DNA from: Streptomyces celluloflavus
Lineage (GTDB): Bacteria > Actinomycetota > Actinomycetes > Streptomycetales > Streptomycetaceae
Direction: 5' to 3'
Length of the DNA stretch: 64,000 bases
Assembly (NCBI GenBank): GCA_000720995.1
Contig: JOEL01000001.1
Coordinates: 310,001 to 374,000, forward strand
The position numbers were made by a program, and so were the translations under genes. The notes under the pieces are model-generated. The model had not been told where the DNA came from. It was given only the letters and a program-made list of their open reading frames with translations, and did no database searches. This document shows positions 1 to 64,000 of the stretch, in pieces. How positions within the stretch are numbered: the first letter of the stretch is position 1; each line of letters begins with the position of its first letter.

Positions 1-199
1 CCGTCACGAGCGCGGCGAGGGTCAGCAGCACGCCCCGGACGATCCGCCCGCCGCGGGTGCCGCGCATCGCGTGCGGTACGCCGTCCCGTTCGGCGGCCCG
101 GCGCCGCGCGCGCTCGGCCCGGCGCCCGGTGCGGTCCGGGCCCGGCGGGGCGGGCGCGGGCGGTGTGTGCGGTGTCCGCTCGGCGGAGGCGGTGGTCAT
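1..199 (-). CDS. Carbohydrate ABC transporter permease, second subunit (N-terminal part, cut by window edge)
   Basis: Only the first ~66 codons are in the window; the gene runs off the left edge. The ATG is at 199-197, two bases before the stop of the preceding permease gene (202-204), so the two are tightly coupled. The visible part is a long Pro/Arg-rich cytoplasmic tail followed by the start of a hydrophobic segment (GVLLTLAALVT). This order, binding protein then two permeases, is the usual layout of CUT1 sugar importers, in which this would be the MalG/MsmG-like subunit. The family call rests mainly on context because the conserved EAA loop lies outside the window. Confidence 0.7.
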   Translation of the reverse strand, partial: MTTASAERTPHTPPAPAPPGPDRTGRRAERARRRAAERDGVPHAMRGTRGGRIVRGVLLTLAALVT

Positions 200-201
200 G
201 G

Positions 202-1107
202 TCACTGGTCCTTCCCGATGACGAGCCGCTGGACCAGTGCGACCACGAGGGTCAGCACGAACAGCGCGACCCCGATGGTCGCGGCGTAGCCCAGGTCGAA
301 GTACTTGAAGCCCGCGTCGTAGAGCTGGAAGACGAGCGTGTAGCTCGCGTTGGCGGGGCCGCCGCCGGTCATCGTGTAGATCGCGTCGAAGACCTGGAAG
401 GAGGAGGTGGTCTCGAGGACGGCGAGGAAGAACAACGCGGGCCGCAGCTGCGGGAGTACGAGGTACCGGAACCGCTGCCAGGGTCCCGCGCCGTCGGTCA
501 GCGCGGCCTCCTCCAGCTCGCGCGGGATGTCCTGCATGCGCGCGAGCAGGATGAGCATGCCGTAGCCGAAGCGGGACCAGACCCCGACGATCGCGAGGGC
601 CGGGAGCACGAAGACGTCGTCGCCGAGCCACCCCGAGTCGGAGAGGCCCAGCCAGCTCACGAACGTCGCCCAGGGGCCGCCGGTGGAGAAGATCCACACG
701 AAGACCGTCGCGGCGAGGACGAGGGAGGTGACGACCGGCAGGAAGAACACCGAGCGGAACAGCTTGGCGCCCCGGAAGGCCCGCCGGGTCAGCAGGGCCA
801 GCGCCACCGAGGCGAGCAGCGTCCCCGGCACGGCCATGACCGTGTAGAGGACGGTGACCTTGAGGGAGCTCCAGAACAGCGGGTCGTGCCACAGGCGGAT
901 GAAGTTGTCGAGGCCGATGAAGTGCCCGCCGCCGGTGAGCGAGTAGTCGGTGAAGCTCATCAGCACACCGGCGATGCCGGGGCCGAAGCGGAAGGCGAGG
1001 AAGAGGAGGAAACAGGGGAGGACGAAGAGCAGGCCGATCCGGGCCTCGCGGCGTGCCTGCGGCCCGCTGCGGCGGCCCCGGCGCCCGGGTTCCGCGACGA
1101 CTGCCAC
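202..1107 (-). CDS. Sugar ABC transporter permease (MalF/MsmF-like)
   Basis: Integral membrane subunit of a CUT1-type sugar importer, 301 residues, which is normal for the family. It starts with GTG at 1107, preceded by AAGGAG at a 5-base spacing. The N-terminus is a short basic cytoplasmic stretch, followed by about six membrane segments. The EAA loop that docks the ATPase is visible near residues 200-225 (EEAALTDGAGPWQRF). It lies downstream of the binding-protein gene and is coupled to the second permease. No ATPase gene is visible in the window; Streptomyces sugar importers often share the distant MsiK ATPase, so its absence here is not a defect. The substrate cannot be read from the sequence. 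Confidence 0.93.
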   Translation of the reverse strand: MAVVAEPGRRGRRSGPQARREARIGLLFVLPCFLLFLAFRFGPGIAGVLMSFTDYSLTGGGHFIGLDNFIRLWHDPLFWSSLKVTVLYTVMAVPGTLLASVALALLTRRAFRGAKLFRSVFFLPVVTSLVLAATVFVWIFSTGGPWATFVSWLGLSDSGWLGDDVFVLPALAIVGVWSRFGYGMLILLARMQDIPRELEEAALTDGAGPWQRFRYLVLPQLRPALFFLAVLETTSSFQVFDAIYTMTGGGPANASYTLVFQLYDAGFKYFDLGYAATIGVALFVLTLVVALVQRLVIGKDQ

Positions 1108-1164
1108 GGGGACTCCTTACGGGGTGGTACGGGGAGGGTGAGGGGGAGGTGGTGGCGGGGCGGG

Positions 1165-2445
1165 TCAGCGGCCGAGCATCGCGTCGGCCGCGGTCGCGGC
1201 CGTGCGCAGCGCGTCCTCGGGGGACTTCTTGCCGAGCAGCGCCGCCTGGATCTCGGGGCCCAGCAGCCCCATCACCTCACGGGACTTGGCCGCCAGCGGG
1301 CCGGCGGCCATGCTCGGCAGCGTCTTGGACACCGCGCTCTGGAGGGGGTCACCCGGGTACAGGTCCTTCGCGGAGCGGCGGGCCGGGAAGTAGCCGGCCT
1401 CCTTCTCCAGGCCCGCCGCGTTCGCCGGCTCGGCCACGAAGTCGATCCACTCGCCGGCCGCCTTGGTGTTGCCGCCCTTGAGCAGGGACAGCGCGCCCAC
1501 GGTCCCGTAGCCGACCGACTTGACGTCCTTGAGCGGCGGCAGCACGACGGTGTTCGCCTTGCCCCAGAAGGGTTCGACGTCGGCGGGGGTGTTCTGCCAG
1601 GTGCAGGCGACCTTGCCCCGGGCGACGGGGGTCTGCTCCAGCTTCGGGGTGGTCGTCACCATGTCGCGGTCGGTGTAGCCGCCGTCCACGAGCTTCTTCA
1701 GATACGTGAGGGCCTTGACGCCCGCCGCGTCGGCGAAGGCGGTCTTCTTGTCGTCCTTGCCGAAGACGTCCCCGCCCGCCTGCCACAGCAGCGGATAGAA
1801 GGTCAGGTTCAGGGTCTGCTGGGTGTCGCCGCTGTAACTCGTCGCGTAGTAGCCCTTCTCCTTGAGCCGGGGCGCGAGCCGTGCGAGGTCCTCCCAGGTG
1901 CCCGGGTACTGCTGCTCGCCGATCGCCGTGAACACCCGCTTATCGCAGATCAGCGGGTTGCCGCTGGTCAGTACGGGGGTGCCGAGGGTCTTGCCGTCGG
2001 CGGTGACCGACGTGAGGGCGAAGTCCGTGTAGTCCGCGCGGGCGTTCTTGGACATGTACTCCTCGGCCGGCACGATGTTCCGCGCGTACTTGGGGAGTTG
2101 GTCGGGGACGAGGTACACGACGTCGGGGCCCTTGCCGGACGCGATGGCGGTGGCGAGCGCGGTGTCGCGGTTGGCCCACGGGAAGGTCTCCACCTTGACC
2201 TTGATGCCGGTGTGCTGCTTCTCGAATGCCTTGACCAGCCCGTCCCAGTACGCCTTGTTCTTCGCCTCGTCGAAGATCACCGGGTAGGTCCACATCGTGA
2301 CGGTGTCGCTGTCGCTCCCCCTGCCCGCGCCGCCGCAGCCGGCGAGGGTGGTGGCGGCCAGGGCGGCGGCGAGCGCCGGGACGGCGACCGCGCGCAGTCT
2401 GCGGCGCCGGCCGTCCGGGGCCGGGGTCCGGGAGATGAGGGACAT
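1165..2445 (-). CDS. Extracellular sugar-binding lipoprotein (ABC transporter, family 1)
   Basis: Substrate-capturing lipoprotein of the importer, anchored to the outside of the membrane. I chose the ATG at 2445 because it has GGAGG at a good spacing and is followed by a short basic region, a hydrophobic stretch and a lipobox (LAGC, cysteine near residue 36). A longer in-frame start at 2523 would put ~26 residues in front of the signal peptide. The mature protein has the usual features of family 1 binding proteins, such as the opening VTMWTYPVIFDE and the domain-crossing segments. Neighbours are an oxidoreductase upstream and two permeases downstream, all in one direction. The ligand is unknown, though the surrounding genes suggest an oligosaccharide or sugar acid. 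Confidence 0.93.
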   Translation of the reverse strand: MSLISRTPAPDGRRRRLRAVAVPALAAALAATTLAGCGGAGRGSDSDTVTMWTYPVIFDEAKNKAYWDGLVKAFEKQHTGIKVKVETFPWANRDTALATAIASGKGPDVVYLVPDQLPKYARNIVPAEEYMSKNARADYTDFALTSVTADGKTLGTPVLTSGNPLICDKRVFTAIGEQQYPGTWEDLARLAPRLKEKGYYATSYSGDTQQTLNLTFYPLLWQAGGDVFGKDDKKTAFADAAGVKALTYLKKLVDGGYTDRDMVTTTPKLEQTPVARGKVACTWQNTPADVEPFWGKANTVVLPPLKDVKSVGYGTVGALSLLKGGNTKAAGEWIDFVAEPANAAGLEKEAGYFPARRSAKDLYPGDPLQSAVSKTLPSMAAGPLAAKSREVMGLLGPEIQAALLGKKSPEDALRTAATAADAMLGR

Positions 2446-2523
2446 GAGGGTGCCTCCGAAGGCATCGGTGGTGGGTCGGGAAGCGTGGGGGAGGGGTTGC
2501 CGCGAGGGATGGGTGGTGCGCAC

Positions 2524-3780
2524 TCAGCGGGCGGGGACCTGCTGCACGGTGCGGGTGTGCCGGGCCCGTTCCGCGGCGAAGGCGGCGAGGTGGCTGCCCA
2601 GGGACGCGTCCGTGCCGGAGCGGATCGCGCCCGGGTCGCCGGTGGCGACCGCCCGGACGAAGGCTTCGACGAGCGCGGTGTCGCCGCCGCCGTGCCCCTC
2701 GGCCGCGTTCGAACCGCTCGCGCCGAGTTCGTGGACCCGGCTGTGCCCGGTGCGGAAGTCCTGCACGGTGACCCGCTCGCCGTCGCCGCTGAGCCAGCCG
2801 TGCGAGCCGAAGATCCTGGTCTGCCGGTGGGTCTGCTCGGTGAAGGCCATCATCTGGAAGGTCGCCGTGACGGAGCCGGTCAGCCGCATCGCGACCACCT
2901 GGTGGTCCACGACATCGTTGCCGCCCGCGTACACGCACGCGCCGTACGGGCCGGTGCGCAGCGCCTCGTGCAGCCCGGCCTCGTCGGTGGCCTCGGTGAC
3001 ATGGGTGACCGGCCACACCGGGCCCTGCTCGCGCAGGGTGGGCGGGTAGAGCTTGAGGGCGCTGTAGGGGCAGTCGGCCTCGACGGCGCAGTCCAGGCAC
3101 CGCTCCCCGGCCCCGGCCGGCTTGTTCTGCGGGCGGAAGTGCTTGAGGCCGCCGAAGCTCGCGACCTCCTCGATCCGGGCGCCGAGGACGTAGCTGATCC
3201 AGTCCAGGTCGTGGCAGGACTTGGCGAGGAGCATCGGCGAGGAGTCCCGTTCGCTGTGCCACGGCCCGCGCACATAGCTGTGCGCGTAGTGCCACCAGCC
3301 GACCGGCTCCAGATGCTCCAGCGAGACGAGTTCGCCCAGCACCCCGGAGTCCACGACGCTCTTCACCAGATCCGTGTACGGCGTGTACCGCATGACATGG
3401 CAGACGGCGAACAGCACGCCCGCCGCGCGCACCCCCTCGACGAGCCTCCTGGTCTCCTCCTCGGTGGGCGCCAGCGGCTTCTCGGCGAGGATCGCGTATC
3501 CGGCCCGCGCCAGGGCCAGGACCGGTTCGACATGGTCGCGGTCCTGGGTCGCGACGATCACCGCGTCGGCGATCCGGTGCTCGGCGAGCGGGCGCCAGTC
3601 CTCGTACTCCAGGGGCGCCCCCGAGGCCGCGCGGGCGGCGGGCCGCGGGTCGGCCACGGCGACCAGTTCGGCGTGCTCCGGATGCGCCGCGATCCAGTCG
3701 GCGTAGGTGAGGCCGCGGTTGCCGGCGCCGACGAGGGCGACCCGGACCGGGCGGCCGGTGATCGGGGTGTGCAGGGTCAC
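2524..3780 (-). CDS. Gfo/Idh/MocA family NAD(P)-dependent oxidoreductase
   Basis: Cytoplasmic dehydrogenase acting on a sugar or cyclitol derivative, 418 residues. The Rossmann dinucleotide motif is near the N-terminus (VALVGAGNRG, about residues 13-22). The family signature EKPLAPTEEE, whose lysine contributes to catalysis, is near residue 100. A cluster of cysteines (CLDCAVEADC) in the C-terminal half is seen in one branch of the family. The start is GTG at 3780 with only a weak ribosome site. It is transcribed with the binding protein and permeases, so it probably processes the imported sugar. The exact substrate cannot be predicted. Confidence 0.9.
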   Translation of the reverse strand: MTLHTPITGRPVRVALVGAGNRGLTYADWIAAHPEHAELVAVADPRPAARAASGAPLEYEDWRPLAEHRIADAVIVATQDRDHVEPVLALARAGYAILAEKPLAPTEEETRRLVEGVRAAGVLFAVCHVMRYTPYTDLVKSVVDSGVLGELVSLEHLEPVGWWHYAHSYVRGPWHSERDSSPMLLAKSCHDLDWISYVLGARIEEVASFGGLKHFRPQNKPAGAGERCLDCAVEADCPYSALKLYPPTLREQGPVWPVTHVTEATDEAGLHEALRTGPYGACVYAGGNDVVDHQVVAMRLTGSVTATFQMMAFTEQTHRQTRIFGSHGWLSGDGERVTVQDFRTGHSRVHELGASGSNAAEGHGGGDTALVEAFVRAVATGDPGAIRSGTDASLGSHLAAFAAERARHTRTVQQVPAR

Positions 3781-3861
3781 GAGAGTTCCCGGGGAGGTCT
3801 GAGGGAAGGGGAAGGGGGCGGTGGGGCCGCCGCCCGGTGCGGGCGGGGCGGCGGACGTGGC

Positions 3862-6036
3862 TCAGGGGCGGAGGTTGCCCTTGGTGTGGGCGATGCGCGT
3901 GTTCTCCTCGGGCATCGCGGCGCGGGTGGTGCCGTCCTCGACGCACGCGGTGTGCAGCAGATGGCTGCCCGCGCCGAAGCCGCCCGGCCGCAGGTCCAGG
4001 GCCCCTCCGGTGAAGGTGCAGCCGCTCGCGCGGTACCGGTTGGTCCCCTCCCCGATGCTCAGGTGGGCGCGGCCGTCGGGGGCTTTCGCGTCGACGCCGG
4101 TGAGCTGCCAGGTCACGGTGCGGTCGCCGCCGCCGCGGGAGAGCAGCGCGGCCCCGCCCCCGCTCGCGCCGAGCCGGACCCCGGCCAGCCGCAGCAGTTG
4201 GTCCCCGGTGCCGCTCAGCCGCACGGCGGCCTCGCGCAGTTCCCCGCCCTCGACATGGACCTCGCCGTGCCGGTACTCCACCGGGGCGGCGCCCTGGGAC
4301 GCGGTGAGGACGCAGTGGTCGAGCACGAGCGGCCCGCTGCCGTTGAAGCGCGCGCCGTCGACCCCGGCGAGCGTCGTCCGCTCCAGCGTCAGCGGGGCGT
4401 CGACCGACTCCTGAGTGATCTCGGCGCCCTGGGCGAAGGCGAACGACGAGTCGGCGACGGTACTGGGCCGCTTGGACAGGGCGGAGGCCCGGGACACGAT
4501 CAGCGGCCCGCTCGCGGTGCAGCCGCGCACCTGCAGTCCGTCCGCGTTGACCCAGAGCATCCCCGAGCCGTCGAGGGACTTCTTGCCGATGACGGTCATG
4601 TCCTCCAGGGTCAGGTCGGTGACCCTGACCCGGGCCACGAACCATGAGCAGGAGTGGCGGCGCACCGTGATCCGTTTGGCCGCCCCGCCCCAGGCCGTAC
4701 CGGAGTTGGCGAAGGTCATCAGCCCGGAGTTGCCGGTGTAGACGAGATCGTGCTCGAACTGCCCGTGTGTGACGAAGGGGCCCTGGTCGTCGCCGTCGCC
4801 GTGGCAGTTGGTCACATAGCAGTAGGCGGAGGCGGTGAAGTCGTTGAGGTGGCGGGCGTTGGAGGTGTGACAGTCGGAGACGTGGCCGTAGAGGCAGTAG
4901 ATCTGCTGCGTGAGGTAGCCGGCCCCGCCGTAGGTGACCGACCGGGGGTTGGCCAGCGAGCACTGTTCGGTGCGGTAGTGGGTGCACCAGCGGCGCATCA
5001 CCACCGGCCAGAAGGTGCCGGTGGCCTCGATACCGGAGACGTCGCAGTGCACCGCGTACTCGTAGGCGACCGGGTGCGATCCGGTGTACTCGTCGTCCCC
5101 CGCCCCCTCGAAGACGAGGTTGCGCACATGGCTGCGGTTCACCGGCTCGATCCGGGTCCAGGTGAGGGTGCGGCCCGCCGCCAGCTCCCAGCCGATCTGG
5201 TAGGCGACCCGGATGTGGCCGCCGTCGACCACATCGGTGACCTGGACCAGGCGCTGGACCTCCTTCTCGTAGGTCCCCTTCAGCGCGTTCACCTCGACGG
5301 CCCACCACTGGCCGACGGCGAAACCGGCGGAGTCACCCACCTCGAAGAGGTCGCTCAGGTCGGGCATCACCGCGCCGAGGGTGTGCCGGTGCACGGTGTC
5401 GGTGACCTTGCCCCGGAAGGAGAACACCGCCCCGAAGGGGTTGTCCCGGGTGTTCTTCTCGATCCCGGCCGTACGCACGTGGTGGCCGCCGAAGTCCAGC
5501 TCGATGCCCGACCGGGACCACAGATGGCGGCTGCGGAACAGCAGATCGGTGCGGCCCTCGACGCGGTGCACGGCCGGGTCGGCGACCAGCGCGTCGAGCG
5601 CGTCGTCCGCAGGGGTCCCGGCGTCGAAGAGCCCGAAGGTCCGCAGGTCGACGGTGCCGTCGTGCAGTTGGAGCCAGCGGCCGCGGCGCGGCGCCGAGGC
5701 CGGTGCGAGCACGGTCCCGCCGTTGTGGGCGGCGGTTGCGGACGCCGACCAGCGGACCGCCATGGCGCCGCCGTCACCCGCCGCGCGGTAGCCGGCGAGC
5801 AGCGCGAGCGCGCCGTCCTCGGCCGCGGTGGGACGCAGTTCGCGCAGTCGCGCCACGGTGTCGAGGTGGCGGACCGTACCGGCGGCGTGCGGTGGCGCGG
5901 CGGGTGCGGCCGTGGCCGTACCCGATCCGGCCACCGCGCCGGCGGCGAGCAGCCCGGCCAGGCCCGAGGCGCGCAGCAGCGTACGCCGGGTGTTCGAGGG
6001 CGTAGGGCCGGAGGGGAGGGAGGGGGGAACGCTCAT
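3862..6036 (-). CDS. Secreted right-handed beta-helix protein (pectate-lyase-like), Tat signal
   Basis: 724-residue exported protein. The N-terminus has a twin-arginine signal (NTRRTLLRASGLAGLLAAG) ending near an alanine-rich cleavage region. The rest has the short repetitive strands of a parallel beta-helix, with a central stretch rich in Cys, His and aromatic residues (FWPVVMRRWC, YCLYGHVSDC, NCHGDGDDQGPF). It is clearly paralogous to the protein at 11996-14125; the two share long blocks in the same order. I would expect polysaccharide binding or cleavage (lyase or hydrolase) outside the cell, feeding the importer encoded next to it. No catalytic motif of a named lyase family is certain, so the enzymatic role is inference from fold and context. 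Confidence 0.8.
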   Translation of the reverse strand: MSVPPSLPSGPTPSNTRRTLLRASGLAGLLAAGAVAGSGTATAAPAAPPHAAGTVRHLDTVARLRELRPTAAEDGALALLAGYRAAGDGGAMAVRWSASATAAHNGGTVLAPASAPRRGRWLQLHDGTVDLRTFGLFDAGTPADDALDALVADPAVHRVEGRTDLLFRSRHLWSRSGIELDFGGHHVRTAGIEKNTRDNPFGAVFSFRGKVTDTVHRHTLGAVMPDLSDLFEVGDSAGFAVGQWWAVEVNALKGTYEKEVQRLVQVTDVVDGGHIRVAYQIGWELAAGRTLTWTRIEPVNRSHVRNLVFEGAGDDEYTGSHPVAYEYAVHCDVSGIEATGTFWPVVMRRWCTHYRTEQCSLANPRSVTYGGAGYLTQQIYCLYGHVSDCHTSNARHLNDFTASAYCYVTNCHGDGDDQGPFVTHGQFEHDLVYTGNSGLMTFANSGTAWGGAAKRITVRRHSCSWFVARVRVTDLTLEDMTVIGKKSLDGSGMLWVNADGLQVRGCTASGPLIVSRASALSKRPSTVADSSFAFAQGAEITQESVDAPLTLERTTLAGVDGARFNGSGPLVLDHCVLTASQGAAPVEYRHGEVHVEGGELREAAVRLSGTGDQLLRLAGVRLGASGGGAALLSRGGGDRTVTWQLTGVDAKAPDGRAHLSIGEGTNRYRASGCTFTGGALDLRPGGFGAGSHLLHTACVEDGTTRAAMPEENTRIAHTKGNLRP

Positions 6037-6284
6037 GACGGACTTCGCCTTCCGAGAAGTGCCGAAGGGGGAGCGTTCCTGCTCAGGGCTGCCGTGGGGC
6101 GGATGGCTGAGAAAGCTGGGAACACGGTGCGACCGGGGGCCGGGGCGTTCTGGGCAGGCGCCGGGGCGGGCCGCGATACGGGTCCGGTGCGCGCTCGCAC
6201 CGTGGCCGCCGTGCCGCTGCGCGGCCGGTGGTGGCCACGGGCCGCGCGGTTGGCACGGAAGCTACGTGGGGCGTGCGGCCCGCG

Positions 6285-7172
6285 TCAAGGCCCGGTCGTG
6301 CTCCCGCCGTCCGGCCGTGCGGTCGGCGCGTCCCGCACCCGCGCCGGTTGCCGGACGGAATCCTCCGGTGCGCCCTCCTCCCGGCCCAGGCCCTCGCTGA
6401 TCCGCCGCGCGGCGTCCCTGACCTGGCCGCCCAGCTCCTGGTAACGCCACGCGGGCAGGCCGAGCTTGAGGCCGGTGATGCTGATGGCGCCCACGCAGAT
6501 GTCCAGGTGGTCGCGGACCGGGGCGCCGATGCAGATGACCCCCTCGGCGTCCTCCTCGTCGTCCAGCGCGTAGCCGATCCGCTCGATGTCGCGCAGATGC
6601 GCGAGGAAGGTCGCCGGGTCGGTGATCGTCCGGGGGGTGCGGCGCGGCAGCCCGAAACGCTCGACCACGAGCGCCGCCTCGGTGAGGGAGAAGGCGGCGA
6701 GCAGCGCCTTGCCCAGCCCGGTGCAGTGCGGCAGTTCGCGCTGCCCCATGCGCAGGTCGAGGCGGATGCGCTGGTCGATCTCCACCTGGTCCACCACCAC
6801 GGCGTGGCCGTCCTCGGGCACCGCCAGGCGCGAGGCCATACCGGTGACGGCGGTCAGTTCGCGCAGCACCGGGTGGGCGATCGTGCGCAGGGACACCTGG
6901 GACCGGGCGCGGTCGCCGAGCCGCGCGAGCCCCATGCCCAGGCGGTAGCGCCGGCTCATGCCCTCGCCGTCGTCGGAGACGAACCCGTAGGCCCGCAGGG
7001 TCTGGAGCATGCCGAAGGTGGCGCTCTTGGCGATCCGGCAGGTCTGCGCGACCTCGGTGACGCTCATTCCCCGGCCCGGCTCGGCGGTGCCCAGGGCTTC
7101 GAGGATGTCCGCGGCCCGCGCCACGCTCTTGACCCAGTACTTCGGCTCGGCCGGAGCTTCTCTGTTCGTCAT
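6285..7172 (-). CDS. IclR family transcriptional regulator
   Basis: 295 residues. A winged helix-turn-helix lies at about residues 10-75 (SVTEVAQTCRIAKSATFGML is the recognition region), followed by the IclR effector-binding domain at ~85-260, with GLGKALLAAF and the C-terminal GAISITGL signatures. It is transcribed divergently from the aminotransferase gene and likely controls both arms of the catabolic locus in response to a small acid or sugar acid. The ATG at 7172 has no recognisable ribosome site and sits next to a CAGAAC half-site, so the transcript may be leaderless or the true start may be further in. The last ~35 residues are low-complexity. Confidence 0.93.
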   Translation of the reverse strand: MTNREAPAEPKYWVKSVARAADILEALGTAEPGRGMSVTEVAQTCRIAKSATFGMLQTLRAYGFVSDDGEGMSRRYRLGMGLARLGDRARSQVSLRTIAHPVLRELTAVTGMASRLAVPEDGHAVVVDQVEIDQRIRLDLRMGQRELPHCTGLGKALLAAFSLTEAALVVERFGLPRRTPRTITDPATFLAHLRDIERIGYALDDEEDAEGVICIGAPVRDHLDICVGAISITGLKLGLPAWRYQELGGQVRDAARRISEGLGREEGAPEDSVRQPARVRDAPTARPDGGSTTGP

Positions 7173-7174
7173 AG

Positions 7175-7295
7175 CAGAACAGCGTAGTGCCTACTCCTGT
7201 GGTTCTGGGGCGAGTTCGCGCCGAAAGGGGGTTGACCCCCGCGATTTTCGGCCCGTACGATCCTGAACTGTTCTGGAATACAGAACGCTGTTCTG
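7175..7295. promoter_or_regulatory. Probable IclR operator region
   Basis: The divergent intergenic region carries five copies of GTTCTG or its complement: CAGAAC at 7175-7180, GTTCTG at 7202-7207, GTTCTG at 7270-7275, CAGAAC at 7281-7286 and GTTCTG at 7290-7295. The third and fourth form a perfect 6-bp inverted repeat with a 5-bp spacer, the geometry expected for an IclR dimer. The first lies right at the regulator's own start codon, which suggests autoregulation. Binding by this IclR protein is inference. Confidence 0.65.
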
Positions 7296-7396
7296 AAAAA
7301 TTTCCTGCGAAGACTGCCGGGCGGATGGCGCCAGGGCTCCCGGGGACCGGGCAGGACCCGGGGAGCCGACGACTCTCGACGCAAGGAGTACCGACC

Positions 7397-8776
7397 ATGA
7401 GCGCAGAGCAGGACGGCACACCCGCCGCACGGCTCGCCCGGCGAGCCCGTCAGGTCGTGCCCGGTGGTGTGAACAGCGGCCAGCGCAGCATCCCCGGGCT
7501 GACCGACCTCGTCGTCACCGGCACCGCGGGCGCCCGCTTCCGCACCGCCGACGGACGCGAGTTCACGGACTTCCACGCCGCCTTCGGCCCCCCGCTGCTC
7601 GGCCACAACGACCCCGACGTGGCCCGCGCCACCGAGGAGGCCGGCCGGCGCCTCGGCCATATGGGCGTGGGCATCACCGAAGGCGAGGTCCACCTCGCCG
7701 AACAGCTCGCCGAGCTCATCCCCTCGGTCGAGAAACTGCTGCTCACCTCGACCGGCAGCGAGGCCACCTTCCACGCCCTGCGCGTCGCCCGCGCCGCGAC
7801 CGGCCGCCGTCTGATCGTCAAGTTCCAGGGCTGCTACCACGGCTGGCACGACGCGGTCAGCCTCAACGTCATCTCGGCGCCCGAGAAGGTCGGCGGCCAC
7901 GACCCGATCTCCACCGGCATCCTGCCCGAGGTCCTCGCCGCCACCCTCGTCCTGCCCTTCAACGACAGCGAGGCGGTCCGCGGCGCCTTCGCCGAGCACG
8001 GCCCGGACATCGCCGCCGTCATCGTCGAACCCGTACCCCACAACGTCGGTGCCCTCCTCCCGCACCAGGAGTTCCTGCGGACCCTGCGCGAGGAGACCAC
8101 GAAGGCCGGCAGCGTCCTCGTCTTCGACGAAGTGATCACCGGCTTCCGCCACGACCTCGGCGGCTGGCAGCGCATCAGCGGCATCACCCCCGACCTCACG
8201 ACCCTCGGCAAGGCCATCGCCAACGGCGCCCCCGTCGCGGCGCTGGGCGGACGGGCCGACCTGATGGACCTGTTCTCGACCACGCCCGGCGCCCCCGCCT
8301 TCTTCGCCGGCACCTACAACGGCCACCCCTCGGTCGTGGCCGCCGCCCTGGCCACCCTCCGCAAGCTCCGCGAGGAGCCGGTCCACGAGCACGTCTTCCG
8401 GCTCGGCGACCGCGTCCGCCGCGAACTCACCGCGCTCTACGACCGCCTCGGCGTACCCGCCGTCGTCACCGGCTACGGCTCCGTGTTCGTCACCTACTTC
8501 ATGCCGGGCTTCACCCCCGACGCGCCGCCGCGCACCTACCGCGACCTGCTGGCCAACGACGCCTCCCTCTTCGTCGGCTACCGCCGCCACCTCACCGGGC
8601 ACGGCCTGTTCGAACTGCCCCTCAACCTCAAGCGCAGCCATATCAGCTACGCCCACACCGACGCGGACATCGACCGCCTCCTCGAAGGCACCGAGGCCGC
8701 CGTCGGGGCCGCCCTCGCCGAGGGCGGCGTCCGCGACCTCAGCCACACCTCGACCATGGGCGGAGCCCTCGCCTGA
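7397..8776 (+). CDS. Class III PLP-dependent aminotransferase (glutamate-1-semialdehyde aminomutase-like)
   Basis: 459-residue PLP enzyme. The start ATG at 7397 has AAGGAG just upstream. Family features are the RARQVVPGGVNSG opening typical of the HemL-like branch, the LLTSTGSEATFHALR phosphate-binding region, the LVFDEVITGFR segment that holds the PLP-ring aspartate, and the Schiff-base lysine in LTTLGKAIANG. A housekeeping role in haem synthesis is unlikely because it sits in a sugar-acid operon; it more probably transaminates an amino-sugar or keto-acid intermediate. Its stop overlaps the next start (TGATG), so the two are translationally coupled. Confidence 0.9.
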   Translation: MSAEQDGTPAARLARRARQVVPGGVNSGQRSIPGLTDLVVTGTAGARFRTADGREFTDFHAAFGPPLLGHNDPDVARATEEAGRRLGHMGVGITEGEVHLAEQLAELIPSVEKLLLTSTGSEATFHALRVARAATGRRLIVKFQGCYHGWHDAVSLNVISAPEKVGGHDPISTGILPEVLAATLVLPFNDSEAVRGAFAEHGPDIAAVIVEPVPHNVGALLPHQEFLRTLREETTKAGSVLVFDEVITGFRHDLGGWQRISGITPDLTTLGKAIANGAPVAALGGRADLMDLFSTTPGAPAFFAGTYNGHPSVVAAALATLRKLREEPVHEHVFRLGDRVRRELTALYDRLGVPAVVTGYGSVFVTYFMPGFTPDAPPRTYRDLLANDASLFVGYRRHLTGHGLFELPLNLKRSHISYAHTDADIDRLLEGTEAAVGAALAEGGVRDLSHTSTMGGALA

Positions 8777-9963
8777 TGCTCACCGTCAACCACACCCGCC
8801 CCACCGGCCCGGCCGGCCGCGTCAGCCGGGTGGAAACCCTGATGCTCGGCACCGCGTGGCGCGACTTCGGCTACGTCCGCGTGCACACCGACGAAGGACT
8901 CTCCGGCATCGGCGAGATCACCCACCCCTACCGGGGAGCGGAGGTGTGCGCCCTCACCGAGTCCCTCGCCGGCCGGCACCTGCTCGGCGCCGACCCCTTC
9001 GACACCGAGGAGATCTGGCTCCGCCTCTACCAGGGCGACTTCCTGCGCGGCGGAGACCTCGGCGGTATCGCCCTCTCCGGCCTCGACCAGGCCCTGCACG
9101 ACCTCATGGGCAAGGCCCTCGGCGTCCCCGTCTACCGGCTCACCGGCGGCGCCTGCCGCGACACCGTCCGCGTTTACGCCAACGGCTGGTACAACGGCGA
9201 ACGCGACCCCGAGACCTTCGCCGCCAAGGCGCGGGAGACCCTCGCCAAGGGCTACAGCGCCCTCAAGTTCGACCCCTTCGGCCCCGGACTGCACGAACTG
9301 GAGCGGGCCGAACTGCGCCGCTCCGTCGACCTGGTCGCGGCCGTCCGCGAGGCCGTCGGCCCCGACACCGACCTCTTCATCGAGGGGCACGCGCGGTTCG
9401 CGATGCCCACCGCCGCCCGGCTGCTGCGCGAGCTCGAACCCTTCGACATCGGCTGGTTCGAGGAGCCGATGCCCTGGACCCATATCGAGCGCTACCGCGA
9501 ACTGCGGCAGCGGGCCGCCTTCCCGATCTCCGGCGGCGAGCACTTCCACAACCGCTACGAGTACAAGCAGCTCTTCGCGACCGAGGCCGTCGACATCGTG
9601 CAGCCCGACCTCTCGATGGCCGGCGGCTTCACCGAGATACGCAAGATCGCCGCCACCGCCGACACCCACGGCATGCTCGTCGCCCCGCACAACTCCAACT
9701 CCCCGCTGTGCACGACGGCCTCCGCCCACGCGGCTCTCGGCATCCCGAACCTCAAGATCCTGGAGACCTTCGACAGCCTCCTGGAGGACCACGTCTTCGC
9801 GGCGCTGCGCGGCACCCTGCCCGTCGAGAACGGACACCTGCCGCTGCCCACCGCCCCCGGGCTCGGCGTGGAACTGGCCGACGAGGTCTTCGCGGAGCAT
9901 CCGCCCACCCACCGCTTCTGGAACATGTTCAGCGAAGGCTGGGAGAAGAGGAACCGCACATGA
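8776..9963 (+). CDS. Enolase-superfamily (mandelate racemase / muconate lactonizing) sugar-acid dehydratase-like enzyme
   Basis: 395 residues, coupled to the aminotransferase. The C-terminal barrel shows the likely metal ligands in order: a Glu in LFIEGHARF, a Glu in GWFEEPMP and a Glu in ISGGEHFHNR. A His in APHNSNSPL is the probable base. The His two residues after the first ligand resembles the galactonate and mannonate dehydratase branch, in which the motif is Asp-x-His; here Glu takes the place of Asp. The most likely reaction is dehydration of an aldonic or uronic acid to a 2-keto-3-deoxy acid. The actual sugar acid is not predictable. Confidence 0.87.
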   Translation: MLTVNHTRPTGPAGRVSRVETLMLGTAWRDFGYVRVHTDEGLSGIGEITHPYRGAEVCALTESLAGRHLLGADPFDTEEIWLRLYQGDFLRGGDLGGIALSGLDQALHDLMGKALGVPVYRLTGGACRDTVRVYANGWYNGERDPETFAAKARETLAKGYSALKFDPFGPGLHELERAELRRSVDLVAAVREAVGPDTDLFIEGHARFAMPTAARLLRELEPFDIGWFEEPMPWTHIERYRELRQRAAFPISGGEHFHNRYEYKQLFATEAVDIVQPDLSMAGGFTEIRKIAATADTHGMLVAPHNSNSPLCTTASAHAALGIPNLKILETFDSLLEDHVFAALRGTLPVENGHLPLPTAPGLGVELADEVFAEHPPTHRFWNMFSEGWEKRNRT

Positions 9964-9994
9964 GCCCGGCCCCCACCGCCCCCGGAAGACGCCG

Positions 9995-10840
9995 ATGATC
10001 ACCGACGTCCACTCCCACCTCTTCCGCCACAGTCACGATCTCGGCGAGCCCTTCACCTCCGACTCGGCACGCGCCCACGCGGGCGAGGTCGACCTCACCG
10101 TCACCTGGGACGAGTACGCCGCGACCTGCCCGCCCGGCACCCGCACGATCGTGGTCGGCGGCAAGGCCCGCCGCAGCGGCCTGTGGGTCGACGACACCGC
10201 CGTGGCCGCCTACACCGCCCGCCACCCCGACCGGCTCATCGGCTACCTCTCGCTGGACCCCACCCAGCCCGGCTGGCAGGACGAACTCCGTTACGGCCAC
10301 CAGGAACTGGGCCTGCGCGGGATCAAACTCATGCCGATGTACGCCGGGTTCGACCCGGCCGCCGAGGAGTACGACGAGCTGTACACCTACGCCGAACGCC
10401 ACGGGCTGCCGCTGCTCGTGCACACCGGCACCACCTTCGTCTCCGCGGCCCCGCTGGAGTGGGCGATGCCCCGCCACCTCGACGCCGTCGCCATCCGCCA
10501 CCCCGAACTGCGGATGGTCCTCGCCCACCTCTCCCACCCCTTCGAGGGGGAGTGCATCGCCGTCATCCGCAAGCACCCGCACGTCTACGCCGACATCAGC
10601 GCCCTGCACTACCGGCCCTTCCAGCTCTGGCACAGCCTCCGCCTGGTCCAGGACTACGGAGTCTGGGACAAGCTGCTGTTCGGCAGCGACTACCCGTTCA
10701 CCACGGTGGACGCCTCGGTCGCGGGCCTGCGCGAGATCGCGGCGATCCCCGGCATCCCCGGTCTGCCGCCACTCGACCCGGAGGCCGTCGAAGCCCTCAT
10801 CCACCGGCCCTCCCTCGATCTGCTGGGCCTCGCGGACTGA
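9995..10840 (+). CDS. Amidohydrolase-family (Amidohydrolase_2) metal-dependent hydrolase or lactonase
   Basis: 281 residues. The metal site of the family is visible: HxH near the N-terminus (TDVHSHL), a lysine in GIKLMPMYAGF, histidines in LLVHTGTTF and MVLAHLSHP, and the last Asp in LFGSDYPF. This branch (TIM-barrel, related to 2-pyrone-4,6-dicarboxylate lactonase and L-rhamnono/fuconolactonase) commonly opens sugar lactones, which would suit the dehydratase encoded just before it. The start ATG at 9995 lies 32 bases after the previous stop; a 12-codon reading frame (9960-9998) overlaps the gap and is not counted as a gene. Confidence 0.88.
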   Translation: MITDVHSHLFRHSHDLGEPFTSDSARAHAGEVDLTVTWDEYAATCPPGTRTIVVGGKARRSGLWVDDTAVAAYTARHPDRLIGYLSLDPTQPGWQDELRYGHQELGLRGIKLMPMYAGFDPAAEEYDELYTYAERHGLPLLVHTGTTFVSAAPLEWAMPRHLDAVAIRHPELRMVLAHLSHPFEGECIAVIRKHPHVYADISALHYRPFQLWHSLRLVQDYGVWDKLLFGSDYPFTTVDASVAGLREIAAIPGIPGLPPLDPEAVEALIHRPSLDLLGLAD

Positions 10841-10849
10841 CGCGCCCCC

Positions 10850-10888
10850 GACCGACTGCCGACCGACTGCTGACCGACTGACCGACCG
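10850..10888. repeat. Short tandem repeat of an ACCGACTG unit
   Basis: Just after the amidohydrolase stop, the unit ACCGACTG recurs with one- to two-base linkers about three times, followed by a partial fourth copy. It lies in the gap before the SDR gene and encodes nothing obvious. Slippage during replication is the simplest origin. Confidence 0.7.
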
Positions 10889-11007
10889 GCCCGCCCGTCC
10901 TGTCCGCCGCGATCACCCCGACCGCCCGAGCCGCCGCATCGCGTGCGCCGGTGGCCCGGCCCGCGGGCTCCCCGTCTCCGCACCGCACCCCTCCCGAGGA
11001 CCACGCC

Positions 11008-11877
11008 GTGACCCATTCGCCAGCCCCGCGCGGCACCGACCGCTTCGACCTCACCGGACGCACCGCCCTGGTCACCGGCGCGGCCCGCGGCCTCGGCCGC
11101 GCCTTCGCGACCGGCCTCGCCGCTGCCGGGGCCGACCTCGTCCTCGTCGACCTCCCCGGCGCCGAGGGCCTCGAAGAGACCGCCGACCAGGTCCGCGCCC
11201 TCGGCCGCCGCTGCCACACCTACCCCCAGGACCTCGCCCACACCGAACAGCTCGCCGGCCTCGCCGACACCGTCCGCGCCGAGGTCGGGCCCGTACACAT
11301 CCTCGTCAACAACGCGGGCACCGCCGCCCTGGAGCGCTGCAACGAGATCACCCCGGAGAGCTGGAGCCGGGTGATGAAGGTCAATGTCGACGCGGTCTTC
11401 TTCCTGACCCAGCGCGTCGCCGAGCACATGACCGCCGACGGCACACCCGGCCGCATCATCACCGTGACCTCGAAGAACGCCCTCGTCGCGGAAGCGGGCC
11501 TCGCCCACTACAACGCTTCCAAGGCCGCCGCGCAGCTGCTCACCGAGACCTTCGCGATCGAACTCGCCCCGCACGGCATCACCGCCAACACCCTCGCCCC
11601 CGGCATGGTCGACACCCCCATCGACGGGGACTTCCCGCTCGACCGGGAGCCCTTCGAGGCGGCCTGGCGCGAGCGCATCCCGCTCGGCCGCTACGCCCGG
11701 CCCGACGACTGCGTCGGCGCCCTGCTGCTCCTCGCCTCCGACGCGGGCGCCTACCTCACCGGCGCGCGCCTCGTGGTCGACGGCGGAGTCCTCGCCGACC
11801 AACTGCCCCGGATGCGCTGGATGCCGCCGTACCGCAACACCGTCGACGACACCGCCCGCCCGCACACCGGCGACTGA
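11008..11877 (+). CDS. SDR family NAD(P)-dependent oxidoreductase
   Basis: 289 residues, classical short-chain dehydrogenase. The nucleotide motif is TGAARGLGRA (near residue 22), the NNAG motif is VNNAGTAAL, and the active site has Ser in VTSKNALV, then YxxxK in HYNASKAA. The C-terminal LVVDGGV segment is typical of the family. I chose GTG at 11008 because GAGGA lies 7 bases upstream; an ATG at 10951 in the same frame would add a low-complexity extension. It likely oxidises or reduces a sugar-acid intermediate of the same pathway. Confidence 0.9.
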   Translation: MTHSPAPRGTDRFDLTGRTALVTGAARGLGRAFATGLAAAGADLVLVDLPGAEGLEETADQVRALGRRCHTYPQDLAHTEQLAGLADTVRAEVGPVHILVNNAGTAALERCNEITPESWSRVMKVNVDAVFFLTQRVAEHMTADGTPGRIITVTSKNALVAEAGLAHYNASKAAAQLLTETFAIELAPHGITANTLAPGMVDTPIDGDFPLDREPFEAAWRERIPLGRYARPDDCVGALLLLASDAGAYLTGARLVVDGGVLADQLPRMRWMPPYRNTVDDTARPHTGD

Positions 11878-11898
11878 CCCCGGCCGCCCGCCGACCGA

Positions 11899-11923
11899 CC
11901 CGGTACGGGCACCCCGTACCGGG
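11899..11923. terminator. Perfect 11-bp hairpin between SDR and beta-helix genes
   Basis: CCCGGTACGGG at 11899-11909 and its exact complement at 11913-11923 leave a 3-base loop. There is no T-run, as is common in Streptomyces. It could terminate or attenuate transcription before the second beta-helix gene or stabilise the upstream message. Confidence 0.55.
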
Positions 11924-11995
11924 CCCGCGGTGCACGACCGGCCCGGCCGCCCCGGACCCGTACCCGCCCGCCGCCGCACACCCGTGGAGGAAACC

Positions 11996-14125
11996 GTGCA
12001 CCGTCCGCCCGACGCCACCACCCGTCGCCGTGTCCTGGCCACCGCGGGACTCGCGGCCGGCGCCGCCGCCCTCCCGGCCGCCCCGGCCCACGCGGCGGCC
12101 GCCGCCCGCCCGCCCCTCGTACACACCGGTGTCCGCGCCCTCCTGGACCGGGGCGGGGACAAGCTCGCCGACGGCGACACGGCCCTCCTGACCGGCTACC
12201 GCGAGCCCGGTGACGGCGGGGGCATGCTGCTGCGCTGGGACCCCCGCTCCAGCGCTCCGCCCAACGGCGGCACCGTCCTCGCACCCGCGAACACCCGGCG
12301 CGGGCGCTGGCTCCGCGTCCACGAGGGCGTACTCGACTTCCGGTCCTTCGGCCACTTCGACGCGGCGCACCCCGCCGACGACGCACTCGACGCGATGCTC
12401 GCCGACCCCGCCGTCCACCGCATCGAGGCCCATACCGACCTGCTCCTGCGCAGACGCCACCGCATCCACCGCTCCCGGATCACCCTCGACTTCGGCGGGC
12501 ACACCGTCCACACCACGGGCATCGAACGGGGCAGCCACGACGACCCCTTCAGCGCGGTCCTCTCCTTCTCCGGCACCCGCACCTCGACCACCCTCACCCA
12601 CGCCCTCGCCGCGCCGGTGCCCGAACTCACCGACACCTACCCGGTGCCGGACTCCGGGGCCTTCCGCGTCGGGCAGTGGTGGGCTCTCGCCGTGGACCCC
12701 GTCGCAGGCGGCGGCCGCGACGAACGGGAACTCCAGAAACTCGTCGAGATCACCGAGATCGTCGACCCGACGCACGTCCGCGTCGGCTACCTCAGCGGCT
12801 GGGAACTCGCCGCGGGCCGCCGGCTGACCTGGACCCGCGTCGAACCCGTACGCGAAGCCCATGTCCGCGCCCTGCGCTTCGAGGGCGCCGGGGCCGACGA
12901 GTACACCGGCTCCCACCCCGTGGCCTACGAGTACGCGGTGGACTGCGATGTCCACGCGATCCACGCCGTCGGAACCTTCTGGCCGGTGATCATGCGCCGC
13001 TGGTGCACCCGCTTCCGCACCGAGAACTGCTCCCTCAAGAACCCGCCCACCGTCGAGTACGGCGGCGCCGGCTACCTCACCCAGAACATCTACTGCCTGT
13101 ACGGCCGCATCGCCGACTGCACCACCAGCAACGTCCGCCACCTCAGCGACCTCACCGCCTCCGCGTACTGCCTCGTCGAGAACTGCCACGGGGACGGCGA
13201 CGACGCGGGCGGCAACCCCTTCACCACGCACGGCCAGTACGAGCACGACCTGCTCTTCGACGGCAACTCCGGCCTCATGGACCTCGCCAACTCGGGCGCG
13301 CAGTGGGGCACTTCCGCCAAGCGCATCACCGTACGCAAGCACGTGTGCTCCTGGTTCACCGCCAACACGAGGATCACCGACCTCACCCTGGAGGACGTCC
13401 GGGTCATCGCCCGCCCCACCTTCGACCGGGCCGGGACCCTCACCGTCAACGCGGACGGCGCCCAGGTACGTGGCTGCACCGCGAAGACCTTCAGCCTCAC
13501 CCAGCGCTCCACGCGCTCGCGGCGCCCCACCGTCGTCAGCGACTGCGCGTTCGCCGCACCGCCCGACACCGTGCTGATCCAGAGCGCGGTCACCACCCCC
13601 GTCCACTTCGTGCGCTGCGAGCTGACCGGCCTCGACGGCGCCGCCCTGCGCGGCACCGGCCCGGTCCGCCTCACCGACTGCCGCCTGGCCGCCGCCGAAC
13701 ACGGCGCCCCCCTGACCGTCGCCGCCGCCGAACTCCGCGTCCACGGCGGCCGCCTCGAAGGACTCGGCCTGCGGCTCACCGCCGAGCGGGACCAGCAGCT
13801 GCGGATCACCGGCGGTACGGCCCTGACCGGCACACCCGCGGGCGGCGCCTTCCTCAGCCGTGCCGCGAGCGAGGCCACCGTCGTATGGGACCTCTCGGAC
13901 CTCACCGCCACCACTACCGCGAGCGGAACCGCGCACGCGCGCATCGACCACGGCGCCAATCACTGGTCGGCCACCGGCTGCCGCTTCACCGGCGGCACCC
14001 TCCACCTCGCCCCCGACGCCCTGCGCTCGACCCTGCACAGCACCTGCGTCGAGGACGGCACCCGCCGCACCGCCTTCCCCCAGCCCGGCGACACCGCCCA
14101 GATCACGGGAAACCTCCTGCTGTGA
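11996..14125 (+). CDS. Secreted right-handed beta-helix protein, paralogue of 3862-6036, Tat signal
   Basis: 709 residues from GTG at 11996, which has GGAGG 5 bases upstream. A twin-arginine signal (TTRRRVLATAGLAAG) is followed by an alanine-rich cleavage region. The body repeats the same blocks as the protein at 3862-6036: LDFGGHTVHTTGIERG, the GQWWALAVD segment, YTGSHPVAYEYAV, FWPVIMRRWCT and NCHGDGDDAGG, in the same order and spacing. The pair is therefore an old duplication, one copy in each arm of the divergent locus. Expected role is extracellular attack on, or binding of, a complex carbohydrate; the activity is not shown by the sequence. Confidence 0.8.
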   Translation: MHRPPDATTRRRVLATAGLAAGAAALPAAPAHAAAAARPPLVHTGVRALLDRGGDKLADGDTALLTGYREPGDGGGMLLRWDPRSSAPPNGGTVLAPANTRRGRWLRVHEGVLDFRSFGHFDAAHPADDALDAMLADPAVHRIEAHTDLLLRRRHRIHRSRITLDFGGHTVHTTGIERGSHDDPFSAVLSFSGTRTSTTLTHALAAPVPELTDTYPVPDSGAFRVGQWWALAVDPVAGGGRDERELQKLVEITEIVDPTHVRVGYLSGWELAAGRRLTWTRVEPVREAHVRALRFEGAGADEYTGSHPVAYEYAVDCDVHAIHAVGTFWPVIMRRWCTRFRTENCSLKNPPTVEYGGAGYLTQNIYCLYGRIADCTTSNVRHLSDLTASAYCLVENCHGDGDDAGGNPFTTHGQYEHDLLFDGNSGLMDLANSGAQWGTSAKRITVRKHVCSWFTANTRITDLTLEDVRVIARPTFDRAGTLTVNADGAQVRGCTAKTFSLTQRSTRSRRPTVVSDCAFAAPPDTVLIQSAVTTPVHFVRCELTGLDGAALRGTGPVRLTDCRLAAAEHGAPLTVAAAELRVHGGRLEGLGLRLTAERDQQLRITGGTALTGTPAGGAFLSRAASEATVVWDLSDLTATTTASGTAHARIDHGANHWSATGCRFTGGTLHLAPDALRSTLHSTCVEDGTRRTAFPQPGDTAQITGNLLL

Positions 14126-15051
14126 CCCGCATCCGCACCGCGCGCCCCGCCGACGAGCCCGCCCTGCACGCCCTGTGGGCGGAGTGCTTCGCCGCTGCCC
14201 CCCACCTGCCCGCCCTGTACGCCCTGGACCCCGGCCGCCACCACCGCACCTTCCTCGCGGTCCGCGAGAACGGCACGGTCGACGCCGTCGTCGTCTACGT
14301 GCCCCGCGACATCCGCGACGCCGACGGCACCCCCGTGCGGGTCGGCGGCATCGGCAGCGTCGCGACCCGCCCCGAAGCCCGCGGCAGAGGGCTCGTCCGC
14401 GCGCTGCTCCAGGAGGCGGTCGCGACGATGCGGGCGGAGTCCTGCGCATGGTCGCTGCTGTTCACCGGTACGCCCCGCGTCTATACGGGCTCCGGCTGGC
14501 GGAGCTTCCCCACCCACCTTCACGAGGGCACCCTCAGCAGCGCCCCGCCCACCCGCTCGCCGTACCGGGTCCGCCCCGCACGCCCCGCCGACCTGCCGAC
14601 TCTCGCCGGACTCGCCCGCACCCGCGCCCCGCTGACTGCGGTCCGGACCGGGGCGGACTGGCGGACGCGGCTGCCCGCCTGGTACGGCCCGCCCCGCGAC
14701 TGGCTGGTCGCACAGGACCCGGACACCGCCCGGCCGGTGGGCTGGGCGGTCGCCGCCCACGGCGAGGGAACCGTGGACGTACACGAGTACGCGGCGACCG
14801 GGCCCGGCGCCCTGGCGGCGCTCTTCGCGGCCGTCGCCGCGCGCGCCCGCCGCGCGGGACTGCGCGAGGCGCGCTTTCGGGGCCCGGCCCCCGGCCCCGC
14901 CGTACGGGAGGCGCTGCCCCACCTCATGACCGGGGCCACGGCCCGCACCGAGCACACCGGAATGATCCGCCCGCTGCTGACCCCGCCGCAGCACGCGCAC
15001 GCCGTGCCCCGCGTCCCCGGGGCGGTCCACTGGTATGGCGACTCCTTCTGA
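14122..15051 (+). CDS. GNAT family N-acetyltransferase (two-domain, Eis-like)
   Basis: 309 residues from GTG at 14122, overlapping the stop of the beta-helix gene, so translation is coupled. The acetyl-CoA site is the segment GIGSVATRPEARGRGL (about residues 75-90), which has the Q/RxxGxG/A pattern. A second GNAT-like half follows from about residue 150 (RPARPADLPTLAGLAR). The layout resembles Eis-type acetyltransferases, though it is shorter than Eis. The acceptor is unknown; an amino sugar made by the aminotransferase is one possibility. Confidence 0.85.
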   Translation: MTRIRTARPADEPALHALWAECFAAAPHLPALYALDPGRHHRTFLAVRENGTVDAVVVYVPRDIRDADGTPVRVGGIGSVATRPEARGRGLVRALLQEAVATMRAESCAWSLLFTGTPRVYTGSGWRSFPTHLHEGTLSSAPPTRSPYRVRPARPADLPTLAGLARTRAPLTAVRTGADWRTRLPAWYGPPRDWLVAQDPDTARPVGWAVAAHGEGTVDVHEYAATGPGALAALFAAVAARARRAGLREARFRGPAPGPAVREALPHLMTGATARTEHTGMIRPLLTPPQHAHAVPRVPGAVHWYGDSF

Positions 15052-15201
15052 CCGGACGCCCGCCCGCGACGGACCAGGCCGGCCCCTCCCGCGCGGGCGC
15101 CGACTCATCCCTTCGGAGGTGGAGCTACGCGAACGGAGGCCGCCCCCTCCCGCGCGGGTACCGAACGAGAGGATCGCCCCACAAGGAAGGTACGGACCCG
15201 C

Positions 15202-16131
15202 ATGAACTCCCCTTCTCCCGCAGAGCCCGTCTGGTCGGACCGGCTCGACCTGGGCGAGGGCATCCGCTGGCTCCCGGGCGGACCCGTCCTGGTGGACATC
15301 CCGGGCGGCCGCCTCCTGCGCGGTCCACTCGGCCACCAAGGCGGCCCGCTCGACGAACTGGCACGGCTGGACGTCCCGCTGGGCGCCGTGGCCCCCGTCG
15401 CGGGCCGCCCCGGACAGTGGATCGCGGCAGCCGGCACCGGCATCTGCCTCTTCCGCACGGGGCACACCCGCGCCCGGCACGCCGCCCCGCACTGGCTCGC
15501 CCGGCCCGAGGACACCTCGCCGGTCCCCATCCGGATGAACGACGGCACCGCCGACCCGCACGGCCGGTTCTGGGCAGGCAGCATGCCGTACGCGGCGGAC
15601 GAGGGCGCGGGCAGCCTCTACCGCGTGGACCACGACGGCACCGTGCACCGGGTGTTCGACGGCCTGACCGTGCCGAACGGCCCCGCCTTCCGGGCGGACG
15701 GGACAGCGCTGTACCTCGCGGACAGCGCCCGGGGCACCATCCTGATGTGCCGCATCGACCCGCGCACCGGAGAACCGGCCCACGCACCGGAGGAGTTCGC
15801 CACGGTGCGCGCGGGGTACCCGGACGGCATGGCGGTGGACATCGAGGGCGGGGTGTGGAGCGCGATATGGGGCGAGGGCCGCGTCCACCACTACCGCGCC
15901 GACGGCACCCTCGACCAGGTGCTGCCCCTCCCCGCCCGGCAACCGGCCGGTCTCTGCCTGGGCGGGGCCGACCTGCGCACGCTGTACATCACCACGGCCC
16001 GGACCGGCCTGACGGCCCCGGCCCCGGCGGACGGCGCGGTGTTCACCGCACGGGCAACTGTCCCCGGCTTCCCCACGGCCGCCTTCCGGCCGGCCGCGAC
16101 CCTGTCCGTGGGCGCGCCCGCCTGCCGGTGA
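15202..16131 (+). CDS. SMP-30/gluconolactonase/LRE family protein
   Basis: 309 residues, six-bladed propeller. Likely metal ligands are the Glu in DLGEGIRW near residue 16, the Asn in IRMNDGTADPHGRFWAG, the Asn in TVPNGPAF and the Asp in LYLADSARG. Enzymes of this family hydrolyse sugar lactones (for example D-glucono- or L-arabinono-lactone), which fits a sugar-acid pathway. The ATG at 15202 has an AAGGAAGG ribosome site. It is the last gene of the plus-strand arm, 150 bases after the GNAT gene. Confidence 0.9.
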   Translation: MNSPSPAEPVWSDRLDLGEGIRWLPGGPVLVDIPGGRLLRGPLGHQGGPLDELARLDVPLGAVAPVAGRPGQWIAAAGTGICLFRTGHTRARHAAPHWLARPEDTSPVPIRMNDGTADPHGRFWAGSMPYAADEGAGSLYRVDHDGTVHRVFDGLTVPNGPAFRADGTALYLADSARGTILMCRIDPRTGEPAHAPEEFATVRAGYPDGMAVDIEGGVWSAIWGEGRVHHYRADGTLDQVLPLPARQPAGLCLGGADLRTLYITTARTGLTAPAPADGAVFTARATVPGFPTAAFRPAATLSVGAPACR

Positions 16132-16327
16132 TCACGCCGGTCGAGCGGCGCGAGGAGGCCGCGCGGGTCATCGGGACCGCCCACACCGCAGGGAACTGCC
16201 TCCGACTGTCCGGCCACCGCAGCCCCAGCCCCCGCTACCTGGCTCCTCTTCTCAAATCGCACCAGGGAACGGGCGCATGTACCGTCGAATCAAGGATCTC
16301 CCCGTCCTCTATTTGCGGAGTTCGACC

Positions 16328-16906
16328 GTGAACGCACGCATCGAAGACCGGGCGGCCATCGCTGACCTGATGACCGGGTGGATGCACCGTGACCTGGGTG
16401 AATGGGACCGCCTGCGGGATCTGTTCCACCCCGGTGCGACCATCGCGATCACCTGGTTCGACGGCCCGGCCGTCGACTTCGTGGAGGGCTCCGCCCGCAT
16501 GGGCGCCTCCGATCTGCGCAGCAAACACCTGATCGCCAACCCCTCGATCACCTTCAACGGCGACCGGGCCCTGGTGGAGACCAACGCGATGATCATGGCG
16601 GAGAATCCCGCCCTGGACCTGGGCTGCACCACCCACAACCGCTTCTGGGACCAGGTCGAGAAGCGCGACGGCACCTGGCGCATCACCCGGCGCGAGAGCA
16701 GCTACGACATGAGCTCGTTCACCTTCCTGGCCAGGATCCCGGACATCGACGAGAAGGCGGTACGCCGCTACCCGCGGGAGTACGCCGCGCTGGCCTACCT
16801 GCTGGAGCGGTCCGGCTTCTCCGTCGCACGCGAGTTCCCGACCCGGGGCAGCGCGCTGGAGGCCGAGATGAAGGCCGCCGGGAACGCCTGGCTCAACCGG
16901 AGCTGA
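16328..16906 (+). CDS. SnoaL-like / NTF2-fold protein (nuclear transport factor 2 family)
   Basis: 192 residues from GTG at 16328, which has GCGGAG at a 7-base spacing; an upstream ATG at 16277 lacks such a site. The first ~140 residues look like the cone-shaped NTF2/SnoaL_4 fold (IADLMTGWMHRDLGEWDRL, then the FDGPAVDF and HNRFWDQVEKRDGTWR segments). Such proteins act as small isomerases, hydratases or ring-hydroxylating accessory folds. The C-terminal ~50 residues are outside the core fold. It has no operon partner. The reaction is not predictable. Confidence 0.75.
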   Translation: MNARIEDRAAIADLMTGWMHRDLGEWDRLRDLFHPGATIAITWFDGPAVDFVEGSARMGASDLRSKHLIANPSITFNGDRALVETNAMIMAENPALDLGCTTHNRFWDQVEKRDGTWRITRRESSYDMSSFTFLARIPDIDEKAVRRYPREYAALAYLLERSGFSVAREFPTRGSALEAEMKAAGNAWLNRS

Positions 16907-16978
16907 GCGCTGTGTGCCTCTCCGGAATGGCGGGGCCGGCCACCCGCTACGACAAGACACCGGACAGCTACCTCGCCG

Positions 16979-16998
16979 GGCTCCGCCTCCGCGGAGCC
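16979..16998 (+). terminator. 8-bp hairpin downstream of the SnoaL-like gene
   Basis: GGCTCCGC at 16979-16986 pairs exactly with GCGGAGCC at 16991-16998 around a CTCC loop. It lies 73 bases past the stop codon and may end the plus-strand transcript. Confidence 0.45.
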
Positions 16999-17073
16999 AT
17001 GCTGTGGTGACGCAGCCTCCCGGCCGCTCCGTGATCTCCACTCCTGTCGCGGCCGGCGCGTCCGTGGGGGCCC

Positions 17074-17100
17074 GTTCGGGTCCCACCTGGGGACCCGAAC
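17074..17100. terminator. Bidirectional terminator between convergent genes
   Basis: A perfect 11-bp inverted repeat (GTTCGGGTCCC at 17074-17084 and its complement at 17090-17100) with a 5-base loop. It lies between the SnoaL-like gene (plus) and the carboxymuconolactone-decarboxylase-like gene (minus, stop at 17123), so it can serve both. Confidence 0.7.
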
Positions 17101-17122
17101 ATCGAGTCTTACCCGGGTGCCC

Positions 17123-17629
17123 TCACTTCCACGGGTCGGTGAACGACCTGCCGGGCACCGGCTTGGCGATGAGCGCCACGGGGATGAAGAAGTTCACCTG
17201 GCCGATCGCGAACATCAGCGTGGCGAGCGCCTTGGCCTCATAGTGCTCGGCTGCCTGCGCATACAGCTCGTCGGAGACCCTCTCGCCGTCTGCGGACGGC
17301 TGAAGCACGGCTTCCACAAGTGCCAGTGCGGCACGCTCGGCACCAGTGAAGTACGGAGAGTCCTGCCAGGACGCCACCGACGTGATCCGCTCCTCCGACT
17401 CCCCGGCCTTGTGCAGGAAGCCCGTGTGCAGAACGGTGAGGTAGGTGCTGCCGACGATCTGACCAGCACGCAGCTGAACCAGGCTGATCGTGGAGCGCGG
17501 TACCGAACGGTTGCCGGTGACCTTGAATAGCGCCGATGACACCTCCGCCAGTTCGGGGACGAGCTCAGTGGGGTCCTCGGACATCCGCGGAAGCATCGGG
17601 ACCTCAGCCGTGATCGAACGTGTTTCCAT
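17123..17629 (-). CDS. Carboxymuconolactone decarboxylase (CMD/AhpD-like) family protein lacking the CxxC pair
   Basis: 168 residues, ATG at 17629 with AAGGAG in front. The AhpD-like all-helical core is recognisable, and the usual active-site helix is VQLRAGQIVGSTYLTVLHTG. In redox-active members this region reads roughly G-C-x-x-C followed a few residues later by His. Here both cysteines are replaced (Ser and Leu) while the His is kept, so thiol peroxidase chemistry is unlikely. The gene is preceded by an ECF41-type promoter and lies beside an ECF41-like sigma factor, the usual neighbourhood of such genes. The substrate is unknown. Confidence 0.85.
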   Translation of the reverse strand: METRSITAEVPMLPRMSEDPTELVPELAEVSSALFKVTGNRSVPRSTISLVQLRAGQIVGSTYLTVLHTGFLHKAGESEERITSVASWQDSPYFTGAERAALALVEAVLQPSADGERVSDELYAQAAEHYEAKALATLMFAIGQVNFFIPVALIAKPVPGRSFTDPWK

Positions 17630-17669
17630 CGCCGTCTCCTTCGGGCTTTCCTGTTGCTGTCACTGCGGT

Positions 17670-17696
17670 GACGGATCGCGACAGAGAAAGGTGACA
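17670..17696 (-). promoter_or_regulatory. ECF41-type promoter of the CMD-like gene
   Basis: Read on the minus strand: TGTCACC (17696-17690), a 16-base spacer, then CGTC (17673-17670). This matches the published ECF41 target (TGTCACA-N16-CGTC) in both boxes and in spacing, with one mismatch. It ends about 40 bases before the start codon at 17629. Confidence 0.8.
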
Positions 17697-17914
17697 GACG
17701 GAAGGCAGTCGTTCTCGGGCAGGCAGCGGCCCAGGTCCAAGCAGTGTCAACGAGTGGCGCTCGCGCTCACCGTGATCTCAGCTCAGAACAGGCCCTGGGA
17801 ACCGCGTGCGCGGGTCAGCCTGCCGATGGCCCCGGTCGATAGCCGAGACGGTCTCCATATCGACGTTGACCGGAGACCGCCGGCCGAAGACGAGCGGTCG
17901 GCCGGCCGCCCTGG

Positions 17915-18808
17915 TCAGCCGGTCGGATCGGCCAGGTCCAGGCCGTTCAGCCGGCCGGGGTCGGACAGGATGTCGATCGCGGCAATCCTGCCGTCGGCCA
18001 CGGTGAAGCTCATCACGGAGAACAGCTCGTCGTCGATGGTGTTGACCAGGCCGGCGTTGCCGTTGACCAGCGCCGGATGGGTGACCGCGATGGTGGCCAT
18101 GCGCTGGAAGGTCCCCAGCTGCCCGGCCACGGCCGCAGCACCCCGGATGGCCTTCAGGCCGCCGGCGAGCACCCCGGCGTCGGCGCGCAGCACCACATCC
18201 GGATCGAGGATGGCCAGCAGCCCGTCGAAGTCGCCGCCGCGCGCGGCGGCCAGGAACGCGTCCACCACCCGGCGCTGATCCGCCCGATCGGAGTCGGCGC
18301 TGGGCACCGCGCCGCGCACCCGCTGCCGCGCCCGGCTGGCCAGCTTCTTGGCCGCCACGGGCGTGCGGTTCACGATGGGCCCGATCTGCACGAATGGCAG
18401 CCCGAACATGTCGTGCAGCACGAACGCCAGCCGTTCCGCCGGGCTCAGTGAGTCCATCACCACCAGCAGCGCCAGCCCCACCGAGTCGGCCAGCAGCGCC
18501 TGCTGCTCCGGATCGGCGGCATCCTCCAGGCTGACCACCGGATCCGGCAGCCGGTCCGCCATGGGCTCCTCGTGCCGCGCCTTGCGGGTACGGAGCATGT
18601 CCAGGCACACCCGGCCCACCACGGTGGTCAGCCAGCCCCCGAGGTTATCGATCTCGTCGGCGTCGGAACGGGCCAGTCGCAGCCACGACTCCTGCACGGC
18701 GTCCTCAGCCTCGGCCAGCGAGCCGAGCATGCGGTACGCGACCGACTTCAGACGGGGGCGGTGGCCCTCGAACTCGACGGCCAGAAAGTCGTGGGGTGTC
18801 ACGGTCAC
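17915..18808 (-). CDS. ECF sigma factor of the ECF41/SigJ type with C-terminal NTF2-like domain
   Basis: 297 residues. I chose GTG at 18808 because GAGGA lies 8 bases upstream; a longer frame to 19000 would run through its own promoter. Region 2 is at about residues 10-75 (YRMLGSLAEAEDAVQESWLR), region 4 at about 110-165 (SLSPAERLAFVLHDMFGLPF). From ~175 to the end is an NTF2/SnoaL-like extension, which in the ECF41 group regulates the sigma factor in place of an anti-sigma partner; DPGRLNGL near the end resembles the conserved NPDKL motif of that group. Its own promoter carries the ECF41 motif, so it is probably autoregulated and drives the neighbouring CMD-like gene. Confidence 0.92.
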   Translation of the reverse strand: MTVTPHDFLAVEFEGHRPRLKSVAYRMLGSLAEAEDAVQESWLRLARSDADEIDNLGGWLTTVVGRVCLDMLRTRKARHEEPMADRLPDPVVSLEDAADPEQQALLADSVGLALLVVMDSLSPAERLAFVLHDMFGLPFVQIGPIVNRTPVAAKKLASRARQRVRGAVPSADSDRADQRRVVDAFLAAARGGDFDGLLAILDPDVVLRADAGVLAGGLKAIRGAAAVAGQLGTFQRMATIAVTHPALVNGNAGLVNTIDDELFSVMSFTVADGRIAAIDILSDPGRLNGLDLADPTG

Positions 18809-18849
18809 GTTCTCTTTCCTCGGACGACTCAGGGACGACTGGTAACCCT

Positions 18850-18876
18850 GACGGATTGCTCCCGCGAAAGGTGACC
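18850..18876 (-). promoter_or_regulatory. ECF41-type autoregulatory promoter of the sigma factor gene
   Basis: Minus strand: GGTCACC (18876-18870), 16-base spacer, CGTC (18853-18850), ending about 42 bases before the GTG at 18808. Same boxes and same spacing as the motif before the CMD-like gene. Confidence 0.75.
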
Positions 18877-18898
18877 GGACCCGGCTTCCGCCCGCACC

Positions 18899-18925
18899 GG
18901 TCACCTTCGCCCGGTGCGATCCGTC
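18899..18925 (+). promoter_or_regulatory. Third ECF41-type promoter, pointing away from the sigma gene
   Basis: Plus strand: GGTCACC (18899-18905), 16-base spacer, CGTC (18922-18925). It is back to back with the sigma factor's own promoter and faces a very short reading frame (18972-19040) followed by a hairpin. No full-length gene lies downstream on this strand. Confidence 0.7.
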
Positions 18926-18971
18926 GGAGCAGTGACACACCGCTTCAGATCCCGAAGGGATGACGACCACC

Positions 18972-19040
18972 ATGACCGTGCAGGACACTCGCCGGTCCAC
19001 CCACGCTCGTGGGCGGGCCGCCCGCCATCAACATCTCTGA
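18972..19040 (+). CDS. Possible 22-codon ORF or remnant of a deleted ECF41-target gene
   Basis: ATG at 18972 opens a 22-codon frame that begins MTVQDTRRS and ends with TGA at 19038-19040. A second in-frame ATG lies at 18960. A GAAGGG ribosome-like site is at 18954-18959. It sits ~47 bases after an ECF41-type promoter and its stop lies inside a perfect hairpin. It could be a true small peptide, a regulatory RNA, or the stump of an oxidoreductase, epimerase or CMD gene of the kind usually found beside ECF41 factors. I cannot tell which. Confidence 0.35.
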   Translation: MTVQDTRRSTHARGRAARHQHL

Positions 19041-19048
19041 TGGCGGGC
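19020..19048. terminator. Perfect 11-bp hairpin between the short ORF and the GH18 gene
   Basis: GCCCGCCATCA (19020-19030) and its exact complement (19038-19048) flank a 7-base loop. It would close the plus-strand transcript from the third ECF41 promoter and also lies just past the stop of the minus-strand GH18 gene. Confidence 0.65.
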
Positions 19049-19076
19049 AGCCGCGCGGTCCCTCATGACATGGTGG

Positions 19077-20030
19077 TCACCCCATCGCCCCCTTGACGTG
19101 CGCATACCACGTCTCCGGCCCGCCGCCGACGCCTACCGCGTTGAAGTACTCCCAGCCCGCGACGCCGCCGAAGTCCGGGTGGGCGGCGGTCAGCGAGCCG
19201 ACGGTGGAGGCCAGCGTCGTCGGGTCCACATAGCCGCCGCAGGTGGCCGGGTTGGTGACGGCGCCGGTGACGACCTTGGCGGGGCGGAAGCCGTTGTTCA
19301 TGATGGCGTCGTAGTCGCGGGTGCCGGTGAGGCTGCCCCAGCCGCAGTAGAACTGTGCGTTGTACCAGCTGATCTGGTTCCCGGCCTGTTGTTCCAGGGT
19401 GGCGTAGTCGAACCCGCCGGAGAAGTTCGTCGAACCGCTGAGGTCGCTCGCCACCGGGGCCAGCGAGATCACGAAGTCGGGGCCGAAGTCCGTACGGAGC
19501 TGGGCGATGAGGTGTTCGGTGTCGGCCAGGGAGAAGGTTTCCTCGATGTCGATGTCGACGCCGTCCAGGCGGTAGGTGCGCAGGGTGTCCCGCAGCAGGC
19601 CGTAGTACTTGGTGAAGTCGCGGTGGAGGTTGGCGTACGTGCCCTGAGCGGCTCCACCGAGCATCACCGAGACCCGGGTGCCCGATGCCTGGAGGGTGGC
19701 GACGTCCCGCCACATCTGATCGAACATCGGGTCGGCGGGCGGGTTGTCGTTGAGGTGGACGCTGCCGTCGTTATTCAGGTGCAGCGCCGCCACCTCGACG
19801 TCGGTGGCGATGCCCTTGAGCGGCAGCGGGGACACATAGGTCTTGGAGCCGTTGGATCCGGTGGTGTACTGCGTCTGGTAGTACGCGACCACCCGGTGTG
19901 GCGAGCTCGCGGTGTGTTCCTTCGCGACCGCGGGGCCGGTGCCGGGGCCGAGTACGGTGGCGGCGGTTGCCAGGAGCGCGGTGGCCGTACCGAGGAGGGC
20001 TCGGCGTAGGCGGTGGCAGGCGGAATGCAT
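19077..20030 (-). CDS. Secreted glycoside hydrolase family 18 protein (chitinase or endo-beta-N-acetylglucosaminidase)
   Basis: 317 residues with an N-terminal signal peptide (basic start, hydrophobic run, cleavage near AVA-KE). The GH18 catalytic motif DGVDIDIEE fits DxxDxDxE, with the last Glu as acid/base. The barrel strands VVAYYQTQY, VSVMLGGAA and VISLAPVA are visible, and GVAGWEYFNAV matches the last strand. There is no chitin-binding module or linker, and the protein is shorter than most streptomycete chitinases, so an EndoH-like or chitinase-H-like role is possible. GGAGG precedes the ATG at 20030. I found no DasR-type site in the upstream region. Confidence 0.9.
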   Translation of the reverse strand: MHSACHRLRRALLGTATALLATAATVLGPGTGPAVAKEHTASSPHRVVAYYQTQYTTGSNGSKTYVSPLPLKGIATDVEVAALHLNNDGSVHLNDNPPADPMFDQMWRDVATLQASGTRVSVMLGGAAQGTYANLHRDFTKYYGLLRDTLRTYRLDGVDIDIEETFSLADTEHLIAQLRTDFGPDFVISLAPVASDLSGSTNFSGGFDYATLEQQAGNQISWYNAQFYCGWGSLTGTRDYDAIMNNGFRPAKVVTGAVTNPATCGGYVDPTTLASTVGSLTAAHPDFGGVAGWEYFNAVGVGGGPETWYAHVKGAMG

Positions 20031-20140
20031 GGATCAGCCTCCTGTGTGCGGGATTTCGGTCGGTGCCGGTACCGCGCGGACGGGACGTCGCGTTCCTTCG
20101 TGTGACGTCGGGCCGTTGGCGGCACAACGGCGGGCTGCTT

Positions 20141-20157
20141 CCTGGCCTCGGGCCAGG
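20141..20157. terminator. 7-bp hairpin upstream of the GH18 gene
   Basis: CCTGGCC (20141-20147) pairs with GGCCAGG (20151-20157) around a 3-base loop, in the 274-base gap between the kinase-like gene (stop at 20305) and the GH18 gene. It may end the kinase transcript. The rest of the gap shows no gene. Confidence 0.4.
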
Positions 20158-20304
20158 GACAGCAGGTCATGGTGGGTGGGCGCAGCGCAAGGGGCCCGAT
20201 CCCGGTCCGGGCGGTGCCCGGTGTTCGGCGCGGGCCGGGGCGCCGGGGTACGAGGCCGTGCTTCCCGGCGTGGTCGCGAGGCTGCTATGTGCTCGGTGAT
20301 GTGC

Positions 20305-21192
20305 TCAGTTCCAGACGCGCAGGATGCGGCGGATGGCGTCGACGTGGTCGCGGTCGGCGCCGAAGTGGGCGAGGACGCTGAGGTGTTCGCGGAGGTGGAG
20401 GAGGTGCATCCGCTCTCGCCAGCCGTCGGTGAGGGGATGGATCTCCCGGTACGCGGTGAAGAAGTGCTCCGGGATTCCTCCGGTGCAGTAGGCCATGCTC
20501 AGGTCGGCTTCGGCCCACGTCCAGCAGACCGCGGGGTCGATGAAGACGGGCGCGCCGGCCGGGGTGGCGAGCAGGTTGCCGTGCCAGAGGTCGCCGTGGA
20601 CGAGCACGGGCGGGGCCGGCGGGATCAGTTCGGGGAGCCGGCGGCACAGCCGCTCCAGCCCGGCGCGGTCCGCGGCGTCCAGGGCGCGCTCGGCCTTCGG
20701 CTCCGCCAGGTAGCGCAGGATGCGCTGCTCGGCGAAGAAAATGTGGCCGTCGTGGGACCAGGTGTTGCGCTGGGGGAGCCGTCCCAGCCAGCCGTCGCGG
20801 TGCCAGCCGTACCGGGGTCCGGTCACCGAGTGCAGCCGGGCCAGGCCGCGGCCTGCGGCTTCCCAGAAGGCAGGGGTGCGCGGGGCCGGTTCCTGTTCGG
20901 TGAGGATCAGATGGCGCGGCCCGACCTCCAGGACCTCGGGGGTGCGCAGGCCGCCTTGGGTGCGCAGGGTTTCCAGGCCCTCCGCTTCGACGGCGAAGAG
21001 GTCGGGTGCGGGGTCTTCCGCGGTCTTGACGACGACCCGGCTCCCGTCCCGGAGGGTGGCCCGCCACACCTGATTGGCGAATCCACCGCTGAGCGGTTCT
21101 GTCCGGCGGACCTGGGCGAGGCGGGCGCTGTGGTAGTCCGACCAGCTCTTCTCCTGCGGCTGCGGCACCGTGGTGCCCGTCCCGTCAGACAT
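20305..21192 (-). CDS. Fructosamine kinase family protein (aminoglycoside-phosphotransferase fold)
   Basis: 295 residues. The kinase-like catalytic loop is HGDLWHGNLL near residue 195, with the metal Asp in VFIDPAVCW shortly after. The ATP-binding lysine is in SRVVVKTAED near residue 55. The segment YGWHRDGWLG is typical of the fructosamine-3-kinase/ketosamine-3-kinase group, which phosphorylates sugar-amine adducts so that they fall apart and proteins are deglycated. The start overlaps the stop of a small upstream gene by 8 bases, and no separate strong ribosome site is seen, so translation is probably coupled. Confidence 0.9.
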   Translation of the reverse strand: MSDGTGTTVPQPQEKSWSDYHSARLAQVRRTEPLSGGFANQVWRATLRDGSRVVVKTAEDPAPDLFAVEAEGLETLRTQGGLRTPEVLEVGPRHLILTEQEPAPRTPAFWEAAGRGLARLHSVTGPRYGWHRDGWLGRLPQRNTWSHDGHIFFAEQRILRYLAEPKAERALDAADRAGLERLCRRLPELIPPAPPVLVHGDLWHGNLLATPAGAPVFIDPAVCWTWAEADLSMAYCTGGIPEHFFTAYREIHPLTDGWRERMHLLHLREHLSVLAHFGADRDHVDAIRRILRVWN

Positions 21193-21472
21193 GGCGGTCG
21201 GGTCCGGGCCGGGATTCTTCCTTCGCGGGGCCGGTCGAGACCTCCCGCTGTGCTTCCCCGAGGGTGCGGGCCGCGTGGAACCGGGAGCGGACCGGCACGG
21301 TGTCCGGATTCGGCACGGCGAACCGCCGCTCGGGATCCAGGACGAGGTCCACCGCTGCGCGGGAGCCCGGCCCGTAGCCGGCCAGGGGCGTGCCGACGGG
21401 CAGTTCCGTAGCGGCCGGCCAGCCGGGACCGGACCGGATCACCGGCTCGGATATGACGTTCGGGAAGCTCAT
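21185..21472 (-). CDS. Small hypothetical protein coupled to the fructosamine-kinase-like gene
   Basis: 95 residues if it starts at ATG 21472 (MSFPNVISEP); a longer in-frame start at 21589 gives 134 residues but a poorly conserved-looking leader. GGAGAA lies upstream of 21472. There is no signal peptide or membrane segment. The stretch ELPVGTPLAGYGPGSRAAVD may be a short folded core, and the C-terminal third is polar. I do not recognise the family. It overlaps the kinase start by 8 bases, so the two products probably act together. Confidence 0.55.
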   Translation of the reverse strand: MSFPNVISEPVIRSGPGWPAATELPVGTPLAGYGPGSRAAVDLVLDPERRFAVPNPDTVPVRSRFHAARTLGEAQREVSTGPAKEESRPGPDRHV

Positions 21473-21620
21473 GCCTACGTGTTCTCCGTTCGCTGCGGTC
21501 CGCGGAGCGGTGCCCCGGGGCAGGATGTCAGACGAGGGGCGTCGAGTCGCCTCACTAGTCGAACGGGCAGCCGATGGGCAGGACTTCATCGCGGCGGAGA
21601 CCCAGCGGTTCCAGGCGGCC

Positions 21621-21656
21621 GGGGGCCGTCGTCGGTCCGTGGCGCCGACGGCCCCC
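21621..21656. terminator. 11-bp hairpin after the amidohydrolase gene
   Basis: GGGGGCCGTCG (21621-21631) pairs exactly with CGACGGCCCCC (21646-21656) around a 14-base loop, 44 bases beyond the stop of the minus-strand amidohydrolase. It is a good candidate terminator for the transporter-amidohydrolase unit. Confidence 0.65.
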
Positions 21657-21699
21657 GCGTACCGCGGATACCGCTACCCCGGCCCGGTCCGCCGATCGA

Positions 21700-22977
21700 T
21701 CAGGCCGAGGGGGAGCGGGAGCCGAGGCGTGCCGGTGCGGGGGCGGCCGAGGGGAGGGTGTTCTTGCGGATCTCGCCCGACTGGGCGACGAGCACGATGG
21801 TGTCCGGGGTGGCGAGCGAGGCGATGTCGGTGAGCGGGTCGGTGGCGGTCACGACGAAGTCGGCGAGTTTGCCGGGTTCCAGGGTTCCCAGGCGGTCCTC
21901 AAGTCCCAGCAGCCGGGCGGCGTTACGGGTTCCGGCCAGCAGCGCGTCCATGGGGCGCATCCCGAGGCCGACGAGGTGGCCCAGCTCCCGGAGGTTGGCT
22001 CCGTGCGGGCACACTCCCGAGTCCGTCCCCAACGCGACCGGGACGTCCGCCGCGATGGCCGCGGCGATGTTCTCCTCGATGGCCGCGGTCCAGCGGGCCT
22101 TCTTCTGCCACTGGTACTCGGGCACCGTGCCGCGCGCGGGCATCCGCAGCCCCGTGGAGAGCGTCGGGACGAGGACGGTGCCGTGCTTCAGCATCAGGTC
22201 CCGGCCTCCGGCATCCAGGCCGTAGCCGTGTTCCACGCTCGCCACTCCGCCGCGGATCGCGTGGTGGATTCCGGTGGTGCCCTGCGCATGGGCGGCGACG
22301 GGGCAGCCCCGGTTGCGCGCGGCCTCCTCCACGACGGTCCGGATCTCCTCTTCTGTCAGCCCCTCGTCCTCGGGCTGATCGGTGGGCGAGGACATACCGC
22401 CGGTCGCACACACCTTGATCACATCTGCGCCGTCGCGCAGCAGCTTGCGGGTCTGGAGGCGCGCCTCGTCGGGCGTGTCGACGAGTGCGGTCTGCTCCTC
22501 GAAGAGGCGGAGTCCGGAGGGCAGCGTGAAGTCCGCATGCCCGCCTGTGTGCCCCACGACCCGTACGGCGACCTGCAGGCGCGGTCCCTCGATCAGACCG
22601 CGCGCGACGGCCTCGCGACAGCCGGCGTCGATGCCCCCGAGGTCTCGCGCGGTGGTGATGCCCGCGTGCAGCGTCTCGCGCATCAGGCGGGCGCTCTCGA
22701 ACAGCAGGGTCGAGGGGCGGCTCATGAGGACCGCCGTCGGCCCGCCGCCGGACCCGAGCCCGAAGTGGACATGGCAGTCGAAGAACCCCGGAAGGAGGGT
22801 GCGGCCCCCGAGGTCGACGGAGGTCTCCCCGGGGGCCGCGGCCGGGGCGTTCCCGGCCGGGCCCGCGTAACGGATCGTGCCGTCGTCGGCGACGACGAGA
22901 ACGGCGTCCTCGACGGGGGCCGCGCCCGTGCCGTCGATGAGGCGGGCGTTGACGTACCGGGACTGCTCGGTGTGCAT
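21700..22977 (-). CDS. Metal-dependent amidohydrolase (imidazolonepropionase / Xaa-Pro dipeptidase-like)
   Basis: 425 residues from ATG at 22977. Binuclear-metal ligands of the family are all present: HVH in FFDCHVHFG, the bridging Lys in DVIKVCATGG, His in PVAAHAQG, His in ASVEHGYG, and Asp in LGTDSGVCP. A small beta-sandwich domain flanks the barrel (VNARLIDGTG at the start, LEPGKLADFVV at the end). Related enzymes hydrolyse prolyl dipeptides, cyclic imides or N-acylated compounds. It follows a Dcu-type transporter gene by 119 bases, so its product or substrate may be a dicarboxylic acid derivative. The specificity is not readable. Confidence 0.9.
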   Translation of the reverse strand: MHTEQSRYVNARLIDGTGAAPVEDAVLVVADDGTIRYAGPAGNAPAAAPGETSVDLGGRTLLPGFFDCHVHFGLGSGGGPTAVLMSRPSTLLFESARLMRETLHAGITTARDLGGIDAGCREAVARGLIEGPRLQVAVRVVGHTGGHADFTLPSGLRLFEEQTALVDTPDEARLQTRKLLRDGADVIKVCATGGMSSPTDQPEDEGLTEEEIRTVVEEAARNRGCPVAAHAQGTTGIHHAIRGGVASVEHGYGLDAGGRDLMLKHGTVLVPTLSTGLRMPARGTVPEYQWQKKARWTAAIEENIAAAIAADVPVALGTDSGVCPHGANLRELGHLVGLGMRPMDALLAGTRNAARLLGLEDRLGTLEPGKLADFVVTATDPLTDIASLATPDTIVLVAQSGEIRKNTLPSAAPAPARLGSRSPSA

Positions 22978-23096
22978 GGGGGGACCTGCGTTCCTGTGCT
23001 CGTGGGCGGTTTTCGGGGGCTGTTCCGCATGTACGGAAGGAAGGGGGAGCGGGCGGCGGACCCTGTTCCGGAACGGGAGGGGGCCGCGGGGCGGGA

Positions 23097-24440
23097 TCAG
23101 GTGATGGCCGTCATGGCGAAGGCGACGGCCGCCGTGACCACGAAGCCCGTCAGTGCCGGAACCATGAAGGAGTTGTCGACGAGATGGCGGCCATTGCCGG
23201 TGGAGCCGGTCTTGTCGACCTGAATGGCCATCTGGGCGGCGCCGTTGAAGGGCAGACACGTATTGGTGGTGACGCCCATATAGCAGGCGGCGATCACCGG
23301 GGCGCTCAGTCCGGCGGCTATTCCCAGTGGCAGGAATATATTGGCGATGGCGGTCTGTGACGCGATAATGGCGCCGGCGACGGCAATGAGCAGGACGAAG
23401 AGTCCGACCCAGGTTGTCAGCATCGCGTCGATCGTTCTGTTGATGCCGGACAGATGGGCGTTGATAAGGGTGGTGTAGGGCCAGGAAACCGCTACGAGTA
23501 CCAAGGTGGCGGTGAGCCCGCCGCGCAGCGTGCTGGAGTTCATCACCGAACCGCCGGCCGGGCGGCCGACCGCCAGAATGAGTGCGGCGACCGCGAATTC
23601 GATGATCAGCAGCGCGTCCGTGGAGGCCAGCCGGGACCCGTCGGGAAAGGCCGGCGCCAGACCGTCGAAGATGCCGAGGACCACGATGGCGGTGACGCCG
23701 GCGAGGAAGATCCACACACTCGCCTTGGCCCTGGCGCCGGAGCGCGGTCCGCTCCGGTCGCCGTTGTCCGGGCCGGGTGCCGGCCGGGACTCCGCCGGCT
23801 CCGGGCGGTCCCGGAGAACCGGATCGCCGGGGAGGTCCTCGCCCTTGCGGACGCAGACCGCCGCGACGGCGACGACGCCGATCAGGATCGCGGGGACGGT
23901 GATGAGCAGATAGCCGCCCAGCGAGCCGCCGACAGGTGTGGTGAGGGCGACGACCGTGAGGACGGAGGCGGAGACGGGCGAGGCGACCACGGCCATCTGT
24001 GAGGCGACCACCGAGGCCGCCAGGGGGCGTTCGGGCCGGATGCCGTTGGCGCGGGCGGTCTCGTAGATGACCGGGATGAAGGGGAAGAAGATGTTTCCGG
24101 TGCCGGCCAGTGCGCACAGGACGAGGGTGAGCAGCGGTGCGAGGAAGGTGATGCGGCTCGGATGCCTGCGCAGAATTCTTGTGGCCAGTTCGAGCAGATA
24201 GCCCGTACCGCCTGATGCTTCCATCGCACCGGCCGCGAACGTCACGATGAGAATGACCTCCATCGCGGCGACGGGCAGGTCTCCGGGTTTTTGTTGGAGG
24301 CCGAATACCAGCAGGGCCGTAGTGCCTCCGCCGAACGCGATGAGCCCGGCCGGACCGCCGAGTTTGGAGCCGTACACCATCAGTCCGAAGACGGCCAGGA
24401 ACTCTATGATCAGCATCGCGGAATGCACGCCAGATCCCAT
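23097..24440 (-). CDS. Anaerobic C4-dicarboxylate transporter family (DcuA/DcuB-like) permease
   Basis: 447 residues, about 10-12 membrane segments with a central hydrophilic loop at residues ~205-245 (Pro/Asp/Gly-rich). The C-terminal signature TNTCLPFNGAAQMAIQVD is characteristic of Dcu proteins, which exchange or take up fumarate, malate, aspartate or succinate. The ATG at 24440 has only a weak ribosome site; a second ATG at 24416 is possible. It precedes the amidohydrolase in one transcription unit and is divergent from a Lrp/AsnC-type regulator. In an aerobic organism the role is more likely amino- or dicarboxylic-acid uptake than fumarate respiration. Confidence 0.85.
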   Translation of the reverse strand: MGSGVHSAMLIIEFLAVFGLMVYGSKLGGPAGLIAFGGGTTALLVFGLQQKPGDLPVAAMEVILIVTFAAGAMEASGGTGYLLELATRILRRHPSRITFLAPLLTLVLCALAGTGNIFFPFIPVIYETARANGIRPERPLAASVVASQMAVVASPVSASVLTVVALTTPVGGSLGGYLLITVPAILIGVVAVAAVCVRKGEDLPGDPVLRDRPEPAESRPAPGPDNGDRSGPRSGARAKASVWIFLAGVTAIVVLGIFDGLAPAFPDGSRLASTDALLIIEFAVAALILAVGRPAGGSVMNSSTLRGGLTATLVLVAVSWPYTTLINAHLSGINRTIDAMLTTWVGLFVLLIAVAGAIIASQTAIANIFLPLGIAAGLSAPVIAACYMGVTTNTCLPFNGAAQMAIQVDKTGSTGNGRHLVDNSFMVPALTGFVVTAAVAFAMTAIT

Positions 24441-24647
24441 CGCTCGTTGTCTGAACCGGTAGTCCCGAAGGGACTTGAGGAATCCGTGGGGCGAGATGCC
24501 GGGGATTCTTTCCCGGATTTTCGTGGCCCATCGGCATGTACCATTAGAGGCGAACGAAAGGGTTTTCCCGGTATGTTCGCGTGAAATCTCCGGATTGAAT
24601 CTTCCGCTGCCCGGCGGCAGCAGGATCTGCGCAGGTGGTTCAGAGAA

Positions 24648-25700
24648 ATGCAGCAAAGCAGCCACGAGCCGGTCGCCTCCCGGCAGCTCACCCCCGCGGA
24701 CCTCGCGCTGGTCCAAGTGCTCCAGACGGACCCGCGGATGTCCTGGGCCCGGGTCGGGGCGCTGCTCGACATCGACGCGGTGACGGCGATGCGGCGGTGG
24801 CGGCGGCTGGAGACGACCGGCAGGGCGTGGACGGCGGCCACACCGGGTTACGGATGCGCCGGGCTGCTGCACCTCACCTTCATCGAAGTCGAGGTGGCGG
24901 CGGGGCGGCTGGACGACGTCGCCGGGTTCTGCGCCCGGCTGCCGCATGTGCTCACCGCGGAGGGCATGTCCGGCCGGCAGAACCTCCTGCTGACGGTCGT
25001 CACCCCGGATCTGCCGACGCTCCACGACCTCCTGGAGGGACGGATCGCCGCGCATCCCGGCGCCACCGCCGTCCGGGCCCACCACGTCACGCGGGTGTTC
25101 ACGGAGGGCAGCCGGTGGACGGTATGCCGGACCGTGCCCGCCCGCGACGCCCGTTGCCGTCCCGCGGCCCTCCCGCCGGAAGCCAGGGGGTGCGCGGGTG
25201 ACGCGATACGGACGCTGCTGCCCCTGCTCTCGACGGATGCCCGCACCGACGCGGCGGCCCTGGCCCGGGAGGCCGGTGTCTCACCGGCCACCGCGCGCCG
25301 TCGCCTGGCCCAGGCCCTGGGCGCGCGGGAGATCACGCTGCGCTGCGATGTCGCCCGGTCCCTCACCGACTGGCCGGTCTCCGCGAAGATCTGGGCGCGG
25401 ATACCGCCGGATCGGCTGACGGAGGCGGCGTGCAGGCTGTCCGCGCTCGCCGAGGTCCGGCTCTGCGCGGCCGTCACGGGCCGGGAGAACCTGCTCGTCA
25501 CGCTCTGGCTGCGGTCGGTGGAGGAACTCCTCGGCCTCACGGAGCAGATCGCGAAGACCCTCCCGCGCATCCAACTGGCCAACGTCGAAGTGGCCTTGCG
25601 CCAGTACAAACGCGCGGGGCGCCTGGTGGGTCCGCACGACCTGTCTCTCGGGGCGGTGCCGATCGATCCCTGCGACGAACTGGCGACGCGGCGGTGGTGA
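24648..25700 (+). CDS. Double-length Lrp/AsnC family transcriptional regulator
   Basis: 350 residues, about twice a normal AsnC protein. It has two helix-turn-helix regions (residues ~17-55, DPRMSWARVGALLDIDAVTA, and ~190-235, DAAALAREAGVSPATARRR), each followed by an effector-like region. This duplicated layout is common in actinomycetes. It is divergent from the Dcu-like transporter and amidohydrolase and probably controls them in response to an amino acid or related ligand. The 207-base shared promoter region has no clear dyad that I can assign to it. Confidence 0.88.
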   Translation: MQQSSHEPVASRQLTPADLALVQVLQTDPRMSWARVGALLDIDAVTAMRRWRRLETTGRAWTAATPGYGCAGLLHLTFIEVEVAAGRLDDVAGFCARLPHVLTAEGMSGRQNLLLTVVTPDLPTLHDLLEGRIAAHPGATAVRAHHVTRVFTEGSRWTVCRTVPARDARCRPAALPPEARGCAGDAIRTLLPLLSTDARTDAAALAREAGVSPATARRRLAQALGAREITLRCDVARSLTDWPVSAKIWARIPPDRLTEAACRLSALAEVRLCAAVTGRENLLVTLWLRSVEELLGLTEQIAKTLPRIQLANVEVALRQYKRAGRLVGPHDLSLGAVPIDPCDELATRRW

Positions 25701-26240
25701 GGTGCCGGCGAGAGGGACCGGCCTCGGCCGTCGACGCCGCCTGCCGCCAACCCCCTTTGCGGAGCACGTAGTTGAGGCAGGAAAGCGCAGTACCCCCGGC
25801 CGGGCGGTCAAACCCGGCCAGGGGCCCTGGCACACCGGGCCGCGTGAGTGATCGGGGGACGGCGCGGCCCTGTTCTTCAGTTGTCCGGCCCCGCGCATCC
25901 TGCCCTTGCGGGCGGCCGGTCGAGCCCTGTCAGCGCGCGTATCGCCCCGGGGGGCGAGGGCGGGCTCGCGTCAATCACGTTAGCCGGGGCGGACAGGGCA
26001 CCACATGGGTCGAAGTCCCTTGGGTGAGGGGCATTTCGTCACGAGTGGGGGCCATCGGCGGGCGTGGGCGTGCGCGGCGGACCCGGCCGCGTGATCGCCC
26101 CTCGGAGCGCCGTGCGGCGGACCGGGCGGTGGTCCCGGTGCGGGTCCCGCCGCCCCTCATGCCACCAGCGGCGCCGACGGACTCTAGGGCCCGCCCGGAG
26201 ACGGCGGCTCCAGGCCGCTCTGCCAGGCCCAGCGCGCCAA
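25701..26240. other. Intergenic region without a convincing gene; one hairpin
   Basis: About 540 bases between the AsnC-type regulator and the NarL-type regulator. Reading frames here are shadows with no domain or ribosome site. The only structure I see is a near-perfect hairpin at 25794-25824 (CCCCGGCCGGG against CCCGGCCAGGGG, one bulge), which may terminate the AsnC-type gene. The rest is ordinary GC-rich sequence. Confidence 0.5.
25794..25824 (+). terminator. Candidate terminator of the AsnC-type regulator
   Basis: CCCCGGCCGGG (25794-25804) can pair with the G/C-rich arm ending at 25824 with a single bulged base, around an 8-base loop. It begins 94 bases after the stop codon at 25700. Confidence 0.5.
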
Positions 26241-26849
26241 CTACACCCTGTTCTGGGCCCGTACCTTGCGCCGGCAGCCGGAGACCGTCTTCTTCACCGC
26301 GGACACCGACACCCCCGTGGAGCAGGCGATCTCCCGGTCGGTGCGGCCGACGGCGACCATCGCGGCCACCTGCCGCTCCCGCGGACTGAGCGGGCGCCGC
26401 GGCTCCGGCGGGGCATGCCGGGGCGGCCCGTCGAGGAGATCGCGCAGACTGCCGGCGGCCGCGGGCGACAGCGCGTACGCCCCCGCCGCCACCAGCCGGA
26501 TGCTCTGCCGCAACAGCCGCGGTGTCACGGACTTGTGGAGATAGGCGTGGGCTCCGCCGCCCATCGCGGTGCGGAAGTCGTCGTCCGCCGTCGAACCGGT
26601 CAGCACGACCGCCCGGCACCCCGTACCGGGGAGGGCGGCCACCCGCCGGACCACTTCGAGCCCGCCGAAACCGGTGAGCGAGGTACCGACCACGCAGACG
26701 TCGGGCCGGGTGGTGCGGACCAGTCCGACGGTGTCCCGGCCGTCTCCGGATTCCCCCACGATCAGGAACCCCCGCTCCCGGGACAGGATGGTGCGCAGTC
26801 CCACCCGCACCACTTCGTCCGCGTCCGCGACCAGCACTCTGATGGACAT
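26241..26849 (-). CDS. NarL/LuxR-type response regulator lacking the phospho-acceptor aspartate
   Basis: 202 residues. The receiver domain (1-120) keeps an acidic pocket (VLVADADEVV) and the conserved lysine (YLHKSVTP). The strand that should carry the phosphorylated Asp reads PDVCVVGTSLTG, with Gly at that place. The LuxR helix-turn-helix is at ~140-200 (LSPRERQVAAMVAVGRTDREIA, VSVSAVKKTVSG). It is therefore probably phosphorylation-independent. There is no histidine kinase nearby. It is divergent from arcA and may regulate the arginine deiminase operon. The ATG at 26849 was chosen because it opens directly on the receiver domain. Confidence 0.88.
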   Translation of the reverse strand: MSIRVLVADADEVVRVGLRTILSRERGFLIVGESGDGRDTVGLVRTTRPDVCVVGTSLTGFGGLEVVRRVAALPGTGCRAVVLTGSTADDDFRTAMGGGAHAYLHKSVTPRLLRQSIRLVAAGAYALSPAAAGSLRDLLDGPPRHAPPEPRRPLSPRERQVAAMVAVGRTDREIACSTGVSVSAVKKTVSGCRRKVRAQNRV

Positions 26850-27118
26850 GTCAGGCTCCCCATATCCCGCCTCACCGGGCGTACTCCTGTGTGCTCGTGC
26901 CCTCATGGGCAACGTACGTGGCGGGCAGCACGTCTCAGGGGGGACGAGCGGCCACTGTGCGCAGGGGCGGACGGCCCTGCCGGCCGTGCCTCGCACTGCC
27001 GGAAAGGACAGGGCCGAAGGGGCGCCGGAGCAGGCCGGAAGGACATCCGGGCTCGGGCGGAGCGGGCCTTTCGGCGCCCTCGTGCGGGGTTCCGGCGCTC
27101 CTAACGTCGAGAGCGCAG

Positions 27119-27142
27119 GGCCGCCGCAACGGTGCGGCGGCC
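27119..27142 (+). promoter_or_regulatory. Hairpin directly before the arcA ribosome site
   Basis: GGCCGCCGCA (27119-27128) pairs perfectly with TGCGGCGGCC (27133-27142) around a 4-base loop. The next bases are AGGAG. Upstream, TAACGT at about 27102-27107 could be a -10 box. The hairpin would sit in the leader of the arc transcript and could limit access to the ribosome site. The rest of the 26850-27159 gap has no gene. Confidence 0.5.
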
Positions 27143-27159
27143 AGGAGTTGGGAGCGCCC

Positions 27160-28383
27160 GTGTCATTCCACGTGGATTCCGAAGTCGGCCGCCTCAAGCA
27201 GGTCATCCTGCACCGCCCCGATCTGGAACTCAGGCGGCTGACACCCGGCAACAAGGACGAGCTGCTCTTCGACGACGTGCTCTGGGTGGAGAGGGCCCGC
27301 GAGGAGCACGACGCCTTCGTCGGCACGCTGCGCGAACGCGGTGTCGCCGTCCACCTCTTCACCGATCTGCTGACCGAGACCCTCGCCGAGCCCGGCGCCC
27401 GCGACCTGGTCCTGGGGCGGCTCTTCGACGAGCGGGAGTACGGGCCGATCGCCACCGACCGCGCCCGCGGCGTCTTCGAGGGGTTCGCCCCCGAGGAGCT
27501 CACCCAGTACCTGGTCGGCGGCATCACCAAGCGGGAACTCGTCGAGAGGATGGGACGCCCGCGCAGCGTCCGGGTCCAGACCATGGACGACGACGATTTC
27601 GTCATCGCGCCGCTGCCCAACCATCTGTTCACCCGCGACACCTCGTGCTGGGTGTACGACGGGGTCGCCGTCAACGCGATGCGCAAGACCGCCCGCCGGC
27701 GGGAGACCGTGCACTTCGAGGCGGTTTACCGGTACCACCCGCTCTTCGCCGGCCAGGATTTCAAGGTCTGGAACGAGGGCCAGGCGGCCTTCCCCGCCAC
27801 CATGGAGGGCGGGGACGTCCTGGTCATCGGCAACGGCGCGGTACTGGTGGGGGTCAGCGAACGCACCACCCCGCAGGGCGTCGAGCGCCTCGCCGTACAG
27901 CTGTTCAAGGAAGGCGCCGCGCGGCGCATCGTGGCGCTCGACCTGCCCAGGCAGCGGGCCTTCATGCACCTCGACACGGTGCTGACGATGGTGAACGGGG
28001 ACACCTTCACCAAGTACGCCGGGCTGGGCATGCTGCCCTCGTACACGATCGAGCCCCAGGACGCCCCCGACGACCTGCTCGTCACCCGGCACGCGCCCGA
28101 CCGGATGCACGCCGTGCTCGCCGACGCCCTCGGCCTGGACGACATCAGGGTCCTCACCCCGGCCCAGGACGTGCACGCCGCCGCCCGCGAGCAGTGGGAC
28201 GACGGCTGCAACGTCCTGGCCGTCGAGCCGGGGGTGGTCGTCGCCTACGACCGCAACGTCACCTCCAACGCGTATCTGCGGGCCAACGGCATCGAGGTCG
28301 TCACCGTACGGGGCAGCGAACTGGGACGCGGGCGCGGCGGACCGCGCTGTATGAGCTGCCCCATCGAGCGCGACGCCGCCTGA
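27160..28383 (+). CDS. arcA: Arginine deiminase
   Basis: 407 residues, the usual length. It hydrolyses L-arginine to citrulline and ammonia in the cytoplasm, the first step of the ADI pathway. I chose GTG at 27160, with GGGAG 5 bases upstream. Family residues are present: NHLFTRDTS (substrate Asp), [10 protein letters not shown] near residue 220, the catalytic His in [11 protein letters not shown] near 270, and the nucleophile Cys in [10 protein letters not shown] close to the C-terminus. It is the first gene of a four- or five-gene operon with arcB, arcC and a transporter. Confidence 0.96.
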
Positions 28384-28469
28384 GGCTTCCCGCGCCTGCC
28401 CGCACCGGCGCGCGTACGAGAGAGCCCGCCGGACCGCACCACCTCGCACGAGAACGAGAAAGACATCCC

Positions 28470-29471
28470 ATGGCCCGCAATCTGCGTCACCGTAGTTTTC
28501 TCCGGGAACTCGACTTCACCCCTGGTGAGCTGGAGTACCTCATCGACCTCGCCGCCGAACTGAAGTCCGCCAAGCGCACCGGCACCGAACGGCCCCGGCT
28601 GCGCGGCAAGAACATCGCGCTGATCTTCGAGAAGACCTCCACCCGCACCCGGTGCGCCTTCGAGGTCGCCGCGCACGACCAGGGTGCCCATGTCACCTAT
28701 CTGGATCCGGCCGGCTCCCAGATAGGCCACAAGGAGTCCATGAAGGACACCGCACGGGTGCTCGGCCGGATGTACGACGGCATCGAGTACCGGGGCGCCT
28801 CGCAGCGCCTCGTGACGGAACTGGCCGAGTACTCCGGGGTACCGGTGTGGAACGGACTCACCGACGACTGGCACCCCACCCAGACGCTCGCCGACTTCCT
28901 CACCATGCGCGAGCACTCCGGCAAGCCGCTGCACGAGATCTCCCTCGCGTACGTCGGCGACGCCCGCAACAACGTCGGCAACTCCCTGCTCGTCATGGGC
29001 GCCCTGATGGGTGCGGACGTACGGATCGTCGCGCCGAAGCCGCTGTGGAACACGCCGGAGATCATCGGACGGGCCGAGGAGGTGGCCGCCACGACCGGGG
29101 CCCGGGTGCGCCACACCACGGACCTCTGCCGGGGCGTCGACGGCGCCGACTTCGTCTACACCGACGTCTGGGTCTCCATGGGCGAGCCCCCGGAGGTGTG
29201 GGACGAGCGCATCGAGCTGCTCTCCCCTTACCAGGTCACCGCGGGGGTGATGGCGGCGACCGGCAACCCGCGGGCGAGGTTCCTGCACTGCCTGCCGGCC
29301 TTCCACGACCGCGCCACCACGGTGGGCGCCGACCTCTACGACCGGACCGGCCTGGAGTCGCTGGAAGTCACCGACGAGGTCTTCGAGTCGGACCGCTCGG
29401 TCGTCTTCGACCAGGCCGAGAACCGGATGCACACCATCAAGGCCGTACTGGTCGCCACCCTCGGCGGCTGA
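28470..29471 (+). CDS. arcB: Ornithine carbamoyltransferase (catabolic type by context)
   Basis: 333 residues. It converts citrulline plus phosphate to ornithine and carbamoyl phosphate in the catabolic direction. The carbamoyl-phosphate loop is [10 protein letters not shown] near residue 55, with the HPTQTLAD segment near residue 130. The ornithine site Asp/Ser segment is DVWVSMGE, and the catalytic HCLP is in [10 protein letters not shown] near residue 270. Its place between arcA and arcC argues for a catabolic role, though the sequence alone cannot separate it from an anabolic ArgF. It lies 86 bases after arcA. Confidence 0.95.
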
Positions 29472-29482
29472 CGCCGTCCGGC

Positions 29483-29520
29483 GGCACGCGGACTCCCGCC
29501 CCGGCCGGAGTCCGCGTGCC
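29483..29520 (+). promoter_or_regulatory. Perfect 14-bp intercistronic hairpin between arcB and arcC
   Basis: GGCACGCGGACTCC (29483-29496) and its exact complement (29507-29520) are separated by a 10-base loop. There is no T-run. It could be a partial terminator that lowers arcC and transporter expression, or an RNA-stability element protecting the arcA-arcB message. Confidence 0.6.
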
Positions 29521-29576
29521 ACCGGGCGCCCGCCCCAGCCCCCGTACCCACCGCCCCGCCTTGAACGGAGACCCTC

Positions 29577-30566
29577 GTGCGCGTAGTCGTAGCACTGGGC
29601 GGAAACGCCCTTCTCAAACGCGGTGACAAGCCCGACGCCGATATCCAGCTGACCAATGTGCGCCGGGCCGTGGCCGCCCTCGCCCCCCTCGCCCGGGAAC
29701 ACGAACTCGTCGTCACCCACGGCAACGGCCCCCAGGTCGGTGTGCTCGCCCTGCAGAGCGCCGCCGACCCCGCGCTCACCCACCCCTATCCCTTCGACGT
29801 CCTGGGGGCGGAGACCCAGGGCATGATCGGCTACTGGCTCCTCCAGTCCCTGCAGAACGTCCTGCCGGACCGCCAGGTCTGCGCACTGATCAACCAGACG
29901 CTGGTGTCGGTCGCCGACCCGGCTTTCGCCGAACCGACCAAGTTCGTCGGCCAGAGCTACGACGAGCCGACCGCCAGGCGGCTGGCCGCCGGGCGGGGGT
30001 GGACCGTCCGGCAGGACGGCGCGTACTGGCGGCGCGTGGTCCCGTCCCCGAGGCCGCAGCGGATCGTCGAGACCCGGCTGATCCGGCAACTGCTGTCGCA
30101 CGGGGCGGTCGCGGTGTGCGCGGGCGGTGGCGGCGTCCCGGTCATCCGGGACGAGAACGGCCTGCTCCGCGGGGTGGAAGCGGTCGTCGACAAGGACCTC
30201 ACCGCCGCCCTGCTCGCCGAGTCCCTGGAGGCCGACGCGCTGCTGCTGCTCACCGACGTACCCCGCGTCGTAAGCGGCTTCGGCACCCCCGACGCCACCC
30301 CCCTCACCCACACCACCCCCGCCGCGCTGCGCGCCGAGAGCTTCCCGGCCGGGTCGATGGGTCCGAAGGTCGAGGCGGTGTGCCGTTTCGTCGAACTCAC
30401 CGGGGACATGGCCGCCATCGGCGCCCTGGACCAGGCGGCGGACATCCTCGCCGGTACGGCGGGCACCCTCGTCACGCCCAGCGGCCGCTACCCCCACACC
30501 GGTGCCTGCCCGCCGCCGGCCACCGGGCCCGGAGCGGCCCCCGCGCCGGAAGGATCACCGTCATGA
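29577..30566 (+). CDS. arcC: Carbamate kinase
   Basis: 329 residues. It makes ATP from carbamoyl phosphate and ADP, completing the ADI pathway. The start is GTG at 29577 with ACGGAG upstream. Amino-acid-kinase motifs: VVVALGGNALLKRGD at the N-terminus, VVTHGNGPQVG near residue 45, AVCAGGGGVPV near 180, DKDLTAALLAE near 205, and GSMGPKVEA near 260. The C-terminus has an extra Pro-rich tail beyond the fold. The stop overlaps the start of the transporter gene (ATGA). Confidence 0.96.
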   Translation: MRVVVALGGNALLKRGDKPDADIQLTNVRRAVAALAPLAREHELVVTHGNGPQVGVLALQSAADPALTHPYPFDVLGAETQGMIGYWLLQSLQNVLPDRQVCALINQTLVSVADPAFAEPTKFVGQSYDEPTARRLAAGRGWTVRQDGAYWRRVVPSPRPQRIVETRLIRQLLSHGAVAVCAGGGGVPVIRDENGLLRGVEAVVDKDLTAALLAESLEADALLLLTDVPRVVSGFGTPDATPLTHTTPAALRAESFPAGSMGPKVEAVCRFVELTGDMAAIGALDQAADILAGTAGTLVTPSGRYPHTGACPPPATGPGAAPAPEGSPS

Positions 30567-32119
30567 GCGGCACGGCCCCGCCCGGAGCCCCCGCCGGCCG
30601 GCCGGTTCCACAGGCAGAGAGCGATGGGGCGGAACCGGACCGTGTGCCGCCCACGGACCGGCCGGAGCGGAGCTTCCGCTTCCCGTCGGCCTTCACCGTG
30701 CTGGCCGTGGTCACCGTGGCGGTCTGGCTGCTGGCCTTCATCATCCCGGCCGGCGCCTACCGGACCAGTGACAGCGGGGCCCCGATACCCGGCTCGTACC
30801 ACTCCGTCGAAGCCTCCGGGTCCTTCCTGAGCCGGCTCCGGGACCTCTTCCTCGCGCCCGTCAACGGGCTGTACGGCGTCACCGGCGCGGACGGGCAGAC
30901 CGCCCCCGGCGGCACCGGCACCCTGGCCGGCGCGGCCGCGGTCTTCCTCTTCATCCTGGCCGTCGGCGCGTTCATCACCGTCGCCATGAAGTCCGGTGCC
31001 CTGGACGCCGCGATCGGCCGCCTCGCCCAGCGGCTCAGCCACCGCAAGGCGCTGCTGATCGCCATCCTGATGTGCGTCTTCTCGCTCGGCGGCAGTACCT
31101 ACGGCATGGCCGAGGAGACCCTGGGGTTCTACGCCCTGGTGATCCCGCTGGCCCTGCGGCTCGGCTACGACCGGATGGTCGGGGCGGCCGTGATCATGGT
31201 TGGCGCGGGCGTCGGCACCCTCGCCTCCACCGTCAATCCCTTCGCCACGGGAGTCGCCTCGGCGGGCGCCGGCATCGGCACCGGCGACGGCATCGTGCTG
31301 CGCCTGGTGATGTGGGTGGTGCTGACCGCGATCGCCATCGCCTTCGTGCTGCGGTACGCACGCAAGGTGGCCAAGGACCCCGCCCGCTCACTCGTGGGCG
31401 CGGCCGGCGACGACGACCTCGGCCGGAGCACCGGCGACGTCCCCGCCCTGACCGGGCGTCACAAAGCCGTCATCGCGGTGTTCGGGGCGACGTTCGCCCT
31501 GATGATCTTCGCGATCATCCCCTGGGCGGACCTGGGCGTCACCGCCCTGCCCTCGCTGGGGTGGTCCTTCCCGGAGCTGGCGGGGCTGTTCACGGTCTCC
31601 GCCATCGTGACCGGCCTGATCGCCGGGCTGGGGGAGAAGGGCACGGTCGACGCGATCGTGTCGGGCGCGGGCGACTTCATCGGCGCGGCACTGATCATCG
31701 TGCTCGCCCGCGGTGTCACCGTCATCATGAACAACGCCCACATCACGGACACCATCCTCAATGCGCTGAACAAGGCGGTGGAGGGGACCAGTTCCGGGGT
31801 CTTCGCCGTGCTGACCTTCCTGGTGAACATCCCGCTGGCGTTCTTCGTCCCCTCCTCCTCCGGACACGCCACGCTCGCCATGCCGATCCTGGCACCGCTG
31901 GCCGACTTCGCCGGAGTGGGCCGCAGCATGGTCGTCACCGCGTACCAGACGGCCTCGGGCTGGGTGAACCTGATCACCCCGACCTCCGCGGTCATCATGG
32001 GCGGACTGGCCCTGTCCAAGGTGCGCTACGACCGCTATCTGCGGTTCATCTGGCCCCTGCTGGCCACCCTGCTGGCCGTCTCCATCGTGTTCATGGCCCT
32101 CGGGGCGGTGCTGAGCTGA
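30563..32119 (+). CDS. YfcC/ArcD-like amino-acid antiporter
   Basis: 518 residues with about 12 membrane segments and a hydrophilic N-terminal tail of ~40 residues. Segments such as FIIPAGAYR, STYGMAEETLGFYALVIPL and FVPSSSGHATLAMPIL are typical of the YfcC family, which includes arginine:ornithine exchangers. In this operon the obvious job is exchange of external arginine for internal ornithine, or uptake of arginine. It starts at ATG 30563 with GGAAGGA, overlaps arcC by 4 bases, and its stop overlaps the next start (TGATG). Confidence 0.88.
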   Translation: MSGTAPPGAPAGRPVPQAESDGAEPDRVPPTDRPERSFRFPSAFTVLAVVTVAVWLLAFIIPAGAYRTSDSGAPIPGSYHSVEASGSFLSRLRDLFLAPVNGLYGVTGADGQTAPGGTGTLAGAAAVFLFILAVGAFITVAMKSGALDAAIGRLAQRLSHRKALLIAILMCVFSLGGSTYGMAEETLGFYALVIPLALRLGYDRMVGAAVIMVGAGVGTLASTVNPFATGVASAGAGIGTGDGIVLRLVMWVVLTAIAIAFVLRYARKVAKDPARSLVGAAGDDDLGRSTGDVPALTGRHKAVIAVFGATFALMIFAIIPWADLGVTALPSLGWSFPELAGLFTVSAIVTGLIAGLGEKGTVDAIVSGAGDFIGAALIIVLARGVTVIMNNAHITDTILNALNKAVEGTSSGVFAVLTFLVNIPLAFFVPSSSGHATLAMPILAPLADFAGVGRSMVVTAYQTASGWVNLITPTSAVIMGGLALSKVRYDRYLRFIWPLLATLLAVSIVFMALGAVLS

Positions 32120-32436
32120 TGCCCGCCGCCCCGTCCGCCGGCGGCCGCGCACGACCGCCCCGCGCCCGCACCGACGCGCACCCGGCCGGCGGACGGGGGC
32201 CCCGCGCCGCCGCCTCGCCGCGGAACATGGTCCTCGACGCGGCCCGGACGGGCGGCACGGTCGTCCTGCGCACCCCGCCCGGCGGCGCCCGTCTGGTCGC
32301 CTCGCTGATCGACGTGACACCGGACCTCGACGTGCTGGGCTGTGTGGCGGGCAACGATGTGGTGGTGGCCGTCTGCCGGGACGGCACCGCCGGCGACCAG
32401 GTCCTGCGGTTCTTCCGCACCACAGCGGAGAGCTGA
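32119..32436 (+). CDS. Short protein with only the ArgR C-terminal (arginine-binding) domain
   Basis: 105 residues, coupled to the transporter by TGATG. After a ~33-residue Pro/Arg/Ala-rich tail, the rest matches the effector and oligomerisation domain of arginine repressors: TVVLRTPPGGARLVASLID, then VLGCVAGNDVVVAVCRD and a C-terminal helix. The Gly-Asn-Asp stretch corresponds to the arginine-binding GDD/GTI region. There is no winged helix-turn-helix. It could bind arginine and form mixed hexamers with a full ArgR elsewhere, or sense arginine in another way. The family assignment is by motif reading; the function is inference. Confidence 0.7.
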   Translation: MPAAPSAGGRARPPRARTDAHPAGGRGPRAAASPRNMVLDAARTGGTVVLRTPPGGARLVASLIDVTPDLDVLGCVAGNDVVVAVCRDGTAGDQVLRFFRTTAES

Positions 32437-32473
32437 CGGCACCCGGCCCGCGCGCCGCCGAGCGGCCGCCGTT

Positions 32474-32502
32474 ACCCGCCCCGCCGAGGAGGCGGGGCGG
32501 GT
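32474..32502. terminator. Bidirectional terminator between the arc operon and the NRPS cluster
   Basis: A perfect 12-bp inverted repeat (ACCCGCCCCGCC at 32474-32485, complement at 32491-32502) with a 5-base loop lies between the converging ArgR-domain gene and the oxygenase gene. It marks the boundary between the two systems. Confidence 0.75.
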
Positions 32503-32512
32503 GCCGCCCTGA

Positions 32513-33547
32513 TCAGTGGTGCACGCGGCGGCTGCCGGCGGCCTGCCGGTGCCGGATGGGCCACTGGTTACGGCGGACATAGGTGCGCTGCAACCAGCGG
32601 TCCGACCCGTCGTATCGGGGTGTGAAGCGGGTGCGGGCGTGCAGGCCCTTCCTGTTGTTGATCAGCAGGGCTTCACCGGGACGGAGGTGGACCTCGTGCG
32701 CGGCCTCGCGGCAGGCGGCCTGGAGCCGGACGAGTGCTGCCTCCGCCTCTTTGGTGAGGGCGCGCACCCCGTTGGCCGACGAGGAGATCTCCGGAGCGTC
32801 CTGCGGACCGCCGATGAGCCCGACCGGGTCGGAGAGGACCTCGCTTCCGCCGGCGACGTCCCGCACATAGCTGCCCGGTGCGTTCAGCCGGAAGAGCGGA
32901 CTGCGCAGCACCTCCAGGGTGTGGGCGTCGAGGGCTCGGGCGATGTCCCGGGCGTCGGCGTAATGGGTGGCCGCGACGCCTTCGTGGTCGGCGCGCAGGC
33001 AGTTGAGGACGAGGAAGTCGGGGTTGCTGACGTCATAGCGGCCGCCGGCGTCGTGCACGATGTCGTTGTGGAAGTTCAGGAAGACGGTGGAGCCCTGGTT
33101 GGTCTGGCTCGTGGCACCACTGGGAACGGGGACCACATCGTGGATGAGCTGCCCGTTCTTCTCCGTGAGGAAGCCGACCGGTTCGCCGAGCAGGCCCGAG
33201 AGCCCGAGCAGCACACCCTCGGCGACATAGGAGCGCTTACCGCCCGCGGGGCCGCCGTCGGTGGGGGTGGCGGGGAGTTCGGGATCGACCGGCAGATTGC
33301 GGACGTACCCGACGCCCGGTGTGTCGGCGTGCCGCCCGAAGTCCAGTATCTGCTGGAGCAGCCCGGTGGGCAGGGTGGCGAAGATCTGGAGGTACCGGGT
33401 CGTGGCACGGTCGATGTCCGGCTGCGGATCGGGCTCCGCGGCGAGCTGCCGGCCGAGCGCGTCACGGACGGCGTCCGGCAGGTCGATGCGGGCGAGCGTC
33501 TGCGCGGGGGCGTCCGGGCTCTGACGGTGCGGGACGGACGTGGTCAT
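32513..33547 (-). CDS. Clavaminate-synthase-like Fe(II)/2-oxoglutarate-dependent amino-acid hydroxylase
   Basis: 344 residues from ATG at 33547 (AAGGG upstream); an earlier in-frame start adds 26 residues without a ribosome site. The fold is that of the TauD/CAS branch that contains VioC, AsnO and OrfP. The iron site is His-x-Asp in NFHNDIVHD near residue 165 and a distal His in KGLHARTRF near 310. The 2OG-binding Arg is probably in RWLQRTYVRR. VioC-type enzymes beta-hydroxylate free arginine, asparagine or similar residues before NRPS loading. Here the substrate could be any of the amino acids of the line, and the enzyme is the last gene of the cluster. Confidence 0.85.
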   Translation of the reverse strand: MTTSVPHRQSPDAPAQTLARIDLPDAVRDALGRQLAAEPDPQPDIDRATTRYLQIFATLPTGLLQQILDFGRHADTPGVGYVRNLPVDPELPATPTDGGPAGGKRSYVAEGVLLGLSGLLGEPVGFLTEKNGQLIHDVVPVPSGATSQTNQGSTVFLNFHNDIVHDAGGRYDVSNPDFLVLNCLRADHEGVAATHYADARDIARALDAHTLEVLRSPLFRLNAPGSYVRDVAGGSEVLSDPVGLIGGPQDAPEISSSANGVRALTKEAEAALVRLQAACREAAHEVHLRPGEALLINNRKGLHARTRFTPRYDGSDRWLQRTYVRRNQWPIRHRQAAGSRRVHH

Positions 33548-33621
33548 GGCGGACCCTTCGTGATCGGGGACGGAGGTCGGAGGGGCGGTGCGGCGATGCG
33601 CGTGCCGAGCCGTTCGGCGCG

Positions 33622-34596
33622 TCATGCGCCGAGCAGGACGACGTGCACCACGTACGGGAGGATGTCGACGGCCTGCGGGTCGTGGTCCAGCAGGAGGACG
33701 GCGGAGGTGTAGCCCTGGGCCCGCAGCGCCTCCAAGGGGCGTTGGTGCTCGGTCGGCGGCACGGGCCCCCGCGCGGCGGCCGGCGGGAGCTCCTGCTCGG
33801 GCGCGATGGCGGACACCCGGAAGGGATCCGGGCCGGGCCCGGTGACCGCGTGCGGCGGTCCCGCGCCCAGCGCGCGCCCGGCGGCGGTCCGTACCGCCGC
33901 CGCCAGGGTGCCGCCCGTGGCGAGCGCGGCGGCCTGGCCGATGCGTACCGCACAGGCGGGCAGGGATAACAGCGCGGACAGGTCGTGGGCGCGCGGGCTG
34001 CCCTTCGCCCTGAGCAGCCGCAGGAGGCGGCCGGTGCCCTCATCACCCACGTACGCGTCGAGGTCGAGGCGGGCCACACGGGTCCCTGGTTCGTCCAGGC
34101 GCCGCACGAGCAGGGCCTCGCAGTGCTGGGCGAGCCCGGCCTCCACCGCGTTGACCCAGGTGAGGCCCGCGGCCGCGCCCACGGGCCGCCGGAAGGGCAG
34201 CCCCGGGGCCGGCGGCGCGGCGGCGTCCACGGCGTCCACCACGCGCAGCGCACCGGAGTCCAGGTCCAGCCCCCAGACGGCGGGCGAGGCACCACCGGGG
34301 GCGGCGTGGTGACGGGCGGCGGCCAGCGCACCGTAGGTGGCGAGGCCGGCGAGCACCGCGGCGAGACGCCCCTCCTCGCCGCAGCCGCGGGTCCGGGCCA
34401 GGGCCGACTCCAGCAGGGGGCCGAGCGGCCGGGGCGCGGACCCGGCCGCCTCCGCCACCCGGGAGAGGAGCTCGTCCGGTTCGAGCGCCCGGCCGCCCAT
34501 GCGCTCCACGAACACGGCCCGAGCCCGGGTCTCGTCGGGGGCGCGCGACCGGACACCGTTCAGGCCCGAGGCACCGGTGTCCAGACGCTGTGTCAT
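33622..34596 (-). CDS. YcaO-like protein (divergent)
   Basis: 324 residues, ATG at 34596 with a strong GAGGAGAGAAGG site. Two segments point to the YcaO fold: AAGLTWVNAVEAGLAQHCEA near residue 145, matching the G-x-A-x-G-x-(T/S)xxxAxxxGLxExxE helix, and the C-terminal LRAQGYTSAVLLLD followed by YVVHVVLLG, which matches the usual closing strands. The Glu pattern for ATP binding is only partly kept. YcaO enzymes activate amides with ATP to make azolines, thioamides or amidines, mostly in ribosomal peptides. The call is by motif reading and the protein might be a catalytically changed relative. Confidence 0.5.
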   Translation of the reverse strand: MTQRLDTGASGLNGVRSRAPDETRARAVFVERMGGRALEPDELLSRVAEAAGSAPRPLGPLLESALARTRGCGEEGRLAAVLAGLATYGALAAARHHAAPGGASPAVWGLDLDSGALRVVDAVDAAAPPAPGLPFRRPVGAAAGLTWVNAVEAGLAQHCEALLVRRLDEPGTRVARLDLDAYVGDEGTGRLLRLLRAKGSPRAHDLSALLSLPACAVRIGQAAALATGGTLAAAVRTAAGRALGAGPPHAVTGPGPDPFRVSAIAPEQELPPAAARGPVPPTEHQRPLEALRAQGYTSAVLLLDHDPQAVDILPYVVHVVLLGA

Positions 34597-34711
34597 GTCC
34601 TTCTCTCCTCGGGCGGTTCCGCTGCTGACAAGCCCTCTCGCAGCAACGGAACACGGCGACGATAGGCGCGCGATCCATCCCCGATATCCGCCCGGTCTAC
34701 GGCACGGCGGA

Positions 34712-37603
34712 TCAGGCCGGGATGAGCGTGCGCAGCAGCTGCACGAACTGCCCCGCCGTCGAGTGGTGGTAGAACTGCCTGCTCGACACCCTGGGCAGGC
34801 CGCTGGCGCGCAGTTCCGCGAGGAGACGCACCACCAGCAGCGAATTCCCGCCCAGTTCGAAGAAGTTGTCGCCCAGCCGCACCTCCGTGTTCAGGACCCG
34901 GCTCCAGACGCGGATGATGTCGTCGGTGAGGTCTCCCGACGGCTCCACGGTGGCGGGCGCTCGCGGTGTGAGGGGGAGCGGGGCCGGCAGCCGGGACGGA
35001 TCCAGCTTCCCGTTCACCGTCAGGGGCAGCGCGGCGACCGGGGTGAGGGTGGCCGGGACCATGTAGTCGGGCAGGAACCGGCGCGCATGCGCGAGGATGT
35101 CGCGCACGTCCGCCGCGTCCATCGGGGCTGCCTCCTGCGCCGTGCCGCTCCCGACGGCGTACGCGTCGAGGCGGCTGCTCGCGGGATCGCCCGGCGTCTC
35201 CTGCCGGATGGCCAGGGCGACGGCGCTCACCCGGGGGTGCTTGAGCAGCACGGCGCGGATCTCGTCGAGTTCGACGCGGTGCCCGCGGATCTTCACCTGG
35301 CTGTCGAGGCGCCCGAGGTGTTCGAGACTGCCGTCGGGGCGCAGCCGCCCCTTGTCCCCGCTGCGGTAGACACGCTGCCCGGTGACCGGGTCGGTGCGGA
35401 ACCGCTCGGCGGTGAGGTCCGGTTGCCCGAGGTAGTGGCTCGCCACGCCCGCGCCGCCCACGTAGATCTCGCCCACCGGTCCCGGCGGCAGGACCCGGCC
35501 GTGCCGGTCGCGGACCGAGAGCGACCAGCCGGGGAGGGCCCGGCCGACGGAGCGCGAGCCCGCCACGACGTCCTCGGGGGTGACGGTGTGGGCGGTCGTG
35601 TGCACCGTGGTCTCGGTGATGCCGAACATGTTCACCAGACGGCAGTCGGCGGGGGAGTGCCGGGCGAACCACGGGGCCAGCATGCGGACGTCGAGGGGCT
35701 CACCGCCGAAGACGACGAGGCGGAGCGCCAGGTCGCGGGCCGACTCCCGGTCCGCCCGGATGAGCTGGGAGAACGCCGAGGGCGTCTGGCTGAGCACGGT
35801 CACCCGCTCGTCGGCGAGCAGCTCGTGGAACTCCTCCGTGTCCCGCGTCGTCCAGTACGGCACGACCACCAGCCGGCCGCCGCTGAGCAGGCAGCCCCAG
35901 ATCTCCCATACGGAGAAGTCGAAGGCGCTGGAGTGGAAGAGGGTCCAGGTGTCGTGGGGGCCGAGCCCGAAGTCGTCGGCGGTCGCGTCGACCAGGGCCA
36001 CGACGTTGGCGTGGGGCACCACGACGCCCTTCGGACGGCCGGTGGAGCCCGACGTGTAGATCACGTAGGCGGCCTGCCCGGGGTCGAGGTGCGGGGGCTC
36101 GCCGGGCGCGTCCGCCGCGGCGCCGAGTTCACGCAGCTCCCCGGGGGCGACGACCGCCACCCCCGCCAGGGCGGGGAACTGCCCGGCCGATGCCACGACC
36201 ACGGGCAGTTGCGCCTGCTCGGTGATGTAGCGCAGCCGCTCCTGCGGATAGTGCACATCCATCGGCACATAGGCGCAGCCGGACTTCAGCACCCCGAGCA
36301 GCGTGACGACCAGCCCGGCGTCCCGCTCCAGGCAGACCCCGACCCGGCTGCCCGGGGCGACGCCCTTCGCTCGCAGTCCCGCCGCCACCTCTTCCGCCGC
36401 GTCATCGAGCTGCCGGTATGTCAACTGCGTGGTGCCGTCGCCGAGTGCCGGGGCGTCGGGCCCGCTCCGCACCCGCTCCTCGAACAGCCCGACGAGGTGA
36501 CCGCCGCTCGTGCGGACGGGCGCGGAGCTCCCCGCCCGGAGGACGCTCCCGTGCTCCGCCGCCGTCAGCAGTTCGAGGTGGGACACCGGGCGCGCGCCGG
36601 GGCTCTCGGCCAGCTGGGCCGCGAGGTGCGCGACGTGGGCGCAGAACCGCTCGGCGAGCTGCGGCGCGACCGTTCCCTCGTCGAACCAGCACGTGCCGCG
36701 GAGCGTGCCGTCCGCCTGCCGCTCCGCATGGAGGGTGAGCGGGAAGACCGGGGCGAGACACGGCCGGTGGCTGCGGCCGGGCTGCGCGGTACCCACGATC
36801 AGCCCCGCGGCGGGGACCCGTGGTGCGGTCGCAGGCGCGGTGTCGAACTGGGCGAGGAAGTCGGCGGTGCTCGGCTCATCGTCGGTCCGCACCGTGTACG
36901 CGCGGATGTCGTCGTACCCGCGCAGGGCGGCGGACTCGACCCGGCCGACGGTCACGCCGGCGTCGGCGCCCTCGTCCCCCGCCGCGTACCGGGCCAGGGC
37001 GAGCGCGAGAGCGCCGACGAGGTGCCGTACGTCGAGGCCCGCACGCTCCGGGAGGGGCAGGGGAACGGTCCCGGTCGTGCCGGCCCGCCCGGGAAGCCCC
37101 AGCCCCCACGGGACGGGGTCGTGCTCGGGGGCGGGCGGGAACGGTGCGCACGCCGGGATGTCCGGCGCGTCGTCCCAGGCGTCCGCCGCCCCGTCCAGGA
37201 GGAGAGCGGCCAGCCGGTCGAGGGCCGGGCGCGGCACGGATATGCGGGCGGCCACCAGCACCAGGTCGGCCGCGCCGTCGGAGCAGTGGACCAGCACGGC
37301 CCGCACGGGGAACATGTCCGGCCGTACCGGCCGGGCAGCCTCCGCCCGTGCCCTGCGCTCTGCCGCGGCGGTGCCGGACGGCGCCGCGACCGCGGTGTGC
37401 CAGAGCCGCAGCGGACGGAGCGCCGGCCGGCGGCGGGCGCCCGCCGCCAGGTTCCGGTCGAGACGGCCGGGGTCGACGGGGCCGGGCACCCGCACGGTGA
37501 GGCTGTGGCACAGCCCGGCCCACTCGCGCGCGGTGCGCACGTCGGGGGTGCGCGCCCCGGGCGCGGCGGCTCGGGGGTCGGGTTCTTCGCTCATGGCATT
37601 CAC
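34712..37603 (-). CDS. Free-standing NRPS protein: degenerate C - A (Thr-like) - T
   Basis: 963 residues from GTG at 37603, 5 bases after AAGG; an ATG at 37594 is the alternative. Residues 1-~370 resemble a condensation domain but lack HHxxxDG; the matching place reads VLVAARISVPRP. The A domain (~380-870) is intact: [41 protein letters not shown]. The pocket residues, aligned by eye, are DFWSVGMVHK, very close to threonine codes. The carrier (LGGNSLLVVRL, Ser near residue 920) is intact. There is no partner domain after it. It could charge a carrier in trans for the assembly line or feed a tailoring enzyme. Confidence 0.9.
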   Translation of the reverse strand: MNAMSEEPDPRAAAPGARTPDVRTAREWAGLCHSLTVRVPGPVDPGRLDRNLAAGARRRPALRPLRLWHTAVAAPSGTAAAERRARAEAARPVRPDMFPVRAVLVHCSDGAADLVLVAARISVPRPALDRLAALLLDGAADAWDDAPDIPACAPFPPAPEHDPVPWGLGLPGRAGTTGTVPLPLPERAGLDVRHLVGALALALARYAAGDEGADAGVTVGRVESAALRGYDDIRAYTVRTDDEPSTADFLAQFDTAPATAPRVPAAGLIVGTAQPGRSHRPCLAPVFPLTLHAERQADGTLRGTCWFDEGTVAPQLAERFCAHVAHLAAQLAESPGARPVSHLELLTAAEHGSVLRAGSSAPVRTSGGHLVGLFEERVRSGPDAPALGDGTTQLTYRQLDDAAEEVAAGLRAKGVAPGSRVGVCLERDAGLVVTLLGVLKSGCAYVPMDVHYPQERLRYITEQAQLPVVVASAGQFPALAGVAVVAPGELRELGAAADAPGEPPHLDPGQAAYVIYTSGSTGRPKGVVVPHANVVALVDATADDFGLGPHDTWTLFHSSAFDFSVWEIWGCLLSGGRLVVVPYWTTRDTEEFHELLADERVTVLSQTPSAFSQLIRADRESARDLALRLVVFGGEPLDVRMLAPWFARHSPADCRLVNMFGITETTVHTTAHTVTPEDVVAGSRSVGRALPGWSLSVRDRHGRVLPPGPVGEIYVGGAGVASHYLGQPDLTAERFRTDPVTGQRVYRSGDKGRLRPDGSLEHLGRLDSQVKIRGHRVELDEIRAVLLKHPRVSAVALAIRQETPGDPASSRLDAYAVGSGTAQEAAPMDAADVRDILAHARRFLPDYMVPATLTPVAALPLTVNGKLDPSRLPAPLPLTPRAPATVEPSGDLTDDIIRVWSRVLNTEVRLGDNFFELGGNSLLVVRLLAELRASGLPRVSSRQFYHHSTAGQFVQLLRTLIPA

Positions 37604-37647
37604 GGGTTCCTTCTGCCGGGGGTGGTGCGGAGTGCGGCCGGGCTGCG

Positions 37648-38472
37648 TCACCGGGCCGTGAATCCTCCGTCGACGGTCAGGACGCTGCCGGTCACCCGGC
37701 GGGAGTCGTCGCTCGCCAGCCAGAGCGCGGCGGCGGCGATATCGGCGGGCTCGATCAGATCGTTCGTGGGCTGGTCCCGGACGAAGATCTCCTCGTGCTC
37801 CTCGACGGGCACATCGAGGGAGCGGGCGATCTCGGACAGCATCCGGCCCTCCACGACGGGGTCGTCGCGCACCGATCCGGGGCACAGCGCGTTCACCCGG
37901 ACACCCAGCGGGGCGTAGTCGAGGGCCGCGGCCTTGGTGAGCCCGATCAAGCCGTGCTTGGCCGTGACGTACCCGGCGAAGTGGCGGTAGCCGACCAGTC
38001 CCGCGGTCGACGAGACATTGATGACGCTGCCCGCCCGCTGTCCCACCATGGCCGGGGCGGCGGCCTTCATCATCCGCCAGGCGCCGGACAGATCGGTGTC
38101 GAGCATGAGCGCCCATTCGGCCGCCGTGATGTCGTGGGTGACCTTTCCGGACGGCGCCGCGATGCCCGCGTTGTTGACCAGGACGTCCACGGCACCGAAC
38201 CTGTCGAGCGCCGCATCGATCACGCCCTGGCAGTCCGCGGCGTCCCGTACGTCCGCCACCTTGGCCACGACGGCACCGCCCGCCTTCTCGCACAGCGCGG
38301 CGGTGTGCGCCAACTGGCCGCGCGACCCCAGCGGGTAGGGCACTCCCGCCACGTCCTGCGCGATGTCCATCAGCAGGAGATCGGCGCCTTCCGCCGCGAA
38401 CCTGACCGCGCATGCGCGCCCGAGACCGCGCGCCGCCCCCGTGATGACGGCGGTCTTCCCGCTCAGTCGCAT
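37648..38472 (-). CDS. SDR family oxidoreductase
   Basis: 274 residues, ATG at 38472 with GAGGAG. Motifs: TGAARGLGRA, VNNAGIAA, active-site Ser in INVSSTAG, YxxxK in GYVTAKHG, and the closing VTGSVLTVDGGF. The ~25-residue insertion after the second strand (DIAQDVAGVPYPLGSRG) is typical of the mycofactocin-type SDR branch, which often keeps its cofactor bound. It is located between the free-standing NRPS protein and the type II thioesterase and probably oxidises or reduces a hydroxyl on a building block or on the product. Confidence 0.9.
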   Translation of the reverse strand: MRLSGKTAVITGAARGLGRACAVRFAAEGADLLLMDIAQDVAGVPYPLGSRGQLAHTAALCEKAGGAVVAKVADVRDAADCQGVIDAALDRFGAVDVLVNNAGIAAPSGKVTHDITAAEWALMLDTDLSGAWRMMKAAAPAMVGQRAGSVINVSSTAGLVGYRHFAGYVTAKHGLIGLTKAAALDYAPLGVRVNALCPGSVRDDPVVEGRMLSEIARSLDVPVEEHEEIFVRDQPTNDLIEPADIAAAALWLASDDSRRVTGSVLTVDGGFTAR

Positions 38473-38511
38473 CTGCTTCTCCTCTTCTCGTGCCGTCGGC
38501 GGGCCGCGCCG

Positions 38512-39210
38512 TCAGTGGGCGGCCACGGCCTGCAGCAGGACGTCGGGATGGTCGATCAGGTACATGTGTCCGCCGCGGATCTCCCGGTACGCGAACCGGT
38601 CGCGGGTGGTGGCGGACCACTCCTCCGCCTGGGTGCGCGAGACCAGCGTGTCGTCACAGCCGCGCAGCGACGTGACGGGGACGGCGAGCGGTTCGGACGA
38701 GGACGGCTCGTACGACTCGTGCATCTCCACGTCGGCGCGGAGCAGCGGCAGGAACATCTCCCGCATGTCCGGGTCCTCGAACACCTCTGACTGGTATCCG
38801 GCGAACTCCTGCACCCGGCCGAGGAATTCCTCGTCGCTCAGGCCGCTCGCCCGCTCGGCGCGGCCGTTGTGTGGTCCGGGCGAACCGCTCACGAACAGGT
38901 GCCGCAGGCCGGGGTGCCCCCGCCGGGTGAGTTCGAGCGCGATCTCGTAGGCGAGCACGGCGCCGAAGCTGTGCCCGAACAGCGCGAGAGGGGTGTCGTC
39001 GTCCGTGCCGTCCAGCACCCGGCGGGTCAGTTCCCGGACGGCCTCCGGCATATCGGTGAACGGGTCGTCGAGGAACTGTTCCTCCCTGCCCGGCAGTTGT
39101 ATCGGGACGATCTCGAACTCGACGTCGAACTGCGTCCGCCACGGGCGGTAGAAGCCGGCGCCGCTGCCTGCGAAGGGCAGGCAGACAAGAGCGAAAGGCT
39201 GATTCGCCAT
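38512..39210 (-). CDS. Type II thioesterase (RifR/GrsT family)
   Basis: 232 residues, ATG at 39210 with GAGGGGAC. Alpha/beta-hydrolase with nucleophile Ser in LFGHSFGAVLAYE near residue 95, Asp in LRGCDDTLVS near 185 and His in IRGGHMYLIDH near 215. The opening FALVCLPFAGSGAGFYRPW is diagnostic. It removes wrongly loaded or stalled groups from carrier domains of the NRPS encoded around it. Confidence 0.95.
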   Translation of the reverse strand: MANQPFALVCLPFAGSGAGFYRPWRTQFDVEFEIVPIQLPGREEQFLDDPFTDMPEAVRELTRRVLDGTDDDTPLALFGHSFGAVLAYEIALELTRRGHPGLRHLFVSGSPGPHNGRAERASGLSDEEFLGRVQEFAGYQSEVFEDPDMREMFLPLLRADVEMHESYEPSSSEPLAVPVTSLRGCDDTLVSRTQAEEWSATTRDRFAYREIRGGHMYLIDHPDVLLQAVAAH

Positions 39211-39294
39211 GTCCCCTCATCCATGTCGTGAGTGATCTCTACTGGGTTGGTGCGATGGTCCGGTCGGCTGCCGCCGCGGTCGGCGCGGCACTCC

Positions 39295-40602
39295 TCAGGC
39301 GTCGGTGCGGGGTGTCTCGGCGCGTTGTGGGAAGTCACGCAGGGCGCGGATCGGGCTCACCAGCAGGACCAGGTTGGCCGTCACGAGGACGCCGGCCATG
39401 ATCCAGATCGTGCCCCTGGTGCCCAGCGCCTCGCCCAGATAGCCGCCCAGCAGCGCCCCGACGGGAATCGCGCCGTAGTTGACGGTGGACGAGCTGGCCC
39501 TGACCCGGCCGAGCATCTCCGGCGGGCAGTAACTCTGCGAGAAGCTGCTGGAGATGACGTTCGCGGTGACCACCCCGCCGACCCCGAGGGCCCAGCCGAG
39601 CACGCTCACCGGCAGTGGCAGCCCGCTTCCGGCGAAGGGCAGCAGCACGATGCCCGGGGCCACCACCAGGTAGCTGAGCAGCAGACCGCGTGCGGTGCCG
39701 AACCGGCGGACGATCCGGCCGGCCGCCCACACCCCGGCCAGGCCCCCGGTACTGACGGCCGCGAACACCAACCCCACCGCGCCCCCGTCCAGGTGGACGT
39801 CGCGGACGAGGAACACGGTCTGCACGGCCTGGATCCCGTTCAGCGCCAGATTGCCCAGGGCGCCGAAACAGGCCAGCGTCCGCAGGAACGGATCGCGGAC
39901 GACGAACCGGATCCCCTCGGTGATCTCGCGCCGGATGCCGTCCCGCGCGGCCGCCGCCGGGGGCTTCTCCCGGGGTTTGATCGCGCCCAGGCAGAGCGCG
40001 GAGACCAGATAGGAGAAGGAGTCGACCAGCAGTCCGCCGACCGCCCCGAAGACCTGGGCGATGAAACCCGCCACCCCGGGACCGGCGATCTCCCCGGCCG
40101 TCTCCCCGCCCCGCAGCTTGGCGTTGGCCTCCAGCAGGTCGGGCTTGGCCACCAGCGTGGGGATGAGGGCCGCGTAGGCGGTGCTGAGGAACACCTTCGC
40201 CACGCCCACCAGTACGGCGACGACCAGGAGTTGCCCGATGGTCAGCACCCCCAGCCAGGCGGCCACCGGCACGCTGGCGAAGAGGACCAGCAGGGCCAGG
40301 TCGCTGACGAGCATCACCCGGCGGCGCGGCCACCGGTCCACCCAGGCCCCGGCGGGCAGCCCGATGAGGAGCCACGGCAGCCAGGTCAGTGCCGTCAGCA
40401 CGCCCATGGTGGCCGGGTCCGCCTTCAGGACGACGACCGCGACCAGGGACAGTGAGACGTGTCCGACGGCGGTGCCCAGGCTGCTGGTCGTCTCGCCGAT
40501 CCACAGCCGGCGGAAGTCGGCCTCGGCCCACAGTCCCCAGCGGCGCCGTACCGGCTCGCCGGTGGCCGGGGAGGCGGGCGGCGGTGTGGTGGTCCGGTTC
40601 AT
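39295..40602 (-). CDS. MFS transporter, probable product exporter
   Basis: 435 residues from ATG at 40602, just past the NRPS stop; a GTG at 40617 with GGAG is an alternative and would overlap the NRPS gene by 14 bases. Twelve membrane segments, with the MFS loop motif GLPAGAWVDRWPRRRVMLVSD between segments 2 and 3. This branch (enterobactin exporter EntS-like) is frequent in NRPS clusters. It is coupled to the giant NRPS gene, and export or self-protection is the likely role. Confidence 0.92.
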   Translation of the reverse strand: MNRTTTPPPASPATGEPVRRRWGLWAEADFRRLWIGETTSSLGTAVGHVSLSLVAVVVLKADPATMGVLTALTWLPWLLIGLPAGAWVDRWPRRRVMLVSDLALLVLFASVPVAAWLGVLTIGQLLVVAVLVGVAKVFLSTAYAALIPTLVAKPDLLEANAKLRGGETAGEIAGPGVAGFIAQVFGAVGGLLVDSFSYLVSALCLGAIKPREKPPAAAARDGIRREITEGIRFVVRDPFLRTLACFGALGNLALNGIQAVQTVFLVRDVHLDGGAVGLVFAAVSTGGLAGVWAAGRIVRRFGTARGLLLSYLVVAPGIVLLPFAGSGLPLPVSVLGWALGVGGVVTANVISSSFSQSYCPPEMLGRVRASSSTVNYGAIPVGALLGGYLGEALGTRGTIWIMAGVLVTANLVLLVSPIRALRDFPQRAETPRTDA

Positions 40603-40603
40603 G

Positions 40604-43600
40604 TCACTGCTCTCCACGGTGCTCCGTCCGGTGTGCGGCGCGGAGCTTGTCCGCGACGACGGCCCCGATCCGGGCGATCGGCTCCGGCCGGGTCAGCTCG
40701 CCGTGCGCGCAGGCGATCCGGTGCTCCTCGATCCGGCCGGTGATGTGCCCGCGCCAGGCGTCCGCGTACGGCCAGTCGCCGGGCTTGTCGAGGGTGGCGC
40801 CGAAGAAGACGGCGTCGCCCCGGTAGTGGCGGGGGGTGTGCTCGTTCAGGAGCTTGTGGTGGGTGGCGAAGACATCGGCCAGGGCGCCCGCCGCCTCGCC
40901 GAGCAGCGGCTCCAGCACGGCGAGGCCGTCCGGTGCGGCGGGGTCCAGGCCCAGTGAGGCGAGCAGCGCGGCGAACATCTCCGCGGCGTCGTCGGGCAGG
41001 ACCGGGTCGGCCGCCCCCGGGACGGCCGGGTAGCCGTCGAGGAGCGCGAGCAGGGCGACCTCTTCCCCTTCGGCCTGGAGCCGTACGGCCATCTCCTGGG
41101 CGACCGTCGCGCCGAAGGACCAGCCGAGCAGGTGGTAGGGCCCGGCGGGCTGGACCTCCTTGATCCGGCGGAGATAGTCCTCGGCCATCTCCCCGACACT
41201 CTCCGGGGCCTGCCCCGTCAGGCCGCTCGCCTGGAGGCCGTAGACCGGGTGCGCGGCGTCGACGGCCCGCAGCAGACCCGAGTAGACCCAGCTGATGCCG
41301 GCGGCGGGATGCACACAGAACAGCGGCGGGCGCGTGCCGCGCGAGCGCAGCGGCAGGAGCACGTCCAGGGCGTCGTGCGAGGTCTTCGCGCCGAGCCGGC
41401 CGGACAGTTCGGCCACCGTCGGGGACTCGAAGACGGTCCGGATGCTCAGTTCGGCCCCCAGCACCGAGCGCACCCGGCTGAGCAGCGTGGTGGCCAGCAG
41501 TGAGTGGCCGCCCAGGTCGAAGAAGCTGTCGTCGATGCCCACATCGGGCACGCCGAGCACATCCGCGAACAGTCCGCACAGCACCTCCTCCAGGGGGGTG
41601 CGCGGACCGCGCCCCGGGGACGGCGCCGCGTAGTCGGGTGCCGGCAGCGCCGTGCGGTCCAGCTTCCCGTTCGGGTTCAGCGGCAGGGCGTCCAGGACGA
41701 CCACCGCGGACGGGACCATATAGGCGGGCAGCGCGGCCGTGCAGAAGCGGCGCAGCTCGGTGCCGTCGGGGGCATCCGACGGATCTTCTCCGACCACGTA
41801 CGCCACCAGGCGGATGTCGCCCGGGGTGTCCTCCCGCGCCATCACCACCGCCTGGGCGACCTCCGCACGGCCCGTCAGGGCGGTCTCGATCTCACCCGGT
41901 TCGATCCGGAAGCCGCGCACCTTCACCTGGTGGTCGGTCCGGCCCAGGCACTCCAGCTCGCCGTCCCGCCGCCAACGCGCCAGGTCCCCGGTGCGGTACA
42001 TCCGGGCCCCGGCCGTGAACGGGCAGGCCACGAACCGCTCGGCGGTCAGCCCGGCGCGGCCGAGGTAGCCCCGGGCCAGGCCCTCGCCCGAGAGGTACAG
42101 CTCGCCGGTGACGCCTTCCGGAACCGGGTTCAGGTCCCGGTCGAGGACATAGGCGCGGGTGTTGAGGAGGGGGCGGCCGATGGCCGGCGGGCCGGCCGCG
42201 CCGAGCCGGGCCGCCGTGGACCACACCGTGGTCTCCGTCGGCCCGTACAGATTGGTCACCTCGCTGCCCCACCGGTGCAGTTCGGCGGCGAGCGCCGGCG
42301 GCAGGGCCTCGGCGCCGACGAGCATCCGCAGCCCGCGGACCGCTTCGGGCCGCTCAGAGAGCAGGGCGTGCCACAGGCTCGGCGTCGCCTGGACGACGGT
42401 GACCGCGGCCCGCTCGATCAGCGCGGCGAGCGCCGCCGGATCGCGCACCGTGTCGTCGTCGGCGACGACCGCCGCGGCGCCCGTGACCAGCGGCAGATAG
42501 ATCTCCGGGACGGCCATGTCGAAGGCCGGTGTGGTGGCGGCGAGCAGCCGGTCGCCCTCGTCCAGCGGCACCTGCCCGGCCAGGGAGACCAGGAGGTTGC
42601 GCAGACCGCCATGGGTGACGACCACGCCCTTGGGGGCGCCGGTCGAGCCGGATGTGTAGATCACGTAGGCGGCGTGCCCGCGGGTCACCGGCACGGGGGC
42701 CGACGGCCGCTCGCCGTGGTCGCCGGCCGCGTCGATCCGCACCACCGGGCAGTCCGCGGCCGGCCGGTCGGCCCGGCCGTCGGTCAGCATCAGCACCGGT
42801 GCGGCCTCGTCCAGGATCGCCGCGATCCGCTGCGCGGGATGCCGCGGATCCAGCGGTACGTACGCCGCTCCCGTGCCGAGCACCGCGAGGACGGCGACGT
42901 AGAAGTCCGCGGACCGGGGCAGCGCGATCGCCACGAGGCGTTCGGGGGCGGCGCCCGCCGCGGCGAGGCGCCCGGCGAGCCGCGCTGCGCGGGCGTCCAG
43001 CTCCCCGTAGGTGAGGACGGTGTCCCCGTCGATCACCACGGGCGCACCGGGCGTGCGGGCCGCCCGCTGCCGTACCAGGTCGGGCAGGGAGACGAACGGT
43101 ACGGCGTGATCGGTGTCGTTCCGGTCGCGGAGCAGGCGGCGGCGGTCGGCGTCCGAGAGGAGGCCGAGGGTGGCGAGGGGAGCGTCGGGTGCCCGGACCA
43201 CGGCGGCCAGCAGGCGCCCCAGCGCGTCCGTCATCCGAGCGGCCGTCTCGCCGTCGAAGAGGTCGGTGGCGTATTCGAGTCCGCCCTCGATCCCCGCGGG
43301 CCGGCCTTCGGCGTCCCGCTGTTCGCCGATGCCGAACAGCAAGTCGAACTTGGCGACGCCGTCCTGCGACACGGGCGCGAACTCGGCGTCCAGGCCCGGG
43401 AATTCGAGGGTCGCCTCGGCGGTGTTGTTGTAGGCGAACATCACCTGGAACAGCGGGTGCCGGGCCAGCGAACGGGCCGGGTTCAGCTCCTCCACCAGCC
43501 GTTCGAAGGGGACGTCCTGATGGGCGAGGGCGGCCAGGTTCATGGCCCGCACCCGGCCCAGCAGCTCGTGGAAGCTCGGGCGTCCCGACAGGTCGACCCG

Positions 43601-46600
43601 GAGCACCAGGGTGTTGGCGAAGAACCCGACGAGCTCGTCGAGGGCCTCGTCCGTGCGGCCCGCGGCCGGGGAGCCGATGGGAATGTCCTCACCCGCGCCG
43701 AACCTGTTCAGGAGGGCGGCGAGGGCGGCCTGGAGCACCATGAACAGGGTGACGCCGTGTTCCTGGGCCAGCTCGGTCAGCCGCAGGTGCAGCCCGGAGT
43801 CGAACGCGAACCGCGCCACCTCGCCCCGGTGGCTCGCCACCGCCGGGCGCGGCCGGTCCACGGGCAGCGACAGCTCGTCCGGAAGACCGGCCAGTGTCTC
43901 CTGCCAGAAGGCGAGTTGCCGGGCGAGCGGGCTGTCCGCGTCGCCCTCCGAGCCGAGCAGCTCCCGCTGCCACAGCGTGTAGTCCGCGTACTGCACCGGG
44001 AGCGCGTCCCACTCGGGCGCCCGGCCCAGGCAGCGGGCGCCGTACGCCTGCGCCAGGTCCCGCAGCAGCGGGCGCAGCGACCAGCCGTCGCTCGCGACGT
44101 GGTGCAGCACCAGGACGAGGACGTGCTCCGCGGGAGCGTCGCCCGGCAGGACGTAGCCGTGGACCGGCAGTTCGGTGGCGAGGTCGAAGACGTGCCCGAC
44201 CACCTCGGACACCGGGCGGTCGCAGACGGTGACGAGGCGCCCCGTCGGGCCGGCCGTGACGTGCTGCCGGGGGACGCCCTCGTGGACGGGGAAGACGGTG
44301 CGCAGGGCCTCGTGCCGCAGCACCACGTCGCCGAGCGCGCGCTCCAGCGCCGCCACGTCCAGGGCGCCGCGCAGCCGGACGCCGAGGGGAATGTTGTACG
44401 TCGCGCTCGGGCCCTCGACCTGGCCGATGAACCAGAGCCGCTGCTGGGCGTAGGAGAGCGGCAGTATCTCCGGGCGGGGCCGGGCGGTCAGGGCCGGCCG
44501 GCTGGAGGCGCCGGCCAGGCGGGCGCTCAGCCCGGCCGGGGTCGGCGTCCGGAACAGGTCCGTGATGCCCAGCTCGACGCCCAGCGCCGCCCGCACCCGG
44601 CTCACCACACGGGTGGCCAGCAGGGAGTGGCCGCCGAGCGCGAAGAAGTCGTCGTCGATGGTGACCGCGTCGACACCGAGCAGCTCACCGAACAGCTCGC
44701 ACAGCAGCCGTTCCTGGGGCGTCCGCGGTGCGCGGCCCCGCTGGTCGGCCGTGTGCACCGGTGCGGGCAGCGCCTTGCGGTCCACCTTCCCGTTCGGGTT
44801 CAGCGGCAGGGCGTCCAGGACGACCACGGCGGACGGCACCATGTACGCGGGCAGTGAGGCGGTGGCGAACCAGCCCAGTTCCGCGGCCAGTTCGGGGTGA
44901 TCCCCGGCCGGGGTGCAGTACGCCACGAGCCGGCGGTCACCGGCGATGTCCTCCCGGGCGACGACGAGGACCTGGCCGACGCCCGCGCAGCGGGCGAGCA
45001 CCGCCTCGATCTCGCCGGGTTCGATCCGGAACCCGCGCAGCTTGACCTGGTGATCGGTGCGGCCCAGATACTCCACGGTGCCGTCGCCGCGCAGCCGGCA
45101 CCGGTCACCCGTGCGGTACATGCGCTCGCCGGTGCCGAAGGGACTGGCCACGAACCGCTCGGCGGTCAGCACGGAGCGCCGCCAGTAGCCGCGGGCCAGC
45201 CCGGCGCCCGCCACGTACAGTTCCCCGGGCGCGCCGACCGGGACCGGGCGCAGACGGCCGTCCAGGACGTACGCCCGCATATTGTCCAGCGGGCGCCCGA
45301 TCGGCACCCGCGCGCCCGCCACATCCGCGGCGGACAGCAGATGGTGCGTGGCGAAGGTGGTGGTCTCCGTCGGGCCGTACCCGTTGGCGAGACGCAGGTC
45401 CGGACAGGCCGCGAGGACGCGGCGGAGCATGACGGGCGAGCCGGCGTCGCCGCCGGTGGTCACCGCGCGCAGGCCCGCGAAGGTGTGCGGACTCTCCTCC
45501 GCGACGACGTCGAACAGGCCCTTGGTGAGCCACAGCGCGGTGACCGCGTGGCGCTCCACCACGGCGCGCAGCCCCGCGGGGTCGAGCGCACCGGGCGGTG
45601 CCACCACGACGGTGCCGCCCGAGAGCAGCGGCACCCACAGCTCGTAGGTGGCCGCGTCGAAGGCCATCGGCGAGTGCAGCAGCACCCGGCGGTGGTCCCC
45701 GCCGCGCCACCGGCGGTCACCGGCCAGGGCGACCACATCGCGGTGGCGGACCGCCACCCCCTTGGGCAGCCCGGTCGAACCGGAGGTGTACATCACGTAG
45801 GCCAGTTGGCCGGGGTGTATGCGGACGGCGGGGGCGGCGGCGCCGGACGGTTCGTCCGCCGGGCGGATCACCCGCGCGCGGTGCGGGAAGTCCACCTCGG
45901 TCCGGTCGGTGATCAGGAGGCGGGCGTCGCTGTCCTCGATCACCCAGGACATCCGCTCGGGCGGCAGCCCGGTGTGCAGCGGCACATACGCCGCGCCCGC
46001 CCTGGCGACCGCCAGCGTGGCCACCACGGCGTCCACCGACCGCTCCAGGAGCAGCGCCACCCGGGTCTCCGCCGTGGCGCCGGCCGCCAGCAGACGGTGC
46101 GCGAGGCGGCCGGCCCGCGCGTCGAGCTCCGCGTACGTCAGGGCGGCGCCGTCCGCGGCGACGGCGACCGCGTCGGGGGTGCGCGCCGCCTGCTCCGCGA
46201 ACGCCTGCGGCAGCGAGATGGCGGGCGCCGCCACCGCGGTGTCGTTCCAGTCGACGAGGAGGCGTGCGCGCTCCTCGTCGCCGAGCGCGTCCAGCTCCCC
46301 GATGGCGGTGCCGGGGGTGCTCGCCGCGGCCGACAGCAGGCGGGCGAGCACGGCCGCCATGGACTCCACCGTGTCCCGGTCGAAGAGGTCCACCGCGAAG
46401 TCGATCGAGCAGTCGATGCCCGCCGGACCGTCGGGGCCGTACGACTCCTCCATGACGAAGGTGAGGTCGAACTTGGCGCCGCCGGTGTCGCTCGGCTCCG
46501 ACGAGGTCTCCAGGCCCGCGAGGTCCAGTTCGGCCTGCTCGTTGTTCTGCAGCACCAGCATCACCTGGACGAGCGGGTGGCGCGCCAGGGAGCGGACCGG

Positions 46601-49600
46601 GTTGATCTCCTCCACCAGCCGCTCGAACGGCACGTCCTGGTGGGCGTACGCGGCGAGGTCGCTCTCGCGGATCCGGGCCAGCAGCTCGCCGAACGTGGGG
46701 TCGCCCGAGGTATCGGTGCGCAGTACGAGGGTGTTGACGAAGAAGCCGACCAGATCGTCGAGGAGTTGCTCCGAGCGGCCGGCCACCACCGCCCCGATCG
46801 GTATGTCCTCGCCCGCGCCCCAGCGGGACAGCAGCGCCGCGACACCCGCCTGCACCACCATGAACAAGGTCACCTGATGGGTGCGTGCCACGTCGAGCAG
46901 GGCGGCGTGCAGCCGCGCGTCCAGGGGCATCATGACGCGCTCCGCCCGGACGCAGGGCACGGTGCCGCGCGGCCGGTCGAACGGCAGCTCCAGCTCCTCC
47001 GGCAGCCCGGCGAGGGCCTTGCGCCAGTGGGTCAGCTGGCGTGCGTACAGGCTGCGGGGGTCCGCTTCGTCACCGAGCAGCTCCCGCTGCCACAGGGTGT
47101 AGTCGGCGTACTGCACCGGCAGCGGGGCCCAGTCGGGGGCGTGGCCCGCGCGGCGGGCGGCGTAGGCCCGCGCGAGGTCGCGCATCAGGGGGCCCAGCGA
47201 CCAGCCGTCGCTCACGATGTGGTGCAGGACGAGCAGCAGTACATGATCGTCGGGGGCGGTCTCCAGGACGGTGACGCGCAGCGGCAGATCGGCGGCGAGG
47301 TCGAACGGCCGCCGCGACGCCGCGTTCACCAGAGCCTCGGCCTCCTCCCCGCGGCACCGCACGGCCTCGACCACCGAGGGCGCCTCGGCGGCCGCCAGCA
47401 CCAGCTGGCAGGGCGCGCCGTCGATCTCCCTGATGACGGTGCGCAGGGTCTCGTGCCGGGCGAGGAGGTCGGCGACCGCCGCCGTCAGCGCCTCCCGGTC
47501 GAGCGGGCCGCGCAGCCGCAGCGCGACCGGCACGTTGTAGTAGGCGCCCGCGCCCTGCATCCGGTCGATCAGCCACAGGCGCTGCTGGGCGAAGGACAGC
47601 GGCATGGCGTCCGGCCGGGTCCGGGCGGCCAGCACGGGCCGGGTGCTCTTCTCCGTGTCCAGCTGCCGGACGAGCCCGGCGACGGTGGGATCCTCGAAGA
47701 AGGCCCGGATGCGGATATCGGCGCCGGTCACCGAGCGCACCCGGGCCAGCAGCCGGGTCGCCAGCAGGGAGTGGCCGCCCAGCTCGAAGAAGTTGTCCTG
47801 GACGCCGACCGTGTCGCGTCCCAGGAGGTCGGCGAAGAGCCGGCCCACCACGGCCTCCTCGCGCAGCGCCTCCTGCCGCGCCCCGTCTCCCGGCGACTCG
47901 GCGGAGCGCGGGCGGCCGGGCGCGGGCAGCGCGGCGTGGTCGAGCTCGTGGTCCGTGGTGCGCGGCAGCCGGTCGAGGACCACCACCTGCGGGACCAGAT
48001 AGCCGGGCAGCGACCCGGCCGCGAACCGGCGCAGTTCCGCGGCCAGTTCGGGCCGCTCCCCGGCAGGGGTGCAGTACGCGACCAGGCGCCGGTCTCCCGG
48101 GCCGTCCTCGCGGACGACCACCACGGCCTGCCCGACCCCGTCGTACCGGCCCAGGACCGCCTCGATCTCCCCGGGCTCGACGCGGCAGCCGGCGATCTCG
48201 GCCCGCTCGTCCGCCCGGCCGAGGTGTTCCAGGACACCGTCCGCGCGCCGGCGCGCCAGGTCACCGGTGCGGTACATGCGCTCGCCCGGCATGAACGGGC
48301 AGGGCACGAAACGCTCCGCGGTCGGGCCCGGCCGGTTGAGGTGACCGCGGGCCAGGCCCGCGCCCGCCACGTACAGTTCGCCGACGACCCCGGGCGCGAC
48401 CGGTTCGAGGCGCGCGTCCAGGACGTACCCGCGGAGGTGGCCGAGGGGGCGGCCGATCGGCACCCGGCCGGTGGCCGATTCCTGGGCCGACAGGGCGTGG
48501 GCGGTGGCGGCCGTGGCGTGCCCGGCCGGGCCGTAGAGGTGGTGCAGTACGAGGTCCGGGTGGGCCGCGAGGGCGCGCCGCACGGCGGCCGCCGACGCCC
48601 GGCCGCCACCGGTGGCCAGCGTGCGCAGTCCGGTGAACGCCTCCGGGCACTCCTCGGCGACCTGGTCGAAGAGGCCCTTGGTGAGGAAGAGCGCGGTGAC
48701 CGCGTGGCGCTGCAGCACGGCGCGCAGCCCCGCGGGGCCGGGCGCACCGGCCGGTGCCACCACGACCGTGCCGCCCGAGAGCAGCGGCACCCACAGCTCG
48801 TAGATGGCCGCGTCGAGGGTCTGCGGCGAGTGCAGCAGCACACGGTCCGGGGCCGTGCCGCGCCACCGGCGGTCGGTCGCGAACGCGGCCACGTCACGGT
48901 GGCACACGGCCACCCCCGCGGGCCCGTCCGCCGGGTCGGCGGGATACCTCAGGTACGCGAGCTGATCCGGATGGACCGCAACGGCGGGATCGGTGGCCTC
49001 CCCGGACCGGCCGTCGCCCGGCCGGACCACCCGTACGCCGCCGGGTACGGCACCGGGCGCGCGGTCGGTGAACAGCACGGCGGCGCCGGCGTCCTCCATC
49101 ACCCGGGCCGCCCGGTCCGCGGGCAGACCGGGGTGCAGCGGCACACAGACACCGCCGGCCTTGAGGATCGCCAGGGTGGCGGCCACGGCGTCCGCCGACG
49201 GCTCCACGAGCAGCGCCACCGGGGTCTCCGGTCCGACGCCGAGGCCGGTCAGATGGTGCGCGAGCCGGTTCGCCCGCGCGTCGAGCTCCGCGTAGGTGAG
49301 GGTGTCCTCGCCCGCGACGGCGAGGGCGTCGGGGGTGCGTGCCGCCTGGTCCGCGAACGCCCGGGGCAGGGACACGGCGGCCGCGGCGCCGTTCCCCCCG
49401 GAGAGGAGCCGTGACCGCTCCGCCGCCCCGAGCACATCGATCCGCCCGACGGGCAGACCCGGGTCCGCGGCGGCCGCGGACAGCAGGCGGGCCAGCCGCA
49501 CCGTCAGCGCCTCGACCGTGTCGCGGTCGAACAGGTCGGCCGCGTACTCGACGCTGCCCGTGATGCCCGCGGGCGCGCCGTCGGCGTCGAACGCCTCCGC

Positions 49601-50758
49601 CAGGCCGATGTTGAGGTCGAACTTGGCGACCCGCATCCCGATCGGCTCCGGGCAGGTGTCGAGGCCGGGCAGGTCGAGACCGGTCTCCGCGGTGTCCTGG
49701 AGGACCAGCATCACCTGGAACAGCGGGTGCCGGGCCAGCGACCGCACCGGGTTCACCTCTTCGACCAGCCGCTCGAAGGGGATCTCCGCGTGGGCGTGCG
49801 CCTCCAGCTGGGTCTCGCGGACCCGGGCCAGCAGCTCGGTGAACGTGGGGTCGCCCGAGGTGTCGGTGCGCAGCACCAGGGTGTTGACGAAGAATCCGAC
49901 GACGTCGTGCAGCGCGTCGTCGGAGCGCCCGGCGACCACCGTGCCGAGCGGGACGTCGGTGCCCGCGCCCAGCCGGGTCAGCAGGGCGGCGAGGCCCGCC
50001 TGCAGCACCATGAACAGGGTGGCCCGGTGCGCCCGCGCCACATCGAGGAGTGCGGCGTGCAGGTCCGCGTCGAAGCGGAGCCCGACCGCGTCGGCGCAGG
50101 CTCCCTGTACCGGCGGCCGGGGGCGGTCCGCCGGCAGCGTCACCTCCTGGGGCGTCCCGCTCAGGTGGTCGCGCCAGTACGCCAGCTCCCGGGAGAGCAC
50201 GCTGTGCGGATCGGTGTCGCTGCCCAGCAACTCCCGCTGCCACAGGGCGTAGTCCGCGTACTGCACCGGCAGTGGGGACCAGTCGGGGGAGCGGCCGGCG
50301 TGCCGCGCCGTGCAGGCGGCGGCCAGGTCGCGCAGGAACAGCCCCTGCGACCAGCCGTCCCCCGCGATGTGGTGCACCACCACCAGCAGGACGTGCTCCT
50401 GGGGGGCGAGCGCGAAGACCGTCATGCGCAGGGGCAGTTCCCCGCCCAGGTCGAAGTGGTGCGCCGCGGCCGCGTCGCGCAGCGCCGGAAACTCGTCCGG
50501 ACCGCAGCGGACCGTCTCGAAGTGCAGCCGGGTCTCCGCGGCCGGTACGACCTGCTGTACGGGGACGCCGTCGACCGCGGGGAACACGGTGCGCAGCGCC
50601 TCGTGCCGGATGACGACGTCGCGCGCGGCGTCCCGCAGCGCGGCCTCGTCCAGGGGTCCGCGCATCCGGATCGCGAACGGCAGGTTGTACCGCGGGCTCG
50701 GACCGTCGAGCTGGTCGGCCAGCCAGAGGCGCTGCTGCGCAAACGAAACCGGAATCAC
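40604..50758 (-). CDS. Tri-modular NRPS with a dead first A domain: C-A(inactive)-T-C-A-T-C-A-T-TE
   Basis: 3384 residues from GTG at 50758 (AAGGAAAGGA upstream). C domains near 1-440, 1055-1490 and 2105-2540 have HHIAGDG, HHIVSDG and HHVASDG. A1 (~465-960) has lost its working motifs: the P-loop reads [12 protein letters not shown]5 YGPAGHA, and the A10 lysine is gone ([11 protein letters not shown]). A2 (~1510-2000) and A3 (~2560-3050) are intact, with pocket codes DAYWTGGTFK (Val-like) and DMPQLGLVWK (Gly-like). Carriers with LGGHSLLAT are near 994, 2043 and 3080. The terminal thioesterase has GWSFGATVA near 3212 and a His in CAHGELTRP. It terminates the line, releasing the peptide by hydrolysis or cyclisation. 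Confidence 0.96.
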
Positions 50759-50956
50759 GGATTTTCCTTTCCTTCAGGTCACATCGGCGGTACGCACACG
50801 GAAGCTTCGGCAAGCGGCCCGACCGGTTCGGCGAGGCGTTCCCCGGGTAATTCCGGGCCGCTTCCGATCGCTTCCGGTCGTATCCGGCCGAGGGAATTCA
50901 CGCCTTTCGGCCGGCTCTGCGGGCGGGGAATTCGGTGCCCTGACGGGTGGCCGGTC

Positions 50957-51169
50957 TCACCGTCCGCCGAGGGCGGCGATCAGACTGGCCGGGCGGATAT
51001 CGGTCCAGTTCTCCTCGATGTGGTCGAGGCAGCCCTGCCGGGTGTCCTCCTCGTGCGCCACCGACCAGCCGGCCGGCACATCGAGCCAGGACGGCCAGAG
51101 GGAGTGCTGGTTCTCCTCGTTGACCAGGACCAGGTACCGCGCGTTCTCGTCCTCGAACGGGTTCGTCAC
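50957..51169 (-). CDS. MbtH-like protein
   Basis: 70 residues. Small protein that binds A domains and is needed for their folding or activity. The family tryptophans and core are present: NPFEDENARYLVLVNEENQ, SLWPSWLDVPAGW, and the closing NWTDIRPASL. It lies between the P450 and the giant NRPS, with 168- and 198-base gaps that hold no other gene. Confidence 0.96.
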   Translation of the reverse strand: MTNPFEDENARYLVLVNEENQHSLWPSWLDVPAGWSVAHEEDTRQGCLDHIEENWTDIRPASLIAALGGR

Positions 51170-51337
51170 AATGATCGACCTCCTTGGTTGTCTGCGAATC
51201 TATCGACGGGCGTCCGGCCCGCGCGGAAGTAGGTCCGGCAGGAAAGCGGCAGTTGTACGAGCCCGTTTCGCCCGCCGGTGAGCGGCGGATTTCCGCCCGG
51301 GTGCGCCGCCGGAAAGCGAACGGCGGCTTGACTGCGG

Positions 51338-52519
51338 TCAGCCGGTGACCAGGCGCACGGGGAAATGGTCGAGGCCGAAATTGATGATGGAGCCGTTGTG
51401 GCGCAGCGGCCCCGTCGGCCGGATCTCCGTCACACGGCGCAGCATCGCGGAGAACAGCCCCTCCAGCTCCGCCTTGGCCAGCGGCGCCCCGATGCAGTAG
51501 TGCGCCCCCAGGCCCAGCGCCAGGTGTTTGTTGGGCGAGCGGTCCAGGATGATGTCGTGCGGGCGGTCGAAGGCCGCCGCGTCGTGGTTGGCGGCCCAGG
51601 TCCAGACGACGACCCGTTCGCCGCGCCGGATCAGCTGTCCGCCCAGCTCGGTGTCCCGGCTCGCGGTGCGCAGCGTGTGCAGGCCGACCGAGGTCCAGCG
51701 CAGCAGCTCGTCGAGCGCGGCCCCGATCTCCGCCTCCCCGTCGCGCAACTGCCGCCACAGCTCGGGGTGCTGGACCAGCGCCAGCAGACCCATGGCCGCC
51801 GTGTGCCGGACGGTCTGCACACCGCCGACGACGATGTTGTCCAGGTTGAGGACGACGTCCTCCACCGGCATCGGCCGCCCCTGGACCCGGTAGGTGGCCA
51901 CCTTGCTGATCAGATCGTCGCCGGGGTCGGCCCGGCGCAGCAGGACCTGCTGGAACAGGTACGGCAGCAGCCGCTGGTGGCCCGCCCGGCGCTCCTCGGG
52001 GGTGCGGCACAGGAAGGCGTCGTCGCAGACCCGGACCACCATGTCCCGGTCCTCGTCCGGGATTTCGAGCAGATCGCACATGACGGCGAGCGGCAGCGCG
52101 GCGACGGTGTCCACCAGGTCCACCTCGCCGCGGGCGACCGCCTCGGCGACGAGGGAGTCCGCCAGCTCGGCGATACTGCGGGAGGCGTTGCGGACGCCAC
52201 CGGACGAGAAGAACGGCGTGGCCGGCGCCCGGAGGTCACGGTGGCGGGGCGGATCGGTCAGGGCCATCATCCGGCCCGAGCCGACCGGTGTCCGGCCCTC
52301 GCCGCTGCCCAGCAGCGACCCGCCCTCCGAGCTGTAGACGGCGGTGTTCCGCAGGACCTCGGCGGCCAGTTCGTACGAGAGCACCGACCAGACGGGGCCG
52401 TCGTCGGCCGTCTCGGTGCGCTGCACCGGGGACTTCGCCCGCAGTGCGTCGATGACGGCGGGCAGGTCGGGGCGTGACCACAGGCCCGGATCCGTGAGAT
52501 CGGTCATCGTGCTGAGCAC
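51338..52519 (-). CDS. Cytochrome P450, probable beta-hydroxylase of a carrier-bound amino acid
   Basis: 393 residues from GTG at 52519, with GGGAG 5 bases upstream. Heme loop is LGLGAHYCIGAPLA with the Cys ligand near residue 342; ExxR is in DELLRWTSV. The I-helix oxygen-activation motif reads VVGGVQTVRHT, with Gln where P450s have Asp or Glu before Thr. The gene follows a stand-alone A-T didomain gene by 25 bases. That pairing is the known arrangement of NikP1/NikQ-type systems in which a P450 hydroxylates a carrier-bound amino acid. By position the substrate would be the Gln-like residue of that didomain. Confidence 0.93.
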   Translation of the reverse strand: MLSTMTDLTDPGLWSRPDLPAVIDALRAKSPVQRTETADDGPVWSVLSYELAAEVLRNTAVYSSEGGSLLGSGEGRTPVGSGRMMALTDPPRHRDLRAPATPFFSSGGVRNASRSIAELADSLVAEAVARGEVDLVDTVAALPLAVMCDLLEIPDEDRDMVVRVCDDAFLCRTPEERRAGHQRLLPYLFQQVLLRRADPGDDLISKVATYRVQGRPMPVEDVVLNLDNIVVGGVQTVRHTAAMGLLALVQHPELWRQLRDGEAEIGAALDELLRWTSVGLHTLRTASRDTELGGQLIRRGERVVVWTWAANHDAAAFDRPHDIILDRSPNKHLALGLGAHYCIGAPLAKAELEGLFSAMLRRVTEIRPTGPLRHNGSIINFGLDHFPVRLVTG

Positions 52520-52544
52520 GGCAGCTCCCTTGCGTGGGTGGGGC

Positions 52545-54329
52545 TCATCGGGCGGTTCTGTCGCGGGCGACCAGGGCCGGTCGGCCGACCGGCCCCGCCT
52601 GGGTCCGTTCGCGCACCGCGCGGGTGAAACCGGCGAGGTCGTCGGCGTCGAGCAGGTGGCGCAACTGGAGGTCGATGTCGAGGGTGCGGCGCAGCTTGTG
52701 GACGACGCGCAACGCGGCGAGCGAATGGCCGCCGAGCGACAGGAAGTTGTCGGTCTGCGCGACGGAGGCGACCCCGAGCACCGTGCGCCACTCCTGGGCG
52801 ACCCGCTCCTGGAGCGCGTCGCCCTGCGGCGCCCCGGACCCGGCGGCCGCGGGGGCCGCGACGGCCGGTGCGGGCAGGGCCGCGTAGTCGGTCTTGCCGT
52901 TGGGGGTGAGCGGCAGGCCGTCGAGGACGGTCAGGGTGTGCGGGACCAGGTGCGCCGGCAGTTGCGCGCGCAGCGCGGCCAGCACGGCGGGGCCGCCCGC
53001 CGCGGCCGGGCCGGTGACGTACGCGGCGATGCGCAGGTCCCCGGGGGCCGCCTCGCGCACGGTGACGGCGGCCGCGGTCACCTCGGGGCGGCGGGCGAGG
53101 ACGGACTCGATCTCGCCGAGTTCGATCCGGTGGCCGAGCACCTTGACCTGCCGGTCGACGCGGCCGGCGAACTCCAGCAGCCCGTCGGCGCCCCGGCGGG
53201 CCCGGTCCCCGGTGCGGTACATGCGGCCGCCGGCCGGCCCGTCCGGGTCGGCGACGAAGCATGCCGCGGTCAGCCCCGGACGGTGCAGATAGCCGTGGGC
53301 GAGGCGGGGCCCGGCGAGGTACAGCTCACCGGTGACCCCGTCGGGCACCGGCCGGAGCCCGTCGTCCAGGAGGCGCAGCCGCACACCGGGCAGCGGGTCG
53401 CCGAGGTGGGGGCGGGGCCCGGTGATCGCGGCGACCGTGGCGTCCACGGTGCACTCGGTGGGGCCGTAGAGGTTGACGGCGTCGGCGCCGCCGTCGGCGA
53501 GCTCCCGCCAGGTCCGCTCGGGGACCGGTTCGCCCCCCATGAACAGCCGCACCTGGCGCCCGGTGAGCGTTTCGCGCAGCAGTTCCCAGTGCGACGGCGT
53601 CAGGTCCAGGTCGGTGACGCCGGTCGCGTCGAGGACGGCCGCCAGCGCGGCGGGGTCGGCGCGCTGCTCGTCGCCGATGAGTACCACCGTGTCGCCGCGG
53701 CAGACGCGGGCCCACTGCTGGACCGAGGCGTCGAAGGACATGCTCGCGTTCCAGCCGACGACCGAGGGCCCGGCGCGGTAGACGCCGCGCTCCTCCAGCC
53801 CGGCGACGAGGTCCGCGACACCGCCGCGGGTGAGTTCGACGCCCTTGGGCACACCGGTGGACCCGGAGGTGTAGATGACATACGCGGGATCCCGCGGGTC
53901 CGGCTCCGCCGCCGGGCGGGGCGCGGCGGCGGCGTCCGGGCCGAGCACCGGGACCCCCGGCCGCGGTGGCGCGGCGCCGTCCGCGCCGATCAGCAGGGCG
54001 ATCCGGGCGTCCTCGGCCATGAGGGCGAGCCGGGCCGGGGGATAGGCGGGGTCGAGCGGGACATAGGCGGCGCCCGCCCGCCACACCGCGAGCAGCGCGA
54101 CCACCAGGTCCGCGGTGCGGGGCAGTTGGACCCCGACCCGGTCCCCGCGGCCGATGCCGTGCGCGTGCAGTGCGGCCGCGAGGCCCGCCGTGCGGCGGTC
54201 GAGTTCGGCGAAGGTCAGCTCGGTGCCGCCGGCCCGGACGGCCGGGCGGCCCGGGGCGGTCCGGACCGCTCGGGCGAAGCGGGCCAGCAGGTCGACGGGG
54301 CGCCGGTCGGCGCCGGTCGGGGCGGTCAT
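52545..54329 (-). CDS. Stand-alone NRPS A-T didomain (Gln-like specificity)
   Basis: 594 residues. The A domain (~20-500) has all motifs ([43 protein letters not shown]). By-eye pocket residues are DAQDFGLVDK, very close to published glutamine codes. The carrier has FLSLGGHSLAALRV near 535. It overlaps the previous NRPS stop by 4 bases and precedes the P450. It either completes the module begun by the C domain at the end of the preceding NRPS, or serves the P450 as a hydroxylation platform, or both. Confidence 0.94.
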   Translation of the reverse strand: MTAPTGADRRPVDLLARFARAVRTAPGRPAVRAGGTELTFAELDRRTAGLAAALHAHGIGRGDRVGVQLPRTADLVVALLAVWRAGAAYVPLDPAYPPARLALMAEDARIALLIGADGAAPPRPGVPVLGPDAAAAPRPAAEPDPRDPAYVIYTSGSTGVPKGVELTRGGVADLVAGLEERGVYRAGPSVVGWNASMSFDASVQQWARVCRGDTVVLIGDEQRADPAALAAVLDATGVTDLDLTPSHWELLRETLTGRQVRLFMGGEPVPERTWRELADGGADAVNLYGPTECTVDATVAAITGPRPHLGDPLPGVRLRLLDDGLRPVPDGVTGELYLAGPRLAHGYLHRPGLTAACFVADPDGPAGGRMYRTGDRARRGADGLLEFAGRVDRQVKVLGHRIELGEIESVLARRPEVTAAAVTVREAAPGDLRIAAYVTGPAAAGGPAVLAALRAQLPAHLVPHTLTVLDGLPLTPNGKTDYAALPAPAVAAPAAAGSGAPQGDALQERVAQEWRTVLGVASVAQTDNFLSLGGHSLAALRVVHKLRRTLDIDLQLRHLLDADDLAGFTRAVRERTQAGPVGRPALVARDRTAR

Positions 54330-57300
54330 CTCGGGTTCCTCTCCTTGTCCGTGGTGTGTCCGCAGGACGCGGCCATCCGCTGGAGGGCCGCGGTGTAGGC
54401 GTCGTGGTACGCGTCGACGAGTGCGTCGGGGACCACCGACCGCTGGTGGTCCACGGCCAGCAGGACGCGTTCGGTGACCGGGTCCTGGACGAGCGAGGCG
54501 CAGAAGGTGAAGTTGTTCGGCTCGTGGCGCATGACGGGTTCGCAGCCGATCAGCCCGTCGTCCACGATCCGCGCGGCGTCGAGCTGGCCGAGCGCGTGGA
54601 AGCGCAGATAGGCGAACTGGCCGTCGAGGCGGGTGCTGGTCATCATGCGGGCGAGCCGTGCGAAGGGCACCCGCCGGTGCGGCATCATGTCCAGCTCCTC
54701 GTGGTGCACGGCGCGCACCAGCGCGAGCGGGTCGTCCCCGGCCACCTCGCAGGTCAGCGGCACGGTGTTGAGGAACAGGCCGTAGGTGTCCGTGCCGCCG
54801 AGCCGCTCCAGGCGGCCGTTCACGGTCAGTCCGGTGGTGACCCGGTCCCGTGCGGTGATCTGCCCCAGCGCCCTCATGTGCGCGGCGAGCGCCACCGCCT
54901 TGACCGGCACCCCGGCCGCGTCGGCGGCCCGGCGCAGCTGTCCGGGCGCCTGCGGCAGCACCCGCTGGACGGTGCGCGGCAGTTCGGGGTGGTCGGGGAC
55001 TGCGTCCCACAACTCACCGCTGACACCGCGGAGTTTGCCCCGCCAGTACCCGAGCGCCGCAGGATCGGCGGCGGCCCGTCCCTCCGCGGCGACGAAGTCG
55101 CGGAAGGACGACGCCGGGGGCGGGGCGGCGGCGCTGTCCGGGGCGGCGGCGAGTGCGCCGTGCCGCCGCAGCAGTTCGCTCAGGAGCGAGGTGAAGCTCC
55201 AGCCGTCGAGGATGGCGTGGTGCTCGGAGATGGTGAGGTGGAAGGCGTCGTCCGCCGTCCGCTGCACGGTGATCCGGAAGAGCGGCGGGCACAGCAGGTC
55301 GAACGGGGTCCGGCGGTGGTGCTCGAAGACGTCCAGGATCGCCTTCTGCTGCTCGTCGGCCGCCAGGTCGCGCAGATCGTCGCACTCGACCGGCGGCGCC
55401 AGCTCCGCGTGGACCAGCTGGAGCGGCTCACCGAAGCCGGCGATGTCCAGACCGGTCCGCAGGACGGGGTGGCGTGCCATCGCCTCTGCGACGCTCTGCC
55501 GGAAGGCCGGCTCGTCCCAGGCTCCGGCGATCCGGTAGCTGTTGACGTTGTGGTAGCTGTCGGTGGCGCCGGCGAGCTCCATGTGGAAGACCATGCTGAG
55601 CTGCATGGCGACCATCGGGTAGGCGTCCACCAGACCGGCCGGCAGCTCCCGCCGGTCCTCGTCCCGCACCAGGGCGAAGGGCGCGGCGTCGGCGTCGTCG
55701 TCGGTCACCGGTTGGGCCAGCGGTGCGAGGCCGGCGATGGTGGGCGCGTCGAAGATGTCGCGGAGCGAGACCTGCCAGCCCCGCTCGTGCAGGCCGCCGG
55801 CCATGTGGACGGCCCGGATCGAATCGCCGCCGAGATGGAAGAAGTTGTCGTGCACACCGACGTCGGGCACCTCCAGCACCCGCGACCAGACCGTGGCGAA
55901 GTCCCGCTCGGCCGCGGTGCGCGGCGCGACATGACCGGCCTCGGCCGGCCGGAATCCGGGGGCCGGCAGCGCCGCGCGGTCGACCTTGCCGTTGACGGTC
56001 AGCGGGAACGCGTCCAGGACGGTGCAACTGGCCGGGATCATGTAGTCGGGCAGCGTCCCGGCGAGGAACTCCCGTACCCCGTCCGGTTCCCGGCCGGTGA
56101 CATAGGCCGCCAGCCGCTGGTCGCGCACGGTGACGACGCAGGCATCCACGTCCGGGTGCCGGCCCAGCGCGTTCTCGATCTCGCCCAGTTCGATCCGGAA
56201 CCCGCGCAGCTTCACCTGGAAGTCCGCGCGCCCCAGGTATTCGAGACCCCCGTCCGGCAGCCGCCGGGCCACATCGCCGGTGCGGTACATCCGCGCCCCC
56301 GCGCGGGCGGCGTACGGATCGGCGAGGAAGCGCCCCGCGGTCAGCGAGGACCGTCCCCAGTAGCCGAGCGCCAGGCTGTCGCCGCCGATGTACAGCTCGC
56401 CGGGGACACCGGCCGGGCAGGGGCGCAGCCAGTCGTCGAGGACCATCGCCGTCAGATGCGGCATCGCCGTACCGATCAGGCTCCGCCGGAAGCCCGCACC
56501 GGATTCCTCGATATCGCAGGTGGTGACGTGGACGGTGGTCTCGGTGATGCCGTACAGGTTGCACATCCGCGCCGGGGGCCGCGGGTCGAGCCCGTACCAG
56601 CGCTCCACCACGGCCGGGTCGAGCGCCTCCCCGCCCAGCATGATCCGTTTCAGTGCGGGGAGCGCGCGCGGACGGCGCCTGAGGACGGCCTCCAGCTGCC
56701 GCAGCGCCGAGGGGGTCAGGCAGAGGAAGGAGACGCGCTCCGCGTCGAGCAGTTCGGCGAACTCCTCGGGCGAACGGCTCGTCAGATACGGCACCACCAC
56801 CAGCCGCGCGCCGTGGTGCAGGGCTCCCCAGAGCTCCCAGACCGTCCAGTCGAAGGCGAAGCTGTGGAAGAGCGTCCACACCTCGCCGGGACCGAAGCCG
56901 AAGTGACCGGCACCGGAGGCCAGCAGCCTGCTGACGTGCTCGTGGGTGACCGCCACGCCCTTGGGCCGCCCGGTGGAACCCGAGGTGAAGATGAGGTACG
57001 CGGTGTCCTGGGCCCGCACCGTTCGCGCGGGCCGCTCCGCGGGCATCCGGGCCGTATCCCCGGCCCGCGCGGCCAGGTGGAACAGTTCCCAGGGCCCCTC
57101 GGGCACCCGGTCGGGCCGGTCGGTGACCACCACGGCGACGCCCGTGTCCCCCCAGGCCGCCGCCGCCCGCCCGGCGGGCGCGGTCGGGTCCACCGGGACA
57201 TAGGCCGCACCGGCCTTGAGCACCGCGAGCACCGAGACCGGGATGTCATGGGTGCGTTCGAGCAGCAGCCCGACCCGGTCGCCGGTGCGGACACCGGCCG

Positions 57301-58831
57301 CGATCAGCGCATGGGCCAGGCGGTTGGCGCGCGCGTCGAGTTCGGCGTAGCTCAGCGACACGGCACCCGAGGTCACCGCAGTACGCTCCGCGTACGCGTC
57401 CACCGCGTCCTCGAAGAGCCGGTGCAGACAGCGCCCTTCGACCGGCCCGGCCGCCGGAGCGGGCGGCTCGGGGCGGGTCAGACCGCGCAGCGGGCGGTCG
57501 CTGTCGTCCAGGGCCGCGGTCAGCACCCGCTGCCACTCCGCGGCCATCGCCCGGATCGTGGCCGCGTCGAACAGGTCGGTGGCGTACTCGGCCTCGCCGC
57601 GCAGCTCGCCGTCGTCGAAGACGGACCACGTCAGATCGAACTTGCTGGTGCCGTTGGACGCCACCCGCCGCTGCGCCCGGACCGGCCCGAACCGCAGGGG
57701 CTCACGGCTCTCGGCGTGCGCGCCGAACACCACCTGGACCAGCGGGGGATGCTGCGCCGAGCGGTCCAGCGCCAGCTGGTCGACGATCTGGTCGAAGGGC
57801 ATGTCCAGATAGGCGTAGGCGTCGAAGGCGACGTCCTGGACGTGCTGCACCAGCTCGCGGAAGGTCAGCTGCGGGGCCAGCTCGATGCGCAGCGGCAGCA
57901 GATTGACGAAACAGCCGACCAGATGCTCCAGTTCGGGCCGGTTCCGGGTGGTCACCGGGGTGCCGATGACCATGTCCGACGCGCCCGTGTACCGGTTCAG
58001 GAGTACCGCGAACGCGGCCAGCTGGACCATGAACGGGGTCACGCCCTCGGCCTCGGCGAACTCCCGGACGCGGGCGGCCGTGCCCGCGGGCACCGCGAAC
58101 GGCTCGGTATGCCCGCGGTAGGTCTGGACGGCGGGCCGGGTGCGGTCGCCGGGCAGTTGCAGCAGACGGGGCGCGCCGTCGAGGCGGGACGCCCAGTAGG
58201 CGCGGTGCTCGTCGTACGCCTCGTGCCGCTCCTCGGTGGCGTAGTCGGCGTACTGCTCGGTCAGTTCGGGCAGGACGGGCGCCCGCCCGTCGGCCAGCGC
58301 CGTGTACGTCTCGGCCAGTTCGCGTTCGAAGACCTCGGCCGACCAGCCGTCCCAGATGATGTGGTGGACGGTGAAGACGACGCCGGTCTCCTCGTCACCG
58401 CGGCGGATCGCCGTGGCCCGGATCAGCGGACCGCTCCGCAGGTCCAGGGCGGCGGCGCCCTCGGCCACGACGAGGTCCCGCACCCGGGCGGCCCGGTCGC
58501 CCTCGGCGAGGTGCCGCAGATCGACCACCGCGAGCGGCACGGCCATCCGGTCGTGTACCAGCTGGACGGGCTCCTCGGTCCCCAGGGCGAACGTGGTACG
58601 CAGCGCCTCGTGCCGCCGGACCAGAATCCCAAGCGCCTCCTCCAGGAGCCGCAGGTCCAGGGGGCCGCTGAAGTCGAAGACCCAGGGGGTGTTGTACGTC
58701 GCCGCGCCGGGGTTCCACCGGTCGAGGAACCACAGCCCCCGTTGCAGCCCCGAGACGGGGGCGGTGCGGGCCGGCGCTCCGGATGAGGTCACTGTCGTCC
58801 TGCCTTCCGTGCGGATGCCGTCGGGGTTCAT
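54326..58831 (-). CDS. NRPS: C-A-T-C
   Basis: 1501 residues from ATG at 58831, overlapping the previous stop by 2 bases. First C (1-450) has HHIIWDGWS near 159. The A domain (~455-955) has FTSGSTGRPKG, YGITETTVH and NGKVDRAALP, with pocket residues DWWCMGLVHK, which I do not match to a known code. The carrier carries FHLGGDSIRAV near 1001, the GGDS form often seen before epimerase or dual-function domains. The last domain (~1040-1490) is condensation-like with HHAILDGWSF near 1208. No A-T follows, so this C must pair with the next protein (A-T). Confidence 0.95.
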   Translation of the reverse strand: MNPDGIRTEGRTTVTSSGAPARTAPVSGLQRGLWFLDRWNPGAATYNTPWVFDFSGPLDLRLLEEALGILVRRHEALRTTFALGTEEPVQLVHDRMAVPLAVVDLRHLAEGDRAARVRDLVVAEGAAALDLRSGPLIRATAIRRGDEETGVVFTVHHIIWDGWSAEVFERELAETYTALADGRAPVLPELTEQYADYATEERHEAYDEHRAYWASRLDGAPRLLQLPGDRTRPAVQTYRGHTEPFAVPAGTAARVREFAEAEGVTPFMVQLAAFAVLLNRYTGASDMVIGTPVTTRNRPELEHLVGCFVNLLPLRIELAPQLTFRELVQHVQDVAFDAYAYLDMPFDQIVDQLALDRSAQHPPLVQVVFGAHAESREPLRFGPVRAQRRVASNGTSKFDLTWSVFDDGELRGEAEYATDLFDAATIRAMAAEWQRVLTAALDDSDRPLRGLTRPEPPAPAAGPVEGRCLHRLFEDAVDAYAERTAVTSGAVSLSYAELDARANRLAHALIAAGVRTGDRVGLLLERTHDIPVSVLAVLKAGAAYVPVDPTAPAGRAAAAWGDTGVAVVVTDRPDRVPEGPWELFHLAARAGDTARMPAERPARTVRAQDTAYLIFTSGSTGRPKGVAVTHEHVSRLLASGAGHFGFGPGEVWTLFHSFAFDWTVWELWGALHHGARLVVVPYLTSRSPEEFAELLDAERVSFLCLTPSALRQLEAVLRRRPRALPALKRIMLGGEALDPAVVERWYGLDPRPPARMCNLYGITETTVHVTTCDIEESGAGFRRSLIGTAMPHLTAMVLDDWLRPCPAGVPGELYIGGDSLALGYWGRSSLTAGRFLADPYAARAGARMYRTGDVARRLPDGGLEYLGRADFQVKLRGFRIELGEIENALGRHPDVDACVVTVRDQRLAAYVTGREPDGVREFLAGTLPDYMIPASCTVLDAFPLTVNGKVDRAALPAPGFRPAEAGHVAPRTAAERDFATVWSRVLEVPDVGVHDNFFHLGGDSIRAVHMAGGLHERGWQVSLRDIFDAPTIAGLAPLAQPVTDDDADAAPFALVRDEDRRELPAGLVDAYPMVAMQLSMVFHMELAGATDSYHNVNSYRIAGAWDEPAFRQSVAEAMARHPVLRTGLDIAGFGEPLQLVHAELAPPVECDDLRDLAADEQQKAILDVFEHHRRTPFDLLCPPLFRITVQRTADDAFHLTISEHHAILDGWSFTSLLSELLRRHGALAAAPDSAAAPPPASSFRDFVAAEGRAAADPAALGYWRGKLRGVSGELWDAVPDHPELPRTVQRVLPQAPGQLRRAADAAGVPVKAVALAAHMRALGQITARDRVTTGLTVNGRLERLGGTDTYGLFLNTVPLTCEVAGDDPLALVRAVHHEELDMMPHRRVPFARLARMMTSTRLDGQFAYLRFHALGQLDAARIVDDGLIGCEPVMRHEPNNFTFCASLVQDPVTERVLLAVDHQRSVVPDALVDAYHDAYTAALQRMAASCGHTTDKERNPR

Positions 58832-61800
58832 GAGGTGGCCGGGAGCCGTGCGGCGATGGCGCTGACCGTTTTGGCCCGGAACACGATCTGGGGCGTGATG
58901 CGGGTGCCGGTGGACCGGGAGAGCTGCATCGCGACGCGGACCGCGGCCAGCGAATTGCCGCCGATGCGGAAGAAGTTGTCCTCGGCGGCGATCTCCGCGA
59001 CCCCCAGGACCTGGCTCATGGCGTCGGCGACCAGCCGCTGGGCGCCGGTCAGGGCGGTGCCGTCACCGGAGCCGCGCCGCTCGCCGGGTGCGGGCAGCGC
59101 GCGGCGGTCGATCTTGCCGTTGGGGGTCAGCGGCAGCGCGTCCAGGATGTCGAGGGTGGTGGGCACCATGTAGTCGGGCAGCCGCTCGGACAGGTACTCC
59201 AGGAGGGCGTCGGCGTCGGCCGCCGGGGAGTCCGCGGTGATGTAGGCGGCGAGCCGGCGGTCGCCCGCGGACGGCTCATGGACGGTGACCGCGCTCTGCC
59301 GCACGTCCGGGTGGCGGGTGAGCAGCTCCGCTATCTCGCCGGGCTCGACGCGGAAACCGCGGATCTTCACCTGGTCGTCGGCCCGCCCGGTGATCTCCAG
59401 GCCGCCCTCGGCCGACCAGCGGCCCAGGTCGCCGGTCCGGTACAGGCGCGCGCCCGGCTCCCCGCAGGGGCTGGCGACGAACCGCTCCGCGGTCAGGGCG
59501 GGCTGACCGACGTACCCGAAGGCCAGACCGCCCCCCGCGCAGTACACCTCGCCCGTCTCCCCGGGCTCGACCGGGCGCAGCGCGGCATCGAGGACATGGA
59601 CGTCCTTGCCGGTCAGCGCGGTGCCGACCGGCACCGAGGAATCCGGGATGTTGTCCGCGTCCGCCAGGTGGCAGGTGGTGAAGCCGAGGCTCTCCACCGG
59701 ACCGTAGCCGTTGCCCACGACCAGGCCGGGGAAGGTCGCCAGGGCCTTGGCGACATGCGTGGCGGAGGCCCGCTCCCCGCCGGTGAAGGCGGTCTTCAGC
59801 CCCCGGAAGGCTTGCGGGAACTCCTCCAGCAGGAAGTTGAACAGGCTCGCCGAGAGCTGGAGCTGGGTGACGCCGTGCCGCACGGTGAGGTCGGCGATGG
59901 TCTCCGGATCGGGCCGCTGTCCCGGCTGGAGCACACAGGCGCCGCCGAACAGCAGCGCTCCGAAGAGCTCCAGGGCGAAGGCGTCCCAGGAGACCGGCGA
60001 ATGCTGGAGCCACACCTCGTCCGGGCCGAAACGCGCGTAGTCCTGCGCCAGATAGGTCGTGGTCAGCGCGCGGTGCGGCACCGCCACGCCCTTGGGCCGG
60101 CCCGTGGAGCCGGAGGTGAACATCACGCAGGCCAGGTCGTCGCCCGAGGCGGGCAGCCGCGGGTCGTGGTCCGGACAGCCCGCCACCTCGGCGCCGACGG
60201 CGTCCAGATCGAGGTGGTCCGGTCCGCCGGCCGGCGGGGGCCCGCCGCGCTGGGTGAGGACGAGCGTGGCCCCGCTGTCCGCCACCGCCGCGGCCAGCCG
60301 CTCCGCGGGGAAGTCGGGGTCCAGGAGGGTGTAGGCGGCGCCGGTCTTGAGCACCGCGAGCAGCGCCACGATCAGGTCGCCGCCCCGCTCGACCAGGATC
60401 GCGACGGCCGAGCCGCGGGTGATACCGCGGCCGGCCAGGAAGTGGGCCAGCCTGTTGGCGCGCCCGTTGAGCTCGGCGTAGCTCAGCCGCCGGTCGCCGA
60501 AGACGAGGGCGGTGGCGTCCGGGACCCGGGCCGCCTGCTCCTCGAAGAGGCTGTGCACGGGCAGCCCGACGGAGACCGCCAGGGTGCCCAGCCAGCTCTC
60601 GCACAGCTCCCGCATGGTCGATTCGTCGAACAGATCGCGGTCGTACTCGAAGCGGCCGGTGAAGTCCGTGCCCCGGTCGTCCACGGAGATCGACAGATCG
60701 AAGCGGGACACCTCGTTCATGTGCAGATGGCGCGTCACCGGAACGCCGCCGACGTCCAGCGGACGGGAGTCCAGCGGATGCATTTCGAGGACCACCTGGC
60801 AGAGGGGGTTGCGGTCCTCCGGGCGGTCCTCGAGAACGAGGTCGATGATGTCGTCGAAGGGGACTTCCTGGTGCCGGTAGCCGCCGATGGCCACCTCGCG
60901 CACCTGCCGGACCAGATCGCGGAAGGACATACCGGCGCCGACGCCGACGCGCAGCGGCAGCAGATTCACGAAGTAGCCGACCAGATCGGCCAGTTCGGCG
61001 CGCGAGCGGGTGTTCACCGGCGTGCCCAGCACCAGGTCCCGCTCACCGGAGCGGTGGTGCAGTGTCAGCGCGAGGCCCGCGAGCAGCACCATGAACGGCG
61101 TCACGTCCTCGTCGCGCGCGAACTCGCGGACGGCCCGCGCGAGCTCCCCGGGCATCGCGAAGGAGTGGAAGGCCCCCCGGAAGGACTGGAGCTCCGGGCG
61201 CGGGTGGTCGGTGGCCAGCACCGGCGCCTGCGGGGCGTCCCGCAGCTGCGCACGCCAGTACGCGAGCGGCTCGTCGGGGAGCCCGCCCTCCTGCTGCCAG
61301 ACGCTGAAGTCCGCGTACTGCACGGGCAGTTCGGGCAGCCGGTGCGCTCTGCCCTCGTCGAGTGCCGCGTACAGCTCCCGCAGGTCGCGCTCGAAGACGG
61401 GCAGCGACCCCTCGTCCCAGACGATGTGGTGGAAGACGAGCAGCAGCACGGTCTCGCCCTCCGCGGTACGGATGGCGTGGGCGCGCAGCAGCGGCCCCGT
61501 CTCCAGGTCGAACGGCTCGGCCGCCGCGCGGGCGATCACCCCCTCGACCTGCGCCTCCGGCGCGTCGATGACCGTGCAGGGCAGCTCCATCCCCTCGTGG
61601 ACCACCTGCTCGGGACCGTCCTCGCCGAGGACGAAGGTGGTGCGCAGGACCTCGTGCCGGTCCGCGACGGCGCGCAGCGCGGTGTGCAGCAGCTCGATGT
61701 CCATGGCGGCCGCGAAGCGGAACACCCAGGGCACGTTGTAGGTGGGCGCACCGGGATTCCACTGGTCCAGGAACCACAGCCCGCGCTGGTACTTCGACAG

Positions 61801-63495
61801 CGGCGCACGGGTGAGGTGCGTACGGACCGGGGCCGGGCGCTCGCTCGCGGCGCCGCCGGTCACCGCCGCGGCGAACTCGGCGAGCGTCGGGGCCTCGAAG
61901 ATGATGTGCGGCGAGACCATGCCGAAGGCGTCGACGATGCGGCCCACCACGCGCATCGCCGTGAGGGAGTCGCCGCCGAGGTGGAAGAAGTTGTCGTGGG
62001 CGCCGACCCGGGGCACGCCGAGCACATCGGACCAGACGGCGGCGATCAGCTGTTCGGCCGGGGTGTGCGGCAGGCGCCCCCCGCCGGTGCCCGCCGGCCG
62101 GGCGCCGGGCGCGGGGAGCGCGGCCCGGTCGACCTTTCCGCCGGGGGTGAGCGGCAGCGCGTCGAGCACGGTGAGACTGCCGGGCACCATGGGCTCGGGC
62201 AGCTCGGCGGCGAGGAACGCGCGGACCGCGTCGAACTGCGGGGCGCCGCCGGTGACATAGGCCGCCAGCCGCCCCTCGTGCACGGTGACCGCGCACGAGG
62301 TCACCCCCGGGAAGCGGCCCAGGGCCTCCTCGACCTCGCCGAGCTCGACCCGGAAACCGCGGATCTTCACCTGGTGGTCGACGCGTCCGACGAACTCCAG
62401 GGGCGCGTCCGGCGCCGCCCGTCGGACGGTGTCCCCGGTGCGGTACAGACGGGCGCCGGGCACGTCGGAGAAGGGGTCCGCCACGAAGCGCTCCGCCGTG
62501 AGCGCGGGCCGCCCCCAGTAGCCGGACGCGAGGGCGCCGCCGCCGAGGTACAGCTCGCCCGCGGTCCCCGGCGGGCAGGGCCGGAGCCGGTCGTCCAGGA
62601 CGTGCGCGCTGCGCTGCCCCAGTGCCCGGCCGATCGGGACCGTGTCGCCGGCGGTCTCCCGCGCGGCGTCGTGGGCGGTGGCGGTGATCACCGTCTCGGT
62701 CGGGCCGTAGGCGTTGACGAGCGGTATGCCGGTGCGCGCGTACCAGGTGGCGGCGGTGCCGGGGTGGAGCCGGTCGCTGCCGGAGATCATCAGGCGCAGT
62801 CCCGCGGGCGGGCGCGCCCCGTCCCGGACCGCCGCGGCCACCTCGTGGAAGTGCCCCGCGGACAGGTTGGCGACCGTCACGCCCTCGGTGTCGAGCAGGC
62901 CGAGCAGCTCCGCCGGTGCCATCAGCTGCCGCTCCGGTATCACCAGGCGGGCACCGCTGGTCAGCGCCGTGAGGACCTGCTCGATCGCCACGTCGACATG
63001 CGGCCGGGCGGCGTGCAGCACGACGTCCTCGTCCGTGATCTTGAACCGGTCGGCCGCCGCGGCGATATGCGCGGCCAGCACGCCCTCGGCGACGTGCACG
63101 CCCTTCGGGCGACCGGTGGTTCCCGAGGTGTAGAGGACGTATCCGCCGCCGCCCGGCGGGTGGTCGCGCCCAGGTCTCGTCGTGAGGACCCCGTCGGCCA
63201 GGACCGCGTTCGCGCCGGCGTCGTCGAGGATGAACGCGGTGCGCTCGTCGGGCGCCTCGGCGTCCAGCGGCAGATAGGTGGCGCCCGCCCTGAGCACGCC
63301 CAGCAGTGCGACGACGTGGTCGAGCCGGTCACGGCAGGTCACCGCGACGACGTGGCCGGGCGTGAGCTGTGCGGCGAGCGCGTCGGCCAGCTCGTCCAGT
63401 TCTTGGCAGGTGACGGTCCGGTCGCCCCTGCGCACCGCGGGGCGCCGGGGCGCGTGAAGCGCGGCCGCTGGGAATCGGATACCGCATGAGGACAT
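58828..63495 (-). CDS. NRPS starter protein: A-T-C-A-T
   Basis: 1555 residues from ATG at 63495. It starts directly with an A domain, so it is the initiation protein. A1 (~1-475) has YTSGTTGRPKG and GGKVDRAALP; its pocket residues read DVENIGAITK, with Glu at the 239 position, suggesting a basic side chain such as Orn, Lys or Arg. Carrier FHLGGDSLTAM near 509. The C domain (~565-1000) has HHIVWDEGS near 690, where HHxxxDG normally has Gly in place of this Glu. A2 (~1000-1460) reads DALQFGGGFK, not matched. The last carrier is FRIGGNSLAAV near 1515. The start codon has only a weak ribosome site. Confidence 0.95.
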   Translation of the reverse strand: MSSCGIRFPAAALHAPRRPAVRRGDRTVTCQELDELADALAAQLTPGHVVAVTCRDRLDHVVALLGVLRAGATYLPLDAEAPDERTAFILDDAGANAVLADGVLTTRPGRDHPPGGGGYVLYTSGTTGRPKGVHVAEGVLAAHIAAAADRFKITDEDVVLHAARPHVDVAIEQVLTALTSGARLVIPERQLMAPAELLGLLDTEGVTVANLSAGHFHEVAAAVRDGARPPAGLRLMISGSDRLHPGTAATWYARTGIPLVNAYGPTETVITATAHDAARETAGDTVPIGRALGQRSAHVLDDRLRPCPPGTAGELYLGGGALASGYWGRPALTAERFVADPFSDVPGARLYRTGDTVRRAAPDAPLEFVGRVDHQVKIRGFRVELGEVEEALGRFPGVTSCAVTVHEGRLAAYVTGGAPQFDAVRAFLAAELPEPMVPGSLTVLDALPLTPGGKVDRAALPAPGARPAGTGGGRLPHTPAEQLIAAVWSDVLGVPRVGAHDNFFHLGGDSLTAMRVVGRIVDAFGMVSPHIIFEAPTLAEFAAAVTGGAASERPAPVRTHLTRAPLSKYQRGLWFLDQWNPGAPTYNVPWVFRFAAAMDIELLHTALRAVADRHEVLRTTFVLGEDGPEQVVHEGMELPCTVIDAPEAQVEGVIARAAAEPFDLETGPLLRAHAIRTAEGETVLLLVFHHIVWDEGSLPVFERDLRELYAALDEGRAHRLPELPVQYADFSVWQQEGGLPDEPLAYWRAQLRDAPQAPVLATDHPRPELQSFRGAFHSFAMPGELARAVREFARDEDVTPFMVLLAGLALTLHHRSGERDLVLGTPVNTRSRAELADLVGYFVNLLPLRVGVGAGMSFRDLVRQVREVAIGGYRHQEVPFDDIIDLVLEDRPEDRNPLCQVVLEMHPLDSRPLDVGGVPVTRHLHMNEVSRFDLSISVDDRGTDFTGRFEYDRDLFDESTMRELCESWLGTLAVSVGLPVHSLFEEQAARVPDATALVFGDRRLSYAELNGRANRLAHFLAGRGITRGSAVAILVERGGDLIVALLAVLKTGAAYTLLDPDFPAERLAAAVADSGATLVLTQRGGPPPAGGPDHLDLDAVGAEVAGCPDHDPRLPASGDDLACVMFTSGSTGRPKGVAVPHRALTTTYLAQDYARFGPDEVWLQHSPVSWDAFALELFGALLFGGACVLQPGQRPDPETIADLTVRHGVTQLQLSASLFNFLLEEFPQAFRGLKTAFTGGERASATHVAKALATFPGLVVGNGYGPVESLGFTTCHLADADNIPDSSVPVGTALTGKDVHVLDAALRPVEPGETGEVYCAGGGLAFGYVGQPALTAERFVASPCGEPGARLYRTGDLGRWSAEGGLEITGRADDQVKIRGFRVEPGEIAELLTRHPDVRQSAVTVHEPSAGDRRLAAYITADSPAADADALLEYLSERLPDYMVPTTLDILDALPLTPNGKIDRRALPAPGERRGSGDGTALTGAQRLVADAMSQVLGVAEIAAEDNFFRIGGNSLAAVRVAMQLSRSTGTRITPQIVFRAKTVSAIAARLPATS

Positions 63496-63594
63496 GGTTC
63501 AACCCCGGTGGATTGGCGTGACGATGCGATGCGCCGACGCTAGGCCGCGGGCGGGCGGCAGATCGGCAGGAGAGGGAGCAGAAAGGGGGCAGTA

Positions 63595-64000
63595 TCACCT
63601 GCCGTCGCCGGGGGCCCAGACGTCGTCCGGGCCGAGCGCGCCCGGGGTGTACTGCCCCAGGGCGCTGACGAGGAGCCGCATTTCCGTGGCCAGGCACTCC
63701 AGGAAGCGGATCAGGCCGTCGTGCGGGTCCTCCGCCGTGGCGAGCAGCGCCGCCCGGCCCAGGCCGACCGCCCGCGCCCCGAGGGCCAGGCTCTTGACGG
63801 CCCGGCCGCCTTCCCATATGCGGCCCGACACCAGCAGACACGGCGGGGGTTCGGGCAGCCGCCGCAGACACTCCGCCAGCGGCAGCCCGACCTGCGCGGG
63901 GAACACCGTCGGCGCCCAGCCGGTCCCGCCCTCGGCGCCGTCCACCGTCACGGCGTCGGCACCGGCCTCGACGGCGACCCGCACCGCCGCCGCCAGGTCC
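63595..64000 (-). CDS. FMN-dependent glutamate-synthase-like protein (C-terminal part, cut by window edge)
   Basis: The visible 134 residues end at the stop at 63595. They match the last part of the FMN-binding glutamate synthase barrel: AVTVDGAEGGTGWAPTVF and LGARAVGLGRAALLATAE, the phosphate-binding strands of FMN, then a helical tail. It lies 99 bases upstream of the NRPS starter gene and in the same direction. In secondary-metabolite clusters such isolated GltS domains make or modify amino acids. Without the rest of the gene I cannot say whether it is a full glutamate synthase. Confidence 0.75.
   Translation of the reverse strand, partial: DLAAAVRVAVEAGADAVTVDGAEGGTGWAPTVFPAQVGLPLAECLRRLPEPPPCLLVSGRIWEGGRAVKSLALGARAVGLGRAALLATAEDPHDGLIRFLECLATEMRLLVSALGQYTPGALGPDDVWAPGDGR

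What the first reader, a model, noticed from the sequence alone, without database searches (positions are those of the whole stretch)
47850..49400. Dead adenylation domain in module 1 of the terminal NRPS
Compared with its sister A2 (same length, closely similar), A1 has replaced the P-loop [10 protein letters not shown] by [10 protein letters not shown], lost the YGPTE glutamate and the A10 lysine, yet keeps the fold and an intact carrier behind it. The losses fall in exactly the catalytic motifs, in an open frame. The module must be skipped, or its carrier loaded in trans.
Basis: seen in the sequence. Interest (0 to 1): 0.75.

Follow-up and report, generated by a model that had tools for sequence, protein, structure and literature searches.

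The report
Dead peptide-synthetase domain with likely stand-in
One loading domain of a bacterial peptide-making enzyme has lost its catalytic residues but kept its shape, and a neighbouring gene trio of a recurrent type probably loads threonine in its place, which may show how loader-less modules of such enzymes arise.

Summary
The first adenylation domain (A1) of the 3384-residue terminal NRPS (40604-50758, minus) has lost the P-loop, the A5 glutamate, A8 residues and the A10 lysine in an open frame; C1, T1, C2 and A2 read as intact. The loss is focused: 13 of 32 near-invariant catalytic-motif sites changed against 4 of 51 others. Loading in trans is favoured over skipping. Just past the exporter gene lies a trio: type II thioesterase, SDR, and a stand-alone A-T protein with an N-terminal extension and threonine-type pocket (34712-39210). 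In 20 of 20 other loci with that extension the same trio recurs; 13 of the 20 also hold a module with missing, truncated or dead A domain, against 1 of 25 relatives of the window's cluster, which lack the trio beside it. The link was strong in the first 13 loci (11) and weak in the next 7 (2). Published similar sets (WS9326A, rotihibin, enduracidin) load threonine or allo-threonine into A-deficient modules. Most likely T1 is loaded this way. The extension looks like a degenerate condensation domain. Against: relative G560 has two dead A domains and no such protein. Nothing was tested at the bench.

The parts
40604..50758 (-). Terminal NRPS P0001, C1-A1(dead)-T1-C2-A2-T2-C3-A3-T3-TE, 3384 aa
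49439..50758 (-). C1 domain, HHIAGDG intact
   Evidence: approximate borders
47804..49381 (-). A1, dead adenylation domain; pocket letters DAYFAGLTA kept
   Evidence: approximate borders
48914..48946 (-). A3 (P-loop) position: [11 protein letters not shown]
48791..48817 (-). A4 position: LDAAIYELW (F to L)
48515..48535 (-). A5 position: YGPAGHA (Glu lost)
48245..48277 (-). A7: [11 protein letters not shown], intact
48176..48220 (-). A8 position: [15 protein letters not shown] (Q, K, R, F changed)
47924..47959 (-). A10 position: [12 protein letters not shown] (Gly and Lys lost)
47615..47806 (-). T1 carrier, GGHS intact: the orphan carrier
   Evidence: approximate borders
46259..47617 (-). C2 domain, HHIVSDG intact
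   Evidence: approximate borders
44729..46231 (-). A2, intact, pocket letters DAYWTGGTF (Val-like, recalled)
34712..37594 (-). P0002: N-terminal extension, A domain (pocket letters DFWSVGMVH, Thr-like, recalled), T domain; 960 aa; proposed supplier of T1
36497..37594 (-). N-terminal extension of P0002, a degenerate condensation-like domain
   Evidence: hhalign 96.8%, E 2.5e-10, 310 columns; no Pfam match, no PDB sequence match
37648..38472 (-). P0009: SDR oxidoreductase, TGAARGLG and YVTAK present; proposed Thr to allo-Thr inversion
38512..39210 (-). P0008: type II thioesterase, GHSFG; proposed aminoacyl shuttle
39295..40617 (-). P0006: MFS exporter, conserved in the cluster family
50957..51169 (-). 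MbtH-like protein, 70 aa (named by eye from its sequence)
51338..52519 (-). P0007: cytochrome P450, marker of the cluster family
52545..54329 (-). P0005: A-T protein
54326..58831 (-). P0004: C-A-T-C
58828..63495 (-). P0003: A-T-C-A-T

Best explanation
A1 cannot adenylate an amino acid (shown by sequence, not by assay). Its carrier T1 is loaded in trans by a three-gene trio in the same cluster. P0002 activates L-threonine and binds it to its own T domain (inferred from its pocket and relatives). P0009 probably inverts the beta carbon to L-allo-threonine while it is carrier-bound (inferred; proposed in print for GlobD/HmtG/WS21). The thioesterase P0008 carries the aminoacyl group to T1 (inferred from WS20, RthD and LgnA). 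C1 then adds it to the chain and C2 passes it on. A1 remains as a structural part between C1 and T1, which is why its non-catalytic invariant residues persist. The cluster would be an early stage in the making of an A-less module: trio captured, A domain dead but not yet deleted.
For: Loss focused on the motifs, 13 of 32 against 4 of 51 sites; branch of A1 on 434 non-motif columns (0.39-0.40) within the range of active relatives (A2 0.32-0.33, G514_A1 0.60-0.62, G560_A2 0.58-0.60). Of the 8 NRPS A domains in the window only A1 lacks a P-loop, so T1 is the only orphan carrier seen in the cluster. Extension found in 25 of 199 genus genomes, own included. Of 20 other loci read (13, 7), 20 of 20 have P0008 homologues (43-64%) and P0009 homologues (61-78%) beside it. 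First set: 11 of 13 loci, 12 of 45 C..T modules, hold a module without P-loop, against 1 of 25 relatives, 2 of 101 modules, and 0 of 36 modules in 12 other NRPS loci. Second set: 2 of 7 loci, 2 of 13 modules. Together 13 of 20 against 1 of 25, P about 1e-5. In G062, G180 and G183 the orphan module keeps a dead A domain. The stand-alone A domains of the first set and P0002 share NM[FY]GITETTVH (14 of 14) and FDFSVWEI (13 of 14). Published: RthB/RthD and A-less module 2 of RthA, rthB inactivation abolishing rotihibin (section heading) (PMC8552735, passages); endD deletion abolishing enduracidin, EndB module 8 without A, TEII End_25645 like WS20 (PMC13320435, passages); ramoplanin extension needed for trans-complementation (PMC8949500, section 4.1); Glob/Hmt/WS SDR plus A-T pairs (PMC9943842, passages).
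Against: G560, same genus and cluster family, has dead A domains in modules 1 and 3 and no extension protein in its genome, so A domains die in this family without the trio. The second set of trio loci alone does not show the link (2 of 7 loci, P = 0.11; 2 of 13 modules, P = 0.06); three of those loci (G628, G651, G608a) have scattered domains and no C..T module to score. In the first set G093 has 0 of 4 and G127 no C..T module; G072 and G086 rest on weak domain borders. Six relatives of the window's cluster (G651, G653, G628, G584, G608, G645) carry the extension protein elsewhere in their genomes while their own version of the cluster has no dead A domain. Orphan T domains form no clade and T1 shows no special signature. 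In globomycin the set coexists with A domains in every module (PMC9943842). The counts ignore shared ancestry. No assay, no product.
Confidence: 0.68

Rival explanations
1. A2 (intact, 61% identical to A1) loads both T1 and T2 from within the same protein, so the product carries the same residue twice, as SidD A1 does for its module 2.
For: SidD A1 loads T1 and T2 because module 2 has an inactive A domain (PMC10192304, passages). In G560 one intact A domain sits between two dead ones and no extension protein exists, which needs something of this kind or a supplier elsewhere.
Against: A1 and A2 have different pocket letters (DAYFAGLTA, DAYWTGGTF), so they are not fresh copies of one specificity; a dedicated trio is present and would then lack a visible target.
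Confidence: 0.17
2. The module is skipped: T1 stays empty or hands the chain on, and the peptide is one residue shorter.
For: A1 is dead; the relatives G641, G275 and G084 have a two-module terminal NRPS.
Against: T1, C1 and C2 keep their catalytic residues and A1 keeps 47 of 51 non-catalytic invariants, which is not expected of a bypassed module; the trio would be without a visible target.
Confidence: 0.09
3. A1 is a decaying pseudo-domain in a cluster that no longer makes its product.
For: A1 has lost motifs; dead A domains of G560 have also lost the C-terminal subdomain.
Against: The other A domains of the window have their motifs, codon-position G+C in A1 is that of coding sequence, and 47 of 51 non-catalytic invariant sites are kept.
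Confidence: 0.06

Closest known systems
WS9326A (WS20 TEII, WS21 SDR, WS22 A-T; A-less module of WS19), himastatin HmtG/HmtF, globomycin GlobC/D/E (PMC9943842 and PMC8748450 passages; PMC7539972 abstract and passages)
   Same: SDR and stand-alone threonine A-T encoded side by side, TEII in the cluster (WS9326A, globomycin); A-deficient module proposed as target (not in globomycin).
   Different: In WS9326A and himastatin the target module has no A domain; here a full-length dead A domain is present. Direct sequence comparison with these proteins was not possible.
Enduracidin EndD / ramoplanin stand-alone A-T (PMC8949500 section 4.1; PMC13320435 passages)
   Same: Stand-alone A-T with a 300-aa N-terminal extension supplying an A-deficient module; extension reported as needed in ramoplanin; TEII between endC and endD.
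   Different: EndB module 8 lacks A. The review calls the extension without substantial homology; here the family profile matches condensation domains. Whether their extension belongs to this family was not testable.
Rotihibin RthB/RthC/RthD (PMC8552735, passages)
   Same: Consecutive A-T, SDR and TEII genes; threonine into an A-less module.
   Different: A domain missing in RthA module 2.
Albicidin/cystobactamid (PMC8949500 section 4.1)
   Same: A present but inactive A domain complemented by a stand-alone A-T (albicidin).
   Different: Their A-T carries an alpha-ANH/AMDH insert and handles Asn; P0002 has no such insert and a Thr-like pocket.
Fungal SidD (PMC10192304, passages)
   Same: Carrier beside a dead A domain loaded by another A domain.
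   Different: Supplier is a neighbouring A domain of the same protein; the dead A is a truncation.

Membership tests
Thr trans-loading set (WS20-22 / RthBCD / EndD type) | Stand-alone A-T with Thr-type pocket and N-terminal extension | tested here: met
   P0002; motifs shared with 13 homologues; the Thr reading of the pocket is recalled
Thr trans-loading set (WS20-22 / RthBCD / EndD type) | TEII and SDR genes beside the A-T gene | tested here: met
   P0008, P0009; same in 20 of 20 other loci read
Thr trans-loading set (WS20-22 / RthBCD / EndD type) | A module without functional A domain in the same cluster | tested here: met
   A1 dead, but present, unlike the A-less published cases
Thr trans-loading set (WS20-22 / RthBCD / EndD type) | Homology to the named proteins | not testable with these tools
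   WS22, EndD, ramoplanin A-T, RthB and GlobE sequences not in hand
Thr trans-loading set (WS20-22 / RthBCD / EndD type) | Aminoacyl transfer to the orphan T, and loss of product on deletion | not testable with these tools
   needs bench work
Active NRPS A domain (A1) | P-loop, A5 Glu, A8 and A10 Lys motifs | tested here: not met
Albicidin/cystobactamid-type complementation | alpha-ANH/AMDH insert between A and T of the stand-alone protein | tested here: not met
   AMP-binding_C ends at 1205, T starts at 1234 of the P0002 frame
Cis supply by a neighbouring A domain (SidD type) | Neighbour A loads both carriers | not testable with these tools
   pocket letters of A1 and A2 differ
Condensation domain (for the N-extension) | Profile similarity over the domain | tested here: met
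   14-member profile 96.8%, E 2.5e-10, 310 columns; A and T profiles and 5 column shuffles 0.0-0.2%; the single sequence alone gave 1.6%
Condensation domain (for the N-extension) | HHxxxDG active site | tested here: not met
   absent in 14 of 14 extensions

The most novel reading that the evidence does not exclude
A-less NRPS modules arise stepwise: a movable threonine-loading trio is captured by a cluster, the local A domain then loses its catalytic residues while selection still holds its fold, later its parts, and finally all of it. The window is the earliest stage (525 aa between C1 and T1, motifs lost only), followed by internally deleted dead A domains (G062, G180, G183; 407-416 aa), remnants (G584 185 aa; G094 and G183 127-128 aa) and bare linkers (G018, G060, G108, G178, G193, G653; 36-71 aa). 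The supplier's N-extension is itself a worn condensation domain.
Probability: 0.38. Interest if true: 0.68.

Novelty: new variant of a known kind. Interest (0 to 1): 0.55.

Why it matters
A dead A domain that keeps its shape breaks colinear product prediction: its pocket can still be read and would predict a wrong residue. If the trio supplies T1, the window shows how split, loader-less modules may begin, and offers a natural test of whether the A-domain fold is needed between C and T. The SDR plus A-T pair is also a proposed but unproven source of L-allo-threonine, whose bacterial origin 'remains to be elucidated' according to PMC9943842 (passage), and a condensation-like identity for an extension of the kind reported as needed in ramoplanin gives a testable idea of how the supplier works.

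Tried and rejected
Close orthologue of A1: the genome-contig scan returned 18 loci, best 43% identity (the tool says that records very near the own genome may be left out), so no second strain could show whether the loss is fixed. In 295 genus genomes the 5 other matches at E 1e-150 or better were 56-61% identical; they are module-1 domains with intact motifs of the same cluster family. Shared decay of window A1 and G560 A1/A3: not supported; G560 A1/A3 are sisters (support 100) and A1 groups with G514_A1 (84-87). A1 as a fresh copy of A2: not supported by pocket letters or tree. Signature of a trans-loaded T domain: none found. N-extension as a single sequence against the C profile: no signal (1.6%). 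AlphaFold of the N-extension alone: mean pLDDT 34.5, not used. An earlier thought that all relatives lack the extension protein in their genomes is wrong: (12 of 12 negative, no positive control) was followed with two positive controls that rang; 15 of 25 relatives have none, 6 have it away from the cluster, 4 have short weak matches in long NRPS frames. regex misses (A10 and others) were resolved on the alignment. The tenth pocket letter was added by my script, not read; one search gives the nine letters and the Lys position.

Papers: searches used all ten allowed. In those listings I saw no title or abstract on the extension as condensation-like or on a full-length dead A domain with this trio; most listed papers were not read and subscription journals are largely missing. 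Passages of PMC11342130, PMC8616955, PMC8399532 and PMC9229766 gave nothing used here.

Full report
What is there. The window is part of an 8.7 Mb, 193-contig draft genome, probably a Streptomyces (inferred; no tool named it). On the minus strand it carries an NRPS cluster: P0003 (A-T-C-A-T), P0004 (C-A-T-C), P0005 (A-T), P450 P0007, an MbtH-like protein, the terminal NRPS P0001 (C-A-T x3-TE), MFS exporter P0006, then TEII P0008, SDR P0009, stand-alone A-T P0002, P0010 (unknown) and dioxygenase P0011. The domain search, run on the window plus the next 20 kb, found no NRPS gene beyond P0003.

Is A1 dead? Yes on sequence. Against 121 A domains from this and related clusters, A1 changed 13 of 32 near-invariant (95% or more) sites in A3, A5, A7, A8 and A10 and 4 of 51 elsewhere (P = 0.0006); four active domains checked the same way changed 0, 4, 1 and 2 of 83. 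The three dead domains and one partial domain (G513, second frame) were left out of the reference set. On 434 columns without the core motifs the A1 branch (0.39-0.40) lies between those of active A2 (0.32-0.33) and of active G514_A1 and G560_A2 (0.58-0.62). So catalysis was lost while the rest changed at an ordinary rate.

Where does A1 come from? It is 61% identical to A2, but its pocket letters DAYFAGLTA resemble those of G514 module 1 (DAYFHGLTA) and G622/G637 module 4 (DAYFGGLTA), whereas A2 (DAYWTGGTF) equals G275 and G084 module 1. The tree groups A1 with G514_A1 (support 84-87). The letters were read off my alignment with recalled GrsA positions; residue names for pockets are recalled.

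Related clusters. With the P450 as marker, 7 of 391 other genus genomes and 27 of 296 other genomes of the family draw have a close match; two genomes are in both. I read 27 of these 32 and left out five with 56-60% P450 identity; two of the 27 (G545, G647) end before a complete module. Of the remaining 25, the terminal NRPS has four modules in 18, two in G275, G084 and G641, three in G560 and five in G584; G513 and G645 are incomplete (G042 is spread over two frames there). 2 of their 101 C..T modules lack a P-loop, both in G560. G560 modules 1 and 3 have lost the P-loop, A5, A8 and A10 motifs and most of the C-terminal subdomain, cut at the same place, and are sisters at support 100, which suggests that a dead module was itself duplicated. 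G560 C and T domains keep HHxxxDG and GGHS.

The supplier. P0002 begins at 37594 with 366 residues that match no Pfam model and no PDB sequence, followed by an intact Thr-type A domain and a T domain. A search of 199 genus genomes with the extension found it in 25, own included. I read 13 of the 24 others; of the 11 left out, ten score lower than any that I read, and G167 was passed over. The extension heads open frames of 898-1259 aa in those 13. In 13 of 13, P0008 and P0009 homologues lie directly beside it, in the order TEII, SDR, A-T. In 11 of 13 at least one C..T module lacks a P-loop: absent, truncated or dead A. first listed 13 such modules; one (G094, TSGSTGTAKG) was a regex miss and was removed, giving 12 of 45. 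The 12 loci give 0 of 36; they were chosen by similarity to A1 and are mostly distant taxa.

A second set. To test whether relatives of the cluster lack the extension, searched 25 relatives and two positive controls, both of which rang. 15 of 25 have no match. Six (G651, G653, G628, G584, G608, G645) have the full extension, in seven places, none beside the P450-NRPS cluster (other contigs, or 231 kb and more away on the same one; G645 is a fragmented draft). Four have only short weak matches in long NRPS frames. The seven places served as a fresh test: 7 of 7 again carry TEII (47-64%) and SDR (69-78%) beside the A-T gene. An orphan module was seen in 2 of 7 (G653, no A; G584, a 185-aa remnant), 2 of 13 C..T modules. 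Three of the seven (G628, G651, G608a) have their domains on separate proteins and no module to score. Alone this set is not significant (P = 0.11 by locus, 0.06 by module); together with the first it is 13 of 20 loci against 1 of 25 (P about 1e-5), and 11 of 18 without the two weak calls G072 and G086 (P about 5e-5). Shared ancestry is ignored in all of these.

The N-extension. The profile of 14 extensions aligns over 310 columns to 137 condensation domains (hhalign 96.8%, E 2.5e-10), also without the window's row (2.7e-10); A and T profiles and five column shuffles give 0.0-0.2%. HHxxxDG is absent in 14 of 14. A Cys-His pair near the start is shared (Cys 13 of 14, His 14 of 14).

How it most likely works. 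Threonine is activated and held on P0002, possibly inverted to allo-threonine by P0009, moved by P0008 to T1, and condensed by C1. Each step is inferred from published relatives: WS20/WS22, RthD/RthB, EndD (passages), the Glob/Hmt/WS proposal, and LgnA, a TEII shown in vitro to move threonine between T domains (PMC8748450, passages). P0008 has GHSFG, GGHM and DDTLV at the places where a Ser-Asp-His triad would lie (placement recalled). PMC8837603 (one passage) gives another case where a lone A domain was predicted to serve an inactive one.

What stays open. G560 has no extension protein in its genome (controls positive) and needs another route, perhaps its single intact A domain in that NRPS. 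So A-domain death in this cluster family is not tied to the trio alone. The window's product is unknown. The finding is real, belongs to a known kind (trans-loaded modules), and differs in showing a full-length dead A domain that kept its non-catalytic invariants at the proposed receiving module.

Noticed in passing
L071 (G560), terminal NRPS at 7127-16957 minus: Dead A domains in modules 1 and 3, both without most of the C-terminal subdomain, around one intact A domain; no extension protein in the genome.
   Followed up: partly
window 33622-34596 minus (P0010): 324-aa protein without Pfam or NCBIfam match, with relatives in the G084, G275 and G641 clusters.
   Followed up: partly
window 32513-33625 minus (P0011): Clavaminate-synthase/VioC-like dioxygenase; an arginine deiminase gene at 27160-28383 plus and an amino-acid kinase family gene at 29565-30566 plus; G084 and G641 have a gene that looks like DDAH by eye near the exporter. 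Possible arginine or citrulline residue.
   Followed up: no
window 58828-63495 minus (P0003): The C domain reads HHIVWDEG where HHxxxDG is expected.
   Followed up: no
window 54326-58831 minus (P0004), last domain: The terminal C domain scores far lower than the first with my C profile (96 against 663) yet keeps HHAILDG; the ten relatives whose P0004 was read score 97-108 there.
   Followed up: no
between P0005 and P0007, window about 52519-52545: Relatives such as G042, G025 and G290 have a TEII gene here, 29-31% identical to P0008; the window has no room for one.
   Followed up: no
L126-L128, L132-L134, L138-L140 (G651, G628, G608): The trio beside NRPS domains that sit on separate proteins (lone C, A-T, T-T frames), an unusual setting for it.
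   Followed up: no
own genome C5:155172-156146 (in L037): Another low-scoring AMP-binding domain inside a 2710-aa frame (119.7 bits), not examined for motif loss.
   Followed up: no
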